From: Owenia fusiformis | Taxonomy: Eukaryota > Annelida > Polychaeta > Sabellida > Oweniidae | Direction of reading: 5' to 3' | Assembly: GCA_903813345.2 (NCBI GenBank) | Contig: CAIIXF020000008.1 | Location: 11,559,278-11,623,277 of the forward strand | DNA length: 64,000 nucleotides | Shown: positions 1-64,000 of the stretch, piece by piece | Layout: every line of letters starts with the position of its first letter | Numbering within the stretch: the stretch's first letter is position 1 | Program-made: the position numbers and the translations under genes | The notes under the pieces: model-generated | The model's database searches: none | Seen by the model: only the letters and a program-made list of their open reading frames with translations | What the model was told of the DNA's origin: nothing

Positions 1-471
1 AGGGGCATGTCTTGGCTGTTTCCTGAAATAAATCTTGGTGGAAATTGTGTAAAGGTTAAAAGGGGCGTACAATGGCCCTTCCCATCCACTCATAAATTAT
101 CAAAATCGAGGAAGGTAAAGACGGAATTAATTCAGTTCATTACTTTACGATGAGGAAGTTCAAATTATTATGTGAGACAACTTCCTCCACCCTATAGTTA
201 GGTCACCAAGATCAGGCAGACCAGTAACCTCATATAATCCAATAATTGATTAAAATAGATTAAACAGGTTTCTGTTAGAGAATGGAAACCGCCACACCCT
301 CGGAAAAGCGCCTTTTTTCAAAACGTGTTTAACTACATTGAAATTCCCTTGTCTTTAAAAAATCTTTAGTAGTAGGACTGACTGGATTAATTCAGTCTTG
401 AAGTACAAAGGTTATCTTTAGATGACTTGATTGTTCATGTATATTGCCAGTTAAATTGAGTTCATTATTTT

Positions 472-880
472 GAGACTGGAATATTCAAGTTTTACCAATA
501 ATACTGGAATATCCAAGTTTCACTGGTGATACTGGAATATTCAAGTTTTACCAGTAATACTGGAATATTTAAGTTTCAAGGGTGATACTGGAATATTCAA
601 GTTTTACCAGTAATACTGGAATATTCAAGTATCACTGGTGATACTGGAATATTCAAGTTTTACCAGTAATACTTGAATATTCAAGTTTCACTGGTGAGAC
701 TGGAATATTCAAGTTTTACCAGTAATACTTGAATATTCAAGTTTCACTGGTGAGACTGGAATATTCAAGAATATTCAAGTATTACCAGTTGAACTTGAAT
801 ATTACTAGAGTCTTACTGGTGAAACTTGATATTACTATTAAAACTTGAAAGTTTCACTGGTGATACTGGAAATTTCAAGA
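472..880 (+). repeat. satellite array, 28-bp units in 56-bp pairs
   Basis: Alternating 28-bp units ATACTGGAATATTCAAGTTT + TACCAGTA and the same start + CACTGGTG. About 14 units, with degeneration at the right end. ACTGG...CCAGT makes each unit a potential hairpin, and some units carry the perfect palindrome CTTGAATATTCAAG. Confidence 0.85.
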
Positions 881-2990
881 ATAAACAGACATGAATATTG
901 TGTATTATTAAGTTGCCTAGAGAAGTTTATAGGACTGGTTGACAAGTTTTATTTACTGTAAGTATTATATTCTTATGGGTGTATCACTTCTGATTAGGCT
1001 AATGAATAGTCAGTGGTAATCCACTCAAGTGTCGCCTGGTATGCAAACTGTAAGTGTGGCAAATAATGATGTACACAGATGAGCCTAGATGCGTAGCATG
1101 CTAACACGACAGACAATTGTCGCCTCATCTCAAGGTCATCTCAGCGAGACGTTTGCACAAGGAAAACAGCGACAATTTCACATCGTTTTCACAGATGTTA
1201 GCCATTTTTATTTTCATATTTTAGGATGATACGACCTGGTGTCTTTCCTTCAGATTCAAGCTCCTGCGCATCCCCCTCGAAAAAAAAACACATTCAGTAT
1301 GTTGAAACATCATTCTTCCACTTGACACTATGCATATTAAGAAATTCATTTTGAAAAATGTAGAAATTAGCTGAAAAACTCACGAGTTGACAATTCGCTG
1401 TTGGGAGCAATTTATTTATTTTGTTGTGCTAATTAAATATGCGAGCATGCGCAGATATAATGTAGAAATGGGGGAATGGAAGGGATTGATCATTTTGTTT
1501 CCAATTCCGCTAATACAGCGGAAATAAGATTTTTTTGGCAAAAAAAATATGACGCACAACTGTCGTTTTTCAAAGCGACACTAAAGTGGATTACTGCTGA
1601 CTGATGAATTAAATAGAGAGAATACTATAAACATATATTTCATGAGCATCCATTGTTATATGTAAGCACATTGGAAGAAGAGAAGACATGTTTAGAAAAT
1701 GTAGGGGTAAACATTAAAAGAAGACAACATTTCATATGCTGCAAGTTTATTGTTCCATAAACCACTTGTAACATGCTCTTTTCCAGTGACATACTCTATT
1801 GATGAACATTATTTTAACTGAAACAAAACAATAATGTTTTGCTTTATAACTAGTCTCATTCCAATACTTCTCTTTTTAATTTGATAAGAATTCTCCTTCA
1901 CAGAATTGTCAAGATAAGAAAAAGTGACTAGTGGGAAATCTATCAGATGATTTGAAATTGTTTTTGTGGTAGTCCTAGCCTTTCCTGATTGTAAGGAGTA
2001 CTGTTTCAAACTGCATCTCAATATAACACAAGGTTTATTAAACCCGTAGGCCTATATATTTATTATTGTTTTTTTATTAACGGGTTTACTTCTCTTTTAA
2101 TGACAGTAATAACACCTTCCTTCAGATTTGAAGTTATCATGGATGTCAGAATTGTTTATTTGACATCAGTGTGAAAATGCTTAACTGATAAAATTCGCAT
2201 ATAGGAATCAAAGTTGAACTAAGGGGCCATTGAATGTGATGATATAAATGGTACATCTTTCTTACTTTCAAGGTACATATATCACAGACTTTCAGTAATA
2301 ATTCAAGTTGTGTTCTAAAGGAATTAATTTGGGAGTAAATTGAATCATCGTACACGAAGTGCTCAATCTAAAGTATTGGAAAAGAGTGGGAGGCTAAGAA
2401 ACTAATTACCTTGTTAGGCGCCTAGATATGCTTTGTGTTGTTGAGATTGATATTGGCCCTTAGCTCTATTTATGCCACATGCTAGAGTTCTGGTTTAACT
2501 TATAGCGTATCAGCCTCCCTCTCATCACTGCTTTCAGCATGGTATCTCAGGTAGATTTATAGCTCATCACCTGTGGACCTTTCAAGTGCAACTTATACAA
2601 CTGAACTAAAGCCAACCCAAACCTTTATTGTTTTGTGATAATTGAAATTCAAAAAGAGTTCAATATAGTTGTATAGATAATACATGTCAATTTAGAAAGT
2701 TATGGGTGTGATAAGTGTAGATGAAATATGAATGATTTTTATTCTACCAATTTAAAGCTAGAATCAGATATGCAGTAAAGAGGCTAACAATTTTCAATAC
2801 CAATAACAATTGTGTAACTTGAGCAACCCCTCCCTCCCCATTAATAACATCATTTTGAGAAAAATAAGAATAAAAGACAATGATAATAATGTTAAGAGGT
2901 TATAACCTGGAAGTGATTGCTTATATGTCTTTTGTTCCTCTTCATGAAATCATTAGTTCAGAATCCATACTTTATTTCTAGTATACAAAA
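881..2990. other. intergenic, no gene seen
   Basis: AT-rich and full of stops. Frames at 1809-2021 and 2146-2355 show no domain. GACAATTGTCG and GCGACA motifs near 1030-1180 give a little local symmetry but no clear element. The stretch 1-470 is also empty. Confidence 0.6.
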
Positions 2991-3006
2991 TACAACTTAA
3001 CTAAAA

Positions 3007-3181
3007 CCACTCAACGGAATTACTTCAATTTTCTAAACATATTACATGGTAAGAAGTTCTTGGTGGCCATCTTGTTTTGTGGCAGCCAAATGTTCAGATA
3101 AATTTTGTCATTATAATTCCAGAAAAACCAATAAATGGAATTACTACAAATTTCTACCCATTATGTGGTACAAAGTTCTTG
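3007..3181 (+). repeat. two degenerate ~120-bp tandem units
   Basis: CAACGGAATTACTTCAATTT ... ATGGTAAGAAGTTCTTG recurs as AAATGGAATTACTACAAATT ... GTGGTACAAAGTTCTTG. The frames at 3046-3487 overlap it and look like repeat sequence read as protein. Confidence 0.45.
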
Positions 3182-3989
3182 AGCTGATTAACTTTTGGGC
3201 ACCCATCTTAGTTTCTGGGTCAACAAGCCCACATCTATGTTTTAGGTATAATATTGGTCACCCGCCTGTGCCTAGATTTCAATATCAAAAATATTCGTTG
3301 GTGGTATCATGGATTTTCAACTAGAATTGAAAGCCCATGGTGTTATTCTCCTGGAAGTAGTAGTATCATAGGTAAAATATATAATTGGACTGTATTACCT
3401 CATCAGAACAAGCTTCCAGAGCTCTTACCATTGATTAACAATCTTCATTCTCTGAACTCATCTCAGACGATGATAATAAATAAATAATGGGCAGTTATTA
3501 ACCTTAATTTACAATTCTAACCACTACATATACAAAATCTCTAATTGTACATTATCAGTTTCTAAGATGGTTAGAATATTATGTTGGACTTTTGGATGCT
3601 TGAGATTAAAATATTCTACATTTCCTACAGGGGTTGGCATCTGGACTATTATCAATGTTGTCATCAGGCCGTACCTGTTAAGTTCTCTTCAAAAATGTGA
3701 TGGTGTCAGCTACCCTGTTTGCTGTTCTTTTTGAAATATGTAATCTTCATCATTCATATCACCTAGAATTGACAGTTTTAAACACCCAACTTGTGAATTA
3801 AATAACAATGTAGTTAGTATTATTCATATCCATGCAACATAAAACAATATTGTTTTTTCCAAGTCTTAATAAATGCATTATACAAACAAGCCTTTGAATA
3901 AATCATTTAATCTGTATATTTAACTTCTCAAAGAAAACAATGATCGTAATATCAAACCTGAAAACATTTATTAGAAATATTGAGTTATA

Positions 3990-4090
3990 CAGGGTGTCCA
4001 CAAAAAAGGATACCCACCTGAGCATTTTTTTTTAAATACAAAGGAAAGGTAGTAGTAAAAAGCTTAATTTTCCCTCCATCAAATGATAAA
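3990..4090 (+). mobile_element. solo end of a mariner-like element (family of 53.8 kb)
   Basis: CAGGGTGTCCACAAAAAAGG follows a TA. The next ~90 bp track the left arm at 53833, including ATACCCACCT, the T-run, AATACAAAG and CTCCATC.AATGATA. The partner end is not found nearby, so this is a fragment. Confidence 0.6.
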
Positions 4091-4914
4091 AAAAATTATG
4101 GTATCGAAAGGTTTTGGTGCCGAATTTTATTGGCTGTGTACATCAAGCATAGAAGATCTTATATCTAGATCTAGTTTCTCAGGTCAGGAACCCATACAGT
4201 ATGTATAATAATTTGAAGTGCAAAATGTAAATAAATAAAACAATACAATACATATACAATATTTAATTAAAGGTCAGTTTTTTTAGTCAAAGTCAAGTTT
4301 TTTATCATTTTATTTAACCGAGAGGGTAACAGTGAATAAGTACCATTGTAACCCTCTACAATATATACATTACAAAAAGCACGTAAACTTAATAAATATG
4401 TCAGATATAGTATTGTCAGATGAATCTCTGAGTGTGTTTGTTGAACTTCTGCACGTGAGTAAAAATAGTTAAATTATCATTATAGTCAAGTTACTAACTA
4501 AAACACAATTTTTCTTGTTTTTATTATTGGGAATGTTGCGCTGATGAGATATGTTCAGAATGCACCAGAGAGGGTCTAAACTTGAAAATCTTCTGTTCCT
4601 AGATTGTGCTGCACTTCACACATGACCCATCCATACCCAAAAGTCGCCCCACATCTCAACAAATCCTTCTGACGCCCCTGGTCATGTACAAAAGCAAATA
4701 GTACTTGCTTTAATTTATAAAACCTAATAAAAGCAGTAAAGTCTAGAAAGGTATTGATTATTAAAATATAAATTTCTCGTAGCCCTTCATGTAATTACCA
4801 TTTTTGAAATTCTTTAAAAAGTCAGAGTTGGTTTTTGAGATAACACGGAAATAAATTTGATAAAGTGGTCATTCCTTTGTTCAATTAAAAAATAGTATAG
4901 CTAAATCATTCAAC

Positions 4915-5770
4915 AAAATGGTAGAATGTCAGTGCTTTATATAAAAAACTGTGTACCTTGTACCCACATACGTGGTGCATGATGCAGTCTTTGAAGGGTT
5001 AAATAAATTAAAATATAATCTCAGACTGTCTATGCTGAATTGTAGATGCATTAATGCACTCGTAGCCCTACATGTATGTTTTATAGAGCTAACATTTGTC
5101 TAGTCATAAAATAATGCCAGAATTGCAAAATTGTTCATCTTTGCTATTTTATCCTTCATCAAAATTGCGCAATTGAAATGCTCGTTCACTATAGAAAAAA
5201 TCTACACTAAAATCTTTTTTTATTTGCTGAGGAATTCAAGGAAGTTGTCCAAAAGGTGTCACTCTATTGCCACATTTAGATTGCATTACAACCTTGTCTT
5301 TGGGTGTACTACTCTCTCCATCATTCAATTTGGAACCAGATAGCAAATCAACATCCACAGCATGTTGATGATTTATGTTATTTTATGACTAGACATTACA
5401 AAACAAATAATTACACTAAATTTATCTTTACTCATGCTGTGATTAAATAAAATGAAACACAGAATTTCATTTAGCATAGCTGTTCCCTATTGAACGAGCC
5501 TTGGAATGGTGCTATTTGGACAACAATAAAAAACTCAATTCTGGCTTTATTTATGACTCTATAATAGATTGATCGTATTTCACATCTATAAATACTATGA
5601 GTGCATTAATACATCTAAGTTAGCATTAACAAAGATTGGATTTTCTAAAACTTTAAAACTTTAACCCTTTAAAGACTGTATTAAGACCCATGTATGTGGG
5701 TAGATGGGTACGAGATATAAGATTTTTATACAAGCCGAATGTCAGGGCCATGTTAAAATTCTCAATTTCA
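4915..5770. repeat. long imperfect inverted repeat (~300-bp arms)
   Basis: The left arm 4915-5215 and right arm 5465-5765 are inverted copies. Landmarks: CCCACATACGTGG against CCCATGTATGTGGG, GCAGTCTTTGAAGGGTTAA against TTAACCCTTTAAAGACTG, GATGCATTAATGCACTCGTA against its near-inverse, and AATGCCAGAATTG against CAATTCTGGCTTTA. The centre is about 250 bp. TTAACCCTTT invites comparison with piggyBac-type ends, but those ends face outward and the identity runs past them. Confidence 0.65.
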
Positions 5771-6437
5771 ATTGTAATACTGCATCATTACTAGCATTAA
5801 AAGTACTACACCAGCAAATTACCAAGTTAATTAAGTTGGTTTCTATGACCTGACATGGTTGATTTATGATAGGCAACGACATATTATTCCATATTTATCA
5901 AAAAATGGAGGATATAAAAGTCTAGGATAAATTCCAGAGATTTCAGGGTGTAGAAAAAATCAGTGTTATAGATTCTTTTTTACTTAGGTCCAAAGCCTTC
6001 TCTATATTCCGGCTTTGAGTGATTGTTTACAGCCGCCCTGATATTCAATATTTAATAATCATGGTGACACACGCATGTTGTTATGGCACACTTATATGAA
6101 ACATACACATTTGCAAAATATCAGCTTATATCCCTGTTCTAATCGATTGTTATATATACTTTAAATTAGCTAAGTGGAATTTCATTTCAAAATGGCCTCC
6201 ATTTTTTTGCTCAGTGAGCTGTACAAATGGCAGATCTGTTGAGTTTGAGGTTCTTTCCGAAAAGAAATTTTGAAATATTTTGATCCAGACAAGCAACGCT
6301 TCCATTCTTATGAATATTTATAAGAATTATTAAATAGGAGTTTTAGGTGCGTGTGACACTTTTTCTAGATTACATACGAAATCAATGAAGTTACATCTAG
6401 CTGTTAGCTAGAGACTCGAGTAAATCCTTTATGTGTG

Positions 6438-6568
6438 TCTTTAATAAGCGAACACATCTGACTTGCAAATTGATAATATCTAGGAAATTATGTAAAGATC
6501 TTTTGCATGTATCTTTGATAAGCGAACACATCTGACTTGCAAATTGATAATCTAAGAAATTATGTAAC
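6438..6568 (+). repeat. 74-bp direct duplication
   Basis: TCTTTAATAAGCGAACACAT at 6438 recurs with one change at 6512, and CTGACTTGCAAATTGATAAT follows in both. About 65 bp are nearly identical. Confidence 0.75.
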
Positions 6569-6914
6569 ATATACGTTCACAAAAACTTTTCCTGCTGGCA
6601 AGGAAATGGTTAGAGCGGAGACAAGGCACCAATGAGAAAAATATCAAGTTTTTTTTAAATCTTAAATCTGTAAGTTGTTGTGTTGATAATTAATTTATGT
6701 ACCTGTATTTTTGCATTGGTGTACACATTTTTAAAAATGTCATTTTGGTGATTTTCTCACCACCCTTTCAACACACATTGCAAGACTGAATGAAAAAATT
6801 ACAAATCCACACAAACTTTGCATGACATGAGATTATATGGTTCCAGCCAGTGAGTAATATGGTGTTCCATGAGTTTATATTAAATAAAATTAACTTGACA
6901 AAATCAGTTATTGA

Positions 6915-6975
6915 TTATCCCAACAAAGTTTGTGGGGGATATGGGAAAGCCATCCATCCGTCTGTCCATATTTTA
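6915..6975 (+). repeat. 5' end of the rolling-circle-like family
   Basis: TTATCCCAACAAAGTTTG, preceded by A, then GGGGGATATGGGAAAGCC and CGTCTGTCC match the 5' end at 38491. The downstream sequence to 10.3 kb may be the rest of one long copy broken by other insertions. Confidence 0.55.
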
Positions 6976-7150
6976 TTTCATTCTCAAGAATTGATAAAAA
7001 GAAACAAAAACAATTGCACTAAAAAACAAAAAAAAATGTTAACAAAAACAGTCATATAAAATATATATAAATAATCTTTGCATTAAATTGTTGTTAATGA
7101 GTCAAAATTACATAAAGGATCATGTTTACAGAATGTTTTCAATAATTGGT
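6976..7150 (+). repeat. dispersed repeat shared with 53458-53640
   Basis: TTCATTCTCAAGAATT, TTGCATTAAATTGTTGT and ACAGAATGTTTTCAATAATT occur in the same order in both places over about 180 bp. It has no ORF and its class is unknown. Confidence 0.6.
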
Positions 7151-7225
7151 TTAAAGGGTGACGCATATCGTTTAGCAAATCAAACACTCACTTCTGGTGT
7201 TGCTCACTGTTTAGTATAAAAGGCC
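7143..7225 (-). repeat. dispersed repeat, GGGTGACGCATATCG family, copy 1
   Basis: It shares GATATGCGTCACCCTTTA (reverse sense), GATTTGCTAAA and GTGAGCAACACCAG blocks with 53172-53293 and 61190-61315. In those copies GCGTTCGATTTGC recalls a pol III B box, but no convincing A box was found. Confidence 0.5.
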
Positions 7226-7300
7226 CAGCCCCGGAGATTTTTATTTTGACAAATCAATTTCACATTTATGGGTGAAGTTTCGGGATCTTCTATTTGTGTA

Positions 7301-7808
7301 TACTGTAGATTGGGTTAATTTGGCGCTACTTAATTTGGCGATTTTGCCATTTTTGGCATATTGGCGGCTATTTAATTTGGCAGATATGCAAACAAAAATA
7401 AAGTTAAACTTACGCACTATTTGCGAATTACCATGTAAATGGGCATGTTTGGCTATTCTCTTTTTTTTTTTTATTTTGAGGACCACTGGCCATATTCACC
7501 ATGTTTGTACATTTTGTGAGATCATCCTTTACATTTTGCACCTCAATCAATGCTGCTACTATACTGCACTTTTCCTTTCTAGTTTTTCACTGAGTATTAA
7601 TGAGTGACTGACCAGTTCTGGGCCAATTTTTGAGAGACATTTTTCATATTTTTGGAAAAAACTAAACCAGAAGTGACCTAAATACACTGGACGAAATGCC
7701 CTAGATAATTCCCTGGGATTCATTCTAAATTTTGGCAAAGATTTATATTGACGAATTTTTTAATTTCGCCAAATTAAAGCGGGCGCCAAATTAACCCAAT
7801 CTACAGTA
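7301..7808. mobile_element. MITE with 26-bp perfect terminal inverted repeats, TA target site
   Basis: The termini at 7301-7326 and 7783-7808 are perfect inverted copies over 26 bp (core CTGTAGATTGGGTTAATTTG). A TA at each border can be read as the target duplication, so the class is Tc1/mariner-like. AATTTGGCG motifs recur just inside. The open frame at 7272-7607 lies mostly in the element and shows no domain. Related debris is at 36437-36556. Confidence 0.8.
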
Positions 7809-8039
7809 ATAAGGAAAACTGACATCTTAATTTCACCACAACGTATTAGTACACAGCTTGGCATATGAAATATCCATATAAAACAAATCTGTTCTAATAC
7901 ATGGATTTATGTTGGCTGTTGTACATGCATTCTTTGAACAATCACTCTCTCAATAATGTTTTTAGAATCATTATGAATGGATTACTTTATCTCCAAGACA
8001 ATTTCAATAAACTGGATTTTACAACATTCCCCCTATTTC

Positions 8040-8240
8040 TTAAAAATGGACTGATCCAGTTGATTCACCTGAAGCCGCCATATTGTTTTTATACGGGAAC
8101 CTTATCGGAACCCTTTAAGAGAAAAACGTTGTTGAAGTCAGTTCACCATATCAATACCAATCCTTTCATATGCTGAAGCCTAGGGACAATAGAGCTCTGC
8201 TCAAAAAGAGATTTGCAAGATGGCTGGTAAAGGATGTGTC
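8040..8240 (+). repeat. monomer fragment of the rolling-circle-like family
   Basis: CTGAAGCCTAGGGACAATAG, AGCTCTGCTCAAAA and GCAAGATGGCTG match the monomer blocks at 9.1-9.8 kb. Confidence 0.5.
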
Positions 8241-9109
8241 CGGGTATATGCCCTTTTGGTCCCTCAGTCAAATGTATGTTAAATATGTTTTTTATTACTG
8301 TCCTAGTTATATTTGATAAGTATATTTACTTTTTCACGAGTTTTGATGCATAATTAACCCCCTGCTGAGAGTCAGAATAAGTATCTTAACAAAAAAAAAA
8401 TAGTCATTATTATAGAAAAAAACACCAATGGCAACATGTATGACATACAAAGAAGAAATAACTTAAGACCCATGAAGAATTTAAAAGAAAATCATATTTT
8501 TGAAATATATTTAAGGATTAAAATTTTTTTTCAAATTTTTGAATTTCCCGCCAGTTTAATTTGAAGGGGGAAAAACAAGATGGCTGCCATTTGATGTAAG
8601 AAATATCAGAAAAAAGTTGCTTCACTTTTAGTTTTCACAATGAGCACAGTTTTCCGGTTTAGGTTTTTTGACTGATTCTGACTCTTCATCACCAGGGTCA
8701 TGTATAGAGATTATAAAATTGAAACCGGAATGTTGTGCTCAGCATGAATTTGACTGAAATATGTGTAACTTCACCAACACAATTGAAGTCTCAAAACTGG
8801 ATGCTTAGTAACTTTGAGTGACTATAATCCCTTGATTACCCAGATAAACAGCAATTCACTTATCCAGAAATGCCATTCAATGTCTATACAAAGAAAGTAA
8901 GCAATGTTTTGGAGGATATGTTTCAAACCTTTCGCATAAATAATTCATTTAATATTTGCCATTGATTTTTTTTCAATTCTGACAAAGTGATATGCACTGT
9001 CTTTGATGCCAATGTTCTTCATTAATTGTGATACAAATTGATATTTTTGTACTCTCAGAAGAAGGATAAGATATTGAAGTTTAATAATATGTGTGATTGA
9101 GTTGGTTTT

Positions 9110-10298
9110 TCAGACATTACAATTTTCAATATTTTCTAAGTCGATACCCAGACTCATTCCCAGACTCATCCTTTCAAAATAGCCGCCATTTTTCATTAAA
9201 AAAACATTATCTATGATAACTGAAATACCAGTGAATGGACTTGGTTCAGATTTTATATGCTGGTGCTTAAGCACAAAGCAGCACTGTTTCGAAAAAGAAT
9301 TTTCAAGATTATGACTGAATTCCAAAATGGCCACAATTTTTCGTAAAAGAACATACTCTTTGATAACTCAAATGGCAATCTACAGATTTGGTTCCAATTT
9401 TGTATGTCGATGCCTAGGGACAAACAAGATCTGCTCAAGAGGTTATTTTCCAGATGGTGGTTAAATTTCAAAATGGCTGCCATTTTTCATTAAAAAACAT
9501 AATCTTTAATAACTCTTAATATCAGTGGATGGATTTGATTCAAATTTTATATGCTTGTGCCTAGGGACAAAGGAAATCTTGTCAACAGGTATTGTTTTCA
9601 AGATGACAGATAAAATTCAAAATGGCCACCATTTTTTGTAAAAAAAATGTTATCTTTGATAAAGCAAATACCAGTGGTTGGATTTGGTTCAAATTTTAGA
9701 ATTAAAGAGAGATAAAGGAGCTGAAGAAGATATCTTCAAGATGGCCACTATCTATCAAAATGGCTGCCTTTTGTTGTTAAAAATGTGATCTTTGATTAAA
9801 GGTGCAACAAGTAGTGCAGAGGAGCCATTCAACGATCATGGACCAGTGTTTGGATATTTCATCAAGACTAACATCTATTTTTATTTTCTACAAAGAAACC
9901 CCCTAGAAAATCATTATTTCAGCTTATATTCCTCTTGAAACATGGTGGATCTTAAAAATATAAAAAGTGGACATCCCCTTTTTGAAGCTTTGAACTGATT
10001 TTACACTTTTTTATGCCGAAATTGATAGTTTATCCATACATTTTAAGAAAATAGGTATGTCGAAGAAGATGTTAAGCCAACTGTTGCCTTGATAGCTCAG
10101 AAAAAGTTAAAATTTTCCTATTTTCTCTCTACAAGCCTTATTACCCCTTTAAATACTAGTGAACAGATTTGGTTAAATTTTATATTCTGCTAGGGACAAA
10201 GGAGCTCTGCTGAAGTAGATATTTTCAGGACTGCCACTTATAATCAATATATGTTTTGTTCGGTGAGATTTGCTACCCATTGGGGTTGCTGTTTTTAG
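9110..10298 (+). repeat. monomer array and 3' end of the rolling-circle-like family
   Basis: About five degenerate ~155-bp monomers run from 9110 to 9800. Each has AAAATGGC(C/T)(G/A)CCATTTTT, then ATAACTC, CAGTG(A/G)ATGGA, TTGGTTCAAATTTTATATGC and GCCTAGGGACAAAG. A different stretch follows (9945-10155, also found inverted at 48225-48418). The copy ends with GATTTGCTACCC, a stem, and GGTTGCTGTTTTTAG before TT, matching the 3' end at 39101. The frames at 9110-9483 are monomers read as protein. Confidence 0.65.
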
Positions 10299-10424
10299 TT
10301 ATCTCTCTTTCACTATGACTTGGTCAATATATCCTCACATTTAGATAAAATAATTTATGGGACATGCACCATTGGTGTTTTCTTTCTCTTAATAATAATA
10401 CCAAATGACCAAATGTGGTATAAC

Positions 10425-11794
10425 CATACCTGCCAACCTACCGTATTTTTACGGGAATCTACCGCAAATTTTTCGTTTTTCCATAAAAAATGACAAACTA
10501 CCGTAAAAAAAATACCATTTTTTTCCTGTAAAAACGCCCGTAAAAAAATCTACCGTATTTTTTCCGAAATCTACCGTAATTTTGTTTTTAAAAACTCATT
10601 TTTTTCATGAAACGGCCGTAAATTATACCGTTAATTTTTGAAAATCTCCGTAAATTTTTGAAAATCTACCATATTTCTGCTTAAATCAACAGTATTTTTG
10701 TTCAAACTACCGTAAAATCTCCCGTTATAAAAGTATTTTGATTTCCGAATCTGAATGATGTCTCGGGGGAAAAGGTTTCAGCAAATGCCCATAACAGATT
10801 ATTTTTGAAAGACAATTGATCTGTACTTATTTCCTATTTGTGCCAGACTAACACATTGATATTATTAGAGACTTGCGAGTGAACAAATCAATATTTAATA
10901 CGATATGATTCCAATGTTATATGAATATTATGTCTGTCATTACAAAAATGTACCGAGGTGTTGCACTTACATAGGTTCATTCAAATGGAGTAAGTGGGCA
11001 ATGGGACTTTAAAAACACTGCTCCACCTATAAGGTGTTCCACTTATAGAGGTGTTTCCACTTAGCGGGTTCTACTGTAGTTATAAAAACATTGAAGTGTT
11101 CAAATTGTTGGTCTGTTTATGAGGGAGTTCAATGAGTGCGGCGTTAACATACTGTTTTATTCATGAGTTTTTTAGAAATCTACCGCAAAAATACCGCAAT
11201 TTTTGCAAATCTTATGCAAAAGTACTAGTTTTTCAAAAAACTACCGCATTTTTCAAAAAACTACCGTGCAAACTACCGCATTTTTTCAAAATCTACCGTA
11301 AAACCACCGCATTTTTTCAAAATCTTCCGCAAAACTACCGGTTTTTTCAAAAAACTACCATAAAAACTACCGCATTTTTTAAAATCTATTGTAAAACTAC
11401 CACATTTTTTCAGAATCTTCCGCAAAACTACAGATTTTTCAAAAAACTACCGTTAAAACTACCGCATTTTTAAAAATCTGCCGTAAAACTACCGCATTTT
11501 TTCTAAATCTTCCGCAAAACTACCGCCTTTTTCAAATTTCTACAGCAAAATTACACTTTTTTCAAAAATCTACCCCAAACCTCTGAAACTACAGTATTTT
11601 TTAAAAATCTACCGCAAAAACTACAGTTTTTTTAATCTACCGCAAAAACTACCTTTTTTTAAAAATCTACCGCAAAAACTAGTTTTTTAAAAATCTACTG
11701 CAAAAACTACCGTATTTTGAAAAAATCTACCGCAAAAATACAGCAGTTTTAAAAAAATCTAACGCAAAATTTTGGTCTTAGGTTGGCAGGTATG
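10425..11794. mobile_element. 1.37-kb TIR element with 6-bp target duplication, filled with TACCGCAAAA-type repeats
   Basis: CATACCTGCCAACCTA at 10425-10440 is perfectly inverted at 11779-11794. TATAAC flanks both sides (10419-10424, 11795-11800), a 6-bp direct duplication. Most of the interior is a loose array of CTACCG(C/T)AAAA.TTTTTTCAAAAAT units, in both senses near the left end and mostly one sense on the right. The 113-residue frame at 11132-11473 is the array read as protein (NYRFFKKLP repeats), not a gene. A second repeat lies inside at about 10955-11078. No transposase; superfamily not assigned. Confidence 0.8.
10955..11078. mobile_element. MITE-like repeat nested in the 10.4-11.8 kb element
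   Basis: It shares CACTTACATAGGTTCATTCA with the repeat at 20728-20890 and ends in GGGTTCTACTGTA, the inverse of a TACAGTRRAACC terminus. The left end is poorly kept. It interrupts the TACCG array. Confidence 0.5.
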
Positions 11795-11800
11795 TATAAC

Positions 11801-14800
11801 ACAGAACTACTTAACTACAGTTCTGTATTTATGCTGATGTGCATTATAACATATAAATAAAACAAACAAAACAAATCATACTGAATAATGTCAATGAGAT
11901 TTCATTGCTAACATGGTTTTATTTGCATGAAATTCAAAATTAAATTGCTTTAGTATTGCTCTAACTGAAGGATCTGTGTTCTTGTATATCAACATATATC
12001 CCATCTCTTATAGTGGACCTGCTGTAATGTCAGTGACCCTATCTTACCAAGGCTACATTGAAATATGAGGGGAAAGTCCATAATATTCCAGAAAATTGTT
12101 GAACTTGAAAACATCAATAATTGATTATGCCCATTTCAAGTTTTATATCCTCTCATGGGAATTTAATTTATTGGATATGTGTCATTGATACTTTCTTCCG
12201 CAAGATACCATTATTCAAGGTTTTATCCCAAAATTTAATGCTGTTTACTATAAAAAAAAGTTTTATATCAGCAAAATTTACCTAGAAATTTTTCATCAGA
12301 GCAAACTGTATGGAACTTTTGGATAATGTCGAAACACCAAAGTTGTTAAAGTTGTAATCAAACCATTTTGCTCGATTCAGAGATATTAATGCTATCTTAC
12401 CATATGAAAGCCACACTTTAAGATGGTGAATCATCAACAATTCCAAACATTCATTTTATCATGATATCGGGGATATAAGGTCAACATGAGTCTATTTCGT
12501 GGCAAAACTGATTTCATTTTCAGACCAGAAATTTTACATCACGTAACATGACGTGTGTTGTTGAAACAATTTGCCGCGAAATACGATTTTGTAGATAAAA
12601 ATGAAACCCTGGCTTTCAAAATTGAGTTATTCTCTCTTATGTTGAGCCAATTATAGCCTGATTGAGGCTATTCTCATCAATTTTGAAAAGGGTATAATAT
12701 CACTTGCAACTGAGTGCAGAATCAGTCGAGCTGAAACGCTATTGAAAGCATGTAAGTTATACAACAGCAAACATTGCCAGTGTTTGGGGATTAAAACTTA
12801 TTATTGGGTTAACATTTTCAGTTATCGATATACGGTTTCACAAATGCATTTCAATCAATTCCTTGAATATGTAATGAATAATATTGCAGTGCTCTTTCCT
12901 CAAGAATTTCTTTTTGTGAAGTTCAATTAGCACTCATCTCTATAATTTCAGTTCCCATTAGGAAAATTTCATTTAGATTGAAGGTGCATTGGTAAATCTA
13001 TAAATATGGCAAAGGGAAAGGAACGAAAAGTAAAGCATCTAAAACAAGTAATTAATAGAACAATTCCCAGTATCCCAAAATACAACATATTTCTGCTTCT
13101 TCTTGGGATTTGTGCCATCTCCTGTCAAAGGAGAATGTGATAGGTAAATACACTGTGTCCCTTGTCACGTCTTTTGTCATTGAATTTTTATGAATAATTT
13201 ACCTACATTCACATTACAATATGATTCAAAGGAGTGTTTGTAAATACATTGGACTCTAGTCATCAGTGTTCTCTTGCTTCATTACATCAACCATGGTAAA
13301 ACACTTTATACCATAAATTTCTCGTACATCTGTATGTATCCCTAATGACAAAAATATATGCATGGTTATAAATGAAGCACAATCCAAAGCTATAAAATAT
13401 GAATAAAATGCTCCACTCATATGAAACGATCTTTGAACCAAATGTTGATGAAGAAGACTTTTGTTTGGGCATTTTATGATAAATTAATGTTCAAATTATT
13501 TTGAGGTCTCACAACTTAAAAACTTACTTAAATGTAAAACTAAAAATGGTTGGAATTGCCACTAAAAAGCATTTGATTAATCATAATAATTATGATGTCA
13601 ATCTTGTATGTAATTATGAAATAAGAGCTGAAATATGAAGTATGAATAACAAAATTACAAATCAACTAAATAACATGAATAACAGATGGTACTGTTTGAA
13701 CATAACAATGTTGACAAATGTTTATGGTTTCTTTTCATAAAATCATGTTCTTATAACAAACATATGTTATACCTTTCAATTGACTAGAATGTCATGACAT
13801 CAAAATGTTGATGATGTTTACACTATACTTGAGAATTACATTTCTATATCTATATTTTTAATTAAGTTTTTGCCCTAGCCTGCATTTAAACTTGATCAAT
13901 AGAAAGAGGAGGGAAAGCATCATAGCTTTAGAGATGACAGACATAATTAAGTCTTTTGTTTTCCACCTTCGTTTGTCATCAGCTAGTTTACAAAACAACA
14001 TGTTATGATGTTTTAATCGATGTTATCATATGCCTTACATCTTTCTCTCTCTTGATGTAAAATGACAACCTATGATATTAATCGATACGCCAGAAATTAA
14101 CATGTTACTATTTGAAGCATTGTTTGTCTGTCAATCTGACCAATCACAATGATGTCTTCTCACTCCAGATATACATTATATACATTTGTCTTCTTTGAAC
14201 CCTGGAGTTATTCCCCCTCTAATCAATAGACAACTAACTCTGGGCTTCTGTGCTTCATCATAGCTGATGTAACATTTATGAACTGTTCTTTATGTGTAAC
14301 ATCCTATGTAAGGAATCCAATGGCATGCCTTACCTGTCTGGGCAATAGGGGAAATAATTTAATGCAGAAACAGTTGTTTTCTCAAGGATGTCTGGAACCA
14401 TATTATATCTCTAATGTAAATGTTAAAGGTTGTATGGGGAATTTATATTTTCCCTTACCTACTAGGAATACCTCTTTGTTGAATATCATGCTGATTTCTG
14501 TGACTGCAATGATCAGGCAATGTGCTACTTTGTCATTGGGATGATGTTCATATAACTTCTTTGTGATCCATTCATAGAGTTACCTATAGAGGTAGAATAT
14601 GTTCATTTGTGTCACTGTATTTTGGACAATGTTCAATGTGTGTATGGCTTTTATTGAATGGTATATTGAAGGTGGTATTCAGCTTTCTTCGGTTTGGTCC
14701 ATTCATATGCTTATCAATTGTGTTACTCTATTTCACAGGATCTCTACATTAATCAGGCAATGTTCAATGTCTTTCAATGTGTGCATTTCAAGTACACTGT

Positions 14801-15700
14801 AACCCATAATACACAGAATTTTACTGACCAGTTCTTTATGATATTGCAATATAAGCATTAGTGATAAGACATCACTCTTATGCACCAAAATGTTACAAAA
14901 GTTAAAAAGCATCTATCTCTGAATTACAGCATTGAACTACTCGAAACTGAATTACTTGTTCCTTTCATACACAAATCGTTTTGATGTTGTTTGATTTCAG
15001 ATGAATAAAACATCAGAAATATTTTAAGGTAAGAAATAAACATCTATCCCTTTTTGTGAAAAGAATACTATTGTAACAATATTGTTTGTTTTAGGTGTTT
15101 ATATATTGAGGTTGTGTAATTAAGTAAATGTTTTTTCTAGCATCCAAGGCGGAAAGCGCGGGAGGATAGGACCCTGAGCAATATATTACATCTTATTAAG
15201 AATGCAAGAGAGTTCACCGAAAGGATACAATTTCACACATGAGTGGTTTTATTGTTAACATTATAACAAAAAGTAAATATGTTAATGATATTGTTTTGTG
15301 GTTAATTTGATTTGATGGTGTAAATATTTCTTTTATGTTCCTTTGATTGAAATATACTGTGAATATGAACTTATCAGATTATCTTAAATGTTGTTTTGTC
15401 TCCAACATCTCCGTTCTGTAAAATCACTTGATTCATCACTATTTTGTTTGTCAGAAAGCTCATAAAACACTCAAGATAACACAGATAAGTTTAATAAGTA
15501 AGTAAATCAAATTCATTATACAATAATTGGAAGATTGATTTATCTCTTTGTATAAAAATGTTCGGACACAACTGAGAGAATGACTGAGACATAATGTAAA
15601 TTGGGAAAAATTGTAGCAGGACTATTACCATATAACCCCTTCATGTAGCCATTGTATCTCAATTTTTCAATTAATTTACTGATATATAGACTCAGTTACA
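11801..15700. other. intergenic, no gene seen
   Basis: Only short frames (e.g. 12742-12930, 13256-13472, 14278-14544, 14599-14802) without recognisable motifs. No repeat was noticed apart from AT-rich sequence. Confidence 0.6.
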
Positions 15701-15896
15701 TATACAGGGTGTCTCACAAAATGTACCCAAAAGTATATCAAGAGCACAGATAAACCAATCAATATTTTCAGACATTTTTGCATGGTCATGTAGCCAAAAC
15801 ATGAAAGTTTTCTCCCCAATACACCATTTTTATTTCAGTCTTGTCTTTTTGATGCTTCTAACCCTTTACCTTTTACACCACATAATCGATGTAACC

Positions 15897-16097
15897 TTAT
15901 ATTCCGATGACAGCCTGTATCCTCACTGCTACATTGTTCATCACATATGATAATAATTCTGGTGGAATGTTTTGGATTTCTCTTTGGATGTTGCCCTTAG
16001 GTTGTTCTAGGTCTTTTTGCTTGGAATGAGCATTAAAACACTCCTTCAAATAGCCACAGAGAATGATGTTTGAGGATGACGATGGCAGAACAAACAC
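15897..16097 (-). pseudogene. mariner-like transposase C-terminal fragment, left arm
   Basis: The minus strand encodes a transposase tail with GYLKECFNAHSK, then LEQPKGNIQREIQNIPPELL and VMNNVAVRIQ. This matches the mariner layout FFLWGYLK...LEELK..I..EI..IP. The catalytic DDD core is absent. Its coding sense points to the left end of the foldback element, as a 3' end should. Mirror copy at 16339-16500. Confidence 0.7.
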
Positions 16098-16338
16098 AGA
16101 TAATCATGTCAATTATCGGCAAATAATTCAGGAGTTACCTTCCAGAGTTAGGCAGGCTAGCCTGGAGACCAAATCATATCCAAATGAAAACACAGTGGTC
16201 TCAAATTGATACACAAACAAAAGCTACACTAGAATCCCAAACAATGCAGTTTCTTGAACCTCTGACCTCTCTGTATAAGGGGGCTATAAGACATTGTGAG
16301 GGCCTCCCTATTCACCATATTTGACGGCCCATACTTTT

Positions 16339-16500
16339 TTCTGTGAGGCTATTTGAAGGACCATTTTTATGCTACACCCAAGCTAAATGACCTAGAAGAA
16401 CTTAAGACCAGCATACGAAAAGAAATCAAAACATTCCACCAGATATATCAAATGTGATGAACAATGTAGTAGTAAGGATGCAGACTGTCATCGAAATATG
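16339..16500 (+). pseudogene. mariner-like transposase C-terminal fragment, right arm
   Basis: The plus strand reads FFL-stop-GYLKDHFYATPKLN and DLEELKTSIRKEI before decaying into stops. The TGA sits where mariners have Trp in FFLWGYLK, a simple TGG to TGA change. It mirrors the left-arm fragment. Confidence 0.7.
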
Positions 16501-17103
16501 AGGTTACATTGAATATGTGGTGTAAAAGGTAACGGGTTAAAGTATCAAAAAGGCAAAACTGAATTAAAAACTATGTATAGGGGGAAAAACTTTCATCTTT
16601 TATCTACAAGACCATGCAAAAAATGTCTGAAATATTGATTGGTTTGTCTATGGTGTTGATATACTTTTGGGTACATTTTTTGAGACACCCTATATAAGAG
16701 ACATAATCACTATGTATTACCATGAAGGTTACATCAAGGCGATTTGCAAAATTGTGCGGTAAAGATAACAAAAAATGGCGGATGGAAAGGACAGCATGTC
16801 CTTTTAAACTAGTTCCATTCGGTGAGGTATATATGGATGGTTATAAAGACTAAGTTAAAACTGCTGTGTAGTCTACAAGAAGCAGAATATAAGCTGTAAA
16901 CCTACCGGCTGAGAGATCCAAGTTCATGATTTTTAGTCCATTCTAGTGTTTTTCTCAGTATATGTGCCTCAGAGCCACTCAAAGTACATACTGTAAGTAA
17001 ACTGTATTTAAACAAACCATAAAATGACAAACCCAGAACAGGAATGTGGATTGTTAATAATAAGGTTTCAATAGACTAATACGCGATAGAAAACATAGTC
17101 ACA

Positions 17104-17753
17104 TATGGCCTAGTCACATAGCCCAGCCGATGAGGTTACGATGAGCCAGCGATGCAATTTTCACCGAACTCGGCCAAACACCGGCCGGACATCCGTGGCG
17201 TTTGTTGCTTAAAACCGCATCGGTGGTAGCTCGGTGAAATTTTAACTTCAGAGCTCCCTCATCATGTCATCGCAGCCCCATCGTAACCACATCGGAAAAC
17301 ACGTCGGCCGGTGCACGGCTGAGTTTCGGCCGGTGTCCCGTGCACCTGAGACAACCAGAGGACGAGGTTTTTTAACGGACAGAGGCCGAGCTCCGACCGA
17401 GCTCCGGCCGATGTGGGACAGAGCATCGGCCAGTCAATGTTCAAAGCCCGTTAACAACCCGGCCGGCGATTGCACAGTGTCCTGTTACCTGCTCGGGTAC
17501 CGGCCATATTCCTTCCGATGTCCGGCCCACCTCCGGCCGGTAGTTGCTGCGACATCGGCAGAAAAAACTACCATTTTGAGACAGACTCCGTACAGTCACC
17601 TGCCGGTGTTCGGTCGGTCGCCTGAAGATGTCCGGACGGAGTCCGTTCACGTCACCGAGCTCTGCTTCCGATGAGGAGAGCTCGGTGGCACCAAAAAAAT
17701 CCATCGAGCTCTACCGATGCCGGACATCGGCCGGGCTATGTGACTAGGCCATA
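17104..17753. mobile_element. GC-rich MITE, ~21-bp TIRs, possible 3-bp target duplication
   Basis: TATGGCCTAGTCACATAGCC at 17104 is mirrored at the right end (to 17753), with one mismatch and then GCCGATG continuing the match. ACA flanks both sides. The interior is far richer in G+C than its surroundings and packed with CATCGGCCGG and CTCCGGCCG motifs and internal inversions (GATGAGGTTACGATG against CATCGTAACCACATC). The 136-codon frame at 17264-17674 is best explained by the low stop density of GC-rich DNA. A 3-bp duplication would suit a Harbinger-like element. Confidence 0.75.
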
Positions 17754-17999
17754 ACATAAATATCTTTCACAATGCATCACTTCAAGTGGGACAAATTTTC
17801 ATAGGTCCATTGATTAAACCAAATTCTCCCAACCTTAAAACCATGTTTAGTGCGTATTGTCGGGACAATAAAGGTCATTCTAATTTCAAGTTACATCCCT
17901 CACATTTGATATAAGTCAAACATATATAAACATGACATCAAACCCACGTTATATACACGAGAACTTGCTTCTTTTTCATATCGAGTCTCAGCTTCCGGG

Positions 18000-18800
18000 A
18001 ATTAAGTCGGTGACTTCACCGTAGAACATTTCATCGTCAGTTTCGAAAAATATTCTTTTGAATCACAAGCGATATGAAATGAATCACACCATGAACACTT
18101 TCTGGGCATAAATACAATGTTTTTTATTAAAACAATATGTTTCCTTTCAAGGAAAGTACCCATGGTGATAAAAATATCAATCAAACAATTCAAAAATTCA
18201 TGAATAGGGACTCCATGTCAACATTTTTTTCAAAATGTTGAACCTATTTACTCAAAAGAGGATCTTCTTTTTCTGGTTTTTATTGCATGAAAAGATTATT
18301 CAACAAGGGGTCTAAAACTTCTTCAAAAGTAGAATGGTATTGAAAGTCTTGTTTTGAAGATATCAATTTTCGATAACCAAAATTATGCTGAAAACAATGG
18401 ATAGCACGAGTTTTCCCTATGGGAAAATAACATGGAGTATGTGGTTTTTAACTTTAACGGATTTCTATATGCATCCCCTTTTCATAAATCGTTAATATAG
18501 TGGAGAAGAAACTTTTGATATGTTTAAATTGAAAAAATCAAGATCATGTTTTCAGAAAATGAGCCTTACATTTTAAAAAAAATGCAAAGGTGGGGTCTTT
18601 ATCCATATTTTTTCGGAGAGTTAGAATGATATTTTACTATCATGGGGACTTCATTTGAAAGAAAACAAATTGTTTTAATAAAAAATACTGTATTGGTGGC
18701 CAGAAAGTACCCATGGTGAAAGATATGACCGTCTAAAATCACTTGCCATACTGCACATGGACCTTTTATGTAATTTTGAATTTCAAAACCGACCTTTGCT
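18000..18800. repeat. diverged inverted repeat pair
   Basis: The left arm (about 18000-18225) and right arm (about 18600-18800) mirror each other. The clearest block is TTGTTTTAATAAAAAA with AGTACCCATGGTG on its two sides. Both arms keep a similar frame (ERK.IVLIKN...ARK on the minus strand of the left arm), so the source may have been coding. Spacer about 380 bp. Confidence 0.45.
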
Positions 18801-18829
18801 TTCTCTTCCATCGTGGCCATTTTATTGGA

Positions 18830-20720
18830 TCAATCAGTGTACGTAGCAGTCCAGTCTCATTGTCAGAGGTGGCGTAACCATCATGGTAATACATGGTGAT
18901 AATGCAACATCCTTTTTGGAAGTCAAATTAGTTAAAAACAGTCCCATTTCCTCATAGATGTAAATAATTGGAATCGACTGAAGTAAAAGATCACATTCCT
19001 GATATGTGCCTAAAACATCAATTGATGGCTCCCTATAAAGTACACGTTGTATTTGGTAGAATGCTGTAAAAATGGTCAATTAGAACATTATTTAATACCT
19101 CCTCTTCAATTATATCTCATTTGGGATTAATAAGTCAAGCTAATAGTAGTTTTTCTATTTTTCACTGGCATGTATAGCAGTAAAGTACTATGCATAAATA
19201 ACCTATATGTTTTGTCTGCATTTACTTACTGATATTGTTTATCTTGATACAAAAGCATTTCTCTGGTGAACCATAATGACGTATCAATAAGAACAATCAA
19301 ATATACATACATATTGTGAGAGGTATGGACATTAGTACAATCTGTTTCAAGTTTAGAAAAAACAAGAATATCGTAACTGAAAAACATTGAAACTACCATG
19401 ATCATGATTATCAAACAAGATTATTTGAAAAACAAAAACACCCATAAATCAAATGGTCTATCCCAATAGAGGGATCGAAACCAGTTATAGTTTTTTCCTG
19501 ATAACTGATGTGAAATATTGTGTTTTATGGATTATGACATTGGTTTTGCTGATGGATATTGACCCTTTGATAGGGTTATGGACTTTGAAACTGGATTTTG
19601 TCAGTCCCACATCAAACTCTTTGATATAGACATCATCCCACATCTTGTATGCATACCAGTTTCTACAACTATTTTTGATGTTATCAATTTAAAATTTCTT
19701 CAACATGTATTGTTATGATCTGTATGAATAAAATGTCCCTTGGTGTTATGGTCTCAGATTGTGATAATTGTACTTGAATGGTGGGGGGATATATTATACA
19801 TCGTTATTCGTTAAGATTATGGTTTGGGAAAGTTTGGGTTTGTTTTTCTTATGATTGGTGTACTTTTTTGTTTTAATTTTCTGTTACAATTTTTAGTCAT
19901 ATCCCTTTGGCACATATTAACACATGATTTACTTGTTTTTGCTGTCCAAACTTAGTGTGTGGCTTTTTATCGATCGCCTTTAGGTTTTTGGTAATCTGAC
20001 TGCATAGCACTGAGCAGCTTTCAAATCAGATACAAGTTCTGTAAAATGCAGAGATATGTACTGACTGGTCATCAACACCTATTGCTGTAGGAAGACAATG
20101 GCAACATTTCAATTATTTATTGTATATCTAGTTCCTTGTATTTTTGGTTCCTTCCATTGTCCATTGGGAATAACTTACCTAGATTTTCAAGTAATCAATG
20201 TTTAGCTGAAACAAAGTTAATGCATCTGAATAACATCAATACAAAAGTACTTTTGTGACATAATCTACAATATAGAGCAGACTTATATGAGCAATGCAGG
20301 GTGTGAATCTCAGACTTTTAAACAGACAATTATATTGTTTTAACAAGGTCAGTACTTTATTACACAATATTAGCAATAATACGAGATTACAGTGTCGTTT
20401 TAATGACATCAGTAATTCACCATGTGAGACATAAATGAATATATTATGACATTCATTTTGTGTTTATATACATCTGTAAGCACATCCTAGTCTAGTGAAT
20501 TACCATTTTTTCAGTACATTTCATAAAACAATCTGGATTTCAGATTATACAGTGCAAATATATATTTCATTTTTTACCATTTTTAATTAATTTAAAGTCA
20601 AACTTAGTATGCTCTATCATGGGCTTTCAATTAGAAGCCCATGGTTCTATACATTACATTGAGTTACAACATATGTAGCATTTTATTTGATTTGATTGTA
20701 CATAAAACATTTAATACTCT
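18830..20720. other. intergenic, no gene seen
   Basis: AT-rich, short chance frames only (18834-19079, 19226-19414). Confidence 0.6.
20619..20646. repeat. short hairpin CATGGGCTTTC/GAAGCCCATG
   Basis: CATGGGCTTTCAATTAGAAG followed by CCCATG folds on itself. A relative (CATGGATTTTCAACTAGAAT then TGAAAGCCCATG) is at 3307-3339, so this is a dispersed palindrome. Confidence 0.5.
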
Positions 20721-20727
20721 ATATATA

Positions 20728-20890
20728 CAGTGAAACCTGTGTAAGTGGGAGTTTATACCACTAAAACGTGTTCCACCTGGAAAATTCCACTTACATAGGT
20801 TCATTCAACTTGAATTCAATTGGTCATGGGGCACTGAAATGGGTTTCACCTCATACAAAGCAGTTCCTTTCACTTCCGAGGTTTTACTTA
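20728..20890. mobile_element. short MITE, TA-flanked, TACAGTGAAACC family
   Basis: The left end CAGTGAAACCTGTGTAAGTG follows TA, and the right end AGGTTTTACT precedes TA, as degenerate inverted ends. The interior shares CACTTACATAGGTTCATTCA with 10.96 kb. It resembles mariner-derived MITEs. Confidence 0.5.
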
Positions 20891-20894
20891 GCAT

Positions 20895-22660
20895 AAGTTC
20901 AATAGTTTTAGATTATGTGTAATACCAAAAACAGAAACAAGACCCTTCTTTGCCCAAAAATAGAAAAGACAGTATTAGCAAGTTTAATGTCCGTGATTGA
21001 TAAAACACACGTTTTTTCAGATGCATCATCTGGATTTGATGGCAATGGTTTAAAACTGACATTGCAGGTACATGTATGTTTTTCTAATCATATCAATTAT
21101 ATTATATGTTGTGTAGCAGATAATTATCTCTGCTTTGGAAACCTTTCAGCTTAAAATATCAAGAAGGTTAGCACTGTAAAAACTGTCATTGGCAGATTAT
21201 GCTCTAAATTGACATGAACCAATGTCCATTTAATATTGACAATAAGTGGCTTGTATATCTATAGCTACATGTAAGTTGATTAAAAACCATATTCAAGAAC
21301 TATACAGATTGAATGGGTTCTATTATTGTTTATAATAGATCTGTTCACAGTAATCCACACATTTATGGTTAATAGTAATCTAATTGATTCATCTTCCTGT
21401 CTGTATGTGATAAGTGGCAAGTTGGATACAGTACCCTGTCATCCCCCAGATGGAAATTCAATATACAGCTATATTGGCTTCAGCTTTAATATTTTCTTGC
21501 GTCACCCATTTGATTACACATCCTTATGTCATTTTCTATGGTATATATCATATCAATTAGACGAAGGAGTGTAGACAGGTCTGTTGTAAATCTGTCTGGA
21601 GAAAAAACCTACAGCTAGACTAGTTCCCTAAGTAGAGATGTCAATATGGAAATGTATACCATATGGGAACAGAAATCATGAACAATTTTACAAATTAATG
21701 ATCAGTAAATGGTTCTGAGAGTGTATTATAAAGATTTCTATGTATCAAAGAATCTGATGTGCTGATACCACGTTTCTAACATTTAAGGATATCGGCCAAT
21801 CACATACTTCAATTTTACTTTCATAAACATATAGCAGGTCAACATGATCATTTACCTGAAAAAGTAAACAATCATACAAGTGATTCTTCAAGTACATCCT
21901 ACTTGAACATTGAATTCATTTTTCAGGTCCCAACACAATACAAGATTATCTGTTTAATTAATCATTTATCACATCATGTACTTCTATACAATAATCTATT
22001 CATACATTAATAGTTTCAGATTCTGCAACTAATGGGAAACATCATGTTACAATAGTACCCAAGGACTAAAATTGTCCTTCATTGCAGAGTTCCAGAACTC
22101 ATTGACAATTGTCTTGTTTTTTTCCAGGAAAGGAAAAAGTGCTGTGTTTTGATGATAAAACTACATGTGCTTCCCCAAGGCAAAGTTTTGCCTCGTGACT
22201 ACTTACTATCACCAAAAGGTTAAGTCATGGAACTTGGCAAACAAGACTTCTTTATGAAAGGCATCTCTACATACAAATGTTCTCATATTGATATAAATTC
22301 TACCTTGCCAATCATGTAAATTCTAAACTAAGTGCTTGTTGACCTTTCTAAAGGTCAAGATTCAAATTTTTAAAGTGACATGAGTTAAGTTTCCTAACTC
22401 AATGGATGGAAATGTTGGAGCAATGAATGTGGCAGAGCTCCAATTAGACCCTTTGAATGATCTCAGTCTTACTTGAAATCATTACAGTAAAGAAGGATTT
22501 ATCCCATTATGTAGAAGGATTTACATGGTATCCTTGACAAAGAATCCAGATTAGGGTTAATGTGATTGAAACCAGTTGCAAATAAATGGACACTTTTCAT
22601 TGAAGATATTTTTGTACATACAATCTATAATTCTGATGATAATTGAGGTTGTCATCAATT
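20895..22660. other. intergenic, no supported gene
   Basis: A frame at 20915-21154 contains SDASSGFDGNGLKLTLQ just before CAG|GTACAT, which could be a small exon end, but nothing else supports it. Otherwise empty. Confidence 0.5.
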
Positions 22661-22663
22661 ATT

Positions 22664-22870
22664 CAGGCCCGTCCGAAGGATTTCCAAAGAGGGAGGCTGA
22701 CTTTTGCATATGGATGGGTTGTGCTGCTGACACACCCCCTCAAAGCATTGATGGTGTAAAGGGGTGCAAGTTAGAGGGTCCTAGTCTTGGGGCATATTTG
22801 ATATTCTAAAAAAATGGAAAAAAGGGGGAGGGGTCAGTCGCCCTAATGTCCACCCCTTCGGACAGGCCTG
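22664..22870. mobile_element. 207-bp hAT-like MITE
   Basis: CAGGCCCGTCCGAAGG at the left and CAGGCCTGTCCGAAGG on the other strand at the right form 16-bp TIRs with one mismatch. TTATT on both sides could be part of a target duplication, though a clean 8-bp copy is not visible. The short frame at 22576-22809 overlaps it and is not a gene. Confidence 0.6.
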
Positions 22871-23204
22871 TTATTTATACAAAAGCACTAATGGCATTTA
22901 CAATTGTGAATGCAACAGTCCAAAAAAGCAATACCACTGACTAAATGATATTCATTTTATGTACAGTATTTACATGAGTTCCATCATGATCACACTTACA
23001 CACAGTGCATGTATACACTAGTATATCCCATGTTATATGCTATGTCATGTTATAATTTAGTCGTGTATATTTATTAATTATATTACATGATACAAATTTA
23101 TTTTTATTTTTTATTATAAATAGATCATGCTATGAAATATATATATTTAAATTATCAATTATTATACATTAGTCCCTCACAAATGTAGGATGACTTGTGA
23201 AGTG

Positions 23205-23370
23205 AATCAATGAATCAAGCAATAGGCCTATACATTCCAATGAATCAAGCAATAGGCCTATATATTAAATGAATCAAGCAATAGGCCCATATATTTCAAT
23301 AAATCAAGCATAAAGCCAACTTGGAAATGGGCCTATAAATTTCAATGAATCTAGCAATGGGCCTATTAAA
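23205..23370 (+). repeat. tandem array, ~30-bp unit, 4-5 copies
   Basis: The unit TGAATCAAGCAATAGGCCTA plus about 10 AT-rich bases starts at 23211, 23241 and 23270, and degenerates to 23370. Confidence 0.8.
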
Positions 23371-23530
23371 TAGCCTAATTGGGCTTATTTTATTGATTTC
23401 AGTGATTGTATTTTATTTTTCTTAATCAACAAAACAACTGTAATATATTTGAAAAATCAACTTATGATGACTGTGAGAAAGGTTAGATTGTAATTATACT
23501 GACTTGAAATACAAGACATTGAAATACATT

Positions 23531-23925
23531 TCAACATGTTATATTGAAGTACATCAACATCTTATACTGAAGTACATCAACATGCTATATTGAAGTGCAT
23601 CAACATGTTATTTTGAAGTACATCAACATGTTGTATTGAAGTACATCAACATGTTATTTTGAAGTACATCAACATGTTATATTGACGTACACCAACATGT
23701 TATATTAAAGTACATCAACATGTTATTTTGAAGTACATCAACATGTTATATTGACGTACACCAACATGTTATATTAAAGTACATCAACATGTTATATTGA
23801 AGAACATCAACATGTTATTTTGAAGTACATCAACATGTAATATTGACGTACACCAACATGTTATGTTAAAGTACATCAACATGTTATATTGAAGTACATC
23901 AACATATTATCTTGAAGTATTGTAA
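23531..23925 (+). repeat. 23-bp tandem array with 69-bp higher-order structure
   Basis: About 17 units of TTGAAGTACATCAACATGTT plus ATA/ATT. In the middle, three variants repeat as a set: TTTTGAAGTACATC, ATTGACGTACACC and ATTAAAGTACATC, giving a 69-bp higher-order repeat over two to three rounds. Confidence 0.85.
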
Positions 23926-24629
23926 GGAAATATGATTAACAATCAATTGAAATATAACAATCAACACATGGCTTAATTTAAAATAGATATTCATTAACAA
24001 TAAAACTCTGCTTCCTCATTCCTGGAGCACTATGTTCTGATATAGAAGGGAGTGTCTGTTTTGAATCGGGCAACAATGAGCGTAAATTAAAAAGTACAAG
24101 CCAATGTTGGAAATAAATTAGGCAAAGTTGGACAGTTTGTATGTATTCGTTTTGGTTTATCCCTTAATGTATATAAATATACATCATACATCATATGGAT
24201 TCTTCTGCTCAATAATTTGTAAAATATGGTATTTTAACTGAATGAAAAGGTAATTAAAAATAGATAAATTAAATAGATATGATCCTGAGGTGTTTGCTGG
24301 CATATGCAGTGCATGTTATATCAGGGAATGGTATGATATGAGGCTATGATAGTTGCATGCGCAATACAATAAATGAGCATATTCAAAGGCGAAACATATT
24401 TTCTAGAAATTTATGTTGAGTCAAATTAGAAGCGTCTGCCTGCCTCATAAAAATCTCATAAAACCTCAAGATGATTATGATATTAAAAGCTGATAATTAT
24501 ATTTTGAATCGCAGATGTTAATCAATTATTTATGTTCCATTGATTCCATTTAATAAACTTGCAAAAATATTTATATGTATTTATTGCCACGGCTTCTTTA
24601 AAGAACTCACACCATAAAAACCCACTACT

Positions 24630-25316
24630 TCCAACTCTGACATCCATCCACGACTAACATTGATATTTACTGATCGCGCCAAGGTTTATTGCCCATCACT
24701 CTCAACAATTCAACATAGATAATCATAAGTCCAAACTGTGATACCTAAATCGATTGCCAGTTTTATGAAAAAACATAGGGGCAAACTTATATACCTATCA
24801 CTCCAAACACCGACGTCTATTCTAAAGTGATACCAATCACTCCCAATTTTGAAAACCATCTCACAAGACCTTGCACTCATCACTTATCAGGAATCTGAAA
24901 ACTACTCCAAACTTTGATACCCATCACCTGAGACATGGATACCCATACGCTCAACTTTGATACCCATCACTTCCGACATTCAACTTTAATACCAATCACC
25001 TGCGACATTGACACCAATCACTCTCAAGTTTGATACCCATCACCTGCGACATTCAACGTTGATACCCATCACTCTCAACTTTGACATCAATCACTTGCGA
25101 CACTGATACCCATCACTCTCAACTCTGATACCCATCACTTCCGACATTCAACTTTAATACCAATCACTTTTGACATTGACACCAATCACTCTCAAGTTTG
25201 ATACCCATCACCTGCGACATTCAACGTTGATACCCATCACTTGCGACATTGATACCCATAACGCTCAACTTTGATACCCATCACTCAACATTAATACCCA
25301 TAATTTCCAATTTTGA
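24630..25316 (+). repeat. degenerate tandem array, ~28-bp unit (GATACCCATCAC...)
   Basis: The core GATACCCATCACTCTCAACT alternates with TTGATACCCATCAC then TTGCGACATT and CAACTTTAATACCAATCAC variants. Regular from about 24895, loose before. Confidence 0.8.
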
Positions 25317-27690
25317 TTACAATATGTGTCATGCTTGTTCATGATGAATACGAACAAGGTTAGGCCTACCTTGGATTACCTGGCGGGGAGATCAACATAA
25401 ACAGCATGACCTTGGGATCTCTTTTAGATGGATATCTTTAGACCAAAGGGTAGTAAATCATTGCAAGCATTGCTTATTTTTCCAGGATCGGCCTGTTTAA
25501 ACAGTTATATGATGACAAATGAGCTGGCATGCTGTTAAATGTTTCACAGTACCGTTTTATCTATTTAAGTATTTGGTTTTCATGAGCAATAAGCCTGGTT
25601 AAACAATTGAACTTGAGTCTGTTCTGAGACTAAATGCACTTCCAGTAGAATCTGAAGTGTTTGAGTTGTATTTCTTGAGTGCTACTATACGTGTGTAAAT
25701 TGATCACACTTATAAGCTCGTAGGAGTATTGACGGAACCACTTTCCATTTTAAGTATTTCGCTCCTGTGTGGTGGAAACTGTGATTTCAGCACTACTTGC
25801 TAATGATTCCACTTTCAGCAATTGTTCATTTCTTAAGACAAATAGAATTGGTCACGCAGGAAAAACGATCTTTCATGGAAACAATTTTCAGAGTAGTTCT
25901 TGGATCACTGATGGAATAGTCTCATCTTTGTAAAATATGAGAGATAAAAGCCGCGTGGAAACTGACCAAGTTGCGCAGAATGGTGCATGTGCTACAATTG
26001 ATCTCATCTGTCAAAGGAGAAACCAAACGTTTCATCGTCTTCCTTGGGATAAACTCTTTACCCCACCTCCCGAGGGAGAAACTTTTATATGCCAAGTATA
26101 AGATTTCTATACTATTCAAAGAGAAAAACTCTTAACCCCATTTCCCAAGGGAGGTACTATTCACCCCATCTCCCTCTCGGAGAAGAAAACCTCCATCCAT
26201 TCTCCCGATATCTCAGATACATGGAACAAAATGCTTTATTAATACGTTCTCTGTGCATAAAGACAATAAAGAGATAATTGACCTTGTGCCTTATGAATAA
26301 TGAACTCATGTTTTACCAGCCTTGTTTTTAATAAAGATAACCACAAACATGTCTATCGGGTATCAATTCTCTTCCATCACACTGATATTGCGTTTATCCT
26401 TATGAATCCCACCTGTATGGAATCTTATATCATTCGTGTAGATCTGTTTATAAGTTGTCCCGTGGCTGATCAATAGGATAGATGCAATGATTTATTAATC
26501 CCAATCGTCTTATCAATCTGGGTTATCATTGCAATATCTATTTATTACATCTTTTTTTTATTACATCTTTTTTTGTATATTAAGGTTAGAATGCCGTTTC
26601 CTGTATGTGAAGCATTTAGGGCAGCCTAATTGAACATTTTAATTTCGTTTTGGTGATTCAGAAGACTGACCCAAAGCATTTTAAAAGTATATTTATCGAT
26701 CTCAGGTCTGATGTGGTCGAGACTGATTGAATTAAGATATTATCAAGATGATTATTTTGTCCATCTATATATATTTTAATCTACTTCTGGACTCAATTAT
26801 TGGTTAATCGGACAAGACGTACACTATCAGATAATCGGAGTGAATAACAATCATTTCATTTAAAAAAACATGTTACTTCAATGGGACGTATTTATCTTAA
26901 ACTGTAAACTGGTAAAATGTATACGTGGTGGAGAGGACATTGCTCTTATTCGTGAGGAGGGTGGAAGAAAGGACTGTCTTGAGACTTAAGAGCCTTCTCC
27001 TTTGAAAATAACGGAACATAATTATGGTAAATGTTAACAAAGCTAATCAATTATTTAGAGAAAATGGTATGATTAGGTTTATTTTCGCCCTGGGGCGTTT
27101 GTTATGACGCATTCAGTCCCATGGTTCCAATAAAAAACGTGTTTTTAAAGATACTAAACGGGGTGAACAATATGCAAATGCTCGGGAATTTCAATTATTT
27201 TCGCTTCTGTGATTCCTGCCGGTAACAAATGTCTCATTGAGGTTAAATTACCTAGCATTTGTGTGAAATTAAGGATATAATTAAGATCAAAAAGCAACGC
27301 GTGTAATTTATGATCAACATTTACGATGGGGGAAGATCATCGTTAAAAGTGGGGGGAATGTAACGAGTTCATGTTTATACCTTTTGAATGGATTAATTTT
27401 GGGTGGTGAAAAAGAAAGGAGGCTGAGGAAGATTAACTTGTAATGAGAATAATCAATCTTAGTAAAGGTGTTATTTAGTGATATGATGATGATAGAGGAA
27501 GGGATGCAGAAGCATTTCTGAAAGCCTTAATGTGTTAAATTGATTTTAACAATAAGCAAACGAGGTAGGAGCTTACAAGCATTAACTAATGGGTCTGGGT
27601 TTAATACTAAAATACAAATCAGCCAATCTTAATTTGTTCAGTAAGTAAGATGTTACTAAGACGCTTGATGCATTGATATCACTTCACACT
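25317..27690. other. 3' side of the GPCR gene, no further gene seen
   Basis: Short frames at 25922-26277 overlap a loose CCCATTTCCCAAGGGAG-like repeat. 3' UTR of the GPCR may occupy the right end. Confidence 0.5.
27599..27604 (-). promoter_or_regulatory. possible polyadenylation signal (ATTAAA) for the GPCR gene
   Basis: The minus strand reads ATTAAA about 95 nt past the GPCR stop codon. It is a common variant of AATAAA, but the hexamer is frequent by chance in this AT-rich DNA and no downstream element was verified. Confidence 0.25.
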
Positions 27691-27697
27691 TGTGTCG

Positions 27698-28852
27698 CTA
27701 TAAGCTTGTTTCCGTTGTCCCAAGTGAGTGAAAATCCTGGTCCTTTGATACACATCTGCACTTACAAATATACCGCCATAAAATTCTTCTAAAAACCTTG
27801 GACACAAGGCAGTATATAATGAAATTGAACGCCGAATTGAACGTCACTAGCGTAGTTCCAACAGAGTAGAAGTATCTCATCAGATTCCTGTCTGGCATCT
27901 TTACCCCTTGGGCATAAAGTGTGTAGATTAATTGGATCACAAATGCTGGGGTCTGACACATTATAAACACACAAACAACAACGACTAGCAACAACGTTGT
28001 ACTGTTCTCTTGTTTTGATCGCTTCTTCAGCCTATGTGCCGTCTCTGCTCCTGTCAAAGCAGTATAGCGCCTGTATGCACTCTTCAACGCAATTATGTTC
28101 ATGGTATTCAATACAATGAGAATACAGAGAGGAATTACAAAGTTGAAAAGATAGTACAAAACAGTGCAATAAACGATAGCGTACACGTGTCCGTTGATTG
28201 CCAGATACTCTGCAAAGCCCTTTACTTTAAGTGTTTGAGTGCAGTTATCGAATTTGATCGGGATTTTGTCAACAAAACGTGGGAAGCTGAAACAAATAGC
28301 AAACAAGGTTGCCACAACGACAGCGATCCTCACACGTATAGTAGTGCACCAGCGAACATGATGAAGCGGATGACAGATAGCGATGTATCTATCAGTAGTG
28401 ACCAGAACGATAAACAGGGTCGACATGAGTCTGCTGATGTAGGAGAATGCCCACACATAGCGGTAGATATAAGGATAGGATCCGTGAAATGGATCAAACC
28501 AGTCAGTGTAACGCCAGATACCTCTTAAACTTTGACTTACCAGAGCGGTTAATAAGTATATCGAGTCCCCTACGGCTAATGCCTGGATAAATATCCGTGT
28601 TGTTCGGGGAGTGATTTTGTCCTTTTCCATTACGCAAATGGATAAACAATTGCCGATGATGCCAAATATAGCAAGGCAGCCGACCACGAATACATCCATT
28701 GACACTCGGAAGTAAACATAACTAGGTTCATACGTCTTGTTCTTACAGACCAACCCTGTCTCTACCGTCGTGTCAACACTAAATCTCGTCAAGTTAATGA
28801 GACCCGATTCAGGAATGCTGTAGTTATAATTGTACATCGTTTCCTCCATCAT
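27698..28852 (-). CDS. class A GPCR, FMRFamide/peptide receptor-like, single exon
   Basis: Intact 384-residue plasma-membrane receptor, probably for a neuropeptide, signalling through G proteins. Seven hydrophobic segments lie near residues 50-75, 87-108, 130-153, 173-191, 225-250, 285-311 and 328-350. Class A marks: GNCLSICV in TM1 (Asn68), LAVGD in TM2 (Asp96), TDRYIAICHPL after TM3 (DRY 154-156), CQTP in TM6 (Pro302) and NFIIY in TM7 in place of NPxxY. Three N-glycosylation sequons (Asn10, Asn20, Asn38) lie before TM1. A Cys cluster, CKCRC at 363-367, may be palmitoylated. The C-terminus ETSL fits a class I PDZ ligand. The Cys usual at the top of TM3 is absent. The WF..F...YPYIY.YV stretch before TM3 recalls FMRFamide-receptor-like invertebrate GPCRs. 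The start is the first of two tandem ATGs; either could be used. The family-level call is firm; the ligand is inference. Confidence 0.93.
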   Translation of the reverse strand: MMEETMYNYNYSIPESGLINLTRFSVDTTVETGLVCKNKTYEPSYVYFRVSMDVFVVGCLAIFGIIGNCLSICVMEKDKITPRTTRIFIQALAVGDSIYLLTALVSQSLRGIWRYTDWFDPFHGSYPYIYRYVWAFSYISRLMSTLFIVLVTTDRYIAICHPLHHVRWCTTIRVRIAVVVATLFAICFSFPRFVDKIPIKFDNCTQTLKVKGFAEYLAINGHVYAIVYCTVLYYLFNFVIPLCILIVLNTMNIIALKSAYRRYTALTGAETAHRLKKRSKQENSTTLLLVVVVCVFIMCQTPAFVIQLIYTLYAQGVKMPDRNLMRYFYSVGTTLVTFNSAFNFIIYCLVSKVFRRILWRYICKCRCVSKDQDFHSLGTTETSL

Positions 28853-30019
28853 GTCAATTTTGTCTATATTTGCATTATCATCATTCCCTAAAATGTTCGT
28901 ACGTTTTTATTATGTTGTCTATAAATTATGGTTGTAGTTTTCTGGAGTTATATTACTATGTCTGTATGATGGTTATAGCAAGATGGTTATAATTTGATCG
29001 TTCACTAAAGTTGAAGGTCAAGGTGGATATTGAATCTTAATCGTTCTTATAAATATTATTTATTATGCAGAAGGATTGTCGTCTGTTCAGACATTGGTTC
29101 ATCCAGTTCTCTGACGCATAAGCTAAATAACCATTGGATTTTTCAATCAATCTGTTTTTGTTTCGTTCGTCGTCGTAATCGTCCCCTATAGGCCTTAACT
29201 ACATTAAATGTGTGAAGATTGGCACGATCATTGTGGTAAGGCAGTCATGTATTATGTCAGACAAGACAGTCTAGCTGCTCTTAATGTTGGCTTAATGATG
29301 TAACGGCAATTGTCTTTTAGGTCCAAATTGACATCCTTTTAACATCAAGATAAGATTGTCTATTGTCTTTACGATAGTTAAATTGTAGTTCCTGTTGTTC
29401 TCCAAGTTGATCAATTGTACACTCTACTGTCGCTTTGGGAACGAAAGGAGCGCCAATGTGCCAACTTTCGGTTTTGTAGCACCTTGTTGATCGCTTTGGT
29501 TCGAACAATGTTGCTCCAAGAGTGACTGTTCTATTTGTTGCAAACTGAATTCACTAAATATGAAGTAGCCAATTTTTGGTATGCTCAGTACTCACGTTTA
29601 CTTACGTAAACTGGCGTAATCGTTAGCTGTAATCCTTGCGTAAGTATTCTTGAGTTAATTATGCTCTTGTAGTTACCATCCCCTCCAGTGATCTGAAAGT
29701 AAAATGCATATTGCGTGTGTAAAATATGTTCTTTTTTATCATGGCTATGAGTTTATTGGTCATCAAACTCAATTAAGATAAGACTGGTACATTATTTGTG
29801 GTATGCACCCTCTTGTATCAAGTTACATTTGCTGAGTAACGGGTAATTTAGAATTCTTAGAATACGTATTTAAAAAGCAATTCTAACATGAATATGACGT
29901 TACCTGGAACAGGTCCTGGTATAGCACGGGGCCATATTTTGCCAGTGTAAACAAACACAAATATATTCTTCTTATTTATTTCGAGTAAACTTTCTAACTT
30001 ATAACAATTGAATGTTCGA
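28853..30019. other. upstream region of the GPCR gene
   Basis: It should hold the GPCR promoter and 5' UTR on the minus strand. A TTTATAG-like string near 28920 is a weak TATA candidate. No repeat or gene noticed. Confidence 0.45.
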
Positions 30020-31827
30020 GGGTTAGTACAAAACATGGCATGGTGCCATGGTATAGGCTATGGCACCCCGTCCTCTCGGACACTATTTTGAGTCAAATGC
30101 CTCGTGCGAGTACACGGTTGGTGGCATTCACTCTGCAATAGGCTCTAGGACACTATTTCTAGCCAAAATCTTGCAGATTCATTTGCCTTGTGTGAGTTTA
30201 AGTTCTCCAAAGGTGTTTTTCTCCGCTTTTTGGCAGAACTTGAACTCATAAAAGACCTTAAATCAGCAAGATTTGGACTTGTCAACATAGTGTCCTAGAG
30301 CCTTTGGCACAGGAGGTACCATAGCCTATGCCATAACAAGCATAAAAATGACAGCCAGTTTTCAAAATGGGCACTCACTAGCTAAATTGTCATTGGAAAG
30401 TGTATCATGCTCATCAGCTCATCAGTGAGTTTCAAAAAGTTAGATTTTTAATTTAATTTCCTAGACAATTTTTGCATTTAAAACATATTAATATTGCAGT
30501 TATATAGTAGCCGAGACAACACAAGTCCCAAGTCTGTATTTTTACTCTCATTTCTTCACTTTTAGGAGTTAAGTCATCATATTTTGCATGCATATTCCTT
30601 GAAGAAATCCTAACATAGAATTTTATTGGTTTCGATTATAATTTATTTGTTAAAAATAGAGAAACATTTGATTTGTATTGGTCCATAATCAGAATTATCC
30701 ATTTTGTGTAACAAATGCAACATTTTGACGTCATTAATAAAAATTGAAGTTATAAATGATAGATACAATATGGTGTCTCTAATCTTACTGACAATAACTA
30801 TCATCCTAGATATTTTTTGCCAGTCATCAGATCATGCATTGGAAGAGTACCCCAATGAGAAATGCATTCATTGATTGTGGCAAGCAGTGAATTGGCAAAA
30901 CAGTGGTGGAGTCACACCATTATTTTGCCGCATTTTGGTGCTTAATTTCCCCTTTAAGATCGTTTGTTACTACTGTGATGTCACAATATAGCATCTGACG
31001 TCATAATATGGGTACCAAATTAACGCACACATTACAAGCTTAAAGATGATACCAAATATGTCATCATTCATTTGATTAAAATGGTTACTGGAATAAGCCC
31101 AAAGGGTATGCCACTCCCCTACCCCATCCATTTTTCAGGAAATTAAAACACGCAAAAAATCTCAAATAATGCAGGCATCTTCAGGGGTCCTTTTTGGCCC
31201 CGTTTTATTTCAAATATCATGTTTCTGCATACCATTTTTCTCGGATATGTCTCAATTACCCCAAAATAGTTACACTTCTGCTGAAAAAGGAAACATGTGG
31301 TCAATTTGGAATTATTACACCAAAAGTAGTGATTTTTTACATAAAGTTAAAATAATGCATTTGTCGCTGAAAATGGCAAATTTTGATTATAGACCAATCA
31401 GAATCAAATGTTTCTCTATTTTCAACAAATAAGTTATAATCAAAACCAATAAAATTCTATGTTAGGATTTCTGCAAGGAATATGCATGCAAAATGTGGTG
31501 ACTTAACTCTTAAAAGTGAAGAAATGAGAGTAAAAATACAGACTTGGGACTTGTGTTGTCTCGGCTACTATGTTGTGTCTAAAGAAAAAATTGACACTAA
31601 AATGGTGGCCATTTTGAAACAGGTAGCCATTTTTGAAATCGACTTTTGTGGAGAACTTAATTTCACACGAGGCATATAATTCTGCAAGAATATGACTCGA
31701 AATTATATGGGGTGCCATAGCCTATGCCATAGGGTATGCCGTGGTACGGTGCCATGCAGCCATAGGGTATGCCATGGTACAGTGCCATAGGGTATGCCAT
31801 GGCGCGGTGCCATGTTTTGTACTAACT
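30020..31827. mobile_element. 1.8-kb foldback element with GCCATAGG-rich ends
   Basis: The ends GGTTAGTACAAAACATGGC (left) and the inverse at 31809-31827 bound two long inverted arms. The best-kept arm part is about 30490-30740 against 31335-31575, e.g. GCCGAGACAACACAAGTCCC facing GGGACTTGTGTTGTCTCGGC. The ends are made of short palindromic units such as GCCATAGGGTATGCCATGG. Open frames inside (31169-31679) are short and shared between arms. No transposase. Confidence 0.7.
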
Positions 31828-31832
31828 ACACA

Positions 31833-32089
31833 GGTTAGTGCAAAACATGGCATGTCCCATGGCGCGATGCCTTGGCATACCCTATGGCATAGGCTGGTGT
31901 GCCAAGATACAGTAAAATTGACACTAAAATGGCGATCGTTTTGCTTTTAAGCAAAACTTGTATTCGCACGAGGCATACAAATCTGTAAGATTTTGAATCA
32001 AAATAGTGTTCTAGAGCCTATGACAGAGGTGTGCCATAGCGTATGCCATAGGATATGCCATGGCATCGTGCCATGTTTTATACTAACCC
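31833..32089. mobile_element. 257-bp element of the same GCCAT family, adjacent copy
   Basis: It starts GGTTAGTGCAAAACATGGC five bases after the previous element ends, and finishes with the inverse (CCATGTTTTATACTAACC). The interior shares GACACTAAAATGGCGATCG-type and CGCACGAGGCATACAAAT sequence with the larger element, so it is a shortened relative inserted next to it. Confidence 0.65.
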
Positions 32090-32376
32090 AAAGTTCGATG
32101 TTCAATGTTTCCGTTCAAATTACACAGCTTTTTATGTACAAATTCCGTTTTGTCCCGGTCTTTCCTAATTTTAATCATCTGTTCATTGTATGCTTGGAAT
32201 ATAATTTCGTCATCTTGCACATGATGTACAAATAGCAATCATGTTGAATGAGAACTTGATATTCAAATCTTTCGCAAATTATTTCAAATCATCATACGTG
32301 ATACATTGTTTTACTATTTAAGGGTTCTGTCAAAGGGCACAATTTCTTCATATACTAGTCTGGTACAAAATAGCAA

Positions 32377-32525
32377 TGCCTCGGTCTCATTTGATCTACG
32401 GTGGCCGTTTCTTCCTAAGATCGAGAGAAATATGCAGCATAAAATGTAGGGATAAGCACGTACGATGTAGCTTTCTAAATCATTTTTGAAGCTACTGCCG
32501 CCGTAGAGCAAACGTGACTGAAGCT
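32377..32525. mobile_element. short MITE, GCCTCGGTCACATTTGATCTACGG family
   Basis: The left end GCCTCGGTCTCATTTGATC and an inverted right end (CCGTAGAGCAAACGTGACTG) bound a 149-bp element. The same family, longer, is at 39799-40185. No clear target duplication. Confidence 0.6.
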
Positions 32526-32871
32526 TTGACTTGCGCTTATGCAATATCCGTATAATCTCTAGTCATATATTTCATATATCGAAATAATTATTGAAAAGAT
32601 CCATCGTATCCTGATGTCAAGATCTTGATTATATCCTATTTTTCAATTATGTTTGATCAGGGACGAATTAGCCTATTCGTGTCATTCAAATTGATATTGA
32701 TAACATATAAATTATAAGTTGGTACGTACTAGTATGTCGTAGTGACCTGTTAACATAGGACATGATTCCGATCAATTATGTGTTTTAGGAAAGCGGAAAT
32801 GGAAATATCATCCAAGTCTTGAATGAAGAATCGAGCTCCTTTTATAATAGTACTATGTATTTCCTTGCCAT

Positions 32872-33243
32872 GACTGGAGATCAACTGGAAACGAAGATAC
32901 TTGTCTATGACTTCCGGAAGCAGAATTTGGTAGGATTTTTTGTTTCCTCGATCGCGATTTAATCGCCTTTATTCTCCAATTGCAATATTTTGGTATGCTG
33001 CCTTCATTTCATGCTTATAACAGCTATGTACAGTGTCTAAGAAACTGTCTTTGTGTCATAATCGAGGGGACTGATTTGTGGGGGACGCTATTTTTGAGGT
33101 GAAATTATTTTTCAAAACCGGAATGTATCAAGTGCCAAATAAAAATATAAGTCGAGAAAATCCAAGAATCGTACCAAATCCTGCTTCTGGAAGTCCGGCC
33201 ATGTTGAAAAATTGTCTTCGTTTCCAGTTCTCCCCAGTGCTAT
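32872..33243. repeat. inverted repeat, ~75-bp arms
   Basis: Arm 32872-32942 (ACTGGAAACGAAGATACTTG, CTTCCGGAAGCAGAATTTGG) mirrors 33166-33243. The spacer is about 225 bp. The minus-strand frame at 33128-33388 crosses the right arm. Confidence 0.65.
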
Positions 33244-33249
33244 AGTAGT

Positions 33250-36200
33250 TAGCTGGTATATTGGTGTGTAGCGGCCAATATACATAAAACTGACATAATG
33301 AGTTTACAGGAAGCTTAATAATTAGATGACATTTGACCAAAATTATTTTTATTTCATTTGTAAAACAAATAAAAGTTATCACTGCCATGCTTCACACAAT
33401 CAAATAGATTGCACTTTACATACTTGAAAAATAAATGGGATTACTATAAAAGATGCAATATTAATATCGTGTTAGATGAAATAAAATATGTGTTTAACCC
33501 GAGACTATTGCAATATTTCTTGACAAAATGAGATAACTGTTATAGCAATAGCATATAAGTCTTCAAATATGACACCATCCTATACATAACGCAACTTAAT
33601 TCGAAATACCGGAGTTCATTCACTTTTAATCTGGGAAAAATAAGACACGAAGAAGCTTCAATCAACTTCTATTGGTAGTTCTTCGTTCATTCACATTTTC
33701 AATTTAGAATTCTAGACAATAATTCCTCTATGGAGAAGAATATGTCGTTATAATTCTCACATTTACCTCTCCTTTATCACAATATCTACTCCCCAAACCC
33801 ATAATTGAATTTCGGACTTTCAACTGGCTAAGAGTACACTCAATTGATGAGCAGGTTATAGTTTTTCAAACGAAGTTTAAAAAAGGTTTCTTGCTTTCCC
33901 TAAAGGCGTTAGTTTCTAGAAAAAATACTGCCCTAGTGTATCATTTATTTTTGAAAGAGACAGCGGCAACATCATCTACAAAATGGTTATTTAAACGACC
34001 TAGAGACCAAAAGGCTATCTGTAATGTTTTCCCAAAAGTGCAAACAGTCCAAATTGCAATCTGTTGATTTCTTTGTGACATGTACATTGTGCAGTGAAAG
34101 TATTGGCTATGCACCGTAGGGAATGAAAACAGTAATCTGGCTCGTGTCGTTCGTCGTATTACAGCATTCTAGCATTTCTTTCCTTTAAACAGCTCTTTAA
34201 TTAAACGATAACGCGTTGAAAAGCTAGGGACATTCGTATATGAAATTGAACCAAAAATGCCTTGCTGTTAGAACATTCCAATACATCGATGTTCCAACAT
34301 CTCAGTATGCGACGAACGATGGTAAATCCATACGGAGTTAATTAGATCATATAACAAGTACAATTCATCATTGCAATTGGTTTTAATTCGAACCCCGGTG
34401 ATTATTCCGAGCTTCATCACATCCTTGTACTGTAGACGGATCAACGCCTACGTCAAGTATTGTCTTTGACGCAACTCCTACTGAACAACGGTGAACACGA
34501 AGCCTGATACCCAGTGCCAGATTTCAAGTAGGCCACGGGCCAGTGGAAATCCCCAAAGCTTTTCCATGCAAGTTTCATAAAAAGGCTGGCTGTTACCACT
34601 TCTTCGTGTTTTTGTATGTTTATATCCTTAAAAGTCAAAATGACAAAAATCTTCTTCCAATCGCCAAATAGCATAACAGGGAGGCCTAGTTTTTAATCAT
34701 GACGCTATAAAGGACTGTTTTATAATCATCAATTGGTTATTCAATGAAGATTGTTCTAATCAAGGTTAAGCATTGTTAACGTTACTAAAAGACCAAGTAT
34801 AGATACAAAATTATGCGAAAACACAGATATCTGAGATGAGATACATTGTTTGATAATAAACATATTACTTTTGTGGGAGAAATTGCAATGATTAAAACTT
34901 TCTCATATCTGAACAGTCTCCAATGTCAAATAGTAATTATCCAAAAGCTTCGAATGAAGTTCCGAGAAATGTATAGAAAACACCGGCCGGCCATCCATAC
35001 GATAACAGAAATACCAATGATTGGAATTCTTTGAGGCTACTTCAAAATCAGTTATTCTAAAATATAGGGCAACAATTTAGAAACACATATTGTGTTAACG
35101 CGTTTTGCGTTTTTGCTATGAATAACAAGGCATTAACATGCAACTGAAATGACACCACATACCATTTGTCACAGACGCCTAACGCCGAACACCAACCGTC
35201 GAGCACCGTCCACAAAACGTTGGAGACCATAACAATATTTAATGTTACCACTTGTGGTGGTGAGATAAGAAGCATAATTCCATTCACTATTACAGGATAG
35301 TACATTGAAAGCCTAAGGCATATTTCAACAATGGTAGCGTGACACATTCTGTCACATACAGCTTGCTTGGTAATCCACATTCGTACCAGGCAACATATTT
35401 CTACACTTAAAATGAATGTCATGTGTCAGATTTAATGTCAAAGATTGACCCATTTTATTTTTAGTATCGCAAAGCAATTGGATGTGTCGTCTGTGTTCAT
35501 TCCATACTCTTTCCATATTTAATCATCTTAATCTTAATGAAAATAGCATAAATGCGTTTAAAGGCCCTGTGTGAACTTTGAAAATATATCTTTGTGTAAA
35601 CAATATCCGTGATTTTAAACCGTTATATAAAACATATTCAAGAGGAATGATTTAAGTGTGCTTGATATTACATGACACTTTGACAGTGCAAGGGAATAAG
35701 ATATGGGCACATACATACCAACTATGAACAAGATTGGTCCATTAATTTCACAATTAGATGTATTTGTGCAAAACATTTTGAACAACCCTTGTATAATCTC
35801 AGTTCGTGAAAGGTCCTTGGAAGTTGATATATGCATCTTATATTTAGCTAATTTCAACGTTTGAGTAATACTTGCATCGTTTCGCTTACGGTAAATGGAA
35901 ACAATATATGGTCTAATAAGCAGATGAAGTAACCATAGCTTTCATTTCTTAAATGTAGTCTAGCGCCCGACTCCACTTTTACAATAGGGAGTTTTGAGCT
36001 TGCAATGTTTTTCACAACCTAAACGTGAACGGAAAATAAGGCAGGGAAGCTATTGGCGTCAAATACAAGTTATGACAAGCTCGACACTATTTTTTGTTGT
36101 TTTTTAGATGTAGACGCACCCCTTGACAAAATCCTGCAGACGCTGCTGCAATTAATTAAATACAAGTTGAACCATGGATACATGAACTTGAATTGCTTGC

Positions 36201-36430
36201 AATTTCTGAAAATTTATCCGTGCGAACTTTTAAGGTTTACAATATTTCTATAACTATTGATTCGAAATAGAATTGCTATTGTGAGTTACAAATCGAAACG
36301 TGTAATTGGGTTAAAGCAACCCGTTCTGACACAATGGCAAGTCCTTTTTAATTTTTTTGGCAGGAAGCTGAAATTATACGAACCATACAGTTATTTTATC
36401 GCTAAATTTTTAGGATATCGAACATATTGA
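33250..36430. other. intergenic, no gene seen
   Basis: A hydrophobic 121-codon minus-strand frame (35057-35422) has no family motif. No repeat was noticed. Confidence 0.5.
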
Positions 36431-36436
36431 GGTTTG

Positions 36437-36556
36437 TTTTAATTTGGCGTTTTGCGAGGGGTAAGCCACAGACAGAAGGAGATTTAATATGCATACTGTA
36501 CCTGAATTTGGCGACTATTTGAACTGGCGATTAATTTGATTCGCCAAATACAGGGC
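36437..36556. repeat. fragment related to the AATTTGGCG MITE
   Basis: AATTTGGCG, GAATTTGGCGACTATTTG and GGCGATTAATTTGATTCGCC recur here, like the subterminal part of the 7.3-kb MITE. No complete ends are present. Confidence 0.45.
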
Positions 36557-36559
36557 AAT

Positions 36560-37857
36560 TGCATATTGATGGATAGATTCATTTATCATCTGTGATAAAT
36601 TATTAAACTATTTTTATGTTGTAATTTTCTACGTTTCCTTAATGTGATTAGTTTGTATCACGTTACAAGTGCATCTAGTAGGCATATATTTAGAACTCAA
36701 TCAAACTCTGCTATTTTTGACTTTCTCGTAGCGTAACCGTTCTTAAACAAAAGTTACTTACCTTCAAGCAGATATCTCAACAATGTCCGAGTGTATCAAC
36801 GTAAGAAAAACTTGCATTCCATTGTTCACGCCTGTGTTCATTTGTGTCGTGCAACTGAGTGATCTGGTCTTGGATAAGTAAGGTAAATGTAAGGTTGCGC
36901 AGGTAAGTTTTAATCCGCCAGAAAGACAATTCCTTTTAACGAGACTCTACAGTTCCGCTTTGTTTCCAGTATTAGTAATTATGCCTCAGCAGCTGTCCGT
37001 CGATTTATACCCTACCGCTAATAGAGAGCCTATGTGACGTTTCCAACAACATCCAATAGAAAGTCTTGATGGCTGAACTTATAGCTATAGATTCTTCCAG
37101 AATTGAATCTCTGATCAAACGAGACTTACTTGTGCAGTCCTCTTGTGAGTCATTGTCATCGCTTGATAAATTGATAAATAGTGACTTTGCATGTGAATGG
37201 ACTTGAACAATTGGTCGATAGTCCGATACCTAGTTCTGTTTGTGAATGAATAAAAAAACAGACTAAATTACTCTTATGTACTTTTTCTTATTTACGATTG
37301 GTTCCGGTTTCCAATCCCCAATGGACTAATCTCCAGTTAATCCGTACCTAGAACTGAATATAAAATACCAAATTAGTGGCTTACCACAGCCAGATAAGCA
37401 AAACTATTACCGTATGGTAGTGTACGTGTTTTGAATACATATTTGATGCTTCTTTATAATTTATTAATTGAATTACAAATATGGTCTCACAGATGGTGTG
37501 TGTTATTTAATTTAGATCTTTTGATACATCGATTATCTATTGTAGCAATTATCTCCATTTAAAAAAGATACTGAACCGGATGTGTCCCTTTTATGAATTT
37601 TCAATTTACTGACTTTATACTTATGAATATTACAAATAACGTAAGAAAGTATTTCAATGAAAGCTGCACACATTTAAAAGCATCTTTTGTATGTTTCAGA
37701 AATATAACACTCTGGCATTGATTACATTGGCCAACGCAATGTTAACTAAACACGTCTGGGTGAACAATGCTGTAATTTAATTCACGGCTAGAAATTATAT
37801 TTCAAGCGAATGCTAATTTCGAATAAAATAGGATTTTAACGTGGGTACCAACAGAAC
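36560..37857. other. intergenic, nothing seen
   Basis: AT-rich, no frame or repeat of note. Confidence 0.6.
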
Positions 37858-39309
37858 CACAGGCTGGTATCGAAAGATTTGTTCGCTGTGACGGAGCATG
37901 ATATTTTTCATAAAAACACTGAGAATACTTCACAAATTATTTTTTAACTCATATGTTTCGTTATATCAAAGAAAATTACTTACTAATGGATATATCATTT
38001 GCGGGTAACCTTCACTTCTGTTTGAGGTCCAATAACGCTAGGAGTAAAAGCTATTGAAAACTGCGCCAGAGTATCAAACTCTAAATTGTACCATTTCTTT
38101 TTTAACGCTTTAATGGCATGATATAGCGACACGATAATATTCACATATGTTTTCAGCATAGCTCCGAATGTATCAATGGGATCTGGAAATATTGGGTCTT
38201 TTTATTTTTTCATGAAAATAATTTTAAACATTTTTTGTCCGCTGTGACGGAGCAGTTTCACAGGTCACATTTGCAATTCGTCACAGCGGACAAAAAAATT
38301 AAATATTATTTTTTATAAAAAAATAAATAGACCCAATACATCAATATCCTATTAATAATAAAGTTGTGCTGAAAATATGTAAATATTATCGTGTCCCTAT
38401 ATCGTGCCATTAAAAAGTTAAAAAAGAAATGGTACATTTTGGAGTATGATACTCCGGCGCCATTTTCAATAGCTTTTCCTCCTAGCGTTATTATCTCACC
38501 GAACTAAGTTCGAGGGGGATATGGGAAAGCCGTCCGTTCGTCCGTCTGTCCGGGCAATAACTCAAATACCGATTGACGGATTTGATTCAAATTTTATAGG
38601 CTTATGCCTCATGGGTGTAGGACCTCTGCTCGTGAAGGAATTTTCAATATGGCCGCTCAATTCAAAATGGCCGCCATTTTTCGTAAAAAATGTGATCTAT
38701 GATAACTAAATTACTAATGGACGGATTTGGTTCCAATTTTATATGCTGATGCCTAGAAACAAAGGAGCTTTTATTCAAGACGCCATTTTTCGCAAGAAAA
38801 CGTAATTTTTGATAACTCAAATACCAGTTAACGGATTTCATCCAAATTTTATACATCTGATGTCTAGGGACACAGTTGTTCGAGAAAACATTTTCAAGAT
38901 GGAGGCTGAATTTCAAAATGGCCGCCATTTTTCCTTTAAAAACGAAATGTTTGATATCTCAAAAACCAGTGAATGGATTTGGTTTAAATTTTAGAAGCTG
39001 ATATGCTCTGTTCAAGAAGGAATTTACAAGTTGGCCAATAATTATCAAAATGTGTTTTGTTCGTTGGGATTTGCTACTCAGTAGATTTGCTGTTTTTCTA
39101 GTTGGACTTCAAACAGAAGTGCAAATTACCCGCAAATGATATATCCATTGCTTGGAGCACGGACCTGAAAGTCCGTGCTTGGAGTAAGTAATTTTCTTTG
39201 GCATAACGACACATGGGTTAAAAATAAATTGTTTGGTTTTCTTAGTGTTTTTTTATGAAATATAGGCATGTTCCGTCACAGCTGACAAATCTTTTGATAC
39301 CAGCCTGTG
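37858..39309. mobile_element. large hairpin (foldback) element, interrupted by a nested insertion
   Basis: The left arm 37858-38249 pairs with 38279-38490 and then, past the insert at 38491-39101, with 39102-39309. The tip is a 19-bp perfect stem (38231-38249 with 38279-38297, TTTTTTGTCCGCTGTGACG). A second copy of GTGACGGAGCA lies near the outer end. No ORF and no clear target duplication. A partial copy of the left arm is at 52727-52925. Confidence 0.8.
38491..39101 (+). mobile_element. non-autonomous rolling-circle-like element (Helitron/Helentron type)
   Basis: It splits the hairpin element, whose intact left arm gives the empty site (CCTAGCGTTATTGGACC read on the opposite strand). The insert starts TTATCTCACCGAAC after A, and ends TGTTTTTCTAG before T, with no duplicated target. 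Near the 5' end is a small stem (CGAAC TAA GTTCG). Near the 3' end CTAC TCA GTAG forms a stem 17 bp before CTAG. The body consists of degenerate ~100-160-bp monomers, each with AAATGGCCGCCATTTTT, TTTGATAACTCAAATACCAG and a TTGGTTCAAATTTTA.A block. No Rep/helicase is encoded. Confidence 0.65.
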
Positions 39310-39798
39310 AGAAGTATCCTACGAGTTTCCTTGTTGGTTTGCAAGATATGGATCATGATAATTGACTTTACCAAATTCAAGATCATAGTGACATGTATGT
39401 AGATTCTCGTTGAATTGTACCACTTAGGCTAGTGTAGCTTACGCACAAAATGTGCACGCGGTGTATATTTTGTTTTGGAGTTTATGAAAGTTTAATAGTG
39501 CACGTTTCAAAATTGGATCAGAACATTCAAACTCGAAATTTACATGATAGACTATTACCATAAGCATAGATAAAGCACTAGTGTCCTTGTGCAACAAATG
39601 AATACTTTAGAAACTATGGTCCGCTAATGAGATCGCTGTCATGTTTTGAAAAATGTATGTGATATTAAGAAACAAACTGGGTCTTAGGGACAAGGTTGAT
39701 CACATGTTTATGCAAAAGTAGAGAAATTTGTTCAAATGACTGGTTCTTTAATTCATTGGCAGCGCAGCCATGATCTCATATTAAATTAATAGGCGTAT

Positions 39799-40185
39799 GC
39801 CTCAGTCACATTTGATCTACGGCAACCGTGCGGCGGCCGTAGCTTCCCCAAATCGAGAAAAATATGCAGCATTAATATTGGAATAATAATATAGTATAAT
39901 TTATGATTGCGTTACAATTAGGTGCTAGGCCAATTTTGGTCGGCGGCGTGCGTCTACGCGGTAGCTAGGCGTCGTCGTCAGTCAAAAACAGCAATATCAG
40001 CAATATTGTTTGTTTGTAAATAGTGATTATTTTCAATTTAACATTTACATAATTTGTATACATGTATCTCCTTTATATAAAGGGCAATAAATATATACAT
40101 ACATACAATACGCAAATGCAGTACGGAGTAGATTTACTATACTGATTTGTAAAGATGGCCGCCGTAGAGAAAATATGACCGAGGC
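39799..40185. mobile_element. MITE, longer member of the 32.4-kb family
   Basis: GCCTCAGTCACATTTGATCT on the left and the inverted GCCGCCGTAGAGAAAATATG..GAGGC on the right. Both copies share ATCGAGAAAAATATGCAGCA after the left end. The centre has extra GC-rich sequence (GGTCGGCGGCGTGCG, GGCGTCGTCGTCAG) and a CATA microsatellite, absent from the short copy. Confidence 0.6.
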
Positions 40186-40189
40186 TAAA

Positions 40190-41119
40190 ATGAGGCAGAT
40201 TACTACATTTGGACTTTACTTCTTCCTTCTTATAAAAGTTGAAAAAAAGTTTGAAAAAATTGTTTCTGTGAGGTTTAGGTGAGGCGCTTGATTTTTGGGA
40301 ATGAAAAACTCACCAAAAAGTGCTAGTGTATTTGTTCTAAATGAATTAAAGTAATTTCCTGCAAGTTATACCGTGTCGTTGTAATATTAAGTACGATATA
40401 TATTTGTTATCATTGAAAATAAGATAAAAAAAACAAGGAAACGTACAAAGAACAAATGAAATCCGTAGATAAAAATTTCAAGTACGTGCTCGCATCCGCT
40501 TCAAACCGAGGAAACTTTAGAAAATACATCTAGGGTCCGGGCTTACTCGTATGAAATATTTCAAAAATAGGTCATCGATTTCATTTCATTTTGATTTCTC
40601 TCATCGGATCAATTGTTTTCTTTCATTCATCCAAATAATGACAAAAGTGAAAAAACTTCACATATTTTAAGTGTGTACTACTTTAATGAAACATGGGAAA
40701 TCACCTATATTTACCTTTACAACTAAGATCTTATTATCAAGGTCAAGTATTAATACCGAAAAAGGAAATGAGGACTAGTTTAATCGTGCAACCCGTTGAA
40801 CTTCGTCACGTTGCCTGTGATACCATGACCATTAGTAAGCAAGGGGACCTAACCGCTATCTGAATTAAGTAGTTTTCAGAAGAATAATGTGACATAAACA
40901 GATAAGTGATTTTTCAACCCTTCAGCTTTTGGTACGTAGATGTTCGAGACATAATTGGTACATAAAAAACTGATTAAATCTTTTATATCATAGACTGTAC
41001 ACATTACTGAATCCAAGATTCATTTTAGGCTGAGTAAACTGATTTATATGGGTCCAAAATGACAAAAAGACAAGGCCCTAAGAATGATAATACTACAAAA
41101 TGGAAGAAAGCCATTAGTT
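40190..41119. other. intergenic, nothing seen
   Basis: AT-rich; no frame or repeat of note. Confidence 0.6.
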
Positions 41120-41927
41120 CGTTCATGTGTTTGTACAATAACTTAAATATCAGGCGACGAATTCATTGTGTTCGGAATTTCAGAAGACTGGTGTCTTAGG
41201 TACAGAAGAAATTTTCAAGGTTGTCGCTGGCTTTAAAAATGTCTCCCGTTTCCATGAAAAAATGTAAATATTATATGTAAAATTTGGTCCAAATTTAATG
41301 TCTTATGGAAAGGGGACCCCTGCCTTTTTAACATGATTGGTCATTTCAAAATGGCCGCTTTTTCTAAAAAATCTAATCTTAGATAACTCAACTACCAGTT
41401 AACGGATATGGCTCATATGCTGCAGATGCCTTATGGACATAGCTTTCTGCTCAAGAAGGAACTAGTTACCTCTAAATATGGCCGTTGAATTTCAAAATGG
41501 CCACCATCTCTCATGAGTAGCACAATTTGGTCCTATTATATTGACTCGTGTCTTATGGCTAAAAGACCTTTGGTCAAGAAAGCATTTTCAATGTGGCCAC
41601 TTATTTTGAAATGGACACAATTTTTTCTTAAACATGTAATCTTTAATATTTCAAATATCAGTTGACGGATTTGGTTCAAATTGAATGTACTGATTCCCCA
41701 GGGATATGGGACTCTGCTTAAATCAACATGGCTTCATTCTAAAAAGAAAATCATAAGATGGTGTCACCAGTCACTTCAAATCATAGAGGTAGATTTTGCC
41801 AAAAGGAAACAATACGGCTCCTGGTTATTCTATGTATTGTTAAAAATGATGAGTGCTTTAGTAAATATGTATTTGGTGGATTTGCTACCCCGTAGATCAG
41901 TCATTCCAGATAGTAATGCCCCAATCA
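41120..41927 (+). repeat. degenerate copy of the rolling-circle-like monomer family
   Basis: Several monomers carry TTTCAAAATGGCC, GTTGACGGATTTGGTTCAAA and CTCAAGAAGGA blocks. The 3' hairpin GCTACCCCGTAG is at about 41884-41895, but the usual CTAG end is replaced by other sequence. The 93-codon frame at 41681-41962 is within this repeat. Confidence 0.5.
41898..41927 (+). repeat. 30-bp sequence perfectly inverted at 44834-44863
   Basis: CAGTCATTCCAGATAGTAAT and ten further bases are the exact reverse complement of 44834-44863, 2.9 kb away, while the flanks differ. Confidence 0.8.
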
Positions 41928-41964
41928 CATTTTTCTGTCCACGTGCATTTTCTCTAAAATAGCC

Positions 41965-43439
41965 CCGTGCCTGTAGTGTTAATCATTATGGTTGTATAGG
42001 ATGGTTCAGTGCCTAATATTGTCACTTTAAGTTTGGCTGCATTTGTCCACACATATGTGTTGTCACAATCAGTTAAGTCAGAAATTCTTAAATTACGTTA
42101 TTGTCGCCAAGAAGCATTTTTAGGTATATGGAAGAAAACAGACTAAGTTTATTTATCACAACCCGTATTATATATTTTCACGGGTAACAATGATGTGTAA
42201 GAAATATTCATGCGGAGTTTCAAATCGAAATACTAATAAGAACCTCTTCTTTTCAACGTTATAATAATGTCGCCAGATTCTTGAAAGTTACTGCCTGTTG
42301 CATGTATACCTGATATGGAGCTTATACTAATAAAATATGTGACTTTTACCTTAAAACCAACATCAAATACTAGTATACATATAAAATATTCATGAAATAT
42401 ACAGAATGTCAATGTATTTACCAAGATAAATAATTTGTGACCTGTCAAAAAATATTTTTTGAAACGTATGGATAAGGACTTTAAACTACGTTACCACCAA
42501 ATATCCAGCATAATTGAAGAACGAAGGCACTGTTTTCCACATATATTGTACTGCTGCCTTGGGTGACTTGATATGAGACCCTACTCTGTCGGTTAGTACT
42601 GAATTAATAATTGATTCGCAATGATGTCACATATATTAAATAACGTTACTTTAAACTACGTGAGCCTTTTTTACGAAACAATCCTATTTTGACTTGTTTG
42701 ACTCAAAGCTGTGTATTATATCTGACAATCGACTACAATCCATCAAAATAATTGAAAATATGTTAATAAATACCTAACTCCATTCACAATCTCAGTAAAG
42801 AACATTTAAGTAATTTTTGGATAATAATTTTGAAGCACATCATTCATTAGAAAGGTGTTATTTGTGGTGCAAGAACAAAGTTTTCAATTTGAAATATATG
42901 AATAAATTACGTTATGTGTTACGTGTTAAGGAAATGGTGAAACAGAAACCTTTTTGAATTTTGAATTCCTGCTGATTTTATTTTCTTGTACAAAATAAAG
43001 TATGAAGGCATGTAAAAGTTTCAAGAAATTATCGTCACAACGTTTTCCTTTATTGAGTCTGGTAAGACGTTTATTTTAACTCCAGGAAATGCTGAAATTT
43101 CATGAAAACATTCAAATGGACGTCTTTTCAATTTCCAATGTTTTCTCAAAGTTTCTTTACAACACTTGAATTACCATGGACCTTTTACCAAGTTTATTAA
43201 AAGAAGATAATGTGATAATGTTTTCCTGAAAAACAAGGAAATGCACACATGCCATCATACTTTATTTTCAACAGAAAATAACATGTGCAGGTAAATCAAT
43301 TTTTCAAAAATGTTTTCGTTGTACACCATTACCTTAAGCGGTACCACACACCCAGAGTAGAGCTTCCCCCTAAAAAAGGTTTGTTTCTTGCTTTGCATCG
43401 TGAAGTGCAAAAATGAGCCCCAGAGAAAGAGCACTGACG
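41965..43439. other. intergenic, nothing seen
   Basis: Short chance frame at 42233-42448 only. Confidence 0.6.
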
Positions 43440-43740
43440 CAGACGAACCCTATGATAATGAACCAGCTGTTATGTACATGATTGACAATTATACTGCTGC
43501 AGTCTATGATGGTGCTTGGTATACTGTATTGGAAAATTAGTTAATGCGGATATGGTGTGCTATGAAACATCATTTATGATTAACAGACGGGGGTATTTTC
43601 AGTGGCCTTCACTAGAACATGTACTCTGGGTAGCCAGAACGTGTACTTTGGGTAGAATATGCAAACGTTCTTTCCCAAATAGTGGATTTGATTCCCAAGT
43701 AAGAGAATGCAAAAATGTTCAAGATTACCTGAACTGATGA
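43440..43740 (+). pseudogene. frameshifted remnant of a transposon-type protein
   Basis: One frame reads VMYMIDNYTAAVYDGAWYTV and stops at 43538. A second, from about 43530, reads NADMVCYETSFM, then GYFQWPSLEHVLWV and QDYLN, ending at 43735. Together they resemble a recurring domain in repeat-derived ORFs: YD..W..G, then F.WP...D..WV, then a short tail. The frame change near 43530 breaks it. Recognition is from memory of the pattern, so it is tentative. Confidence 0.4.
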
Positions 43741-43744
43741 TGAA

Positions 43745-45845
43745 CTATTTGTCTCCAAAATTGAATTAAGAGACAATGACATCTGATATGTGGTTTTGGA
43801 CAGATATGATTTGAAAATACATTACAGTACTTTTTAGCGACGTCTCTAGAGTTGTTGAGTAAATTGATAAAGTTGTTATAAGAAGTTCAAGTTTTACATA
43901 GACTTTGAACAATATTTGCTCTCATTATCTAATGACTACAGTTTCTTAACAAGCGTTACCAAAATTTGCTGATTCAGTGCTAGGATAAGGGGTCTAATAC
44001 CAACTACATTTAGCACCATTATTATTCACAATATGTAATGATTGGTCTGTTTTTTTCATTGTAATGTCTTCTTGATCAGATTTAATGACACATGAAGCTG
44101 ATGTTCCAAGATGTTAATCTACGTTACCATTCGTTTAAATATAGTACCCAAATGCTATATTTTACATGAACATAGTGTGTTTTCATAAAAATGAGTTTCT
44201 CTTTTATATAAAACGGACCAAATTAATTCTTTGGAAACCACTGTATTGTGCAACTGATTGAATTGAAAATGTCAGCTCCCAGCAATTAATATACGTTATG
44301 TAGACATGTTCAATGCTTGAGCTTTTTTACAAATAAATAAACGTGGCAGTATCCAATATTAGTGTTCAGCAATGCAGAGATATACTCCTTTGCTTTGCTA
44401 AAAAGTATTAAATTGAGGGAATGTTCACAAAAGATTTACACTTAATGATTGAATGACTGACAAACATTATGAAAATTATAATTTTAAGGACAAAAAAAAA
44501 ATATTTGTAATTGAGCAAAAAATTTCAAATGCCAACTATCATTAATCCTTCTGATAAGTATCAGTACCCTAATGTCTGTACTTTAAGGTAGAAAAACATT
44601 TTATTTGGTAGCACTGTCATAAATTGAGAAGCATTCAAGTCAATTAAGATGGTGCCTATAACGTAATTTAAAGTGGCACAAAAACTTTAGATGTGTACCA
44701 CATATTTCAAATCAAAATTTCTTCGAAACCAAGAGAGTCTAAAAGCCAATTTTTGGGTATTATGCTGTAGACATAAAATAACAAGGTATGACGTGAAACG
44801 GAGAAACTTTATTTTTTATCATTTTCCGAAAACTGATTGGGGCATTACTATCTGGAATGACTGAGAGTTGCTGTTTCTCTAGTTTCGATCGTTTCCCGTG
44901 CCAAGTTCCGTTACCGGTACTAGTGAGGTAACTACTCACGGTAGTGTCAAAATGAATGGTCATAACAGGAGTGGGTGTCCAAATAAGATAGAAGAGAACA
45001 TTGGCATGTCGCCGTGTCTATCCTGTCATTAAGAATCTCATTAGTTGTATCTCCCTCTTGAAAATTGGGAAGTATTTAATAAATCATCAATCACGACGTT
45101 GTTTTGACACATTTTCACATTATCACAAATGTACTAGTGTCATCCACTATCGCATTATTCCACCTATGAATTCGAATTGATTTGGATATCCGTGAATCCA
45201 GAGCGGGATTATCGTCCCTTGAATTATTACGGAGACATTACACTCTGGGAGGTTCAGGTTAATGTCCAAAAGTCTCAAGTCTGTGATTGCTCCAATTCAC
45301 CTGATTGCATAGTGGAGATGTTTTGTACGTCATTTTTATGTCACCATCGACATATTCAGTCTTCAACTGTTGTGTACGGTGTTCTGCGGTGGGCGTCTAT
45401 TACCAATGGCAGGTGGTGACATTTTACATGTTAATGTCTTGTGAGTTTCACGACATCATTTCATTTGTATCGAAGACGAATAACCAGGTCTATTAATAAA
45501 AATTGATACTCCGTTTATTGTATTGGAATGATTAGAAATAATCATGCAAGGAATATGTCGCACACCGTCGCTTTCCACTAGGTCTAGGTAGGAAAGATCG
45601 AAACGTTGTGAATCAAGATGCATGTCGCATTGTTAATTGCTAATCCCAGGATCATTCATGCATCTTTTTTATTTACAGAGGATATATGATTTATGGATAA
45701 AATAGCCACTTGTAAACATGTGCCAATGTTAAGCCAATGCTAAGTCTGCAAGTATCTTCAACATTTCTTTATTGTTTTGAACACAGAGAATTATGGATCT
45801 GACAAAAAATATCTTCCGGGATTTGATGGTTCCGTTTTGTTTCTA
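43745..45845. other. intergenic, little seen
   Basis: Apart from the 30-bp inverted partner at 44834, only short frames (44760-44963, 45177-45496). Confidence 0.55.
44834..44863 (-). repeat. 30-bp sequence, inverted partner of 41898-41927
   Basis: Exact partner of 41898-41927. It is followed by GTTGCTGTTTCTCTAG, which resembles the CTAG 3' end of the rolling-circle-like family at 39101. Confidence 0.8.
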
Positions 45846-45849
45846 ACGT

Positions 45850-46017
45850 CATGGACGTAATCAGGAGTTTGCGAGGCAAATTTTGTTTGGGGAGGCTTTG
45901 AGTCAAAAGCGAAATAACGATATTGCATTATCACAATTTCGTTTGAAAAAAGGACGTCTGAATTAACTTCCTAAAACTTTTTGGACTAGCCCCGCCTCAT
46001 GCCTGGATACGTCCATG
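45850..46017. mobile_element. possible short hAT-like MITE
   Basis: CATGGACGTAATCAGGAGTT on the left resembles the inverse of the right end (CATGGACGTATCCAGGCATG). GAGGC follows in both. No target duplication is seen. Moderate similarity over about 30 bp. Confidence 0.4.
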
Positions 46018-46416
46018 GATGTATGTGCACTGAAATGACGAACGATAATGACGTACATCATTGACGTTATTACGATTTCCCTGTCATCATAAGCCATTTA
46101 TTATCCATTGTACTCAATTTAAGCACTCCAAGGTGTAATAATCCCAGTAAACATACCGGAGTTTTTACGACCAGATTTATGCCTCGGTTAATCAACTTTA
46201 TTCTACTTAGTCTTGACGAGATGTGGGGGCTAGACCTGCGAACTTTGTCATTATGATCAATCATAGACTACTATAGAGCTCATGATCTGGAACAGCTTTT
46301 ATGATTTATACGGATGTCTGCGTGGTACCCATCCACACAAATAATCACAGAGAACAGGTGGTATGCTGATAATCTATCGTTAAATAACACGTTCTGAGCA
46401 TATAGTAGTGCAAACT

Positions 46417-47965
46417 AGGGTGATAAATGACCACCTCTTAACTAAGGTTCCAATACACCGTTGGAAACTGCAGAGAGTCTCAGCTTTAAGAATCTGACCT
46501 TCATTTAAATTTTTAGAAAATGCAAAATTGGACATTAACCCTTTCATCACCAAGGGGTCAATTACTCATTTCATGACAAATACCCCTATGGCCAGAATGG
46601 ATTATTTTTAAGTTTACAATAACGTATTCAATATCAAATTATAATTTCGAGAATATTTAAGAGTGCAAAGCCAGATCGGCTGAGATAGGGGTCATTAAGT
46701 GCAGTGCCCCATTATGTTACAAAATGCGTCAGAATTTTTGTTTTCGGTAGATATGAGATTTGATATTTGAAAACAATGTGTACATTTGGGGTATTTAGGA
46801 ATGTTGAATACAAATTACTATTTTTTCCTGATAATATTAAGATTTCAGCAAGTGTGTATTGACGTAACATGAGAATAGTACAATAACGTCATTTCTGCGG
46901 GCAATATAGTGAAATATTGGCCCTCGGTCCAATATTTCACTATGTTGCCCGCAGAAAAAATGACTAAATTAGTATTATTACCACCGTTAATGACCAGGAC
47001 TGAAACAGCAGGAAAATCTTACGCACTGAATCTTAATTTCCCGGGGAAAATTGCAGGTCATTAATTGCATTATTGACCGGCAATATTGACCGCCACTTTG
47101 ACGTTACATATTGCTCAGGGCGATATAGTAAAATGAATGCCTTCTAAACTTGCACTAAAACCCCTAGAACTGGCCCGACAAGGTGGTAATAATATGCACA
47201 TTTGATTTAACATTGGGTATCATCATATCCCTTTTGACCTTATTATATTTTAAAACCCCTTATAAGTACAATTATACCAATACTGTAATTCTTTCTAAGG
47301 GAATACAAACATTAAATCTATAAACAAATGGTGTTTAATAGGTGTTTCACAACTATTTAAGTAAAGTAGCATCCGCCAAAATATTTGGCCTTTGAGCTCT
47401 ATTGCGAGGCTTATTTTTCACACAGCATATTTTTATTTCACTAGAATTCTATACCAGGAATGCATAATGTCAACTATTGAAGACTCCAAGGAATACCCTC
47501 TGGGACAATCAGTTCATAAAGGCATTTTGAGAACAATATATTTTATGTAGAGCCTCCCTCCAAACCCCATTTGAGCTTATCAGAGTGATAAAAATGAAGT
47601 ACATTTTTCTGTTTTATATGAAAAATCGATGAAAAAGTATGATGTGAAAAAGAAACTTGGCATTGTTTTGATGGATATTTGGGTAGTAATTTCAAGATGA
47701 AGCATCATAATTATAAACTGTTGTGTTGCCTAGACCATCAACTTTGTCGTTTTGGATTTTTAGAATAGAAACCGATTGTCAAAACATTTTTTGATTGAAA
47801 AAGCATGATTGATTTCTTAATTTTACCCCTTGGTGATGAGAGGGTCAATATCTAGTTTTGCATCCAGTGAAAATTCGAATGGAGGCTAGATTCTCAAAGC
47901 TGACACTCTCAGCTTTCCTATGGTGTATTGGAACCTTAGTGCAGAAGAGGTAATATAAAAATCAC
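46417..47965. mobile_element. 1.5-kb TIR element with a strong internal hairpin
   Basis: ACTAAGGTTCCAATACACC (46441-46459) is perfectly inverted at 47922-47940. Weaker inverted similarity extends outward (ACCTCTT, then CTA/GGG.TGAT) and inward (CACCAAGGGGTCAAT against its near-inverse at ~47825). No ORF of note and no clear target duplication. Confidence 0.7.
46892..46957. repeat. 29-bp stem, 8-bp loop hairpin
   Basis: Arms 46892-46920 and 46929-46957 pair with a single mismatch (TTTCTGCGGGCAATATAGTG ... on the left), loop CCCTCGGT. A degenerate relative (GGCAATATTGACC, CGATATAGTAAAATG) lies at 47078-47135. Confidence 0.9.
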
Positions 47966-48224
47966 TAAGGAGCGAACTTAGAGGTTCTATTTTGCACAAG
48001 TACATGTAATAGGCAAATTGATCACGATTTCTGACACAACACGCGAGCGCAATGTCAATAGTTTTCCAGGCCTATATCTTCCAGAGAAGCCAAAATTAAG
48101 AACGGAAATTGATAGCCAAGTTTCATTCTCGTCAATATCGAGCCACTTTCAGGAGCAATTCTGACTTGAAATAATGATACTGATCGTCAATATCTATCTA
48201 CCAAATTCTATCTTACAAATTGCT

Positions 48225-48418
48225 TTAGAGGGGGAACAAGGCCTGCAGAGAGAAAATTCGAAAAGTTTTACTTCTGAGCTATCAGGGCAACATTTGGCTT
48301 AACATCTTCTTTGGCATATCTATTTTCCTAAAATGTGTGAATAAACTATCAATTTCAGCATTAAGAAGTGTAAATTCAGTTCAAAGCTTCTATAGAGGGA
48401 GTCCCACTTAAACGATTT
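48225..48418 (-). repeat. dispersed repeat, inverted copy of the 9965-10155 segment
   Basis: Read on the minus strand, GAAGCTTTGAACTGAATTTACAC-type sequence, ATTTTAGGAAAATAGATATG, AGATGTTAAGCCAAATGTTG and GATAGCTCAGAA follow the order seen at 9.97-10.16 kb, with moderate divergence. Confidence 0.55.
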
Positions 48419-49403
48419 TAGGATTATGTCATTAAGGAATTGAGGTCCAAAGGCAGTAATACACCTTCTTTAGCTTTAAGTTGGCTCGCCTATTTACGTT
48501 TGCCTCGCCAAATATTTGATCCTCGCCACGCCTTTTTCATGATTTACCTTTTGCATTGTGAAATATTACCGTTTTCTTGCATGATGCTGTCGTTCGTTAT
48601 TTTAATGAATACATGATTTTGTTATAAAGTCCATCTTCATTAGGCCGACGGTGTATATGTTCGCAATTGTTATAAAAAGTTTAAACAAGGGAAACATTAT
48701 TATGGATGGCGCGTCTTAGTAACGTATTTTAAAAATATCATCTTTGCACCTATAAAAGTCAGAATATCTTTAAATCTCATTCAACTAATTAAAAATCCAC
48801 CTACCTTTAAACGCTGGGATATTTTTCGCGGATAAGCACATTTTTGGTTAACCTTTGCACTAAAGTAAGCTTCAAATCTATATTTGACTTACCACTTTCA
48901 TCTATGAAACTATATTAAACAGCGACCTATGTCAACTGTTTACTTAACGATGGCTACACGGGGATTATACATTATTTATCAAATTTTAAAGATATACAAA
49001 TCCACTTACAATTACTTATCTTCTTCAAGTGACAGTTACAACCGATCGTCGATTTATAATTCAACTAAAACAAGCAACTTCTTACACGTACTTGTGTCTC
49101 ATAAGTCGGCAATGACTGGACGTGTACATATATTTTGCCTCTACATGTGTATGTATATTTTAATTGTTTTTAGCGTAATTTGTATACGTGTGACACTTAA
49201 ATAAACTATTTTAAACTACACTAAAAATAAATTAATAATTGACCTTGTTGAACTTAAAACCCACTTCCAAAAAGCATATTCGGGGTCTAGTACACCTACG
49301 CCTACGCCGAATCGGGGGATACTTTAATTTATAGATATAGAAAACACATTTTTATAGTGTTATTTTGTACATGATATATTCTATTATAGTTTCTCGAACT
49401 TGT

Positions 49404-51738
49404 AATTAAGGTAACAGGACAACTCATTCCTAAGACAACTCATCCCAAGACAACTCATCCCCGAGACATCTCATCCCAAGACAACTTATCCCAAGACATC
49501 TCATCACAAGACAACTCATCCCAAGACAACTCATCCCAAGACATCTCATTCCCAAGACAACTCTTCCCAACTTGAAATATAACATTTAAACAATTAATTT
49601 CAACTTTTGAAAGAATATTTGAAAGATATTTAGGATTTTAGCAGTAAGCACACTGTGTTTGGCCATGGAATATCTTTTGTATTTTGTAGTTAGTTTACTC
49701 TAGTTTCAGTTAATTTTTTTTCATTGATTTGGGATAAAGATAAACATGTTCAAATTGATGTATACTTTGATTATTAAATCAAAGATCATCAAGGGTGTCA
49801 GATTAGGATTAATGCAATAAGAATGTATTATCCGGGGTATTATCAAAATAATTCTCCCAGATTAATTCAGTCTTTGTTTGACATGGCGAATGTTAAAATC
49901 TTTATACTCAAATTCCACAAACAAAGTTATTTTTGGGCAATATAGCACTGAGTATTTCGACACGCCATCTGGTGTTAAACAGGGCTGTATTTTATCTCCC
50001 ACCCTTTTTTCGATTGTAATGACTGACCTTGTAGATAGCCTTAATAATATCCACTCTCGGTTTGCCATACAATAAATTCCATGTCTTTTATATGCAGATG
50101 ATATTGTCCTTATGGCCCAGACAGAAACAGAACTACAGAAAATGCTCTCTATTACAAATGATTTTGGGCTCAAGTGGGCTATGCAGTTCAGTGACAAGAG
50201 GTCAAAAGTAATGATAATTGGGAAACGAATTGATCATAAGAAAAAGTGGCATTTGGGAAAGCTTTTACTTCCTGAGGTCAATGAATATAAATATCTAGGT
50301 GTAATGTTCAACAGATCCTTAAAAGAAACATCCCACATTAAATACATTGAAAAGAAAGCAAAGAATATGAAAAATTACATAACCATGACATTAGCAAAAC
50401 ACTGCAATATTAAAAGATTTGATTTTGGAAGTACCATATTTAATTCAATGATGATGCCTGCACTCTTACATGGTTGTCCAACATGGGTTCTTTCCAAGAC
50501 AGCCATATCCAAACTTAATGCATTCCAATACTCCGCAGGTCAAGCGATTTTTCAAATTAAAAGTAAGCCTGCAAGAGAAGCATTACTATGGGATCTAGGA
50601 TGGAAACCTTTATGTGACATTTTAGAAAAAAGACAACTAGAGTATTTTAATTGTCTCAATTATGATTTACCTACACAAAGTTTTAAGGTCATTATTACAA
50701 TGTTATAAGGAGGAGAAAGAATCATACTCGAAGTTCATATCTAATATACATAGAAGTGTCACAGATAAGGGTTTAGATGATGTTATATACAGAAATGATT
50801 GTGATTGGTTCTCTACGTTTGTAGACATATCCAAAGCATAACAATTAGAAAAGTATCATGAGAGCATCTCAAATCATGATTCTCTCTACATTTACAAAAA
50901 TTTGAAAACTGACTACAAACTAGAGGACTACTTGAAAAATGATTTAGATTTTTATGGTGCTAAGCTAAAGCCAGGTGTAACAATTTTTGTCTTGAAACAA
51001 ATTATGAAAAATGGGGTAAGAGTGATGGAATATGTAAATTTTGCACACTTGAAGTGAAAGACACAATGCATCACAGATTATTATTATGTCCCTTCTTTAC
51101 CAAGGAAAGATCTGATTTTTATAATAATGTTAATACATATGTCTCAAGTGACCTATGTGCAACAGTACTTGCATCAAGTAATGATCAAAAGATAATGACC
51201 ATGCTTGGGGACAATGTGGAATGGGGGCATGATACAAATTTTAGTCTTGATAAAATCGTCAAGCAGTTTTTAGTCAAAATGTTTAAACCAAGAACTGTAT
51301 GATTGTTTTTAGTAATTTCCTGTTAAATGTTTGCTATTGATGTAGACGCACCTAACAGTATAGATGTTAGAGTGCTGCTGTTATTTTAAAAGCATATGTC
51401 TAAATAAAAATAAATAAATAAATAAAATACTTTGCTTAATTCCAATATGTCAAAATGTTAAACTTTCAGAATCATGCTGATTGAATTTGGAAATTATGTC
51501 TGACTTTTATCTTCAATTCTACATTCTCAAATATATTGAGAATTTGAGAATAACCCAGAATTAATAAAAATACCTGTACGTAAAAGTAGAACATAACTTT
51601 CAAGTGCCATTTCTTGGGATGAGATGTCTTAGGATGATCAGTTGTCTTAGGGATGACTTGTCTTGGGATGAGTTGTCTTAGGGATGAGTTGTCTTCGGGA
51701 TGACTTGTCTTGGGATGACTTGTCTAGAAACCGTAATT
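49404..51738. mobile_element. foldback element with inverted 15-bp arrays, carrying the LINE
   Basis: About ten AAGACAACTCATCCC-type units (49417-49570) face about seven inverted units (51612-51726). Just outside, TGTAATTAAGG on the left matches the inverse of CCGTAATTAG on the right. This resembles foldback transposons with tandemly repeated inverted ends. The LINE at 49863-51425 probably inserted into its centre. Confidence 0.7.
49863..51425 (+). pseudogene. 5'-truncated, broken non-LTR retrotransposon (LINE) with reverse transcriptase remnant
   Basis: One main frame covers most of the element. It shows GVKQGCILSPTLFSI (RT motif B), YADDIVL (RT catalytic motif C), a region with YLGVMFNRSLKE, and a C-terminal CKFC...H...C zinc-knuckle-like motif near 51035-51095. 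Damage: an in-frame TAA at 50073 just before YADD, a frame change near 50690, a further TAA about 150 nt on, and a return to the first frame near 51030. The 5' side is missing (motif A and the endonuclease are not seen). The 3' end carries an AAATA-type tail at about 51400-51425. It sits between the inverted 15-bp arrays at 49417-49570 and 51612-51726. The LINE clade is not assigned. Confidence 0.85.
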
Positions 51739-52133
51739 AGTAAATGTTAATTGTCCTTTCATATAAGTAACACATATGTTATCTAACATAGCTATGTTCC
51801 TGATGTTAGACGGTGCCATTTACATGTAAGGACATTTGTAGGTCATCATTCAGTGTCTCATCTTAGGCCAGGTCAAGGTCAACGTTGATGTCACATGCCG
51901 CCATGTATCATCGCTTTTTTGGGTTTACCAATACGTTTAATACGAGACCATGAACGGTGAAATTCACCCAGTATTTCAGTGCCTAGTTACGGATTTTCAA
52001 GTCCGTTTTCAAGTACACACAGAAAATAGTTTGCCCTTTACAACTGAAACCCATTTAGGGGTCTTCATGTAATGATAGGGGCTGCTAAATAAAGTCTCCC
52101 TTTTGGAAAATTGTAATCAGGTTACTCTTTCAC

Positions 52134-52245
52134 CAAAAGCAATGAAGAAAGGACATGAAACGTTCTGTCACAACACAGAACAATAAAAAATCAATTTTAC
52201 AAAAGCAATGGAGAAGGGACGTGAGACGTTAGGGGCCTACCACAA
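52134..52245 (+). repeat. 66-bp direct duplication
   Basis: CAAAAGCAATGAAGAAAGGA at 52134 recurs as CAAAAGCAATGGAGAAGGGA at 52200, and both continue with a CGTGAGACGTT-like block. Confidence 0.65.
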
Positions 52246-52726
52246 CAACGGACAACGAAGTTCAATGAGAAATAAACAGAAATATTAATGGATCAACGGT
52301 CTGACTTTTATGCCTCATTTATGGGGTTAAAATGGAACGATGGGGAGCAGACTATTATATTCAGAAGGCTCAAGCCGGATGTCATAATCGATTTGATGCC
52401 CAAATTATTATCAAGTCGGATCACTCTAAACTGATAAACAATGGACCATTGCAGCTGCTTCGGATAAATATTTATTTAATTTTGAAAATACTGTTTAGAT
52501 ACTCGCGCCATCTATTTACGTAACTAATTATCTCATACGATGTGAGCGGAGGAAGTCCGTGTTAAATGGGAGAGCTGAAAAAATTAAATAAGAATACAGC
52601 ACCATAGCTGTTTTCGTAAGTGGTAGCTATAAAGTTAAGTGTGCCATATATTTTAAATGTAAGTGTTATCAAACGGATAGAATTGATGGATATTAGTCGT
52701 TTAAACACGGGTGCCATCGAAAAAAT

Positions 52727-52925
52727 TGTCCACCTTTGAGAAAACTTCACAAAATATTTTTAACTCATATATTTCGTTATACCAACGTCAATTAGGTACT
52801 CTATGCAATGGTTATATCATTTGCGCTTAACCTTCACTTCTGTTTGAAGTTCAATAACGCTAGGAGTAAAAGGTATTGGAAACGTCGCAAGATGTATACT
52901 CTAAAATGTACCATTTCTTTTTTAA
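52727..52925 (+). repeat. partial copy of the 37.9-kb hairpin element's left arm
   Basis: AACTCATATATTTCGTTATA, CTTCACTTCTGTTTGAAGTT, CAATAACGCTAGGAGTAAAA and TGTACCATTTCTTTTTTA match 37930-38105 in order. The inverted partner is missing. Confidence 0.75.
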
Positions 52926-53171
52926 AACTGGGTATCGATATGGTGAACTTTTTGAATATACAAACCAGTCATCAAAAAATTCTAAAAAATTTACAAATCG
53001 TCAATTAATGCTCATCTTTTGAATGGTAACAATATAATTTGAAAAACATATAGAAGATCCTAAAACTTCACCCATAAATGTGATATTGATTTGTCAAAAT
53101 ACAAATCTCCCTTTTATAAATCTGTGACGATCTATAATATACTTATGCTATATATAACAGTTAGAGGTGTT

Positions 53172-53293
53172 GACACAACGACCTCGAGCCTGTGAACCCT
53201 GAGTATTATTCCGGGATCGGGTCTTTTATACTAAACGGTGAGCAACACCAGCAACGAGCGTTCGATTTGCTAAATGATATGCGTCACCCTTTA
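53172..53293 (+). repeat. dispersed repeat, GGGTGACGCATATCG family, copy 2
   Basis: Best-kept member: CCTGAGTATTATTCCGGGAT, TTTTATACTAAACGGTGAGC and GCGTTCGATTTGCTAAATG in order. Followed by a 12-base G run at 53332-53343. Confidence 0.6.
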
Positions 53294-53331
53294 ATGAAAT
53301 AAAAGGTTTATCTTAATTTTTATCTATATGA

Positions 53332-53343
53332 GGGGGGGGGGGG
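53332..53343 (+). repeat. homopolymer run of 12 G
   Basis: Longest G run noticed; liable to sequencing length error. Confidence 0.9.
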
Positions 53344-53457
53344 TGTTGTTTTAATTTTTTGAATACTTTTTGTTAAATCAACCAAAATTTCTAATTCCTA
53401 ACTATCATATTGAGAGATCTAAGAAAATGTTATGAAAAGCTTCGGAAAGATATTTCA

Positions 53458-53640
53458 TTTCATTCTCAAGAATTCGGTAAAATGAACAAAATACAATTGC
53501 ATTAAAAAACAAAAAAGGTTAACAAATACAGTTATATAAAATATATATTAACTAGTTTCGCATTAAATTGTTGTCAATCAGTCAACATAACATAAAGGGC
53601 CGTGTTTTTTACAGAATGTTTTCAATAATTGGAAATAATT
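53458..53640 (+). repeat. dispersed repeat, second copy of the 6976-7150 unit
   Basis: Same ordered blocks as 6976-7150. It continues into CAGTTCACGATATCGATACC, which recurs at 8139 as GTTCACCATATCAATACC, so the larger element extends further. Confidence 0.6.
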
Positions 53641-53832
53641 GAAAAACATTGTTGAATTCAGTTCACGATATCGATACCAATCCTTTTAAATGGCACGATT
53701 AAGTGACATTTAATATTTACATTACTATACTATAAAGATCTTTTTAATTTATTTCATGAAAATTAAAGCTTATATTTTTTGTTCAAAGTGAGGGAGCCGT
53801 TTTAATTGTGAAAATTGAGATTTCTAATAATA

Positions 53833-54776
53833 CAGGGCGTCCACAAAAAAGTATACCCACCTTCAATCCCAGGTTACTAGATTTCTGAGCATTTTTTTAA
53901 AAATACAAAGTAAAATGCCTAGTTTGTCCTCCATCCAATGATACCTAGATCATTATGTAACTGCCATGGATGACTGGGCAATCATGAGTTTTATGAAAGG
54001 TGGTAAAATCAGCACTGTGCCAAGTTAGCATTCAAGTAGGAATGACACAGTGAAATGTTTTATGTTCAATTTGATACTTGTTGTTCTTCACACTTTTGCA
54101 TAATTTTCCATAACTTTTTGTTGGTACCTCCCTCTCGAGAAATTGAATCCGTCTCTTAAAGAGCAATGAAACTTCAACTTGCTGATATGCAGCTTTGAAG
54201 CCAATTGTATCCCCATTAGTCAATAACCCTTGCTGAAATCCTCATTTTCTCAGAAGAACTTGAGTTTATTGAGTCTAAACAAGTAGATTCATGTGGGACA
54301 GTATTGCTAGAAACCATTTCAATAGTAAGAATAGGGGTTCTATAAACAGTGCAGGGGACTTGCTTTTTAGAACGTTTTGTTGGCTTTACTGCTCAGGTGT
54401 CAGTTGAACCATTTTTGCAGGCCTAATTTAGAGTAAGTTAAGCTTTTTGCCAAACCTTTTTTCATAAGAGTTACTCAGTCCCAAGTCTAGTTCAGTATGG
54501 AAGGCCTGTCCTCTAACTTAATGCAACAGAAAAAGAATACTTAGCCAATTACACATCAATTGCCACACAGGAAGATAACTTGGCACAGCGCTAATTTTAC
54601 CACCTCTCATAATGGTCAAGATTACTCAGTCATACATGGCTGACAGTTACACAATGATTTTTGTATTTGAAGGAGAATAAATCAGGCTTTTTACTACTAC
54701 CTTTGCATTTTAAAAAACTGCTTAGGATTCCAGTAATTTGGATTTGAAGTTCGGTATACTTTTTGTGGACGCCCTG
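53833..54776. mobile_element. mariner-like foldback element, second family
   Basis: The left end CAGGGCGTCCACAAAAAAG and the inverted right end are flanked by TA (53831-53832, 54777-54778). Arms of at least 200 bp are inverted copies and share a reading frame: TWHSADFTTFHK in one and TWHSANFTTSHN in the other. The minus-strand ORF at 54032-54223 lies in the left arm. No catalytic motif is seen. A further end of this family is at 3990. Confidence 0.7.
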
Positions 54777-55052
54777 TAGTTTACTGTAGTTTAATAGTTT
54801 TCTTTTACAACTACACTTTAGACGAGAGAACGTGTCAAATACCTTTCCCAAACTAACACATTCTCTCTAAAGTGTAGGCCAGTTGTCAAAGATGGAATCT
54901 AAATGTATATCACATTTGTAACAAAGATGAATCTTGTTTCACAGCAAAGTAAAGATGTCACTGCGATCAATGTTCAGCATATTGAAGTTTGGGTTAATAA
55001 ATGAAAACTTCTCTACTGTTGTGTATATTACGTTTTCGATGACATTGATGTG

Positions 55053-55110
55053 CAATATCATCCCCATCCCACCGAACAGTCCAATATCATCCCCATCCAA
55101 CCGAACAGTT
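55053..55110 (+). repeat. 29-bp direct duplication
   Basis: CAATATCATCCCCATCCCAC plus CGAACAGTC is followed at once by a near-identical copy (one CC to CA change). Confidence 0.8.
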
Positions 55111-55702
55111 CAATATAGGATAAATAAGACCTTTCTGATTCTCAAAACGATACCTACCTCAATACAAATGATTCGATTTTATTTAGTAAGTACACGAAAG
55201 CGTGAAATATTTTTTTACAATGGTACCAAATGGTACATCTAACAGCTTAAAAATGAAAAGACTTGTCAAACATGTCTGAAGCTTGACGTGATGTTCGACA
55301 GAATTTGTGAACACTGCTTTTGTGTAGGAGTTTAATTTCCTGAATAAGAACCATTATACAAATTTGAAACCGACAGCTGAAATTGGCCAATGAGATACTG
55401 TAATCATAAATGTGGCGAGGGTTATAGAGTTCAAATTAACTTGCAAAGTGGTTGTTAGCATTGTGATCATTGTGGCATTTTGTAAAAAAAGATAGCAACC
55501 AAAATTGCTTTCTCTTGTTGTCATCTTTATCTTACCCTTTGCATGCATTCGTTCGACTTCACTTCCAAAAGAGAGCTTCGTCTTCGGTAGTGTATAACTA
55601 GACTCTGCACGCAGGGTAAATATAAGGTTTGCTTAAGGATTTAAGCACTTGACTCAATCCCCTTTTCGTGAAAAAGCTCACCAAGCCTATTGTTTCTTGC
55701 CT

Positions 55703-55716
55703 ACATACATACATAC
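55703..55716 (+). repeat. (ACAT)n microsatellite, short
   Basis: About 3.5 units of ACAT, just past the stop of a chance minus-strand frame. A similar tract lies at 40095-40108. Confidence 0.7.
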
Positions 55717-56136
55717 AAAAAACAACAAAAAACTCAAATTGGGAAATAAAAGATACATACATAAACTAAGATCATACATGAATGCACGATTGATGTATAA
55801 AATGTAATCAATAAATAGGTATTCAACATCTGTACTACAAATGTATGTGGTAAATATAAAGTGAAATGATACATGTTTTGCTTGATACAAGGCACGTGGC
55901 GCGTTGCCGTCATTAAATTGTGATTCGTTAATGAAGCACGTTAACCAGGCATTTAATTACATGAGATTTACACGACCGATTGCAAATGTATGTTGTTGCT
56001 GTTGTTTAATATGGTTCTGTACTGTTTTGATTTTTGTCATAACGTTTTGCAAACCATTTACAAAAATCAACAACGAATTAATTTTGTTTACATGTACGAG
56101 CGTATATGCACAATGCACATATATTTGACGCTATTA

Positions 56137-56448
56137 TATTTCGCGTTTTTGCGAGTTTGAAGTTTCGCGGCTATTAATTTTCAATTATTTTCAGTCTGTT
56201 GAAATTTTGCGCCTATTAATTTTCGCGGATTTAGGACTTTTCAAATATTTTCCAGATACTTTTTGAAATTCTTTTAGTACCTGATATAAATTTAGTAAAA
56301 CATACGTTCTTACCCAGCACTAAACAAAAATATCGTAAACATTGAGTGAAATACATTTCGCGGCTATTATATTTTGCGAAATAGAACTATTGGAATTTCG
56401 TGACTATTATGTTTCGCAAATTTTCAAAACTCGCGAAAACGTGAAATA
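56137..56448. mobile_element. MITE, TTTCGCG family
   Basis: TATTTCGCGTTTTTGCGAG at 56137-56158 is inverted at 56427-56448 with two mismatches. Inside, TTTCGCGGCTATTA and TTTCGCGGATTTAG motifs repeat. The AT-rich surroundings hide any TA duplication. Confidence 0.6.
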
Positions 56449-57654
56449 TATATATTTCAAAATACTATGTAAAGTATCACGCGAAAATTACCACGCTGGT
56501 GATGTTGCCCCTTTTAAACAATGTCGCCATTAGGGTCATAACTATATATCATATTATAATTATGCGTATGTCATTCGGTGCGTAATGTCTACAAGGCGCG
56601 TAATTTCTCACGCGACTCTTAGAATGCTGTTATTTGGCCAGCCATAATGTCCTACAACAGAAATGCGTTAATTTGAGTCTGAAAAATTCAAACCTTGTGT
56701 ACTTTAAATATGAGAAACAAGATTCAACCTTTTGGCCGTGAATCCCAAGCAAATAGGTATCCAGACTACCAAAAAGATTCTGCTAAGAAACACATTGTTG
56801 AAAGAAAGTATATATTAACCCAAATGTTAAAATGCCTTCTGTTATTTACAGGGGGTGTTTCACAGGGGTCACTAAATCTATGGTATACACAGTTTCGAGT
56901 CTGTACACCACAGCCTGGATAAAATATAATCAAAAACATCTGATATTTGTCGAAAAAGGAGTTTTATTACTAAAAAATATATTACAATAAACATGTATGG
57001 TATTGATAGGGCTATACTAATATAAAAGTGATTTTGTAAGGAAGTAACCTACTAACACACTTAATTGGTCTCAATATCTGAGGTTTTTGATGTCGAGGAA
57101 AGGTCTAAATGAAGTGATTGATAGGACAAAGCCGGAAGGTTCTTGTACTAGTGGCATTACCAGAAACCACAATTTGACACATTGCCCGTTATGCCCAAAA
57201 CTGTGTTTCTTATTTACACATTCTTGTCGTTAATTAGAAAAGTGAAATTATTGTGAGTTATGATATGTAATTGTTGTTAGGTGCAAGATTAATGGGTTGA
57301 AGGCCTAATATATGATGTAGACAGTTGTTTATTGCCTGCACAGGGAAACATCTGGCTTGGTGAACTAGGAAGCAAGACTCAGTTTATCGCCGATGTTGTA
57401 ATTCTATTTGTCAGATACTGTACACTGTTGTCTACTGGGGAAGTTCGCCAGTACTTTATGGATTAAGCGTTCCTGATATCTTTAGCGTTCCATCATCGAA
57501 TTGCCGCTTTGCAACTTGGCAGAACTTCTAAGGAATGATTTCCACGCGTACAGCGAACATTGGATAACTTAGCGGGATTATACTTTTAATTGATATAAAT
57601 TAATTGTTGGATTGCCTAGATAAGTATACGTGGTGCCAAGTACCTAATGGTTGT

Positions 57655-57664
57655 AATATAAGGC
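57655..57664 (+). promoter_or_regulatory. possible TATA-like element of the EGF-ligand gene
   Basis: AATATAAGGC lies about 30 nt before a GC-richer stretch with a possible start site (AGCCGATTACA) and the short upstream ORF. Spacing fits a TATA promoter, but TATA-like strings are frequent here. Confidence 0.25.
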
Positions 57665-57692
57665 TTTGCGCAGCAGCAGACAGCCGATTACA

Positions 57693-57728
57693 ATGAGGAG
57701 GACCCTGTGCCTTGGAGGACATATATAA
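57693..57728 (+). other. upstream short ORF (11 codons) before the EGF-ligand start
   Basis: An ATG at 57693 opens an 11-codon reading frame that ends in TAA, 47 nt before the main ATG and in another frame. If the transcript starts upstream of it, it could reduce translation of the main ORF. The transcript start is not known, so this is only a candidate. Confidence 0.35.
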
Positions 57729-57775
57729 CAAGCATCGTAGCACAACTTCTGCATGTCATAGTATGGTCACCAACA

Positions 57776-58509
57776 ATGCATATTATTCGTTTCTTGTCTG
57801 AGCTCTTCGTGGTGACAATTGCTGCGGGACTTGTGGGTGCGACTCCTGAACATCAGGAGAAAAGAGACGGCACCTACAATACATTCATAAAGAAAGGATT
57901 GCGACAGTTGTTGTACATGATGCAAAAGCAAGAAGCAGAAATACAAAAGCAAGAAGCGATGAACCAATGGCGTTTTAAGCAATCGAGACGCGGCGCCAAC
58001 AACCGTGTCGTGATTGACAATGACAATTTGGACAACGCTCCAAGAGTTACTGCAAAACCTATACAAGGCCCAGTACATATTAAAGTAGTAGATAGACACA
58101 CGAATGAGTTTATAAAAGACCATCTTATACCTCTGGTGAATGATAAACTATCGAAGTCACCTCAGCAACATGCTAAACACCGGCGACACAGAACAGCTAA
58201 ACTCCACCATCACCAGAGCTCAGATGCTAATCGATCGGAACATATGGAAGGCTCAGGAGAGGGCGAATCGCAACTCGCACGAAACCAAAGAGATTATGAT
58301 AAAATCACAAGGACTGAACCTGAAAATGATCACAATGATGCCACCAAACCTCGCATTGATAAAAGGCATGGCGTTGAAAAACCAAAGCCAACTAAGAGAC
58401 CAGCTTTCTTGAGTGAACACTTAAAATTGTGTGAAAAAGCTGATGAAAAATATTGTTTTAATGAAGGCGTGTGCGTCATTGTAGGAAAATTAAAAACCAA
58501 ATCTTGCTA
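57776..58509 (+). CDS. ErbB-ligand-type EGF growth factor precursor, 5' exon (partial)
   Basis: First coding exon of a secreted or membrane-anchored EGF-family ligand. The ATG at 57776 opens a hydrophobic signal peptide (about residues 1-22, ending near GLVGA). The frame is open further upstream from 57707 but begins there with GTG, so I chose the ATG. The linker (about 30-215) holds a Gln/Glu/Lys-rich helix-like stretch (QKQEAEIQKQEA), basic runs (KHRRHRT), a His cluster, EGSGEGE (a possible glycosaminoglycan site) and KPKPTKRP. The tail holds the first four EGF cysteines (about 219, 227, 233, 244), spaced C-x7-C-x5-C-x10-C as in EGF ligands and resembling neuregulin in LCEKADEKYCFNEGVC. The exon stops two bases into the next codon at a consensus donor; TA plus one pyrimidine would give Tyr before Cys5. 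Cys5, Cys6 and any transmembrane exon were not found in the window. Vein, neuregulin, HB-EGF or Spitz-like class is not resolved. Confidence 0.82.
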
Positions 58510-58515
58510 GTAAGT
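58510..58515 (+). other. splice donor (GTAAGT) inside the EGF domain, phase 2
   Basis: The motif A|GTAAGTA follows Cys4 of the EGF module directly. Read through, the frame would hit TAG at once, so splicing is needed to finish the domain. An intron between Cys4 and Cys5 is the known arrangement in vertebrate EGFR-ligand genes. Confidence 0.8.
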
Positions 58516-59213
58516 ATCATTATAATTCCGTTTGCATACCCTTTTAATTAAGTTAAGTAGAAGTGGTATCACTCCCTTATGTATTTCCTTTGCTAAATCT
58601 TTATATATACATAATCTATATAGCTTTATAATGTGTATTAATAGGCTTCTTTTTCATCAAAATTTGAAGTTATAATGAACGATCATTGTAAAGAATTCAC
58701 AGGTAGAATAGTACTCGGTACGTGGCCGAGATTCGCCCATTTCGTGACATCTCTCACACTTTTCACGTCAGTTAGGTAACACATCTTATCACAAAAACGA
58801 CGGAGTTGATCTCGACTTATCAACAAGCTGATATGAGCAACTTAAGAAGACACAGTTAAAATGAGATTCCAAAATCATCAATAGCATTGCATCGATTTCT
58901 TAAACGAATTAGAATTTTAAGGTAGCCTAATTATTGGCCAACGTAAATTTGATTTACATGATTTCAATTTTAGATTCAGTGAAATGCATGGCATTACTAA
59001 ATAAGTATGAATCCAAAACAAGCTGAAGCAATCTTGACCAACTTTTTATCCTAACCTGCGTCACAACACTTTAAAGTGCGCTTATTATACCGTCCCAAGA
59101 TGTTTTTGGATGTCAACGAAGCACTCGCTAAGACCAGTTCTTGGATGAAATTAGAACACGATATAACTTAATCGCAAAGGGTTAAAGTAAATATTCAATA
59201 ATTGACGGAATTA

Positions 59214-59540
59214 TTACGGAATCGTAATAGTAGGGACTTCCCTTCGTGCTTTCATTATTAAAAATAACCTCAAAAAATATGCGCCAATTAATATCACCAC
59301 AATCATCTGCCTCATCAGATATGCGTTTAAAGTGTAATACTTGGATTCTTTAAATTCCACCGAGGTGTCAATTGCACATACATCCCATTGACTTATTTCT
59401 TTATCAAAAACATAACATTGTTTTTGTACGCGGAAATTCGAACAAATTGCTAGACCGTTTGAAACCCTATAAAGTTGCACTCCATCGTTAATTTTAGCCA
59501 TTTGTGGTCGGCTTATCCGAAATAGGATAATGTAAAACAC
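59214..59540 (-). CDS. candidate exon or ORF with one C-terminal membrane segment
   Basis: Unrecognised 108-residue minus-strand reading frame. Visible parts: three Cys in the middle (CSNFRVQKQC and a later one), a hydrophobic segment near residues 83-98 (MIVVILIGAYFLRLFLIM), a short basic tail (KARRE) and a stop. Composition is less biased than in neighbouring chance ORFs. A possible acceptor AG lies upstream on the minus strand near 59511. It could be the last exon of a membrane protein or a chance ORF; no family match is claimed. Confidence 0.25.
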   Translation of the reverse strand: MFYIILFRISRPQMAKINDGVQLYRVSNGLAICSNFRVQKQCYVFDKEISQWDVCAIDTSVEFKESKYYTLNAYLMRQMIVVILIGAYFLRLFLIMKARREVPTITIP

Positions 59541-61189
59541 ATCACTGGACGTCTTATTGAGACAGACTTAGCGGCATCTCCTACTGGTAAAATAATTGTG
59601 ATGGACAAAAACGTAAATTGGAGTAACATACATACAATTTCAATTTCCCAATCAGTAGTACGTGTAAGGCAGGTAGCAGTTCTGCTGGTTTATCGTTAGA
59701 CTTCGGCTCTAATTCCAGCTTCTAACAGTATGCAAAGAAAGATCACACACGCTCTTTGCAAGAAAGCATCTTGGGTTACAACTGATCGCTTGTAAAAACA
59801 TTATTTTTTGGCAATTCGCGGGCTAACCATTAGTGAAAATTGATCGTTGCTTTAAAGGTCACTCAGTACTTGCGGAAGGAGAGTCGATTTTAACATGTGC
59901 CCTTTTCTCAAAGAAAATTCAAAACCAGATCACACATGTAGTTTTGTTTTTGATGCATTTTTTTCTTTTGAAAATTATACGCGCGCATTCCATCACTTAA
60001 AATTTAAACCAAATTGGTTCTTCATTATCTTCAGCTCAAAAGTGTAACCTAATTTTCTGAGTGTTTGCAGTAAGTTACCATGACCAACATTTCGCTGGCA
60101 GAAGTCAGATCTTGTCTGGCGCTCTGCAGAATAAAACATAATAGTAGTATATCTCTGGATTCAAGATAAGTCTAAAGTTTAATTGGAGCCAAGGTTAAGG
60201 GGGACGTCTCATAAATATACCGGTTATTCACTTCGTTGCGCTTTCTCAAAAATTGCATCGAGAGAAGGAGTTTACGGAACAACTCATTAAGAAACGAACA
60301 GAGATATTCATGATAAGTTAGCCTATACTTGTTAAAATAATTTATATTAAAACTGAAATGATATTCCCAATAGGCTTATTATCTGATTGTTGCAAGAAAA
60401 TGTTGCAGACGTGTAGGTATAAATGCAGTTGTTGAGAAAATAAACATTTCCAAGTGATCCCATCGCCAACGTGATGATAAATACAACCAAGTGTGATTCT
60501 AAGTTTAAAGTGTATGTTCCCAGGGCATCAACAGTGTGCTAAGTGGCTTTACAGAGATATACGCATATGTTTCTGCCTTACTGTAATTCTCATACACATG
60601 AATATACCTATGAATCAATCAAAATCGAACGTACTAATTAACTTTTTGAAAATATGTTAGTTTTCCATTCTTTGTAATGAAATTAACTTACATTTTCTAT
60701 AAAGCCCCACCTAAACTATATGACGATTACCATAATTAGATTAATTATGTCATATGTTTTTCCAGCTTTATGGCCTTAAGAGTGTCTAGTAAGTAGTGGA
60801 ACGGTGCAGAATATGTTAACTCCCGTTAGGCAACAAATAGGAACTGTGTCCAGTTTCCAGTCATTAGTTTACTAGAAAAAATTTATAAGAAATATAAAGT
60901 ATCAAATCATCTTCACGAAGAAAAAACAATGAGTAGAAAAGTTTAAAATCTGTAAATATTGGGAAGTTGAGTGGGTGACTTATCCAGAGGATGCATGAAC
61001 AAATATAAATCCTTGTATTAGTCCAAAACGTATTTGTTTCATTTCTGAATAGGACATTTCACAAGACCATGCTTTGTACTTTTTCTTCGTATATGTAAAT
61101 CAAGATTTCCAATTTTTCCATTAAACACAAACAGAAGATCATGAAACTTCACCAATTTTAAAATTTATCATCAAAATAAAAATTTATGA

Positions 61190-61315
61190 TTTACGCACTG
61201 ACCTCAAGCTGTACATCCCTGAGTATTTTTCCGGGATCGTGCCTTTATTACTGAAACGGTAACACCAAAATCAAGCGTTCGATTTGCTAAACGATATGCG
61301 TTACCCTTTGAATAT
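61190..61315 (+). repeat. dispersed repeat, GGGTGACGCATATCG family, copy 3
   Basis: CCCTGAGTATTTTTCCGGGA, GCGTTCGATTTGCTAAACG and ATGCGTTACCCTTTGA match copy 2 with scattered differences and a short deletion in the GTGAGCAACACC block. Confidence 0.6.
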
Positions 61316-62199
61316 AAATATTTTTTCTGTCTGCAAGAATACATTTTCTTATTGAATTTAGTACATAACGTAATATAATTCTGAAATTGTACTGACTTGA
61401 GCTGTTTCTTTAAAAAACATTACAACTTATTCAAAACTTTTGTCTGAAGTTCTTCATACTGATCCATGCTCAAAGTACAACGTTTTCCGTAAATCAACTT
61501 GAAGTTACCTAGTTTTCAATGATGAAGTTTTATCATTATTATGCACAAGTTCAACAAAGTTAGCTGATATTTAGACCCAAACTATTTGTATAACCTCACA
61601 TTTAAAAAGGTTTTCCATATACAAGTACAAACTCATTATTCATTCAGGAAACCTTTATGAGGTCTAACAATTCCCTTCTCGTTGATGGCCACATAACTGT
61701 TGCGAAAGAAAACAACATTCTAAGATCAGACCTGGAGAACAACAAATGTTTCCGCATTGCATATTTTGAAGTCTGGTGCTCTTGCCGTTTTTTTCGTTTA
61801 AACTAGCATTGCCTATGTTTTACTCATTTCAAAGAACCAAAGATGCGAGTGTATTACGTTAAATCATCAAAATATGAAAATGATGTTAATGAAAGGAATT
61901 GATTTAAAAAGTTATGCATCTTAAGGCTGATGTATACCCTTAACGTTTAAAGTTAGAACCATAAAAAAACTTAAGTTCATAAGCCAAAATTACGTTTCTG
62001 GAGCTATCTAAATATTTGCTGTAAAGGAAGTTCCATCTATTTCTACGCAAAACTTTTTTGATTGAATTATAATCAGAATCGATATCCCGTATATATTATT
62101 TGTTGTAAACCCACACTTTCTATCGGTTTTCATTGAAAATAACTAGACAACAGCAACGTCAAAGTGTAGTAAATCCCATCGAACAGCCATGGCTGGCAT

Positions 62200-63007
62200 T
62201 TTTACAAACGAAGTATATAGCAAAAATCGTAAAATAACACACAAATGGACAACATTATAGCCAAATTGTCATCAAAAAGTGTACTGTAATAACAGAAAAT
62301 GTATATGTAATATTTCAACAAAATCGCACACATATACATGTCAATAGCGGCCATTTTCCAAAACGGACGCCTACTTGCCAACATATCATAAGACAGTGTG
62401 CCATGCTTATGAGTATTCACATATCAAATATGAACAAAATCATTACTTTTTACTTTTGATCATTAATTATTACTTTTTGAGTCATTGTAAAAAAACGTAA
62501 GATAACACTCATAAAAATGGTGGCCATTTTCAAAATGACCGCCTACTCCCCAAAGTGTCATTAGACAGTGTGCCATGCTTATTGTATTCACACACCAAAT
62601 ATAACAAAATCGCTCCACTACTTTTCAAGTTACAGCAAAAATCGTAAAATAGCGTGTAAAGGCCGCTATTTTCAAGATGGCTGCCATGTGCTTCTTCGAT
62701 ATCTACATTTCTAGCTTTATTAATGTCCTGATAGGTATATAATTTTTTACATATAAAACATTGCGATTACAGTTTTACATAATGTACCTAAATTACTGTA
62801 AAATCGGCACTAAAAATCACCGCCATATTTGAATGAGCGGCCATTTTTAAAATCGGCTTTCGAGCAGATACTCCCATCATGCCCATAGGGTATGTGTACA
62901 AAATATGAACAAAAGTGGGCCAACGGTATTGGAGTTATTGACCGGACAGACGTACGTACGTACGGGGCCATTCCCTATATCCCTCCGAACTTCGTTCGGT
63001 GGGATAA
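62200..63007 (-). repeat. rolling-circle-like family copy with 5' end, minus orientation
   Basis: On the minus strand it starts TTATCCCACCGAACGAAG after A, with a CCGAAC GAA GTTCGG stem, then GGAGGGATATAGGGAATG and CGTCTGTCC. The body has ~160-bp monomers with GCGGCCATTTT, GTGTGCCATGCTTAT and AAAATCGTAAAATA blocks that differ from the 38.5-kb monomers. Small frames at 62877-63212 and 62892-63117 are in this repeat. Confidence 0.55.
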
Positions 63008-63550
63008 TGATTCTCATGATAGTGACATTGGATTGTATTTTATTGAAATCAGGCGTAGCCTTGGTTCTATACATTAACTCTGTGATCCAGGAAAAACACA
63101 CATTAAATCTTGGATAAAAATCAATAGGCAGGGAGGTAATCCAAGGGTGTAATCGCCCCACTGATCGCAGAACGTATTCACTTTTCAGACCACCTGTTTT
63201 CTTACACAGCAAGCCTGTAGTGGTAGATTTAGTTGTTGTTTATCAAATTACCACCAGTAGCGCTAGCATAGCTCAGCATGTACATTTAACTCTCAGTAGG
63301 CATTCGCTGTAATTAATACCTACACACAAGTCAATTAACCTTAAAGTGCCCCATTACCCTATCAGATTAAAATGTTAGTGGAAGAGATGTATGAAATATG
63401 TTAAGATATGTGTTGTTTTACTTGAAAGAGGATTGATGCAGTCTTTGAATAATAAGTGTATGACTGATTAATATGGGAATATAGTACTAAACTATTCATG
63501 CTCTACAGCTTCAATTAAAATATACTCACATCAGAAGCAGAGTAGTGGTG

Positions 63551-64000
63551 TCATACTTTAATCTTAGAAGGGTTGCGCTTTTTTATTATTGGATTTGAAG
63601 TTATCAATTCGGGTTGGCAGGTTACCAGGTGCTCTGTCACAATAGATGTTAATTTATTTAGGGGGTGACGTATTCCATTCATTTTACGGTCCAAGTCATT
63701 GAATATCTTATGGACACTTTCAATTCCCTGTTCACCTTGAAGACCCATCCCACAGTTATATCTTTCTATCCATTCCGATATGTGATCTTCAAGGAGATGT
63801 TGTTTCAAGGTGATATTTGTCCTTTTAAAGTAGTGTCTATATGCTTCCATGTAGCTGTCAATCTTTGCTTGAATCATTGGTACTTGCTCAGCCTCGATTT
63901 TTTTGTCGTGAGAAACTGCGTTGTGAACAATTGAAAGTTCTTTATTTACATCCTTAAAAATATTACTAATGCGATGTGCTGCTTTTACTAATTTGTTTTC
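63551..64000 (-). CDS. C-terminal part of a transposon-type protein, runs off the window
   Basis: The frame is open without stops from the right edge to TGA at 63551 (149 codons plus stop), so it continues beyond the window. The visible part has an alpha-helical stretch (IFKDVNKELSIVHNAVSH), then LKQHLLEDHISEWIERY and GMGLQGEQGIESVHKIFN, and ends in a Lys-rich tail (KKRNPSKIKV). The pattern E-D-H, W, G-x-G, GEQG-x-E-S-x-H, FN recurs in uncharacterised, repeat-associated ORFs that I recall from cnidarian and mollusc genomes. I infer a DNA-transposon-derived protein of unassigned superfamily. It is intact as far as it can be seen. Confidence 0.55.
   Translation of the reverse strand, partial: ENKLVKAAHRISNIFKDVNKELSIVHNAVSHDKKIEAEQVPMIQAKIDSYMEAYRHYFKRTNITLKQHLLEDHISEWIERYNCGMGLQGEQGIESVHKIFNDLDRKMNGIRHPLNKLTSIVTEHLVTCQPELITSNPIIKKRNPSKIKV

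Follow-up and report, generated by a model that had tools for sequence, protein, structure and literature searches.

The 64-kb stretch of Owenia fusiformis DNA analysed here (64,000 nucleotides, referred to as the window; GC about 34%, 0 N) contains a long-hairpin element in which one arm is interrupted by a block of several hundred base pairs, and this raises the question of what kind of mobile element the block is and exactly where it begins and ends. Non-autonomous Helentrons disperse satellite-like repeats in oyster genomes, and published accounts differ as to their ends and target rule. At this locus, the twin arm and a separate copy of the hairpin element act as an internal control that pins the 5' boundary of the insert to within two bases.

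A precise insertion in a long-hairpin element

The following features define the insertion (a vertical bar marks the insertion point):

37858..39309, no strand assigned: long-hairpin element hosting copy A, 841 bp minus the insert
38491..39101, plus strand: copy A of the probable HINE family, 611 bp, with two empty sites, no protein encoded
38032..38033, no strand assigned: empty site 1, in the opposite arm, reverse complement CGTTA|TTGGACC
52854..52855, no strand assigned: empty site 2, in the partial hairpin copy elsewhere in the window; its reverse complement reads CGTTA|TTGAACT

The arms of the hairpin element pair between 38031-38151 and 38372-38492 (121 nt, 89%) and between 37985-38032 and 39102-39149 (48 nt, 92%), and the unpaired 611 bp at 38491-39101 have no counterpart in the opposite arm, exactly as the preliminary description had placed the insert and its empty site. 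When the flanks of the filled site were joined by script, they read CCTAGCGTTA|TTGGAC, and the opposite arm is identical across the same stretch. A local search of the window also detected a second, partial copy of the hairpin element at 52737-52925, again without the insert, whose arm portion at 52797-52920 reads CCTAGCGTTATTGAACTTC. In the alignment, CCTAGCGTTATTG is continuous in both empty versions and in the joined filled flanks. Because the second empty site lies outside the hairpin, the 611 bp must have been inserted here rather than deleted from the opposite arm. The block is a single precise insertion, well delimited, and the hairpin element is older than copy A, which sits in one of its arms.

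Related copies, boundaries and ends

Pieces of three further related loci (copies B, C and D) were found by local search of the window, so the family sample comprises four copies, all from this one 64-kb region:

63007 to 62143, minus strand: probable HINE copy B, 865 bp, ends as in A, central repeats mostly different
6915..10298, plus strand: probable HINE copy C, 3384 bp, both ends present, swollen by other repeats
about 41106..44882, plus strand: probable HINE copy D, 5' end decayed, similarity starting at 41106

The 3' end of copy B was missed by the local search and was detected with a profile built from the 3' ends of A, C and D (nhmmer E = 4.9e-5 at 62185-62149), on the correct strand and in the correct order, 865 bp from the 5' end of B, where the copy terminates in CTAG|TT. 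Similarity of copy B to A covers the first 199 bp of B, which extend into one A-type monomer and also contain a weak 130-column match (63%) to another A monomer, and the final 43 bp of B. The middle of B is made of repeats mostly unlike those of A, and the matches to A there are all short (21-47 bp). Having similar ends and mostly different repeats, A and B give the impression that the terminal hairpin is retained and the cargo can be swapped. The central array of copy C occupies 9172-9796 with a period of 147 bp, and its extra repeats include pieces recurring within 53046-53692 and at 48224-48409. Pairwise identity among the 60-bp 3' ends of the four copies is 61-79%, which is below the 80% cited in parts of PMC4067079 as the subfamily threshold of Thomas et al.

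Two other elements lie in these copies. At 7301-7808, in repeat DNA within copy C, there is a MITE-like element of 508 bp whose inverted repeats are perfect over 26 bp (TACTGTAGATTGGGTTAATTTGGCGC), and a TIR element of about 3 kb (41897-44864, with 31-bp perfect TIRs and GA on both sides) splits the 3' end of copy D and itself contains a palindrome at 42915-43348.

The boundary of copy A had previously been thought ambiguous by one base. It is indeed ambiguous, by two bases, since the arm alignments overlap by TT. Three placements, each of 611 bp, are compatible with the first empty site, namely A|TTATC..CTAG|T (38491-39101), T|TATC..CTAGT|T (38492-39102) and TT|ATC..CTAGTT|G (38493-39103), and the A|T and T|T placements fit copy A equally. 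A 609-bp insert accompanied by a TT target duplication is just as compatible, so that a TT duplication is indistinguishable from none and the lack of duplication is unproven. In all three two-ended copies (A, B and C), the longest exact flank duplication is TT.

None of the placements begins with TC, and the canonical Helitron 5' end can be rejected, as a TC start would make the joined flanks exceed both empty sites by 3 bases. Despite their differing flanks, the three copies whose 5' end is readable (A, B and C) all carry TTA directly before TC, which indicates that TTA is part of the element. The 3' junction is followed by TT in all four copies (chance about 2e-4 at the window TT frequency of 0.118), and A precedes the 5' TT in 3 of 3 (chance about 0.036 at an A frequency of 0.329). 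The same three copies share the start TTATCYCAMC, which had been predicted as fixed from copy A; one start-like match elsewhere in the window, at 35259-35268, is an isolated 10-mer. At the other end, TAG and then TT close all four copies, and the CTAG expected of every copy is present in A, B and D (3/4), C having TTAG. The end signature of the family can be written ATCYCACCGAAC ... GTTCGGTGRGAT ... CTAG.

Between these ends, copy A has the following parts, in which a microsatellite is succeeded by central tandem repeats in the order typical of oyster HINEs:

38492..38521, plus strand: 5' terminal two-tier hairpin (subterminal inverted repeat, subTIR, plus complementary inverted repeat, IR), -5.3 kcal/mol, z -2.84
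38493..38504, plus strand: 5' subTIR ATCTCACCGAAC, 10/12 against the reverse complement of 39059-39070
38530..38551, plus strand: GTCC-type microsatellite in the left flank, read from the sequence
38557..39052, plus strand: central array of 4 diverged monomers, start spacings 145, 110 and 142 bp
39059..39070, plus strand: 3' subTIR GTTCGTTGGGAT, ending 31 nt before the 3' end
39074..39084, plus strand: short, weak 3' palindrome CTACTCAGTAG, 17 nt before the end, not stronger than shuffles
39098..39101, plus strand: 3' terminal CTAG, then TT

The subTIR is a 12-mer at element positions 3-14, and both its length and its start 2 nt from the 5' end fall within the ranges used for HINEs (subTIR lengths of 11-15 bp and, for the 5' repeat, a position 2-4 nt in from the terminus). 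Within a copy, the two subTIRs match at 10/12 positions in A, 11/12 in B and only 8-9/12 in C; the matches in A and B were equalled by 71 and 66, respectively, of 20,000 random 60-nt pieces of the window. The 5' end of A and the 3' end of C match at 12/12 positions, and 0 of 300 random pairs were as good. When the 12-mer could be chosen freely, A's own pair was equalled by 28 of 300 random pairs and the pair of B 5' and C 3' by 5 of 300. The 3' subTIR ends 30 nt before the element end in B and 29 nt in C.

The first 35 nt of each folded copy (A, B and C, in this order below) form a two-tier hairpin, with energies of -5.3, -10.5 and -5.7 kcal/mol and z scores against shuffles of -2.84, -4.59 and -2.19. 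Among 5,000 random 35-mers from the window, 104, 1 and 81 folded as well as these ends, and 188 contained a stem of 10 or more pairs that began at nucleotide 3 or earlier. An IR complementary to the 5' subTIR, which is a trait of oyster HINEs, is present at all three readable 5' ends. Stem pairs were taken from the individual folds, as MAFFT placed the 5' hairpin of C out of register. The outer stem TATCYC/GGGATA is common to the three copies, with one T-G replacing C-G in A. The inner stem is six pairs long in A and B and four pairs long in C, and A-T replaces some of the G-C; depending on how C is aligned, these inner-stem replacements are consistent with compensatory change. The small stem reported earlier at the 3' end exceeds shuffles in C (z -2.97) but not in A (-0.14) or B (0.13), and the stronger hairpin is that of the 5' end. 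Copy A has a weak 3' palindrome, and in B none is apparent. HINE palindromes lie 8-35 bp from the 3' end, and the one in copy A, at 17 nt, folds weakly. A palindrome of the canonical Helitron type (16-20 nt, about 11 bp from the 3' end) was not found, two of the three folded 3' ends being no better than shuffles.

Identity of the insert and alternative readings

Taken together, we consider it highly probable (roughly 0.88) that the insert is a HINE, that is, a non-autonomous Helentron, carrying a short satellite-like array at a TT (ATT) site. It is assigned to HINEs rather than to canonical Helitrons because a TC start is rejected and because the hairpin common to A, B and C, the copies folded, is the 5' terminal one. 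The family is of a known kind, HINEs as in oyster and mite; Cg_HINE, the Repbase families and Pearl/DTC84/MgE are likened to the present copies by their described anatomy and not by sequence identity. Parts of PMC7492417 describe oyster HINEs with the order 5' subTIR, complementary IR, microsatellite, satellite-like repeats, 3' subTIR and palindrome, and with a TT target for which no duplication was found. According to the same account, Cg_HINE of Crassostrea gigas resembles copy A in its 5' subTIR (11-12 bp in Cg_HINE) and complementary IR, its microsatellite (GTCY, GTCC or GTCK in several Cg_HINE), its central repeats (mostly 140-180 bp in Cg_HINE), and its 3' subTIR and palindrome, and one Cg_HINE group has common flanks with unrelated repeats, somewhat like A and B. 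However, the 110-bp monomer spacing of A is below the Cg_HINE range, and its 3' palindrome is weaker (PMC7492417, in part). The Pearl family, DTC84 and MgE of bivalves are modular, as are the copies here, and Pearl has short arrays of up to six repeats of about 160 bp, which is a likeness to copy A (parts of PMC7492417 and PMC5139131). In the relevant parts of PMC4067079, HINE-Mo and DINE-1 resemble the copies here in having subTIRs that lie 2-4 nt inside the 5' terminus and empty sites without duplication (for copy A, none longer than TT), and mite HINEs have TT on both sides with its assignment left undecided, matching the three placements of copy A. In contrast, the 3' subTIR lies nearer the end here (29-31 nt) than in mite HINEs (about 38-60 nt), and the 3' palindrome is weak here, unlike that of HINE-Mo and DINE-1 (PMC4067079, in part).

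What is seen directly is a precise insertion, conserved asymmetric ends and a TT site; from the resemblance to HINEs, we infer rolling-circle transposition by a Rep/helicase acting in trans. By analogy with published Helentron biology, a full-length element elsewhere in the genome would supply this Rep/helicase (with or without an endonuclease), which would recognise the ends of the insert and nick the T-rich junction. Rolling-circle synthesis would then copy one strand through to the 3' end, and the single strand would be inserted at TT with no staggered cutting of the target, so that no multi-base target duplication would be produced. Of the two possibilities raised in the preliminary description, Helitron or Helentron, the rolling-circle character gains support from the shared ends, the two empty sites and the HINE anatomy, and the canonical Helitron is not.

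A canonical Helitron (Helitron1) would start with TC, end in a 3' hairpin plus CTRR and insert between A and T, with TTA arising from slippage at this site. The CTAG of three of the four copies conforms to CTRR, and A|T is one of the three allowed placements, but with a TC start the joined flanks would be 3 bases too long for both empty sites, and the TTA before TC recurs in all three copies, whose flanks differ, so that it belongs to the element. In addition, the 3' hairpins of A and B fold no better than shuffles, and the canonical Helitron features given in the consulted parts of PMC4067079 do not include subTIRs, IR or a microsatellite, so we regard this reading as very improbable. Equally little credence can be given to a MITE moved by cut and paste that duplicates a 2-bp TT target: the TT on both sides of A, B and C would fit, but the inverted repeats are asymmetric, lying 2 nt from the 5' end and 31 (A) or 30 nt (B) from the 3' end, and the anatomy agrees with HINEs. 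A less remote, though still rather unlikely, possibility is an intermediate between Helitrons and Helentrons, similar to proto-Helentrons, of the form 5' TTATC...CTAG 3', inserting at A|T, with HINE subTIRs and satellite cargo and moved by a Rep/helicase of the Helentron clade that lacks the endonuclease. This is a sub-case of the HINE reading, and the two are not exclusive, their probabilities overlapping. Parts of PMC4067079 describe proto-Helentron-Pi of Phytophthora with 5' TT, 3' CTAG and A|T insertion; the first two are found here and the third is possible. The A|TTATC..CTAG|T placement fits, A stands before TT in 3 of 3 copies, and elements with mixed features are reported from C. gigas in parts of PMC7992393. 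On the other hand, the T|T placement fits equally well, the recurrence of A before TT, at a chance of about 0.036, is weak evidence, and proto-Helentron-Pi is about 14 kb long and encodes Rep/helicase (PMC4067079, in part), whereas the motif and Pfam scans of the window detected no protein of this kind.

The C. gigas Helitron-like elements are of particular relevance here. As described in parts of PMC7992393, they start with TC, are inserted at A|T in 86% and were called possible intermediates. Like copy A, they are short, end in CTAG and have no Rep/helicase, and a fraction of them has a subTIR and IR; they differ in being described as TC-starting, which the boundary of copy A is not, and in that a microsatellite is present in only one of those bearing subTIRs (PMC7992393, in part). 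The empty sites thus reject a TC start in a relative of oyster elements so described, and both of them place the A before TC inside the insert in this relative. By analogy, an A belonging to the element may explain how oyster relatives came to be described both as TC-starting, A|T Helitrons and as TT-inserting Helentrons. If the oyster copies share TTATC, the A|T stated for them could be a product of how the boundary was called. Were the intermediate reading true, the oyster 'TC start, A|T' would be a boundary-calling artefact and the two descriptions would be reconciled.

Searches for a partner that might encode Rep/helicase, and for further copies, gave the following results. A six-frame motif scan of the window, which is a weak test, found no Rep motif 2 and no PIF1-type Walker A pattern; a loose Rep motif 3 pattern had 13 matches in the same scan, taken as chance. 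Around C and D, 25 stop-free frames (14 + 11) were listed and 11 were scanned against Pfam: ten shorter ones gave 3 matches, all below the cut-offs, and a frame from this region among the 8 longer window frames scanned was matchless, with no Rep/helicase in any of those 8, both scans again being weak tests. Copy C was considered as an autonomous source and set aside, as neither Pfam nor the motif scan, weak as these tests are, found Rep/helicase in it. In viral contigs, the 5'-end pattern had 1 match (L001), which shows no other resemblance to the window, looks like coding DNA of a prokaryote or phage and was rejected as a relative, and two further patterns had 0 matches. A loose 16-base pattern retrieved 35 loci, and the best matches to the insert among all fetched loci had E values of 0.048 (L001, the pattern itself) and 0.17. 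One pattern searched in a genome contig collection had 0 matches, and phage records gave none. Rfam and tRNA scans of the window each returned 0.

Other features of the window

Long imperfect palindromes with 59-73% self-complementarity are found at 15684-16713, 18087-18718 and 4956-5707, suggesting that long-hairpin elements may be common in this region. An inverted pair at 30504-31571 has arms of about 239 bp (90%), spans about 1.07 kb and ends in ATAGTAGCCGAGACAACACAAGTCCCAAGT and its inverse, and inverted arms at 53831-54778 (76%) start with TACAGGGCGTCCACAAAAAAGTATACCCAC. An uninterrupted frame of a rhodopsin-type GPCR lies at 27698-28906 on the minus strand (7tm_1, E = 9.4e-23), and a reverse-transcriptase remnant at 50076-51302 (RVT_1, E = 9.2e-8) is flanked by tandem arrays of 31-bp units in opposite orientations (49418-49570 and 51612-51725). 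Minisatellites are present at 471-769 (28/56-bp units), 11237-11769 (31/92 bp), 23518-23919 (23-bp units) and 24910-25301 (about 22/73 bp).
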